DNA from: a virus
Direction: 5' to 3' (one strand)
Virus record (IMG/VR): IMGVR_UViG_3300017788_000159
Span: 1-25,086 of that record
Length of the DNA stretch: 25,086 nt
Both the position numbers and the translations under genes were made by a program. Below the pieces are notes generated by a model. That model did no database searches. It was not told the DNA's origin and saw nothing but the letters and a program-made list of their open reading frames with translations. This document shows positions 1 to 25,086 of the stretch, piece after piece. The number at the start of each line of letters is the position of its first letter. The first letter of the stretch is position 1.

Positions 1-806
1 AAAGAACTTGGGAGAGAAACCTCGCCACCACCGATAGAAACCGCTTTACGTGTATCAGAAGGCGATGGATATGGGTAATCAACCAGGGTCTTGAGTGTCC
101 CTACGTTTCCGGTAAAGTAGCCATGCCAGCAGGCTGCAACAATTGTATTGCTGAGACCAAAGTCGGCTATTCCATCAGCAGTAGCCTCTGGTCCACCATT
201 GCAGCCTCCGTCATTGAAGACCGCGCTTGGGAGCAGGGCAGTCAACCAGCCATATGGGTTGTAACTTGCAAAAAGTCCGCCCCCAGAGTTGACGAAGTCA
301 GCAATCTTTTCGGCGTTGGAAGTGAAAATCGTATTGACGGAAGCACTGCGCGACCAGTCGTCGGGTATCCAAATCATGCGTGGTGAATCGGAGGTAATCC
401 CGGTTGCAAAAAACGCATTAAGTTCAGTGGTCGTGGTAATAAATTGGACTGTTGGGGTAGTTGAGAACTGAGACAGAAATTTTGTAGACAAAAGAGTATT
501 CCAGTTATTGCCACATCCACCCGCGGTGGTGATGCTCGAAATTCCGAGGATGGCAATTTTGCCATTATTGCCAGGCATGGACGACTGGTCGTAAACGCTC
601 TTAACTACCTTGGCAATATATTGGTCGGTATTCTCGCCATATGCTGCATGGCATACGGGGTCCATTCCATCTAGAACAATTGGCCCACCGCCACTACTTG
701 CGCTTGCGGACACGACTACTGGCTGCGTCGGAGATAGCAAAGAAGCCATCCCAAGCAAACCAAAAACAGTCATGGCAGATAACGAGATACGACGTAATGC
801 CTTCAT
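1..806 (-). CDS. Secreted protein of unknown function, C-terminus cut by window edge
   Basis: An open frame starts at ATG 806-804 behind an AAAGGGGAC ribosome-binding site and stays open to base 1, giving about 268 residues with no stop. The N-terminus (MKALRRISLS, then a hydrophobic stretch and a VVVSASAS segment) looks like a Sec signal peptide with cleavage near residue 35. The mature part has alternating beta/alpha character (KIAILGISS, RMIWIPDDW, IADFVNSGGGLFASYNPYGW), which resembles the layout of Rossmann-like or class I amidotransferase-like (ThuA/DUF4350-type) folds; that is a guess from pattern only. Several cysteines (VCHAAYGE, GGCGNNW, NDGGCNGG, AACWHG) could form disulphides, fitting an extracellular location. 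It lies downstream of the lysis genes. I do not recognise a specific family, and the function is unknown. Confidence 0.8.
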   Translation of the reverse strand, partial: MKALRRISLSAMTVFGLLGMASLLSPTQPVVVSASASSGGGPIVLDGMDPVCHAAYGENTDQYIAKVVKSVYDQSSMPGNNGKIAILGISSITTAGGCGNNWNTLLSTKFLSQFSTTPTVQFITTTTELNAFFATGITSDSPRMIWIPDDWSRSASVNTIFTSNAEKIADFVNSGGGLFASYNPYGWLTALLPSAVFNDGGCNGGPEATADGIADFGLSNTIVAACWHGYFTGNVGTLKTLVDYPYPSPSDTRKAVSIGGGEVSLPSS

Positions 807-838
807 TTATTGTCCCCTTTAAGTTCTTACATATTGAA

Positions 839-1018
839 TTATTGGTCAAATTCACCCTTTGCGTGGTCGTTTATATGGCCGTCAATTTTGGTTTCGATTC
901 GAGATAGTGACTCAACGACAAGATTGTGGTCGCTCTTATTCTCGCGACGACCCTTTTCCACGAGGGCAACGAGAATGATGCTTACGGCACCAATCAGGGC
1001 GACTACTACCTCAATCAC
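839..1018 (-). CDS. Small single-TM protein, holin-like candidate (GTG start)
   Basis: This 59-residue frame starts at GTG 1018-1016. The GTG overlaps the TGA of the upstream membrane protein (GTGA overlap), implying translational coupling. Residues 2-20 (IEVVVALIGAVSIILVALV) form one membrane helix. A charged, possibly amphipathic tail follows (EKGRRENKSDH, then SLSRIETKIDGHINDH) and ends in DQ. One N-terminal helix plus a short charged cytoplasmic tail is the layout of many small lysis-associated phage proteins in Gram-positive hosts. Its place as the last member of the lysin, lipoprotein, two-TM, one-TM series supports a lysis role, but no family signature is seen. It could instead be an accessory or inhibitor of holin function. 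Confidence 0.72.
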   Translation of the reverse strand: MIEVVVALIGAVSIILVALVEKGRRENKSDHNLVVESLSRIETKIDGHINDHAKGEFDQ

Positions 1019-1302
1019 TCGTCGGCACTCTCAGTGTGCTGGGATTCTTCCGAACCCCTTTTGCCGCGACCCTGAATCATCAATCCAGCAAGTGTGCCCG
1101 TGATGAATGTGGCCACATTGGACAGAACACCAAAAAACATCTTGTCATTTTCTGCCTGAGCGCCGATTGGCTGTGTCACGAAAATCAACGCATAAAGAAT
1201 CGCAAGTGTTGTGGTTAGTAGCACCGAACCAAGAATGCATCCAATGACAAACTTCAGACGAGCATCAAGTTCTTCTTCCGTATATTTGCGCCTATTGGTC
1301 AT
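1015..1302 (-). CDS. Two-TM membrane protein in lysis cluster, holin candidate
   Basis: The frame could extend upstream to 1440, but the likely start is ATG 1302 (MTNRRKYTEEELDARLK). That ATG overlaps the TGA of the upstream lipoprotein gene (ATGA), and the extension would overlap the lipoprotein gene almost completely. The product is 95 residues. It has a charged N-terminus, a first helix around residues 18-41 (FVIGCILGSVLLTTTLAILY), a short loop (QPIGAQAENDK), a second hydrophobic stretch (MFFGVLSNVATFITGTLAGL) and a hydrophilic tail with GRGKRGSEE. Two helices, small size and location beside an endolysin make it a good holin candidate. A second, distinct holin-like gene lies at 20587-20802, so the division of labour is unclear. 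Confidence 0.72.
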   Translation of the reverse strand: MTNRRKYTEEELDARLKFVIGCILGSVLLTTTLAILYALIFVTQPIGAQAENDKMFFGVLSNVATFITGTLAGLMIQGRGKRGSEESQHTESADE

Positions 1303-1499
1303 TGGCCATCCTCCTCGGTCCACCCAAGAATGTCTGCCGTGCATGTTCCCGTCACCTTGCATTTGGGGGGAACGCATTCTTCGTTTTCCCAGTTGTCTGG
1401 GTCTTGACATGAGTACCTGAAGCGCCCGTCGTATCCACATGATGAAAGTGTCCCTAGAGAAATTGTTGCCAGAGAAAGCAGCAATAATTTAATTTTCAT
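1299..1499 (-). CDS. Small Cys-rich lipoprotein in lysis cluster
   Basis: This 66-residue protein starts at ATG 1499 with AAAGGGGCAG upstream. It has a textbook lipoprotein signal: MKIK, a hydrophobic run LLLLSLATISLGT, then the lipobox LSSC with Cys21 as the lipidated residue. The mature part is short and carries four further cysteines (31, 42, 47, 53) in a pattern C-QDP-NW-C-PPKC-TGTC, suggesting disulphides outside the membrane. There is no second TM segment, so it is not a one-piece spanin; an outer-membrane spanin subunit would require a Gram-negative host and an i-spanin partner that is not obvious here. Other possibilities are superinfection exclusion or envelope remodelling. It is coupled to the next gene by an ATGA overlap. 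Confidence 0.78.
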   Translation of the reverse strand: MKIKLLLLSLATISLGTLSSCGYDGRFRYSCQDPDNWENEECVPPKCKVTGTCTADILGWTEEDGQ

Positions 1500-1520
1500 A
1501 CTGCCCCTTTTGCTGTGGTA

Positions 1521-2333
1521 TCAGAACATCTTGTCCCAGGTGACTGGCCCTACGACCCCGTCGTCCTTGAGGCCGTTTGCCTTCTGCCATGCCTTGACTT
1601 TTGCTTCAGTGCCAGGACCAAAATCACCGTCAGCCTTAGCGCCAACAATTGCCTGAACCAGCATGACTTCAGGACCCTTGGAACCCTTCCGTACGGGCTT
1701 GCCTGGGTACTTGAATTCCATGGGACCGGCTTCTACGGCTCCCCCAGATGGCTTGATTGCCTCTGCAGCAGGGGCTACAGAACCATCAGGAGTAGCGTCA
1801 CCCAAGCAGTACTGCCAGTGCCATGCTTCAAATTCTTTGGAGTTCTTGTCGGCGGTCTGCAGATAGAAGCCCCACTTGGGAGCATTTGCGCACATCCACT
1901 CAAAACACGCTCCGCCCATTGACTGGAGTTTTCCGCCAGCCTCGTAGCCAAGGTCAATGGCGAGACCCCATCCGTGGTTGGAGCCCTTGAGTCCAGTGGG
2001 GTCTGGAGCGGCCGAGGGTGCTTTGCCTGGCTTGAGATACCAGGTTTTACCCTCGTACTGGCGCGTTACCCGAGGCTTGCGTCCCTGGTCGGTCGTAGTG
2101 TAGCGGTCCATGAACATAGACAACTGACCTTGAAAAGAGCGGTAGTCACCGACATTCTTGAGTTTGTGCCCAGCAGCGAGAGCAGCGTCGTACATTTTGT
2201 TGAATTGTTCTGCAACGGGGGCATACATCTGCCCACCGGTCTTGACCTTGGCAAGAAGATTGGCTGGCAACTGACCATTCTTATGGGCTTTCAGCGCAGT
2301 CGGAACAACAAGTTTGATATATGGGTAGGCCAT
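1521..2333 (-). CDS. Endolysin: peptidase M15 (VanY/DacB-like) plus peptidoglycan-binding domain
   Basis: The product has 270 residues and starts at ATG 2333 behind GGAGG. Residues about 35-180 are a zinc peptidase of the M15 family. A DYRSFQGQ segment (63-70) comes first, then SNHGWGLAIDL with the metal ligands His120 and Asp127, then EFEAWHW with probable catalytic Glu169 and third ligand His172. A linker rich in Ala/Pro/Gly (about 180-210) leads to a peptidoglycan_binding_1 domain (about 212-270, containing DGDFGPGTEAKVKAWQ and DDGVVGPVTWDKM). This family cleaves the stem peptide or cross-bridge of peptidoglycan (D,D- or L,D-specific), lysing the cell late in infection. There is no signal peptide, so a holin is needed. 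Holin candidates sit downstream (839-1302) and in the tail region (20587-20802). Confidence 0.92.
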   Translation of the reverse strand: MAYPYIKLVVPTALKAHKNGQLPANLLAKVKTGGQMYAPVAEQFNKMYDAALAAGHKLKNVGDYRSFQGQLSMFMDRYTTTDQGRKPRVTRQYEGKTWYLKPGKAPSAAPDPTGLKGSNHGWGLAIDLGYEAGGKLQSMGGACFEWMCANAPKWGFYLQTADKNSKEFEAWHWQYCLGDATPDGSVAPAAEAIKPSGGAVEAGPMEFKYPGKPVRKGSKGPEVMLVQAIVGAKADGDFGPGTEAKVKAWQKANGLKDDGVVGPVTWDKMF

Positions 2334-2368
2334 GGCGTCCTCCAGTAGATGTTTCTGCCAATTATACG

Positions 2369-2578
2369 CTATTTGTCTGCCTGCTCTTTGGACTCTTTAT
2401 GTTTGCTAACCATTATTTGAGCGAGATTTATGCTAGTAGATGCAACAAATAGTTTCAATCCAAGGTCACGGGTATCCCCACTCAAGGTAATCAAAACAAG
2501 AATTGTCCCAGACAGTGTCCAGTTCATTTCTGTTATGGCATCCCATAAAAGTGCAACAAATTTCTTTACTACCCTCAT
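2369..2578 (-). CDS. Small membrane protein, 2 predicted TM segments
   Basis: This 69-residue protein starts at ATG 2578; its GGGAG ribosome-binding site lies within the last codons of the upstream secreted-protein gene, so the two are probably co-translated. After MRVVKKFVALLWDAITEMN come a hydrophobic stretch (TLSGTILVLITLSG), a short polar turn (DTRDLG), a second hydrophobic stretch (LKLFVASTSINLAQIMV) and a basic/acidic tail (SKHKESKEQADK). It sits directly upstream of the endolysin gene. A lysis-related role (holin or antiholin) is possible by position alone. I recognise no family. Confidence 0.68.
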   Translation of the reverse strand: MRVVKKFVALLWDAITEMNWTLSGTILVLITLSGDTRDLGLKLFVASTSINLAQIMVSKHKESKEQADK

Positions 2579-2580
2579 GA

Positions 2581-4839
2581 CTATCTCCCTTTTTTAGATG
2601 ATGGTGCAGGTGCCGCAGTAACAACAATTGCCGTAGCAGCAATAATGACACGACGTGTTCCTACGGGAACCGCAGAGCCGAGCGGAACGTATGTGTCAAG
2701 CGTCCCTGAGCCGAATATGTCAATTTCTTCCTCAAACGCTTCTTTGATTTCCGTTGGGGCATTTTGTACTGCGGCAATAACGGCGAGTGCCTCTTCTTCA
2801 CTAAGTTCTGCTGCAGGAACCTCTGCGAAAATATCCGCCGCTTGGTCAGGCGTGACCGATGCAATGATTTCTGCGCTAGTTGCTAGCGCCGTCGCTTCAT
2901 CCTCGGATATCTCTGTTTCGAGAATTGCACCAACAACGTCCTGGAATTGTTCATCAGACAGGTCAGCCGAATCAATTGCCCCAATGAAGGCATCAAATTC
3001 CTCTTCAGAAAGTTCGGAGCCAACAATCGCGTCAATGGCGGCAATAAATTCCTCGTCGGTCAGGTCGGAATCAAGAATTGCGTCAACGGCAGCAGCAAAA
3101 ACCTCTGGCTCAATATCGCCGCTCAGTAGGTCCGTAATGGCTGCCGCAAGTTCCTCTGGCGAATCGGCCTCGAGGACGGCTTCCTCAACAGCGTCAATAG
3201 CCTCATCGGGGGTCTCTGGCGCGTCGTCTAATGGTGTATCCGGAGTTGTTTCTGGCGTTTCTTCTTCTGGGGCTGGTTCAGGTACCGTTGTTTCGGGGGA
3301 CGTCTCGTCTGGGGAATCTCCGGTTCCTGCATCAGCACCTCCGTCAGTAGTCGTTGGTATATCAGGAATTGTATCAGGCGGCTCAGTTGGCTCTGGCTCA
3401 ATAACAGGCGGCTCAGTTGGCTCTGGCTCAACAACAGGCGGCTCCGTCGTGCTCGGCGGAGCGGTATCCGGGGGCAATGTTGTTGTAGTTGTTGGCGGAG
3501 GTGGGGCGCTGATAGTAAGCACTGCGGCACTTGATTGCTGCGAATAGACACCATAGGAGTCATTGTCTGCCCGTACTGTTATCGCATATTCCTTGTCGAG
3601 GCCACCCGTCGATTCAAAAAGTGCATAACCCAGAGTGAACTCAGTAACCAGCGCCCCTTCGTCGCCCACATTGCCAGTGGCAACGCCCCAACCGCTGCTA
3701 TCGGTCGTCCAAGATATCGCATAACGTTCTGGAGAGATTCCGGTATTGTTCTGTGCGGCATCCCACGTCAAGACGATGGATGAGCCAGTATCTGTTGCTT
3801 GAAGATTTAGGGGCTGACCAAGAAATTTGGGAATCGTGGTCGTTGTGGTCGTTGTGGTCGTTGTGGTCGTTGCTGGTGTTCCTGAATTTGTGAAAGCAGA
3901 TGCCGGAACTACTTGCCAGCCATCTCCTATGTTCCAATACAGTCGGAAGCATTCACCACCGCTCCATTCATAGAACCATGCATCGATATTCACTGATTCT
4001 CCAGCATTAAATGAATACGTTGGAGATTCCGTGTAGTTGCAGCCACGGATAGCCCAGTAACCAAATTGATTATCGCCGATAGTCGCCCAGGAGCCATCGT
4101 CGGAATACATGCGAAACTGGACAGTTTCTGTTGGAATGACAATGTTCCCTGTGTAGTGCAGCATCACCTGAGTGGTGCGGCACCCAGCCATGTATATCTC
4201 CGGCCAGTCATTTATGGAGTCATAATGCGCAGTGCAATCAGGTGTTGCGGAATCAACACGACTTGGTGGGTTTGAGGATATCTCATATCCACGGACATTA
4301 AGCCCTGTTTGTGGTGTTGGCTGAACAGTTAGTGATGCATTGGTAACTGCTGGGCCATAACATCCTGCCCAGAACAAGCCATTATCACTGCCGGTGATTG
4401 AAATAGTGACGACTTCATTTGGGCTTGTGGTCACGATGGAGCGACTTACCTGCTGGCCCGGATAGGGCGGCTCAACGCTCCCCGTACTTACCGTCTCATC
4501 AGAATCCATAAGCGCAAGTTCGTAGCGGCCACTAATAAATTCCTCTGACCTATCTGAAATGGTTGCCGAAAACGTCACGGTTGATGGCTGAGAAATGATT
4601 ACTTGCTGTGTAACTGTGGATTGCGTATACGAGAAGTTCAGTGCGTTGCTTTGCCATCCGCCAAGCGAAGGGCGCCCACTCGAGCAATCATTTCCTCCAG
4701 TTGCTCCAGACCACCCCCCGCCAGATGACGAAAAACTGGAGTTCTCTAAAGAGTCAGTTGATATTGCAGAAACATGGACAGGAGCGAACCAAGCAAGGGC
4801 GGCAATCAGCCAGAATGAAATAAGTCCCCGTTTTCGCAC
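2581..4839 (-). CDS. Large secreted surface protein: PA14-like, FN3, Pro/Thr linkers, 17-residue acidic repeats, C-terminal TM
   Basis: The product has 752 residues. The start is GTG 4839 (MRKRGLISFWLIAALAWF), because a complete signal peptide begins there. In order it contains: a beta-sandwich domain (about 30-175); a PA14-like domain (about 180-323, with FRMYSDDGSWATIGDN and FRLYWNIGDGWQVV); a Thr run (about 323-336); an FN3-like domain (about 337-440, LNLQATDTGSSIVLTWD to YAITVRAD); a Pro/Thr/Glu-rich linker (about 443-535); an acidic helical region (about 536-710) with four 17-residue repeats; and a hydrophobic segment (RRVIIAATAIVVTAA) before a PAPSSKKGR tail. The layout suggests export, projection from the membrane and binding of a carbohydrate or surface ligand. 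It resembles secreted proteins of aquatic Actinobacteria more than a virion component. It appears to head a new transcription unit. Confidence 0.85.
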   Translation of the reverse strand: MRKRGLISFWLIAALAWFAPVHVSAISTDSLENSSFSSSGGGWSGATGGNDCSSGRPSLGGWQSNALNFSYTQSTVTQQVIISQPSTVTFSATISDRSEEFISGRYELALMDSDETVSTGSVEPPYPGQQVSRSIVTTSPNEVVTISITGSDNGLFWAGCYGPAVTNASLTVQPTPQTGLNVRGYEISSNPPSRVDSATPDCTAHYDSINDWPEIYMAGCRTTQVMLHYTGNIVIPTETVQFRMYSDDGSWATIGDNQFGYWAIRGCNYTESPTYSFNAGESVNIDAWFYEWSGGECFRLYWNIGDGWQVVPASAFTNSGTPATTTTTTTTTTTTIPKFLGQPLNLQATDTGSSIVLTWDAAQNNTGISPERYAISWTTDSSGWGVATGNVGDEGALVTEFTLGYALFESTGGLDKEYAITVRADNDSYGVYSQQSSAAVLTISAPPPPTTTTTLPPDTAPPSTTEPPVVEPEPTEPPVIEPEPTEPPDTIPDIPTTTDGGADAGTGDSPDETSPETTVPEPAPEEETPETTPDTPLDDAPETPDEAIDAVEEAVLEADSPEELAAAITDLLSGDIEPEVFAAAVDAILDSDLTDEEFIAAIDAIVGSELSEEEFDAFIGAIDSADLSDEQFQDVVGAILETEISEDEATALATSAEIIASVTPDQAADIFAEVPAAELSEEEALAVIAAVQNAPTEIKEAFEEEIDIFGSGTLDTYVPLGSAVPVGTRRVIIAATAIVVTAAPAPSSKKGR
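2899..3102 (-). repeat. Four diverged 17-residue acidic repeats (51 bp units) inside the secreted protein
   Basis: The encoded units are VFAAAVDAILDSDLTDE, EFIAAIDAIVGSELSEE, EFDAFIGAIDSADLSDE and QFQDVVGAILETEISED. Each has the same pattern: a hydrophobic helix face, Asp/Ala-Ile, then an acidic (L/I)(S/T)(D/E)E cap. They read as a tandem helical-repeat array. At DNA level the units are diverged, so the array is old rather than freshly slipped. Confidence 0.8.
3375..3445. repeat. 30 bp tandem repeat, about 2.3 copies, in Pro/Glu linker
   Basis: Two near-identical 30 bp units (3375-3404 and 3405-3434, differing at one base) are followed by a partial third. They encode the repeated EPEPTEPPV linker of the secreted protein. 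Copy number could change by slippage without a frameshift, since 30 is a multiple of 3. Confidence 0.85.
3836..3871. repeat. 9 bp microrepeat, 4 perfect copies, encoding a Thr run
   Basis: The unit gtggtcgtt occurs four times in succession. On the minus strand it encodes the poly-Thr spacer between the PA14-like and FN3-like domains. The spacer length is likely to vary between relatives. Confidence 0.9.
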
Positions 4840-4841
4840 AT

Positions 4842-4929
4842 GTCCCCACTTTGCGTATAAAACATACAGTAACCATACTGTTTCTAAGTATATCGTAATA
4901 AAATGATAGACAATGCGAGCGCTTAATTA
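4842..4929 (-). promoter_or_regulatory. Candidate promoter/operator region upstream of the secreted-protein/lysis unit
   Basis: This 88-base A+T-rich gap is one of the few non-coding gaps in the window. On the minus strand it holds a TTGTCT (4913-4908) and a perfect-looking -10 hexamer TATACT (4892-4887), but they are only 15 bases apart, which is short for sigma-70. Between the -10 and the GTG start lies a perfect 6 bp inverted repeat with a 4-base spacer, ACAGTA-ACCA-TACTGT (4866-4881), in operator position or able to fold in the leader RNA. A promoter here would uncouple the secreted and lysis genes from the structural genes. No G+C-rich terminator is seen after the stop at 4930. Confidence 0.4.
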
Positions 4930-6816
4930 TTAAAAACCAGTCCCTGACCCATTCGTAGTGTACACACCAGTTAAAATAAAGTTTTTTAAACGATACGCAT
5001 TAAGGGTGGTGACTCCACCTACGGTAGTGGTCGAGCATCCAACTGCACACCCCCCTGTTCGTGAACCAACAGTTGCATGCATGGACCATGTAGTGCTAGA
5101 CAATGCGCTACCACCATATGAGGAGAATGAACCATAACGAGTACTGAATGTTCCGATTCCCCAAAATGTTCCGAGGCCGCTGTTATTCAGGCCAAAGCCG
5201 AACCCAGGATGGCCAGATGTTGTACGCCAATATAAATGTGATGTATTGGCTACTGTCTGGGTTGTTCCCGCACAACCGTTTTGGGTTCCTCCGGTAGCCT
5301 GAATTCCGTCGATTTGTGCACCCGAAACTGCAACATAACCAGGTTGATTATCATTATCGGGAATCGCGCCAAATGTATAAGAAAACTCAGATGCACAACT
5401 TACTGTTGTAGAGAAAAAAATGGGCGATGTTTGAATATACCCTGAGTTCCAGGGTTGATTTTTTGCTGGTCTTGTCCAGTAAAGTTGGCCTGACGGTGAA
5501 CTTGCTTCACCCAAACGATTAAAGTTGTATGCAACATAATAGAGCGTGCCACCGTCGGATACATAGCCAGATATTGTTTGCGTACCAGTTCCCCGCAGAT
5601 ACGTATCAGCACCACTATCGCTGCCAGATGTTGGTCGCTCGAATATGTTGACAGATGTTGTTGAATCACCATTGTTTCCAACAGTAAACGTTGCAGTTTC
5701 GTATGAGGAGCCACTCATGCCGTTCCAGTCCAATGTGGGAGTCGGAGGAATCGCTGGATTTGTTCTCCCCGTAGCATTGTCAGATGCGGCACCGGGAGTG
5801 TCTGTGCCGAGAGATACCGCCTGCGTACGTACATAATAGATTGTATCGTTACTTAAACTGCTTACGGTCACACTTGAAGCCTGACCCGATGATGGGAAAT
5901 CCGCCCAGTTGTCTGGGTTGATGGAAGTTCCATACGCATACTGATACTTATACAGATATGTTGGCGTTGGTGGTGTTGGAACGTTCCCGCGCAAAATAAC
6001 GATACTCGTACGCCCACCAACCCTACCGACGGTCGTATCATTATTTGTGCCATTCCAAGATGAAACCTGGGCGGTTGGTGCACCTGGGAGAATCTCCGCT
6101 GCAGTTGTATACGTTGCATGGGCGGTATTTGTCCCAGTTCCAGGCGACGATGCCGTGTACTTCAGATAGACGGTGTATTCAGTTCCTGGAGTTATTGCTG
6201 CTCCGAGATATGTTGTTGTAACAGATGTTGTTCCACTGGTTCCAGAGAGCGTCGTGAATCCCCCCGCATCGGGGGCACCGGGGTTGCTACCAGCAACAAC
6301 AGAGTACTGCCTAGTACCAATGGAGTACGTCCCAGCGGTTCCTGTTCCCCACGTGAACTGCAGAAAGGGTGCTGTTGGGTACGAAACGTCGGGAGAATCT
6401 ATTGATGGCGTAGCCGCAATCGGAGCAACCTCCGCCCCCGTAGTAAACGAGTCGCCCGCCGTTTCTGGTCCAATCTGCCCAGACGCATCAACAGCCCTCA
6501 AATAAAGTGTATATGTCGTTGCGTGAAGTAGATTTTCTGTTGCGCCTGCCGTGGTAACGCGGGTAGAAATCGTTCCACTATCATTGGAGCCACTTGCACC
6601 GGGCAAAGACCCGGTATATTGGCCAGCATCTGCGCCGCTAGATATTCTGTACTCGACGCGAGCAAGTGGAAATGTTGATATTGTAATAGTATATGAAGAT
6701 GTGATGGAGACAACACCTGCTGTAACAGAAACGCTCGTGGGCACACGTGGCGCTTCGCCATTTCCCAGCCCCAGTCCACGAGCGCAGGCTGCAGTAAAAC
6801 TCACAGCCAAAGGCAT
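4930..6816 (-). CDS. Multi-domain phage fibre/adhesin with FN3-like beta domains
   Basis: The product has 628 residues and starts at ATG 6816, directly after the upstream TAA. Residues about 20-350 hold three or four FN3-like beta-sandwich modules. Their strands end in recurring patterns such as TTYTLYLRAVDASG, TEYTVYLKYTASSPG and DTIYYVRTQAVS, separated by Pro-rich joints (IPPTPTLDWNG). The last 180 residues are Gly/Ser/Thr/Cys-rich with SHLYWRTTSGHPGFGFG and GSRTGGCAVGCSTTT. They read as a lectin-like or laminin-G-like terminal domain that could contact a receptor; that is inference. There is no signal peptide. It follows two small structural genes (7365-7727, 6817-7365), consistent with a second fibre of the virion. 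The exact position on the particle cannot be told. Confidence 0.75.
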   Translation of the reverse strand: MPLAVSFTAACARGLGLGNGEAPRVPTSVSVTAGVVSITSSYTITISTFPLARVEYRISSGADAGQYTGSLPGASGSNDSGTISTRVTTAGATENLLHATTYTLYLRAVDASGQIGPETAGDSFTTGAEVAPIAATPSIDSPDVSYPTAPFLQFTWGTGTAGTYSIGTRQYSVVAGSNPGAPDAGGFTTLSGTSGTTSVTTTYLGAAITPGTEYTVYLKYTASSPGTGTNTAHATYTTAAEILPGAPTAQVSSWNGTNNDTTVGRVGGRTSIVILRGNVPTPPTPTYLYKYQYAYGTSINPDNWADFPSSGQASSVTVSSLSNDTIYYVRTQAVSLGTDTPGAASDNATGRTNPAIPPTPTLDWNGMSGSSYETATFTVGNNGDSTTSVNIFERPTSGSDSGADTYLRGTGTQTISGYVSDGGTLYYVAYNFNRLGEASSPSGQLYWTRPAKNQPWNSGYIQTSPIFFSTTVSCASEFSYTFGAIPDNDNQPGYVAVSGAQIDGIQATGGTQNGCAGTTQTVANTSHLYWRTTSGHPGFGFGLNNSGLGTFWGIGTFSTRYGSFSSYGGSALSSTTWSMHATVGSRTGGCAVGCSTTTVGGVTTLNAYRLKNFILTGVYTTNGSGTGF

Positions 6817-7365
6817 TTATGCAAACCTGGTTCGTGCAGCATAAACAACATATGTGGGTGTTGCTGCTGTTTTTATAATTGTGTACGTATACACGTCATA
6901 CGATGATGCATTGCCAGATGTTGGCGCGAGTGCGCCTTGCCAGTTGGGCGTGAACGCTGTTTGTCCATCAATTTTGAGTTGCGATGCGTATGCTGCACTA
7001 TTTGAGATATATGCTGCAACGGAAACGGTAACACTCTCTCCAACGCTCAGCCACGTATTGATAGAGGCAGCATTACTCGTTGATGACGCGTGACCGAAGT
7101 TTGGGACCCAGGTATTGGTGGCATTGCCTGTGTAAATCCAGGCAGCAGTATTGGTCGTGTATGGGTCTAGGTCAACGGCCGTTGCGGAACTTGTAGAAAT
7201 TGCAGAACCGACGACAGTCCACTCCTCTATTGAAACGGCAAGTTTTGGGCGATTCAGCGCAGGTGAAGTAAGTGTCTTGTTGGTAAGTGTGGCAACATCG
7301 TCAAGTTCAACGATAGAGTCAGGGCCATTGATTGGTATGAAGCGATTGATTTCCCAAGCAGCCAT
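6817..7365 (-). CDS. Phage structural (fibre-associated) beta protein, unknown family
   Basis: The product has 182 residues. Its ATG at 7365 overlaps the TGA of the upstream gene (TGATG). The N-terminus contains DVATLTNKTLTSPALNRPK, a phrase widely seen in fibre proteins of aquatic phages. The remainder is a Thr/Ser/Ala-rich beta region with an aromatic strand motif (TAAWIYTGNATNTWVPNFG) and ends YTIIKTAATPTYVVYAARTR. There are no signal peptide or TM segments. It lies between a 120-residue accessory protein and the large fibre, and is probably part of the same virion appendage. Confidence 0.7.
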   Translation of the reverse strand: MAAWEINRFIPINGPDSIVELDDVATLTNKTLTSPALNRPKLAVSIEEWTVVGSAISTSSATAVDLDPYTTNTAAWIYTGNATNTWVPNFGHASSTSNAASINTWLSVGESVTVSVAAYISNSAAYASQLKIDGQTAFTPNWQGALAPTSGNASSYDVYTYTIIKTAATPTYVVYAARTRFA

Positions 7366-7727
7366 CAGTACTCCTCGAGGCCTGCCAACGTCATCGTTAC
7401 CTTGCTACTAACCGAAGCCTGTGCATACACTTTATGATTTTGCGCAGCACGTAAAACGATTGATGTGTTAATTATCTTCGTTTCCCCGGCCCCCAGGGAA
7501 ACAGCGCTAAACACGGTGTCTGATGCATCTGCGGCTCCGCTTATGTCAATGTAAAGCGTAAATGTACTACTTGTTGAATCGGTATTACAAACAATTATCT
7601 GCTTGAGAATCGTAACATTCGTTGCCTGACTGGTCCCAGATGTGGTCGGGTTAGCAGAGTCATATATTGCCGCGGCTGAAGTAGGGAGAAAATTGGGCCC
7701 GTATAAGGCTGCTTGATAGAGTGCCAT
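7365..7727 (-). CDS. Small phage tail accessory protein, paralogue of the gene at 15484-15843
   Basis: The product has 120 residues and starts at ATG 7727 behind AAGGAG. It shares an overall pattern with the 119-residue protein at 15484-15843: a short N-terminal segment, a strand ending in VTILKQIIVCNTDS (compare TTIVKQIILTNTTA), a middle strand with TLYIDIS, an AGETKIINTSIVL (compare AYETIAFNCSLVM) and a closing strand VTMTLAGLEEY (compare VNMTVVGVEET). This beta-sandwich type is common next to tail-fibre genes. It is probably a virion component of the appendage encoded by 4930-7365. The 74 bases upstream contain no further gene that I can support. Confidence 0.72.
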   Translation of the reverse strand: MALYQAALYGPNFLPTSAAAIYDSANPTTSGTSQATNVTILKQIIVCNTDSTSSTFTLYIDISGAADASDTVFSAVSLGAGETKIINTSIVLRAAQNHKVYAQASVSSKVTMTLAGLEEY

Positions 7728-7801
7728 TAGTGCTCCTTGAGGGCAGAAATACTCGTATTCAGTTTAGCGCACGCTTGCACTTGCCCAAGACAGAACTGCT
7801 G

Positions 7802-8575
7802 CTATTGGTCGCACGATGCATCAAGGTCTGCTGAATAAGTTTCTGAAATTTGACCAACCAAGACCTGTATTAGTTCGTTGCGTTGCCGCTGTGCCGTTGA
7901 CGGTGATATGTGCTGCTTATAAAGCAATTTCGGGATATGGAGGCACTGAGTTGCTAAATAAGTACGCACAAAAAGTTCATAATCATCAGCAACCGGCAGG
8001 TGCTGATTATGTCCACCAATATTTCTGTAGGTGTCTGCTCTCCACGCTCTTACGTGATTGGGAGCAGAAACAATATGACCAACCGTAGTTCGGTTTAGTT
8101 CTGGGGCACGCATGACCCATACCCCATACTCCTCTGACCAATAGTCTGCGCCGAAGCCAAACGCCCATCCATCTGGATAACGCCCGGACTGCCCATCGGG
8201 AAGTATTTCGCACCAGTCCGAGTAAACGAACCCAACATCGCTGTTATCAGAAAACGCCGAACTGATAATAGTGAGCGCATCTGGTGTCAGTTCGTCATCG
8301 TGGTCCAGTTCAACCAGAATGTCCCCTTCGGCGACCATAAATCCACGTCGCTTGACGGCTCCAATTGACCCAGAATAGACGTGAGAGCGGTGCATCTGGA
8401 TTCTGTATCTTTCATCAGCGCAAAATCCATATAATTGCCGCCAGGTCTCATTATTGGTTGAGTCATCCCAAACAACCCATTCCCAGTCTGTGAATGTTTG
8501 CGCCTTTAGTGATGCCCAAGTACGAGCAAGAACTTCAGGGTCAGTGTTGTATGTGGGCGTGATGATTGAAATCAT
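7802..8575 (-). CDS. Family 2 (GT-A) glycosyltransferase
   Basis: The frame is open to 8773, but the start is taken at ATG 8575 (MISIITPTYN), which overlaps the TGA of the upstream membrane-protein gene (ATGA) and begins exactly at the GT2 core. The product has 257 residues. GT-A hallmarks are the nucleotide-binding start IITPTYN (4-10), VVWDDST with Asp37/Asp38, the DXD-like ELDHDDELTPD (89-99, Asp91/93/94) for metal and sugar-nucleotide binding, and ADDYELFVRT (196-205) with the general-base position. Such enzymes move a sugar from a nucleotide donor to a protein, glycan or small molecule. The donor and acceptor are not readable here. It is the last gene of the accessory enzyme island and is soluble; the three-TM protein encoded just upstream might tether it. 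Confidence 0.88.
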   Translation of the reverse strand: MISIITPTYNTDPEVLARTWASLKAQTFTDWEWVVWDDSTNNETWRQLYGFCADERYRIQMHRSHVYSGSIGAVKRRGFMVAEGDILVELDHDDELTPDALTIISSAFSDNSDVGFVYSDWCEILPDGQSGRYPDGWAFGFGADYWSEEYGVWVMRAPELNRTTVGHIVSAPNHVRAWRADTYRNIGGHNQHLPVADDYELFVRTYLATQCLHIPKLLYKQHISPSTAQRQRNELIQVLVGQISETYSADLDASCDQ

Positions 8576-8859
8576 AGGAAGTGTTTCAGAATTGCAGAAG
8601 AAGCAAGAATCACCCAAGCCACATTGAACAAAATGATAGTTGGGAGTGTTTTCTCCGTTGATGACCAGATGAGCGCGATACTTGACGCAATTGCGAAAAT
8701 GTAAAGCCACCACCATTGAGCACCAAAAAGAAGACCCGGAAAGATAATTAATAGTTTGGTAGTGAAGCCCCACGCTTCAACAATATTGGGCTTGTTCCAG
8801 TATTGCTTTTTGAACATCTTGACTACAGCGTTAGTTATCTTTGTAATTAAACTATTCAT
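8572..8859 (-). CDS. Small membrane protein with about 3 TM segments
   Basis: The product has 95 residues and starts at ATG 8859 (behind CAGGAAAA), inside the end of the upstream gene. A basic amphipathic N-terminus (TKITNAVVKMFKKQYW) precedes hydrophobic segments FTTKLLIIFPGLLFGA, WWWLYIFAIASSIALIW and PTIILFNVAWVILASSAIL. A compact WSSTEKTLPT loop joins the last two. It ends HFL and its stop overlaps the start of the glycosyltransferase gene, so the two are probably translated together and may act together at the membrane. I recognise no named family. Confidence 0.72.
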   Translation of the reverse strand: MNSLITKITNAVVKMFKKQYWNKPNIVEAWGFTTKLLIIFPGLLFGAQWWWLYIFAIASSIALIWSSTEKTLPTIILFNVAWVILASSAILKHFL

Positions 8860-9121
8860 TATTTTCCTGTGGATAACCAACGATACCTACTACTTGCAAT
8901 AGGGTAGTAAGGTCAAACACCGCACGATGTATTTGGTCTTTTGGCAAGTTGTAGTACATTAAGTTTCGGACAGATAAGTAGTTGGCGTTAGAAATGTACT
9001 GGGGTTCAAGTCCTGCAAGTCGCGTTAACCTAAATGCCTCGCTCTTGCAATAGTCAGCAAGTTGCATCTTGATGCGGCTCTTCACCCTTGCTACTTCATC
9101 CACGATATCTCCAATCAACAT
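8852..9121 (-). CDS. Small protein of unknown function, paralogue of 12767-12985
   Basis: The product has 89 residues from ATG 9121, which overlaps the oxygenase gene's end; a GTG with a nearby GGAG farther in (MDEVARVKSR) is an alternative start. It is helical, and its core LAGLEPQYISNANYLSVRN matches the core LAGIEP, then NY, VR and a Tyr, of the 72-residue protein at 12767-12985. There is further agreement in the final helix (HRAVFDLTTLLQVVG versus RKALIELSGVLYFSI). It might be a small adaptor or regulator for the island's enzymes, but nothing in the sequence shows a reaction. It overlaps the next gene. Confidence 0.7.
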   Translation of the reverse strand: MLIGDIVDEVARVKSRIKMQLADYCKSEAFRLTRLAGLEPQYISNANYLSVRNLMYYNLPKDQIHRAVFDLTTLLQVVGIVGYPQENNE

Positions 9122-9903
9122 GAGCACTCACCGCCCGCATGACCATTGACTGATTGAATCGTTGCGGTTACGAATGTAGAGACTATCCACTTATCGGATG
9201 ATAGTGGCATTAATCCCTCGTGGGGATGGGTCCAGTAAGCGGGAAATAACGCAACCCGACCGGCTATGGCATCAATCACTGTTTGATGGAAGGGGAAATG
9301 GGTTCCTCCACCTGCCTCAACCGTATTGAGATAAATAATTACCCCTAAGGTCCTATGGGATGCATTACCAACCCATGGTGACCCGTCAGTATGCGGGTTA
9401 TAGAAGCCAATGTTCTTTGCGTATTTTTGCACCTGATATCCGGTATCAGCCGTCATGCAGAATTGAAAACTATCCGGCTGACACAAGGTGGGAAATGTTT
9501 CTTTGTAAAGATTAATAATTTCCCATAGGCGTGAAAAAATCTGCCTATCAAACTTATGCTCTTCGTTGCGTGGTTCTTCGTTTTGCGATATTTGCTCAAT
9601 GTGCCAGTCTGTTGACACCTTCGTGCGGATATCAACTCCACCCATTGTTCTCCCAACCTTGGATTTCTGCATGTTGGTGGAGCAGTATTCAATGAGGCTC
9701 GCGCAAAAATCTGGCGAAAAAACACCATCAACATATGCAATTGCTGATGGTCTACCACGGGGGAAAGTAAATGGCACTGGGTCGTTTGGCGTTACACCGA
9801 TGCCGAGGGTTGTCGGGAGCAATAGTTCACTCAGCGTCAGTTGTTTTACGGTTTTTTCTATAACCGAGTCCAATTCCCTCTCCTTGGAGTCTTGTTGGTC
9901 CAT
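9115..9903 (-). CDS. 2-oxoglutarate/Fe(II) oxygenase, prolyl-4-hydroxylase type
   Basis: The start is uncertain. ATG 9903 (GAAGGGGTG upstream) is used here, giving 262 residues and a 77-base overlap with the previous gene; TTG 9873 behind AAGGAGAGG is an alternative. The catalytic double-stranded beta helix is clear. YNPHTDG supplies His171 and Asp173, the RVALFPAYWTHPHEG strand supplies distal His228, and Lys238 lies exactly ten residues later. H-x-D, then H and K separated by ten, is the arrangement of collagen-type prolyl 4-hydroxylases, where the Lys binds 2-oxoglutarate. GVIIYLN and GGGTHFPF fit the family core. Family members hydroxylate proline or other residues of proteins, or small molecules. 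The substrate here is unknown. It sits between the 253-residue unknown protein and a small paralogue protein. Confidence 0.88.
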   Translation of the reverse strand: MDQQDSKERELDSVIEKTVKQLTLSELLLPTTLGIGVTPNDPVPFTFPRGRPSAIAYVDGVFSPDFCASLIEYCSTNMQKSKVGRTMGGVDIRTKVSTDWHIEQISQNEEPRNEEHKFDRQIFSRLWEIINLYKETFPTLCQPDSFQFCMTADTGYQVQKYAKNIGFYNPHTDGSPWVGNASHRTLGVIIYLNTVEAGGGTHFPFHQTVIDAIAGRVALFPAYWTHPHEGLMPLSSDKWIVSTFVTATIQSVNGHAGGECSC

Positions 9904-10588
9904 CAGAAACACCCCTTCCGTAAACATATTTGAAGTCATCCTCTGAGCCGAACTTAATTGATTCTGTATCGCCGCTTCGTAAGAAAGGAAATATCTGAAC
10001 AAGAGGCTCACCGTATCGAATCACAAATGGTTCGGTGCCCTTGAGGTTTAGTACGACATTCATTTGGTGGTAGTAGTCGGTGTGAACAAGCGCTGGCACC
10101 ACATCGTAGTTATTGTTTGGCTCGTATGGAATGCCTGTAATGATTGACGACCAACCCTTGGCAGTTACGATAGAGTACGGGTTTACCAGTTTTGGGTACG
10201 GAGAACTTTCGATTCCTCGAACTCTGCTCATTGGACATTCGCCAGTTGTTGAGGCGGGGAATGGCTGACTCTCGAATGGCACTAGAGAGAATGGCATTTG
10301 CCCAATGCTCACATCCCAGCCGCCGAGTTCAGGGCGTGGCACAAACGAGAAATCAGTCCATGCAGGAATAATGAATCCCATATTTAGGTACTCAAGGACT
10401 CCGGCACACCTTCTGATGCCATCTTTTGGTGCCGCCCTAAACCAGTTGGGAAGGTTTTTACCGCCAGCCTTGTAGGGCTTGGCATCCTCAAGTAACCGAT
10501 TGTCCATTGGGATAAGCAGAACTTCGCCGGGTTTTACGCTCTTGCGCATCTGCCGATACTTATTTTTGGGCCTAGTCGTAAAGTTCAT
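9827..10588 (-). CDS. Conserved-looking beta protein of unknown function next to the halogenase (DUF6065-like?)
   Basis: The product is 253 residues. The start is ATG 10588 with a perfect AAGGAG six bases upstream, rather than the earlier TTG at 10609. It is mainly beta, with no TM and no signal peptide. Notable segments are GFIIPAWTDFSFVPRPE, PYSIVTAKGWSSIITGIPYE, VPALVHTDYYHQMNVVLNL and EPFVIRYGEPLVQIFPFLR. They suggest a cupin- or dUTPase-like beta barrel, and the pattern reminds me of the DUF6065 type. It overlaps the halogenase gene by 17 bases and the oxygenase gene downstream, so it is probably part of the same enzymatic unit. It could be a substrate-binding partner, but its function is not known. 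Confidence 0.72.
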   Translation of the reverse strand: MNFTTRPKNKYRQMRKSVKPGEVLLIPMDNRLLEDAKPYKAGGKNLPNWFRAAPKDGIRRCAGVLEYLNMGFIIPAWTDFSFVPRPELGGWDVSIGQMPFSLVPFESQPFPASTTGECPMSRVRGIESSPYPKLVNPYSIVTAKGWSSIITGIPYEPNNNYDVVPALVHTDYYHQMNVVLNLKGTEPFVIRYGEPLVQIFPFLRSGDTESIKFGSEDDFKYVYGRGVSDGPTRLQGEGIGLGYRKNRKTTDAE

Positions 10589-12047
10589 TAAATGACTCCT
10601 TGTGGTCAATCAGTATTTCCGAAATCCGTCCGTGTCTGCGGATTGATATTTCCCTTAGTGCCCACTCTGTTGTATCAAAGTTTGTGAACGCCGTCCTGAT
10701 TGGTTCGGTGTTAATGACATTTTGACCTTGCGCAACATGCAGAAGATGTGCAATTTGGAACATTTCTCCATTGTTATGACCAATAAAATCGCGAGGAAGG
10801 GTTGTTTCTTGCCACAAATCTAACAATTCTTGAAGCGTATCGTTGACTGGCATTTCTGACATAGCCACCCAAAATGGCGTGTCTCGTCTGTCGGAGATAT
10901 AGTGAAGTCGAACCATTGTCAAGATGTTGTCCATCATGGTGTTGAACGACTTGTTATAGGCGCGCTGGGACGCCCAGTGCGATGGTGAGTAGGAGGCAAC
11001 ATACGGAATGAGTTGTTCCATTTGCTGAATCGTGGAACCAATAGATGTTGCTTCAATCGGTTCCACGAACGAACCGGCAAGACCGACCCCACAGCAGTTC
11101 TTCACCCATGGTGAGGTCATATGACCAGCCTCAAACCTAAAGGAACGAGCAGGTTCAATCTTGTACCCAACAGCCTTACATGCTTCAAGTCGAGCATCTT
11201 CATCACTAATAAAAGACGAGCAATAAACATACCCATTGCCCCTGCGTTCTTGGGTAGGAATCTCCCACATCCATCCAGACGAACGGGCACGAGCACGAGT
11301 GTACGGTCTAATCTTTCCATTGGGGTCAGCCTCAGTTGGGAAAGCAAATGCCGAATCACACAAGAGGTACTTGCTGAATGATTTCCATTCGGTGTTCCCG
11401 ATAGAGGTGCTCAAAACCCTACGGAAACCGGTTGCGTCAATCCAGAAGTCTGCTCCGATTGTATTCCCAGACTCAAGTGTTACTGACTTGATATTCCCAG
11501 TATCGGAAGCAAGATTCACCTTGGAAATTGTTCCTTCGATAAAGCCCACGCGCCTTCGTGATGCAACAGCCCTGAAGTACGAATTGAGTTTGAAGGTATC
11601 AAAATGAAATTGATTAGTATTTTTGTGAAGATGTTCTTTTTTGATTTGGTCTGTATATAGACCAATGCTTGCCGTGTTTTGCGTTAGGGGCCTACCCTGA
11701 CGAATAAGTTCGCTGTATACCCCGTAAAGCCTCCACATGAATACAACTTCATCACCCCACACACTATGAAAATAATCAGGAAAAGCATTTGACCACTCTT
11801 CAAAACGAAGTCCATATTTGTGTGTCGCTCGTGTTTCAACAATCATTTCAGCAAGAGGAATCTCACACCGGTCCATCATCTTGCTCCAGTGTTCTGTGCT
11901 TCCCTCACCAACACCGACGATGCCTATTTCTGAAGATGAAATTACAGTAATTTCAGAACGAGGGAACGCAGACCTGAGCATGACCGACGCAAGTAAGCCA
12001 GCAGTTCCGGAGCCAGCAATTGCAAAAGATAGAGGCTTGTCGCTCAT
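10572..12047 (-). CDS. Flavin-dependent halogenase (tryptophan halogenase family, viral type)
   Basis: The product is 491 residues. It has the FAD-binding GSGTAG at 12-17, the candidate catalytic lysine Lys77 in RATHKYGLRF (the lysine that carries the hypohalous species in PrnA/RebH), the family signature GWMWEIP at 258-264 (consensus GWxWxIP), an FAD-site DATGFRR (204-210) and FVEPIEATSIG (327-337) matching the FxEPLExT segment. These enzymes use FADH2, O2 and halide to halogenate indoles, phenols or other aromatics. A characterised cyanophage member, VirX1, prefers iodide. A flavin reductase is needed, but none is in the window, so a host enzyme must supply FADH2. It lies in an overlapping gene run with a 253-residue unknown protein and, upstream, a methyltransferase-like gene. 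The substrate is unknown. Confidence 0.92.
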   Translation of the reverse strand: MSDKPLSFAIAGSGTAGLLASVMLRSAFPRSEITVISSSEIGIVGVGEGSTEHWSKMMDRCEIPLAEMIVETRATHKYGLRFEEWSNAFPDYFHSVWGDEVVFMWRLYGVYSELIRQGRPLTQNTASIGLYTDQIKKEHLHKNTNQFHFDTFKLNSYFRAVASRRRVGFIEGTISKVNLASDTGNIKSVTLESGNTIGADFWIDATGFRRVLSTSIGNTEWKSFSKYLLCDSAFAFPTEADPNGKIRPYTRARARSSGWMWEIPTQERRGNGYVYCSSFISDEDARLEACKAVGYKIEPARSFRFEAGHMTSPWVKNCCGVGLAGSFVEPIEATSIGSTIQQMEQLIPYVASYSPSHWASQRAYNKSFNTMMDNILTMVRLHYISDRRDTPFWVAMSEMPVNDTLQELLDLWQETTLPRDFIGHNNGEMFQIAHLLHVAQGQNVINTEPIRTAFTNFDTTEWALREISIRRHGRISEILIDHKESFNELYD

Positions 12048-12060
12048 GCGTGGAACATTA

Positions 12061-12765
12061 TCACACTGCGTGGCGCGTGCAGAGGGTATATGAGATATAT
12101 CCCTGCATATGCATGATATCGAAATCAGTAAGTTCTTTTAGTCGTCTATGTAGTTCATGGGGGAAACTTGTGGTTCCTGAATCATTGTAAAGTTCTCCAC
12201 CATTGGATGAATTAGAAATAATCAAAAGTCCACCAGGCTTAATTGCACCTACCACAGCATCAAATACATCGGGGTCAGCCATGTAGTTGATGACAATTTG
12301 CGCAAAGTCAACCTGAGGCATTGATGTCCTGATTGTGTGCCAAGATAATGTCGTGACATTTTCAATCGAAGTCGTATCGACTACCTGATTCAATAGGTGT
12401 AATGAGCAGTGGTTTGCTGTGTAAACAGTGGTGAGCGTGTCAGACGCTAGAAGGATTTCAATTGGTGACCCAATCACCAAGCCAGTCTGTGCCTGTGTTA
12501 GACGAGCAAAGAATTTCGGAAAGTGGCTGATTGACCACAGCATGGGTGCCAAAATCTCACCACCCGGTGCTCCGGTTACGCCATAGTAATGAAACTCTGT
12601 CGACCTGCTTGGGTAATCTACGCTTCCGCCTGCAATTGTTTTTACATGCTCAAACATATCCTTACAGACCCGAACATAATCCTCCAAATTTGCCAGAATG
12701 GAATTCGTTGATGTTTGGAGGGCAAAATGAGTTTCATCACCAATGCGAATGAACTGATTGGGCAT
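12061..12765 (-). CDS. Methyltransferase-like (Rossmann-type) protein, degenerate
   Basis: The product is 234 residues. The start is ATG 12765 with AAGGAAG upstream, placed right after the upstream stop; the frame runs slightly farther to 12786. The C-terminal half resembles a class I SAM-dependent methyltransferase: strand LVIGSPIEILLAS in the place of motif I, strand VDFAQIVINYM in the place of motif IV, then DVFDAVVGAIKPGGLLIIS as the post-motif helix and strand. The usual GxGxG loop is not intact (VIGSPIE), so SAM binding is uncertain. The N-terminal part (FHYYGVTGAPGG and others) is not recognised. It directly precedes the halogenase gene, 13 bases away, and could methylate the same substrate or act as a non-catalytic partner. 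Confidence 0.6.
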   Translation of the reverse strand: MPNQFIRIGDETHFALQTSTNSILANLEDYVRVCKDMFEHVKTIAGGSVDYPSRSTEFHYYGVTGAPGGEILAPMLWSISHFPKFFARLTQAQTGLVIGSPIEILLASDTLTTVYTANHCSLHLLNQVVDTTSIENVTTLSWHTIRTSMPQVDFAQIVINYMADPDVFDAVVGAIKPGGLLIISNSSNGGELYNDSGTTSFPHELHRRLKELTDFDIMHMQGYISYTLCTRHAV

Positions 12766-12766
12766 T

Positions 12767-12985
12767 TCACACTTCCTTCGTGACAATGGAGAAGTAAAGT
12801 ACGCCGCTCAACTCAATAAGTGCTTTTCGTAGACGACTACCAGTTAAAGATAAATAAATTGCATCTCTAACTAAATCATAGTTAGTCTCATCAATAATTA
12901 CTGGCTCAATGCCAGCCAAACTACAAAGATAGTAGCAGCGTTCTGCCAAATAGTTGGCGTGGTCTTGTTTGTCGTAATTAATCAT
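12767..12985 (-). CDS. Small protein of unknown function, paralogue of 8852-9121
   Basis: The product is 72 residues from ATG 12985 (MINYDKQDHANYLAERC); a TTG nine bases earlier is an alternative. The ATG overlaps the end of the preceding small gene. It is helical, with core SLAGIEPVIIDETNYDLVRD and closing helix RKALIELSGVLYF. The LAG(I/L)EP, NY, VR and Tyr positions and the final helix match the protein at 8852-9121, and more weakly the one at 13153-13395. It is encoded just before the methyltransferase-like gene. It may be a small accessory factor of the island enzymes; its function is unknown. Confidence 0.68.
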   Translation of the reverse strand: MINYDKQDHANYLAERCYYLCSLAGIEPVIIDETNYDLVRDAIYLSLTGSRLRKALIELSGVLYFSIVTKEV

Positions 12986-13151
12986 TCTGCTCAACCATAA
13001 TCATAAATGGCGTGTCGAGTAGTGGGCATCCACTATCTTCAGTTGCCTGATGCACCAACCAGTCCTGAAGGTGCATCCCATAGTCCACGGGAATTCCCTC
13101 TGCCTGCCTAAGTTCCTCAATGCGATGAGTCACTGGGTCTTCTGGCAACAC
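12978..13151 (-). CDS. Small acidic protein, GTG start, unknown function
   Basis: The product is 57 residues from GTG 13151, which follows the upstream TGA by one base with GGGGG upstream. It ends at TAA 12978, overlapping the start of the next gene. The sequence begins MLPEDPVTHRIEELRQAEG and continues with VDYGMHLQDWLVHQATED and a C-terminal PFMIMVEQND. It is acidic, soluble and partly helical. Evidence for coding is the tight packing with shared stop/start codons on both sides. I recognise no family. Confidence 0.6.
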   Translation of the reverse strand: MLPEDPVTHRIEELRQAEGIPVDYGMHLQDWLVHQATEDSGCPLLDTPFMIMVEQND

Positions 13152-13152
13152 C

Positions 13153-13395
13153 TCATACCCCCAGCGCCGTCAACTTACTTGCAATAATTTGTAGACCAGC
13201 ACAAATTTGTTCAACCCTTACGATATCCCCAGACATTTCGTAGTTATCCAGCGATGCCTCATCGGTAAAATCAAATACCTCTGGGTCAATTCCGTGACGC
13301 AATAGGATTGCCGTAAGTTCTGTTGATAACTGGTCGCGTGATGACTGTAGAACGCTAATTTTGGTCGCGTTAGAAAGTGTGTTAAAGAATGACAT
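13153..13395 (-). CDS. Small helical protein of unknown function, possible distant paralogue of 12767-12985
   Basis: The product is 80 residues from ATG 13395 behind AGGAGATTTT, following the His-rich tip gene by 17 bases. The segment ILLRHGIDPEVFDFTDEASL, followed later by a helix (QICAGLQIIASKLTALG), has the same order as the LAG(I/L)EP core and closing helix of the proteins at 12767-12985 and 8852-9121, but with low identity. Candidate roles are chaperone or adaptor for the tip proteins upstream or the enzymes downstream. No function can be assigned. Confidence 0.65.
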   Translation of the reverse strand: MSFFNTLSNATKISVLQSSRDQLSTELTAILLRHGIDPEVFDFTDEASLDNYEMSGDIVRVEQICAGLQIIASKLTALGV

Positions 13396-13412
13396 AAAAT
13401 CTCCTGTTTTGA

Positions 13413-14750
13413 TTACTGATTAAGAATAACATAGGTGTTGCCTACTTCCCCCGGTACTCCAGTTGTCCCCTGTGGTGTCTGGTATGTCAGGCCGCTAGGG
13501 GTTGTTTCGGTGATGATAATAATCGCCCCACCACCTCCGCCATTCCCCGTTAACCCTGTGTTTCCCGTTACCGCTGGCGCTGCCGCACCACCTGCGCCAC
13601 CCGTACCGCCCGCGTAGTGGGAGTTGGTGTTGCAGATGTGGGATGCGTGGGTGGCATTGTGGGCGTTGCAAACCGTGTGGTGATGGTTGCTCTGCGTGGT
13701 GTGGTGATGGTTACTCTGCACATGATAGTGGTGGTTGGACTGGGCATGAGCGTGGTTGACGCAGTTACCACTTGGGTGGTGCTGCGTGCAGTATGTATGG
13801 TGGTGATTATCTCGTGCCGTGTGGTGATGGTTACTCTGCACATGGAAGTGATGGTTATCTCGAACATGACCATGCGTTGCACAGTTGGAGGTGTTCACTG
13901 GGCTGGTGTGGGTGTTGCATCCAGCAATGTTTGTATTTCCCGTTTGACCCGCGTTGACAGTTAGGTTTGGCGCACTGGCTCCGGTATTCCCTGCTGTTCC
14001 AGGGTTACCTGTCACCCCCACGAGACCGACCTGACCATCGCCAGCGCTTGCAGTAATTGTGCCAGTGCCGGTTATGGATTTGGCAACAATGACAACCAAG
14101 CCACCCCCCGGTCCACCTTGACCACCTGCACCTCCAGTTCCGGCAGTCGCTCCTGTGGCAGTTCCATCATTGCCAGGATATCCTTTTCCACCGGATGCAC
14201 CGACAGTGTTGGCATTTGGCGTGTACCCGCCAACATTGCCAGCAGACCCGCTTTTCCCCGCCCACGAATCACTGTTTGTGTACGCAGCAACCGTATTGCC
14301 GTTTGCTCCGTCGTTTCCCGCTGACCCTCCACGGACCGGAGCCAGAGCGCTGTTTGTTGGGTTTTGCACTGGCTGTGAGTCAACAACAACACCAAGCACA
14401 TTCTGTAGTACCCATGTCGGGGCAGCACTAGCGTTTGAAAGACCGCCCATTCCGCCTAAAACATTCGTGATATTCGCACTTAATGTTGCTGCCGTAATTG
14501 TGTTAACTGTGGTGTCTGTGGACAGTGCCCGAATCGTACCATTTAAGGTGAGCGTGCCTTTTACGAATATTCGAAACGCAGCATTAGTTAATATTGTTCC
14601 TGCATTAACAGTGAGATTGTTGTAGTACATGTCGCGAGTCAGCGTGGTATTTGATGAAATCGTTACATCGCCATCAGTCCCCTGACCATAAATAGCGTCA
14701 TTGCCTGCTCGCTGAACTGTTGTTCGTCCGTAATTTGCTAAGCCAGCCAT
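13413..14750 (-). CDS. Glycine-rich tail tip/adhesin protein with His/Asn/Cys-rich segment
   Basis: The frame is open to 14960, but the true start is ATG 14750 (MAGLANYGRTT), just after the upstream stop. The product is 445 residues. The N-terminal module (about 1-75, DGDVTISSNTTLTRDMYYNN then FRIFVKGTLTLNGTI) is shared with the upstream 243-residue protein. Residues about 125-275 are Gly/Asn/Thr-rich with GGAGGQGGPGGG, suggesting polyglycine-type packing as in T-even gp38 adhesins (analogy only). Residues about 280-380 contain roughly 29 His and 6 Cys, with repeated SNHHHT/DNHHHT phrases duplicated at a 40-residue offset. A second glycine block (GNGGGGGAIIIIT) closes it. His clusters could bind metal, as the HxH motifs of the T4 gp37 tip bind iron. 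It is probably the receptor-contacting end of a fibre. Confidence 0.82.
   Translation of the reverse strand: MAGLANYGRTTVQRAGNDAIYGQGTDGDVTISSNTTLTRDMYYNNLTVNAGTILTNAAFRIFVKGTLTLNGTIRALSTDTTVNTITAATLSANITNVLGGMGGLSNASAAPTWVLQNVLGVVVDSQPVQNPTNSALAPVRGGSAGNDGANGNTVAAYTNSDSWAGKSGSAGNVGGYTPNANTVGASGGKGYPGNDGTATGATAGTGGAGGQGGPGGGLVVIVAKSITGTGTITASAGDGQVGLVGVTGNPGTAGNTGASAPNLTVNAGQTGNTNIAGCNTHTSPVNTSNCATHGHVRDNHHFHVQSNHHHTARDNHHHTYCTQHHPSGNCVNHAHAQSNHHYHVQSNHHHTTQSNHHHTVCNAHNATHASHICNTNSHYAGGTGGAGGAAAPAVTGNTGLTGNGGGGGAIIIITETTPSGLTYQTPQGTTGVPGEVGNTYVILNQ
13699..13844. repeat. 26 bp perfect direct repeat, 120 bp offset, within the His-rich segment
   Basis: The same 26 bases occur at 13699-13724 and 13819-13844 (both begin gtgtggtgatgg and end ctctgcacatg). 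They encode the shared HHxHVQSNHHHT phrase of two 40-residue modules. The unchanged DNA indicates a recent duplication or ongoing recombination within the adhesin. Confidence 0.88.
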
Positions 14751-14752
14751 GG

Positions 14753-15484
14753 TTACATCGCCTGAATATGAAAATGGGTGCCGTTTTGACCGGTATAAAT
14801 ACCGGATGTGCCTCCGCCTACATCGACAGTAATGTTGGCCGGTAAAGAGACACCTGTTGAAATAGTTAGAACAACACCACCACCAGCAGAACTTGAAGCC
14901 GGTGCTGTGAATCCTGCTGCCGTTCCGGTCCCCGTATAGGCAATATATCTTGCCGCACAAATTACAACACCACCACCATCGGCGGAACCGGTACCAGCGC
15001 CGCCTCGCAGAAATACAGGTCCACCACTTGCCGTAATTGCATACCCTCTAATTGCATTTAGGGGTTGCTTGTAATAGTCGGGTCCGCCTAATGATGCTGT
15101 CGGCGGTGTTGCCTCATTCCCTACTTCGCCACCTTCACTCCCACCAAGACTATGAGTCACCGGTCCGATGCCGCCGCCAGCGATTGAGCCTGTGCCAGCA
15201 AAACCCGTGGTGAAGCCAATTAGCGAACCGTTCCCCAAGGACAGTAAATTTTTAACAAAAATGCGGTAGCCGTTTGGGTTAATGCGAACATTGGCAGAGA
15301 TAGTCATGTTGTAGCAAAAAATGTCTCGCGTCAGTGTGTACACGCTAGAAGCAGGCGCAATACTCAGAATTGTTGTGCTTCCGTCAAAAGTGACAGAACC
15401 ATCATTGCCAGTTCCATAAACAATATCTGGCGCGTCAAGAAATTGTGCTAAACCATTTGACCCGTATTTAACTAAACCAGGCAT
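14753..15484 (-). CDS. Glycine-rich tail tip protein, paralogue of 13413-14750
   Basis: The product is 243 residues; its ATG at 15484 overlaps the upstream TGA (TGATG). The N-terminus (MPGLVKYGSNG, then YGTGNDGSVTFDGSTT, YTLTRDIFCYNMTISA, GYRIFVKNLLSL) matches the first 75 residues of the next gene's product, showing a tandem duplication. The body has Gly-rich loops (TGSIAGGGIGPV, RGGAGTGSADGGG) separated by hydrophobic strands (VVICAARYIAY, GGVVLTIS). It ends TGQNGTHFHIQAM with a His-x-His. It lacks the long His-rich insertion of its paralogue. It is probably a fibre tip component or an alternative adhesin. Confidence 0.78.
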   Translation of the reverse strand: MPGLVKYGSNGLAQFLDAPDIVYGTGNDGSVTFDGSTTILSIAPASSVYTLTRDIFCYNMTISANVRINPNGYRIFVKNLLSLGNGSLIGFTTGFAGTGSIAGGGIGPVTHSLGGSEGGEVGNEATPPTASLGGPDYYKQPLNAIRGYAITASGGPVFLRGGAGTGSADGGGVVICAARYIAYTGTGTAAGFTAPASSSAGGGVVLTISTGVSLPANITVDVGGGTSGIYTGQNGTHFHIQAM

Positions 15485-15843
15485 CAGGTCTCCTCAACAC
15501 CAACCACTGTCATATTGACAGATGTCGCGGAAGAACATAATGCCGTCAATTGGTCGCTGTTTGTTGCGTTTGCTGTTGAGCCATTGTTATTCATAACTAA
15601 GGAACAGTTGAACGCAATTGTTTCATAGGCTGCAATAGTCATGGCGCTTAAAATATCGTGTGTTGCGGCTTCAGTGACATTCAGTGGCTTAAGGCGAACA
15701 GTCACAGTTCTTGCTGATGCCGTGGTATTTGTCAAAATAATCTGTTTGACAATCGTGGTCGTGCTGATTGGAACCGTGTAGTACACAGCAGATGATGCCG
15801 TCAATTGTGACGGACCTGCAAGTCTTTTCTGTGTTAAGGGCAT
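15484..15843 (-). CDS. Small phage tail accessory beta protein
   Basis: The product is 119 residues; its ATG at 15843 overlaps the TAA of the collagen-like fibre gene (TAATG). It has strands AVYYTVPISTTTIVKQIILT, TVTVRLKPLNV, AYETIAFNCSLVM and SVNMTVVGVEET. The same design is seen in the 120-residue protein at 7365-7727. This type of beta protein is commonly encoded next to fibre genes in aquatic phages. It is probably a virion component linking fibre and tip proteins; the exact role is unknown. Confidence 0.75.
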   Translation of the reverse strand: MPLTQKRLAGPSQLTASSAVYYTVPISTTTIVKQIILTNTTASARTVTVRLKPLNVTEAATHDILSAMTIAAYETIAFNCSLVMNNNGSTANATNSDQLTALCSSATSVNMTVVGVEET

Positions 15844-18101
15844 TAGATAACCTCCATAAGAAACTCAATTTTCAAGTCGCGCACATCTGTTGTTATGGCG
15901 ACAGTACCATTTTTGTCGGGAAGCGTCAGTGTTCTATGGCCGGTAAGTGTGGTCGGCGTAAGGATTATGTCGTAATTTTGAGAGCCTCCACTGCCGCCTG
16001 CAAGTGATACGCCATCGCCACCCGCAATGCTCGGCATTCTTGCTGTAATTGTTCCAACAACATGTAATGCCACTAACGGAGATGTCGTGTTCACCCCAAT
16101 GTAGTTATTGGATGCGTCAACATAAAGGGTATCAGTGTCGACTGATAGCGCTGCCGCAGAGAGTCTCGTTCCGTCAAACGTTAGATTCGCACTACCTGCG
16201 GCTGCGTTTGAGCCATCTTTGTATACAACTTGGTTGGCACTGCCAGCAACCGGGCCAGTTGCACCCTGCGGACCCTGCGAACCAGTTGCCCCCTGTGCGC
16301 CAGTTGCACCCTGCGGACCTTGCGCGCCCGTTGCTCCCGTTGCTCCCGTTGCTCCAGTTGCTCCAGTTGCTCCTTGTGGTCCAGTTGCCCCCTGTGCCCC
16401 CGTTGCACCTTGAGCGCCTGTTGCTCCAGTAGCCCCCTGAGGACCGGCTGAACCCTGAGGTCCCTGCGCCCCTGTTGCTCCTGTCGCTCCCTGAGCACCT
16501 GTTGCGCCCTGTGGTCCCACATCACCCTGTGGTCCTTGTGCGCCAGTTGCGCCAGTTGCCCCTTGCGCCCCCGTGTCACCTTGTGGACCCTGTGCTCCTG
16601 TTGCTCCGGTTGCTCCCTGTGCCCCCGTAGCACCAGCGTCTCCTTGTGGACCTTGTGAGCCTGTTGCGCCCTGAGCACCAGTTGCCCCCTGAGCACCAGT
16701 AGCACCTTGTGCGCCCTGTGCTCCTTGTGCGCCAACATCTCCAGTTCGAGCAAATGTGATAATGACATCATCGTTGTTTGCAAATGGAGTAGTGCTAGAG
16801 CCAGTCACATAAGACGAAATGACCCTGAAGAAGCCAGTCTCTTCGGTGATTGAAGAAATGGTGAACAAAGCAAAAGCGGATGAATCACCTTTCTTGGACA
16901 CACGGAAGTGACCTTTTATTGTGCTCGTGGAGTCATCAATGGTTCTCAGGTATGACTGAATGTCAGTTGAGTTGTCATCAACATCATCAATAACTAGTTC
17001 GGTTGATAAATTAAGAGATGAATTATCAAACTTTAGTTTCCCTGCACCGGGGTCAGTCTGGGCAGTGTTTGAATCAAAGGTGTAGTCGAATGTAACTCCG
17101 CCAAAGTTTCCTTGGGCACCTTGTGGACCTTGTGAGCCTGTTGCTCCCTGTGCTCCAGTGTCGCCTTGGGGACCGGTGGCACCCTGAGGACCGGTTGCTC
17201 CTTGGGCACCGGTCGCACCCTGTGCTCCGACATCCCCCTGTGGACCCGTCGCCCCTTGAGCGCCAGTCGCACCCTGAGGTCCGACATCTCCTTGCGCGCC
17301 CTGTGCCCCAGTGTCGCCCTGTGGACCCTGCGCCCCCGTAGCGCCTTGAGGACCGGTCGCGCCTTGTGCACCCGTAGCGCCCGTAGAGCCTTGTGGACCA
17401 ACATCTCCTTGTGGTCCTGATGCCCCCTGAGCACCTTGTGGACCTTGAGCACCAGTTGCCCCTTGTGGACCAACATCACCTTGTGCTCCGGTGGCACCCT
17501 GAGGACCAACATCTCCCTGAGGACCGGTCGCTCCTTGTGCGCCCGTTGCACCCTGCGGTCCGGTATCGCCTTGTGGGCCCGTTGCTCCAGTTGTCCCAGT
17601 CGCTCCTTGTGGACCGGTAGCCCCCTGTGGACCGGTAGCACCCTGCGAACCCGATGCGCCTTGCGCGCCAGTTGCGCCTTGCGCGCCCTGTGGGCCAGCA
17701 GCGCCCTGAGGACCCGTGTCACCTTGTGGGCCAGTATCGCCAGTGGTGCCAGTAGAACCCTGTGGTCCCTGTGCTCCCTGTGGCCCTACTGCTGATGTGG
17801 GCTTATACTTCGTCCCATCAAAAACTAGGGCTTGGTCGCTCGTTGCCCCACTTGTGTCTACCTCAATACCATCGACAAAGAGTGCAGCAGCCTTGAAAGT
17901 ATCATCGGTTTTTAGTACATCGGCACTATCGCGGTAAAGATTGGTATCTGCTGCACCGTCACCCGCCCCCCATACGAGGCGACCACCGGCCTGGACCTGA
18001 AGGCGAGCGTAGGTATCTGCGTCAACGAAAACAGTAATGGCATCAGAACCAGCAGAGGATAACTGCCGTATCGTTATCGGAACGGTAAATTTCTGTGCCA
18101 C
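15843..18101 (-). CDS. Collagen-like tail fibre protein
   Basis: The product is 752 residues. The start is GTG 18101 (MAQKFTVPI), sharing the first five residues with the preceding fibre. Residues about 1-104 form an N-terminal domain. Collagen block 1 (about 105-331) is a near-unbroken Gly-X-Y series dominated by [12 protein letters not shown] and GDV. A globular insert follows (about 332-454, [11 protein letters not shown], then [16 protein letters not shown], ending [10 protein letters not shown]), of a type common inside phage collagen-like fibres. Collagen block 2 covers about 455-617. The C-terminal part (about 618-752) has [17 protein letters not shown] and [15 protein letters not shown], another common fibre module. 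Pro occurs only in X position and there is no Lys in the triplets; Thr is frequent in Y. The product is expected to be a trimeric, rod-like adsorption fibre. Confidence 0.9.
16250..16738. repeat. Collagen-like 9 bp triplet-codon repeat, block 2
   Basis: This is a degenerate 9 bp periodicity encoding Gly-X-Y, about 54 triplets, with higher-order reuse of phrases such as [17 protein letters not shown]. It provides ready substrate for in-frame slippage and recombination with block 1. Confidence 0.9.
17107..17790. repeat. Collagen-like 9 bp triplet-codon repeat, block 1
   Basis: This is a degenerate 9 bp periodicity encoding about 75 Gly-X-Y triplets, with recurring longer phrases such as [13 protein letters not shown]. 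Long open frames on the plus strand here are by-products of the repeat, not genes. Confidence 0.9.
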
Positions 18102-18124
18102 GACCTCAATCGCTTCCTATTTGC

Positions 18125-18138
18125 GGCCCCTCAGGGCC
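18125..18138 (-). other. GC-rich hairpin between two fibre genes
   Basis: GGCCC-CTCA-GGGCC is a perfect 5 bp stem with a 4-base loop, lying just after the TGA of the 556-residue fibre gene and 24 bases before the GTG of the collagen-like fibre. No U-run follows in the direction of transcription, so it is not a standard terminator. It could stabilise RNA or tune expression of the next gene. Confidence 0.5.
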
Positions 18139-18143
18139 CTTTA

Positions 18144-19814
18144 TCAGCCGACTACGACAATGGTGTAATCGTTGGCGGCAATTGTACCCAGCAGAACCAC
18201 TGATACTGTATTCCCATTTGAGCGCGTTACGTCACCAATGACGGTAGTACCAGTACTCACCTCATAAATTTCAACCTGAACATCAGTTGTTCCAAAATTA
18301 TGAGTAACATTGGTAGTTGATGTGCCACTGGCTGATGCAGCACAGCCCTGTTTTGCTTTACGCGCAAGAGAGGGGGTGCTAGTAGTACGCCCTGTTGCTT
18401 CACCTGATGCCGAAGCGAGGTTAGTTCGGGCGTTGGCTTCGGTGCTTGCCCCAGTACCACCATCAGCAACGGCAATGTCGGTACCATTCCACGTACCTGC
18501 AGTAATAGTTCCAAGTGTGGTGATACTGTCATCACCAGTATACGTACCACCAGCAACTGCTGCCAGAGTTGAGTTGTAAGCCTGTACGTCGGTTCCGATG
18601 GCAAGACCAAGGGTCGTGCGCATGTCGGCATAGGACGTGTCATCAATGAGGTCTCGTGCCTGCGAGGTAATGGTGGTTAGTGCAGCAGTACCCGAGCCAG
18701 TGAAGTATGGCAGTTTGTTCGCTGCAGAAGTTAGGCCAGCAATTGCGGCAAGTTCTGCGTCATACGCCTGAACGTCAGTTCCAATGGCTAGGCCAAGGTT
18801 GATTCGTGCATTTCCCGCATCGGTGGCACCGGTACCACCATTGGCAACAGCGATTGTGGTGCCGTTCCACACGCCGGTAGCAATGGTTCCTAGTGTGGTA
18901 ATGCTGGATTGTCCAACATACGTTGAAGCAATATCAATGCTGTCTGCATTGGCCGTGATGCGGTTTGCCGTACCAACTACGTTGAGTGTTGAGCCACTCT
19001 TGGTAAGGCCGTCTCCAGCAACAATTGAACCAGCGCCCGAGAACTGGTTAAATGTCAGCCCTGTAGTACCGAGAGTAATCGTGTCATTTGTGGTTAGGAC
19101 CCATCCAGTATCGGCATTGATGGTTCCTTCCTCAGCGAAGGTGAACATTCCGGCAGTGACCTCTGCCGAACTATCTGCATCGGTGGCCCTATCTGGTGCT
19201 CCAGAAGCCTTGACGACATAGATACCGTTTTCGGAGGCGGTGTCTTGGTCCTTGACCAAAACTCTGTTGCCAGTAGCAAGAGTGACACCGTCAATTGTGT
19301 CGCCATCTTCCAAGCCGGACGAAAGCGTGATTGCTGCAGTCGTTGCAACACGAACCGACTGCTTGACATCCAGACCCGAACGTGCTGCATCTACGTAACC
19401 CTTGGTCGCAGCATGACCAGCCTCGGTTGGCGTGGCGACACTAAGGTTCCCGTTCGCGTCTCGTTTGGCAATCTTGCTGGCAGTCGCTGCGTCCGTTGCG
19501 TCATTTAGGGCATTCCAGAAGGTACTGGGAAGCAGACCAGCACTGTCGGTGTCCGCAAGATTGAGTGTGAGTGAAACGGTGCCGTTGGATTCACTAACAG
19601 TTAGAGCATCGGTATATGAGCCACCAGCCGAGATGGTGTGGGGGAGGGAGCGCCATGCGCCATTGGCGTAAACCTTAATGGTGTCAGTCGTGCTCTGATA
19701 GATGAGACGACCTTCGAAGTTGCCCGAACCAGGGTCACTGGCAACAACTTCAAATGTTGCATTAATCAGTTGGTTCTGATTGAGGTCAATATTTGTTAGG
19801 AATTTTTGGGCCAT
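18144..19814 (-). CDS. Tail fibre protein with repeated modules
   Basis: The product is 556 residues and starts at ATG 19814 behind AAGGAA. The N-terminus MAQKFLTNIDLNQNQLINAT, followed by GRLIYQSTTDTIKVYANGAW, is a typical phage fibre opening. Residues about 150-265 form a module with EDGDTIDGVTLATGNRVLV and TASENGIYVV that also occurs twice in the protein at 21142-23511. Residues about 295-475 hold fibre repeats (TGVWNGTTIAVANGGTGATD, LGLAIGTDVQAY twice, TAGTWNGTDIAVADGGTGAS). The C-terminus (THNFGTTDVQVEIYEVSTG to GTIAANDYTIVVVG) is a compact beta domain known from the ends of many fibres. It is a virion adsorption protein, probably partnered with the next fibre. Confidence 0.88.
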   Translation of the reverse strand: MAQKFLTNIDLNQNQLINATFEVVASDPGSGNFEGRLIYQSTTDTIKVYANGAWRSLPHTISAGGSYTDALTVSESNGTVSLTLNLADTDSAGLLPSTFWNALNDATDAATASKIAKRDANGNLSVATPTEAGHAATKGYVDAARSGLDVKQSVRVATTAAITLSSGLEDGDTIDGVTLATGNRVLVKDQDTASENGIYVVKASGAPDRATDADSSAEVTAGMFTFAEEGTINADTGWVLTTNDTITLGTTGLTFNQFSGAGSIVAGDGLTKSGSTLNVVGTANRITANADSIDIASTYVGQSSITTLGTIATGVWNGTTIAVANGGTGATDAGNARINLGLAIGTDVQAYDAELAAIAGLTSAANKLPYFTGSGTAALTTITSQARDLIDDTSYADMRTTLGLAIGTDVQAYNSTLAAVAGGTYTGDDSITTLGTITAGTWNGTDIAVADGGTGASTEANARTNLASASGEATGRTTSTPSLARKAKQGCAASASGTSTTNVTHNFGTTDVQVEIYEVSTGTTVIGDVTRSNGNTVSVVLLGTIAANDYTIVVVG

Positions 19815-19823
19815 TTTTATTCC

Positions 19824-20162
19824 TTAGGTTAAGTAGGCGAAACCAGAGAAGGGTGCACTAAAAATAACGCGAACCTGGGTATTTGATAAATATTGTACCT
19901 CACCAAAAACTACAGTACCTGCAGAATCAACAACCGTTACGCTTGGCTTTCCACCCAGCGCATGAGTAATCGTCCACGTTGAAGACACTGCGCCTTGAGT
20001 ATGAACATGTCGGCGAGTGTTGCCCTGCGCTATGGACCCCGTTGCGACCGTAACATTATTAACTGACGTTTGTACGGTGACGAGATTTTGGTCTTCTTGA
20101 TTAACGGTTACGGTATTTGGCGTATCCTGTTGAATATTGACAGTATTGGGTATGCCGCTCAT
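19824..20162 (-). CDS. Small phage structural protein with fibre-type beta domain
   Basis: The product is 112 residues; its ATG at 20162 overlaps the end of the previous gene by 4 bases. The N-terminal half is a Val/Thr/Asn-rich repeat region (PNTVNIQQDTPNTVTVNQED). The C-terminal half (HVHTQGAVSSTWTITHALGG, then PSVTVVDSAGTVVFGEVQYL and VIFSAPFSGFAYL) is a domain widely found in tail-associated proteins of phages. It is probably part of the baseplate-to-fibre connection. Confidence 0.78.
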   Translation of the reverse strand: MSGIPNTVNIQQDTPNTVTVNQEDQNLVTVQTSVNNVTVATGSIAQGNTRRHVHTQGAVSSTWTITHALGGKPSVTVVDSAGTVVFGEVQYLSNTQVRVIFSAPFSGFAYLT

Positions 20163-20527
20163 CTAGTAACCTCGGGCAGCAGGGTAAATGTACCCTTTAT
20201 AAGTTTTGACACCTCGTCGCTTTGGCTAATTATTTCCAGGTCATAAACGCCACTGGTTTCCAGCGCCGCAGTCTGGGCATCTGTCATCTCAACGGTAACT
20301 TCGCCATTTTCCTCATCAGTAAATGTGATGCCACCATTTTCTGTGGTCAACTCAATCATCACGGTGCTTGACTCAATGGTGCGCCGTATCTGCATGCGAG
20401 ATGTATAGCCAGTAAAATCCCAAGGAAGCATTACTGATGCATCATCTGGGTCGGGATACTCAACGGTTATTACACGACTGAATGTAGAGCCCTGCTCACA
20501 TGTGATGTTGTAAATGCCAGCAAGCAT
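20159..20527 (-). CDS. Phage structural beta protein (common tail-cluster family)
   Basis: The product is 122 residues and starts at ATG 20527 behind GAGGGAG. The pattern is a start with YNITCEQGSTFSRVITVEY, a WDFTGYTSRMQIRRTI strand pair, a middle LTTENGGITFTDEENGEVTV, a TDAQTAALETSGVYDLEI and an end KLIKGTFTLLPEVTR. This arrangement (GSTF, then GYxxRMQIR, YDLE and a GTxTxxPEVT end) is very common in phage tail and head clusters. It resembles the N-terminal domains of baseplate upper proteins. It is probably a virion protein; its precise role is not known. Confidence 0.78.
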   Translation of the reverse strand: MLAGIYNITCEQGSTFSRVITVEYPDPDDASVMLPWDFTGYTSRMQIRRTIESSTVMIELTTENGGITFTDEENGEVTVEMTDAQTAALETSGVYDLEIISQSDEVSKLIKGTFTLLPEVTR

Positions 20528-20586
20528 GATGACTCCCTCGAATGCTTAAAACATTGTAGACCAGCGGAGTATCTGCTGTGGAACTA

Positions 20587-20802
20587 CTAAAGAATTGAGC
20601 CAGAATCCTTGTTTGGCCCGACCTTCTTGAGCCCAAATGCAGCAGCAACAACAGCGGCAGCGGCAACAGCGCCAACCTTGAGATTGTCTGCCTTGACTAG
20701 TGCATCAAAATCTGAGCCAGATTCAACCCAAATTCCCAAATATGCGGCAATAAATGCCGTAACTGCACGCTCAGCGGTATCTTTCACAAATTTGATTGAC
20801 AT
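20587..20802 (-). CDS. r1t-type holin
   Basis: The product is 71 residues and starts at ATG 20802 behind GGAGG. The N-terminus KFVKDTAERAVTAFIAAYLG closely follows the r1t holin pattern (FLKDxAERAxxTFxxxLL). It is followed by a short Asp/Ser-containing loop and a second hydrophobic segment (VGAVAAAAVVAAAFGL), ending KKVGPNKDSGSIL. This family, found mainly in phages of Gram-positive bacteria, makes membrane holes that let endolysin out and times lysis. It is placed among tail genes, about 18 kb from the endolysin. Two other small membrane proteins sit next to the endolysin. Confidence 0.82.
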   Translation of the reverse strand: MSIKFVKDTAERAVTAFIAAYLGIWVESGSDFDALVKADNLKVGAVAAAAVVAAAFGLKKVGPNKDSGSIL

Positions 20803-20824
20803 ATTTACCTCCGGGATAATTCTA

Positions 20825-21139
20825 CTACATCATACTTAGTCCAGCCTCCATATAGAGGCGGACCAATGGGTCGCGGATGCTTGCGACGGCGGCAGTTACA
20901 TATGACTCCGTAGCCATATTGACCCAGGCGGACCCGTTCCATGCCTGAAATGTATTAGGGGTGCTTAGGTACACAGTTCTGCCCGCATACAGGCCACCAG
21001 CACCATTGGTTGTACCTAGTGCGGTATCCCTGTCTGACGAAGTGGCAAAGACAAGAACACCCTGCATGAGGTAGTTGTCAATGTCCCCCTCCGAGAGAAC
21101 GGTACCTGTTTGAAAGTCTTTAAATCCGCTTAATGGCAT
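20825..21139 (-). CDS. Small tail/fibre-associated structural protein
   Basis: The product is 104 residues and starts at ATG 21139, two bases after the upstream stop. It begins MPLSGFKDFQTGTVLSEGDI and continues with LVFATSSDRDTAL, GGLYAGRTVYLSTPNTFQAW and NGSAWVNMATESYV. The RTVYL, TPNTFQAWNGSAWV pattern is a common short module of phage fibre and tail proteins, often carried near the baseplate genes. The C-terminus is helical (IRDPLVRLYMEAGLSMM). It is probably a virion component. Confidence 0.75.
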   Translation of the reverse strand: MPLSGFKDFQTGTVLSEGDIDNYLMQGVLVFATSSDRDTALGTTNGAGGLYAGRTVYLSTPNTFQAWNGSAWVNMATESYVTAAVASIRDPLVRLYMEAGLSMM

Positions 21140-21141
21140 AA

Positions 21142-23511
21142 TTACCCCACTCGTCCTGTTCCAATTGTACTAGTACCGATGATGAATGTATCGAATGCAC
21201 TTAATGCCGAATGAGTAACGACAAACCCCATTGGTTTCACTATTGCAAGCGCATTGCCAATAACCTCTGATGACGTTATTTCACTGGAGGTATAGTAAAT
21301 GCCTGGTGTCTCGTCGCGAAGCGTGTAAACAATAAACTCGAATGGTGGATTCAGGGTTACCAGGACCTGCTTGTCACCTATCAGATAACGTTTGACAGTC
21401 TCTTCGAGGGCCTCCAGCGAGCCAGCCTTATAACCAAGATATTTGGTAGATAATTGCCAAAATTTGAAGTCATCCGAATCATCCCACGCAAATGGTTTTG
21501 TGGTTGACGTAAACGCAAGTGAATCCGTGCCTACAACCCCATCTTCATCAAGGGTAAACATTGTTTCAGAGTTTGTAGTCCCAGAGCCCCAAACATAAAC
21601 ACGGAAACCAGATGATAATGATGTAGTTGCTGGTAGGTTCGCAATCCGCACTGGTGTTGAGGCAACTTGATATACGCCATTTTCGCTTGCTGTTGTTTGA
21701 TTTTTGACTAGCACATAATCGCCAGTAGCAAGCGTTATCCCATCAATTGTATCGGCGTTATTGAGTGCTGTGGAAATAGTAATATTATTTGTTGTTGCTG
21801 CTTTCGCTGCAACCTGCTGAATAGCAAACGTAATAGAATCGGTTCCAATAACTGGCCATGAAGCATCAGATGCCGACCACATTGTCATTTTGTTGACAGT
21901 ACCCTCGCGTACAAAAATTTTGTCTGGGGTCGTCGTGTCAACTGCCCGTTTTGCCGTTGCCGAAGAGAGGGTTGCCGACCCAACTGCCGTTGTTTCTACG
22001 ACGAATGTTGTTGTAGTTGGAACAGATTGAACGAGGTATTGTCCGTTATATCCAGAGGGCGTAACTCCAGCAATCACAACTGCATCACCAATACTGAAGC
22101 CATGGGCTGCACTCGTCGTGAATTGCGCAAAACCCACTGATGGCGTTACTGGGGAAACGGATGAAATACTAGCCGAGGATGCTGGCATTTTTGACCATCG
22201 CGCTGGCGATGAACCAACTATATAAATCCCATTTTGGCTCGCAGTTGATTGATTTTTTACCAATACCTTATCGTCGGTTGAAAGAGTGACTCCATCTAGT
22301 GTGTCTCCATTATTAAGTGCTGTAGCAATAGTAATGTTCGCCGTTGTAGCGCAACGCACTTTTATGCTTGCTTCATAGTCGGCACTTTTGTTGGAATAAA
22401 TTGATGTATGTGAGCGTGTCTGCCCAACAAACTGCAGTAGCCAGTCGTAGTATTTTGGTAAAGCAATATCTGGGTCGACAAGATAACTTTTATTATACGT
22501 ATCATCCACAGCAACAAAGCCTGGCTGATTAGTTGGGTCTGTCCGTGCTATTAGGGAATATTTGTCTATTGTGTCCTCAACCCCTGCACTGATTGAGTGA
22601 ATCAGGCGAGCCATTGGCCATGACGGGGTAGACACTTCATCTATTTCACGAAATACCTGTGGGGTTGTGTCTAGTGACATTCTTGTGGCCCACGAAGTAA
22701 AGATTCTATTCATATCGGCGATGACTGGTATGGTGACATAAATAGGATTTTGCAAGTGTCCAGTAATTGAAAACGCCAATGACGCAGTCAGATTTTCCCC
22801 AGAATACTGCTGGAATGGTTTTGAGATTTGGTCAGCAGATGGACTCAGTATGTACGAATAAGATGCAGTTGGTTCCACGTATCCGGCAGTCGAATTAGAG
22901 ACCGTAAACATCTGTGGTGTTGCATACTGAACGGTCGCTGGTGACGTGGTGTAATTGAACCCCGTAAGACCAGTTCCAAAAATTAATATCTGGTCGCCAG
23001 ATGAATATGAATTTATTGCATTATATTTCACGTATGTGCCATTGCCGTAGGCACTTGTGATTACGGCAGATTTATTTTTATTTACTACTACAGTTCCAGA
23101 ACGCACGGCTGTTTGAACATCGGGGTTCACAACCGTAGTTTGTGATGACGACGATGATTGCGATACCAAACTGGAAGAAACGCTAAGTGTGGTATTGACA
23201 GTTATGGTGCTGGAACACTTTGCCAACGCATGACCAACAAGATTCATATTGTTGAAGCCAGTAACGTTAACGCCACCAACTACAACATTATTTAACTGAA
23301 ATGCAACCGTGTTTGAATTGTTCGACAAAAGTTTGAAAACATAGAAAAGTGCATACTCGCGATTAGTAATTTCAATAGTTACCCCGGCGTTAGACGCCTG
23401 CCAATCCGTCAGTTCAGCAAAGTCAAACTCATCGTATGACCTTGGGCTATCAACGTCATCAAGCGCATACAGGGAGTTGTCGCGACTTATGTAATTATAG
23501 GCGTAAGGCAC
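21142..23511 (-). CDS. Baseplate/tail protein, gpI-like C-terminus with inserted fibre modules
   Basis: The product is 789 residues; GTG 23511 overlaps the TAG of the J-like gene (TAGTG). Its position directly after J, the segment LPKYYDWLLQFVGQ (about 347-363) and the C-terminal region (about 674-789, FWQLSTKYLGYKAGSLEALE to GNALAIVKPMGFVVTHSAL) fit a P2 gpI-like tail protein connecting baseplate and fibres. The middle is expanded. It holds two copies of a module NNGDTLDGVTLSTDDKVLV / NNADTIDGITLATGDYVLV followed by TAS(Q/E)NG(I/V)Y, and between them a beta module (FTTSAAHGFSIGDAVVIAG) like the FCCH-type domain often carried by phage structural proteins. Ser/Thr runs near residues 110-125 look like a flexible linker. 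It is much longer than P2 gpI. Confidence 0.8.
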   Translation of the reverse strand: MPYAYNYISRDNSLYALDDVDSPRSYDEFDFAELTDWQASNAGVTIEITNREYALFYVFKLLSNNSNTVAFQLNNVVVGGVNVTGFNNMNLVGHALAKCSSTITVNTTLSVSSSLVSQSSSSSQTTVVNPDVQTAVRSGTVVVNKNKSAVITSAYGNGTYVKYNAINSYSSGDQILIFGTGLTGFNYTTSPATVQYATPQMFTVSNSTAGYVEPTASYSYILSPSADQISKPFQQYSGENLTASLAFSITGHLQNPIYVTIPVIADMNRIFTSWATRMSLDTTPQVFREIDEVSTPSWPMARLIHSISAGVEDTIDKYSLIARTDPTNQPGFVAVDDTYNKSYLVDPDIALPKYYDWLLQFVGQTRSHTSIYSNKSADYEASIKVRCATTANITIATALNNGDTLDGVTLSTDDKVLVKNQSTASQNGIYIVGSSPARWSKMPASSASISSVSPVTPSVGFAQFTTSAAHGFSIGDAVVIAGVTPSGYNGQYLVQSVPTTTTFVVETTAVGSATLSSATAKRAVDTTTPDKIFVREGTVNKMTMWSASDASWPVIGTDSITFAIQQVAAKAATTNNITISTALNNADTIDGITLATGDYVLVKNQTTASENGVYQVASTPVRIANLPATTSLSSGFRVYVWGSGTTNSETMFTLDEDGVVGTDSLAFTSTTKPFAWDDSDDFKFWQLSTKYLGYKAGSLEALEETVKRYLIGDKQVLVTLNPPFEFIVYTLRDETPGIYYTSSEITSSEVIGNALAIVKPMGFVVTHSALSAFDTFIIGTSTIGTGRVG

Positions 23512-24980
23512 TAGAGTGTCTCCGCGCTCAACGTAACCGTGATATCGCCGATAGCCACATTGGGTAGAACTCCACGATTGAGGAAATTCAATGTGGTCTG
23601 TGAGCCCGATGTCTCATGGAAGTATCTATACATATTGCTCGCGCTTGTTACTGCTGACGAATAATTGGTTTCAATCGTAAATGTTGTTGTGCTAGGTATT
23701 GACTTGACGGCAATTGAAGCATTTGAGTAGGTGGCATCGGATAGCCGCACTCTTTGCCCAACTGACAATCCGTGTACCGCGGATGTTGTTATGACCGCGT
23801 CCTGTCCAGCGGTATTTGTTGCCGCAGTTACGGTATACGTCAAATCACTAGCAGGTGAAATTGTGAGTGCATCCACGGAGACGAGGCCAGGGACAGTTAC
23901 AAGGAGCCGCGTGGATAGGACTGTTGAGCGGAGTCTTGGTGAAGAAATGCTGATTTCATCGTATGGGAAGTATTCTGGCGACAAATACTCAGCGAGGGAT
24001 AACTTAATTGCCTCTAGAGTTGATGCCTGACTAAACGACGAGTCATAGGCAGCCGTGACAGAGAGCGTTGGGGTTGTCGTTTGGAAGTTGGCAACCTCAA
24101 TATCGAGCCCTGCCATTGATGATGTCGCGGCAAATGATTGGATGCTGCTCAATTCGGATGACGTGAGCGTGCGTCCATATCCATAAACAAAGACGGAGAC
24201 GCTTCCCTTGTAGGATGAAGATGAAACGTTTTTTGATGTATCTGGCAAAAATACAGACACACCCCTATCAGTCCCAAGGTCCATGAGGTCAAATACCTTG
24301 CACCTCGAAACATAGGGGAAGTTGGACAGTATGGCTGCTTCAAGTTGTTTCGCAGTCACATAAGTTGTAGAGATTGATTCAAGAAATGTTTTGGCACTAT
24401 TGAGGTACTCTGAATCCGTAAGAGCATTTGTTCCATTAGCAAAGGTGAGTACTGTTGCCGTATTGATATCTGAATCAACGCTAAGGGGGAGGAGGCTCGC
24501 CCCTACCTCTGCAGCAGGTATTTCGCCAAAAGAATCACACGTAAGTGTAATTGTTCCAGTTGGTGTTGCAGACGCAGTAATCACTGTGTCCTCTGAAGCA
24601 ACAAACAGAAAGTCTGTAAACGTACCGTTAGCAGTGTCCGTATATCTATACCTAAACTCCGTTCCAACGGGAATAACGCCACCAGACGTTCCGTAGAGTG
24701 TGACTGTTGCAGTAATTACTGCACGTGTTCCATAGTTGCGCTGAAACCCAAGTAGCGAAACTATCCCCTGCATGATTCCGTCCGGAACCCTATTGATGGC
24801 ATTGGTGGCTATAGATGCCGTATATGCCATAGATTGAAAGATTGAGTCCTCCACCGTCCCCCGCCGGAGGTTGAATTCTGGCATGACCGTGCGTGCCACC
24901 TCTATCATCTGGCGATAAAGCGAAGCAGCCTCAACGTCATGAATAGTGAGATTGACGTATCGTGAAAAATCTGCAGGCAT
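23511..24980 (-). CDS. Baseplate J-like protein (gp47/JayE type)
   Basis: The product is 489 residues; ATG 24980 shares a base with the upstream TAA (TAATG). Residues about 20-75 hold the typical opening (NLRRGTVEDSIFQSMAYTAS). Then follow the GFQRNYGTRAVITATVTLYG and GGVIPVGTEFRY strands, the ITLTCDSFGEIPAAEVGASL beta region with NALTDSEYLNSAKTFLES, then TYVTAKQLEAAIL, all standard for Baseplate_J. Residues about 310-375 form the C-terminal arm domain (LEAIKLSLAEYLSPEYFPYD). An extra beta module (about 380-450, TTSAVHGLSVGQRVRLSDAT) like the one in the next gene is inserted before the end. J proteins form the baseplate wedge ring of contractile tails. Confidence 0.92.
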   Translation of the reverse strand: MPADFSRYVNLTIHDVEAASLYRQMIEVARTVMPEFNLRRGTVEDSIFQSMAYTASIATNAINRVPDGIMQGIVSLLGFQRNYGTRAVITATVTLYGTSGGVIPVGTEFRYRYTDTANGTFTDFLFVASEDTVITASATPTGTITLTCDSFGEIPAAEVGASLLPLSVDSDINTATVLTFANGTNALTDSEYLNSAKTFLESISTTYVTAKQLEAAILSNFPYVSRCKVFDLMDLGTDRGVSVFLPDTSKNVSSSSYKGSVSVFVYGYGRTLTSSELSSIQSFAATSSMAGLDIEVANFQTTTPTLSVTAAYDSSFSQASTLEAIKLSLAEYLSPEYFPYDEISISSPRLRSTVLSTRLLVTVPGLVSVDALTISPASDLTYTVTAATNTAGQDAVITTSAVHGLSVGQRVRLSDATYSNASIAVKSIPSTTTFTIETNYSSAVTSASNMYRYFHETSGSQTTLNFLNRGVLPNVAIGDITVTLSAETL

Positions 24981-25086
24981 TATGACCGCCTTACAAAGGT
25001 AAAGGAAAAGGATTGACCATCCTCGGTTTCCGCATTTTCAATAGCAACAATTCTTACCTCTGGAACATAGCGCGCAGCATTGATGA
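24980..25086 (-). CDS. gp25-like baseplate wedge protein, C-terminal fragment at window edge
   Basis: Only the last 34 codons are inside the window. The visible end reads ARYVPEVRIVAIENAETEDG, then SFSFTFVRRS and TAA. The P(E/R)(I/V)xxxxVE pattern followed by a short final beta strand is how GPW/gp25 lysozyme-like wedge proteins end, and this gene normally sits immediately before the J-like gene, as here. The stop overlaps the J start. Identification rests on a short fragment and on position. Confidence 0.68.
   Translation of the reverse strand, partial: INAARYVPEVRIVAIENAETEDGQSFSFTFVRRS

Follow-up and report, generated by a model that had tools for sequence, protein, structure and literature searches.

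The window, i.e. the whole 25,086-nucleotide stretch of viral DNA analysed here, carries an enzyme island at 7802–13395. As originally predicted, it consists of ten open reading frames (ORFs), all on the minus strand and overlapping or closely packed (Table 1). Starts were corrected for the genes encoding the GT2 glycosyltransferase (8575), the predicted membrane protein (~8859), the P4H-like oxygenase (~9903), u260 (10588) and the methyltransferase-like protein (12765); from its corrected start, u260 is the 253-residue protein that had been described. The functional unit very probably extends past 13395 to take in fibA (13413–14750), for which a longer TTG ORF (13413–14960) represents a spurious N-terminal extension. 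The His-rich segment of fibA, just upstream of 13395, had been missed in the original prediction.

Table 1. Genes of the enzyme island and adjacent fibre genes in the window.
Gene or product	Coordinates	Strand	Description
GT2 glycosyltransferase	7802..8575	-	257 aa from ATG 8575, DHD motif; accessory
Predicted membrane protein	8572..8859	-	Small, conserved, hydrophobic
s91	8852..9127	-	Small protein, s75 paralogue
P4H-like 2OG-Fe(II) oxygenase	9115..9903	-	HxD...H...K
u260	9827..10588	-	253 aa, dUTPase-type fold (model), phrog_7084; proposed helper/docking protein
Halogenase	10572..12047	-	Flavin-dependent, Trp-type (predicted); catalytic residues intact
Methyltransferase-like protein	12061..12765	-	241 aa, Rossmann-like, degenerate, very divergent; accessory
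s75	12767..12994	-	Small protein, s91 paralogue
s57	12978..13151	-	Small protein
s80	13153..13395	-	Small protein
fibA	13413..14750	-	Gly-rich adhesin-type, 445 aa from ATG 14750; proposed substrate
fibB	14753..15484	-	Gly-rich adhesin-type, fibA paralogue without low-complexity segment
Collagen-like (Gly-X-Y) tail fibre	15843..18101	-	Context, upstream of cassette

Predicted enzymes and the u260 fold

The halogenase matched Trp_halogenase (PF04820, E = 2e-98) over its full length (residues 9–447 on profile positions 3–447 of 458). The signatures reported as intact were preserved well beyond the window, as GxGxxG, Lys77, GWMWEIP and EPxEA were kept in 40/40 non-redundant groups of halogenase loci, with variation in GWMWEIP restricted to a single Leu at the Met position and another at the Ile position. 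By its profile match and active-site residues, the protein is a flavin-dependent Trp-type halogenase with predicted activity. No flavin reductase was found in the island and no PF01613 domain in 12 long related contigs, in agreement with the original prediction, which had also held that this was not an ordinary natural-product pathway; indeed, no core biosynthetic enzymes (NRPS, PKS, RiPP precursor, etc.) were present among the island genes.

The oxygenase matched 2OG-FeII_Oxy_3 (PF13640, E = 2e-8) and phrog_61 (E = 7e-31), and its active site was complete, as had been claimed (HxD kept in 51/52, the distal His in 50/52 and Lys/Arg in 51/52). It shares the HxD...H...K site and both family assignments with P4H-type 2OG-Fe(II) oxygenases but differs in its proposed target, which is not collagen-type Pro.

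The AlphaFold2 model of u260 (pLDDT 87.4) matched dUTPases in Foldseek (probability 1.00, TMt mostly 0.6–0.76), and on this model the protein has a dUTPase (PF00692) fold. It is a member of phrog_7084 and is distantly related to DUF6065, with weak profile matches to DUF6065 and dUTPase in which only residues ~144–213 align. Only the core is shared, at ~10% identity in a protein that is almost twice as long, and u260 differs from dUTPases in occurring with adhesins; dUTPase activity was not assumed. In a one-phylum sample of bacterial DUF6065 loci, no halogenase was found within the ~3.7 kb covered.

Recurrence of the neighbourhood in related phages

Linkage in relatives had been set beforehand as a test of the prediction. 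Among the 40 non-redundant groups of halogenase loci, u260 and the 2OG oxygenase were each kept in 39, the locus adjoined the fibB-fibA adhesin pair in 37, and independent shuffling was not seen. The conserved order was fibB-fibA-s80-(F5)-(P4H)-halogenase-u260-(P4H/F8)-membrane protein; in class I loci, fibB immediately precedes fibA. This recurrence establishes a neighbourhood beyond chance, and the carriers of such a halogenase, hydroxylase and helper-like set were phages, mostly actinobacterial. The proposal that the island genes belong together was supported, as linkage, for the halogenase, u260 and oxygenase genes but not for the GT2 gene (PF00535, E = 3e-17; 5/40 groups) or the methyltransferase-like gene (12/40), both of which were rejected as core components and are considered accessory because of their low frequency. 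The product of the latter gene, correctly described as degenerate, is Rossmann-like and very divergent and had no family match in the profile search.

The small genes varied in distribution. s80 was present in 35/40 groups, often as two copies flanking halogenase-u260, s57 had no counterpart outside the closest relative (contig of L002/L003), and the family of s75, a paralogue of s91, occurred in 9/40 groups. The membrane protein had tblastn matches in 53/81 loci and its family (F9) was present in 25/40 groups, while no Pfam family was found for F5 or F8. As a single query against viral contigs, P4H did not retrieve relatives because it is too diverged. Queries with u260 and the fibA N-terminus of the window had no match among cultured phages; another u260 member matched haloviruses and cyanophages. 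No published description of a halogenase/oxygenase/u260/adhesin unit was found in a search that lay mostly outside subscription journals.

Segment composition of fibA and enzyme content

The central segment of fibA (113 aa) contains 29 His, 16 Asn, 6 Cys, 3 Tyr, 2 Pro and 0 Trp. AlphaFold2 modelled the surrounding scaffold with a pLDDT >90 and residues 273–375 with a pLDDT <50, and the His-rich segment is thus probably disordered. All complete fibA proteins next to the first 80 halogenase loci (35 of them non-redundant) had a His-enriched window (0.11–0.43 per 100 aa), cf. 0.00–0.04 per 100 aa in fibB of relatives and 0/419 other ORFs of at least 300 aa that reached 0.20. His was also the most conserved segment residue (84% vs 66% overall; 164 pairs at 45–85% identity) and the aromatic residue present in every one of 90 segments. 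Trp was absent from 37/90 segments and the L078 segment lacked both Trp and Tyr, which makes a general Trp chemistry on the segment impossible. Few Pro residues are available for an oxygenase that would recognise X-Pro-Gly, as 2 occur in the segment of the window fibA and the L003 segment lacks Pro altogether.

The structure search with fibA gave no PDB fold match, and its viral matches were Gly-rich or collagen-like proteins at low TM that were not informative. fibA resembles the T-even/S16 gp38-type adhesins in its Gly-rich scaffold, variable segment and tail-fibre gene position, but differs in that its variable segment is long, of low complexity and predicted to be disordered.

We compared enzyme content with segment type in loci retrieved by fibA alone, i.e. 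without use of the enzymes, and dereplicated at 90%. With a His cut-off of 0.105, chosen after the values were seen, 52 loci were His-rich with a halogenase, 29 had neither, 2 had a halogenase with low His (L259, 0.09; L278, 0.10) and 0 were His-rich without a halogenase (Fisher, 2e-20); lowering the cut-off to 0.10 gave one His-rich locus without a halogenase (L332). Two further low-His halogenase loci were found via u260 (L167, 0.06; L376, 0.07), and at L060 the halogenase lay beside another Gly-rich protein, without fibA or u260. Where fibA carried Asn/Tyr/Thr-rich or other repeats, u260 (2–3 copies) and P4H were present without a halogenase, and where fibA had no repeat segment, the halogenase, P4H and u260 were all absent. 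Shared ancestry limits the independence of this association: on the fibA tree, halogenase presence and His-richness changed only 5–7 times, and the only 2–4 independent supported pairs were never discordant and had no power.

Proposed maturation of the adhesin tip and alternative explanations

These sequence patterns make it reasonably likely that the cassette adds halogens and hydroxyl groups to the disordered tip of the tail adhesin fibA. We infer that the folded Gly-rich scaffold would display the long, His-rich, probably disordered segment, residues of which would be hydroxylated by the 2OG-Fe(II) oxygenase late in infection and halogenated by the flavin-dependent halogenase with reduced flavin supplied by the host. 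The leading candidate for halogenation is His, and for hydroxylation Asn or His, while u260 and the small proteins may be helpers in docking, chaperoning or chain holding; once modified, the segment would contact the host as a tip whose chemistry is tuned for adhesion or metal binding. We know of no flavin-dependent halogenase that acts on protein His. RiPP-type maturation calls for a ribosomal substrate whose gene lies next to those of the modifying enzymes; fibA adjoins and covaries with the enzymes as a proposed substrate. The jaw protein Nvjp-1 of Nereis is described in PMC13120676 (citing Birkedal 2006) as a His/Gly-rich, halogenated structural protein; this and other animal His/Gly-rich hardened proteins are unrelated to fibA and serve as analogy only.

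VirX1 of cyanophage Syn10 (PDB 6QGM) belongs to the same Pfam family as the window halogenase (E = 1e-42) and likewise adjoins a u260 homologue, 2OG-type oxygenases and Gly-rich adhesin-like proteins, as well as a second halogenase, but it differs in its ~27% identity and in an adhesin array that is modest in His (0.10). Such paired halogenases of the VirX1 type, accompanied by a u260 homologue, were found immediately downstream of arrays of Gly-rich adhesin-like proteins in Syn10, S-RIM44 and P-TIM40, and a review (PMC8407142) lists no natural substrate for VirX1. Speaking against tip maturation, many cyanophage halogenases (P-SSM2, S-PM2, Syn1, S-MbCM6, S-B64 and S-SSM7) and the halogenase of HTVC008M do not adjoin fibre genes. 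A tentative extension is a dedicated tip chemistry, in which a halogenase acting on protein-bound His, an oxygenase and a dUTPase-fold adaptor would serve hypervariable disordered segments whose amino-acid type matches the enzymes, with a similar natural job for VirX1.

It seems unlikely that the enzymes instead synthesise or modify a small molecule or a host surface polymer and lie in the fibre region only because it is a hot spot for accessory genes. The window does encode a GT2, and a number of phage halogenases are surrounded by metabolic genes. The S-SSM7/SSM6a cluster (halogenase, 2OG oxygenases, carbamoyltransferases) has been read as small-molecule or polymer tailoring (PMC7824862); it resembles the island in its halogenase and 2OG oxygenases but carries sugar and carbamoyl genes and lacks an adjacent Gly-rich adhesin or u260. 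Against such a role stand the lack of a core biosynthetic gene, the fixed position beside fibA across very diverged phages, and the way in which enzyme content follows segment type, with none of the enzymes beside a segment-less fibA. The original prediction had named adhesins, a host polymer or a small molecule as targets, and we favour the adhesin over the other two because enzyme content tracks fibA segment composition.

The HxH motifs of T4 gp37 bind iron, such sites have been proposed in other phages (PMC11705849), and the very high density and conservation of His would suit a plain metal-binding (Fe, Zn, Ni) tip, with the enzymes acting on another virion protein or elsewhere; this we judge improbable, as it does not explain why the halogenase is absent where an otherwise homologous fibA has no His-rich segment. 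We give little credence to hitch-hiking, in which an ancestral block of fibre and enzyme genes was co-inherited and the enzymes act on the nearby collagen-like or another fibre, although gains and losses on the fibA tree are few. P4H is a classic collagen modifier, and the animal collagen enzyme acts on Pro in the Y position of Gly-X-Y. However, Pro in the collagen-like fibre of the window is mostly in X and the halogenase has no evident role there, and for these reasons collagen hydroxylation was rejected as the main role; His is, moreover, conserved above all other residues despite segment divergence.

Halogenation and hydroxylation of the fibA tip can be tested on a cultured phage because VirX1 sits in a comparable place in Syn10. 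If true, they would constitute a chemical maturation of phage adhesins and a layer of phage-host recognition invisible from sequence alone. A simple genomic rule also emerges, in which segment type predicts the enzyme set. Halogenation and hydroxylation of the tip would also provide a natural substrate for viral halogenases such as VirX1, and histidine halogenation in proteins would be a new enzyme activity.

Gene content and recurrence of the neighbourhood

The main genes of the window, an IMG/VR virus record of 25,086 bases, all lie on the minus strand within its tail-fibre region, where ten packed genes separate the adhesin-type pair fibB-fibA from a second fibre-like module. Several starts in the mechanical ORF list were overlong; those matching neighbours and relatives were chosen. 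The enzyme island of the original prediction was borne out, as family searches confirmed the halogenase (Trp-type, flavin-dependent), the oxygenase (2OG-Fe(II), P4H-like) and the GT2, with catalytic residues intact and conserved across relatives.

Features of the window and of related loci
Source	Feature	Position (strand)
Window	752-aa secreted-looking protein	2581-4839 (-)
Window	GT2	7802..8575 (-)
Window	Membrane protein	8572..8859 (-)
Window	P4H	9115..9903 (-)
Window	u260 (253 aa)	9827..10588 (-)
Window	Halogenase	10572..12047 (-)
Window	Methyltransferase-like	12061..12765 (-)
Window	s80, small protein	13153..13395 (-)
Window	fibA, Gly-rich adhesin type	13413..14750 (-)
Window	fibB, fibA paralogue	14753..15484 (-)
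Window	Collagen-like Gly-X-Y fibre	15843-18101 (-)
L060	Halogenase of same clade, adjoining a Gly-rich protein unlike fibA and what may be an oxygenase; no fibA or u260	3502-4968
L086 (Syn10)	Several consecutive 2OG/cupin-like genes, downstream of both VirX1 and its u260 homologue	11077-15353
L162 (halovirus HF2, haloarchaeal)	Adjoining u260 homologue and fibA-family Gly-rich protein; no halogenase	6740-7630 and 8560-9597
L326	fibA	7001-8872
L328	fibA	6992-8344
L335	fibA	6977-8320

A halogenase query returned 80 loci, which with the window formed 40 groups at 90% halogenase identity; family counts per group were taken after profile merging. Both u260 and the 2OG oxygenase were kept in 39 of the 40 groups, fibA/fibB in 37, s80 in 35, a 140-aa protein (F5) in 34, the small membrane protein in 25, the F8 protein in 20, the methyltransferase-like gene in 12 and GT2 in 5. 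Gene order was maintained though halogenase identity to the window dropped to about 42%, and a reverse search with u260 yielded 76 new loci, all with a halogenase. Relatives thus carry these genes as a linked unit, as had been proposed, rather than shuffled independently. No earlier description of this unit was found in the open literature searched, most subscription journals lying outside its coverage.

Elsewhere in the window, Pro in the collagen-like fibre is chiefly in the X position (GPQ, GAT, GAQ), so this fibre is not a typical animal-type P4H substrate. The 752-aa protein, which has long stretches of Thr and linkers rich in Pro and Thr, recalls actinobacterial surface proteins.

Covariation of the fibA segment with enzyme content

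Directly upstream of the island, fibA carries an extremely His-rich central segment (median 175 aa, 41 His, across 90 non-redundant segments). Beside the first set of halogenases, fibA reached 43% His per 100-aa window, whereas none of 419 other ORFs (≥300 aa) of the same loci exceeded 16%; its paralogue fibB has almost no His. AF2 modelled the fibA scaffold confidently but not the segment, as expected if the latter is disordered. His was the best-conserved residue in diverging segment pairs (84% vs 66% overall), and still ranked first after hand correction for abundance (about 0.78 vs about 0.72 for Gly).

With fibA as query and enzymes disregarded, three classes of loci emerged. Class I combined the His-rich segment with halogenase and u260, P4H being present in almost every case. 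Class II had segments of Asn/Tyr/Thr-rich repeats (GYSYGYSY, NYGSNPTNYG), or NYP and other repeats, with reversed fibA-fibB order, 2–3 u260, 1–2 P4H and no halogenase. In class III, fibA had no low-complexity segment and halogenase, u260 and P4H were all absent. The dereplicated set comprised loci found with fibA as sole query, together with the window and HF2. Of these, 52 had both a His-rich segment and halogenase, 29 had neither, 2 had halogenase with low His and none was His-rich without halogenase (Fisher 2e-20, the loci being related; the His cut-off of 0.105 was chosen after the distribution was seen, and at 0.10 one class II locus passes). In the same set, low-complexity segment, u260 and P4H were all present in 58 loci, all absent in 17 and mixed in 8. 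The loci share kinship, these traits changing only 5–7 times on the fibA tree, and the few independent supported pairs were concordant or uninformative, too few for significance.

The class II segments of L328 and L335, built of GYSY and NYG repeats, resemble prion-like low-complexity domains; these loci have oxygenases and u260 without halogenase. A further segment type, with Arg/Asn/Glu repeats (NEVRLVEGRVN), occurs in L326 beside three u260 copies and a P4H, again without halogenase.

The AF2 model of u260 (pLDDT 87) has a dUTPase-type fold; profile matches to dUTPase and DUF6065 were weak. Since u260 accompanies fibA-family proteins even where halogenase is absent (class II loci, HF2), its role probably lies with the adhesin and not solely with the halogenase.

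Other phage halogenases, hosts and flavin supply

In cyanophage Syn10, the region of the halogenase VirX1 contains a pair of halogenases, several 2OG-oxygenase-like genes and a homologue of u260 (E 1e-16); three Gly-rich adhesin-like proteins, two with His-containing loops, lie just upstream. S-RIM44 and P-TIM40 share this arrangement, and in S-SRM01 a halogenase lies between a tail-fibre region and an adhesin-tip gene. Because other phage halogenases are situated elsewhere, an association with fibres characterises certain lineages rather than phage halogenases as a whole. One phage halogenase cluster has been interpreted as a system for either secondary metabolites or capsule (PMC7824862).

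Hosts are mostly Actinomycetota, since WhiB, which marks actinobacteria and actinobacterial phages, was present in 21 of the 31 related contigs, among them every contig >90 kb. Two contigs assigned by binning to Gammaproteobacteria also bear the cassette, and their His values are lower (0.12 and 0.07). No flavin reductase (PF01613) was detected in 12 long related contigs; reduced flavin for the halogenase would be supplied by the host.

Candidate substrate and proposed modified residues

Among the targets originally proposed (phage adhesin, host polymer or small molecule), covariation and adjacency favour the adhesin and single out fibA as the candidate substrate of the cassette, whose function thus remains putative. 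Trp is absent from 37 of the 90 segments, including that of the window, and the L078 segment has neither Trp nor Tyr; His, the only such aromatic residue in every segment, would therefore be the candidate for halogenation if the segment is the substrate. Both His and Tyr are found halogenated in nature (PMC8659048), and a marine worm jaw protein is His/Gly-rich and halogenated (PMC13120676). As the window's segment has almost no Pro and that of L003 none, and Asn is common in class I and II segments, the oxygenase would be likelier to hydroxylate Asn or His than to carry out collagen-type Pro hydroxylation.
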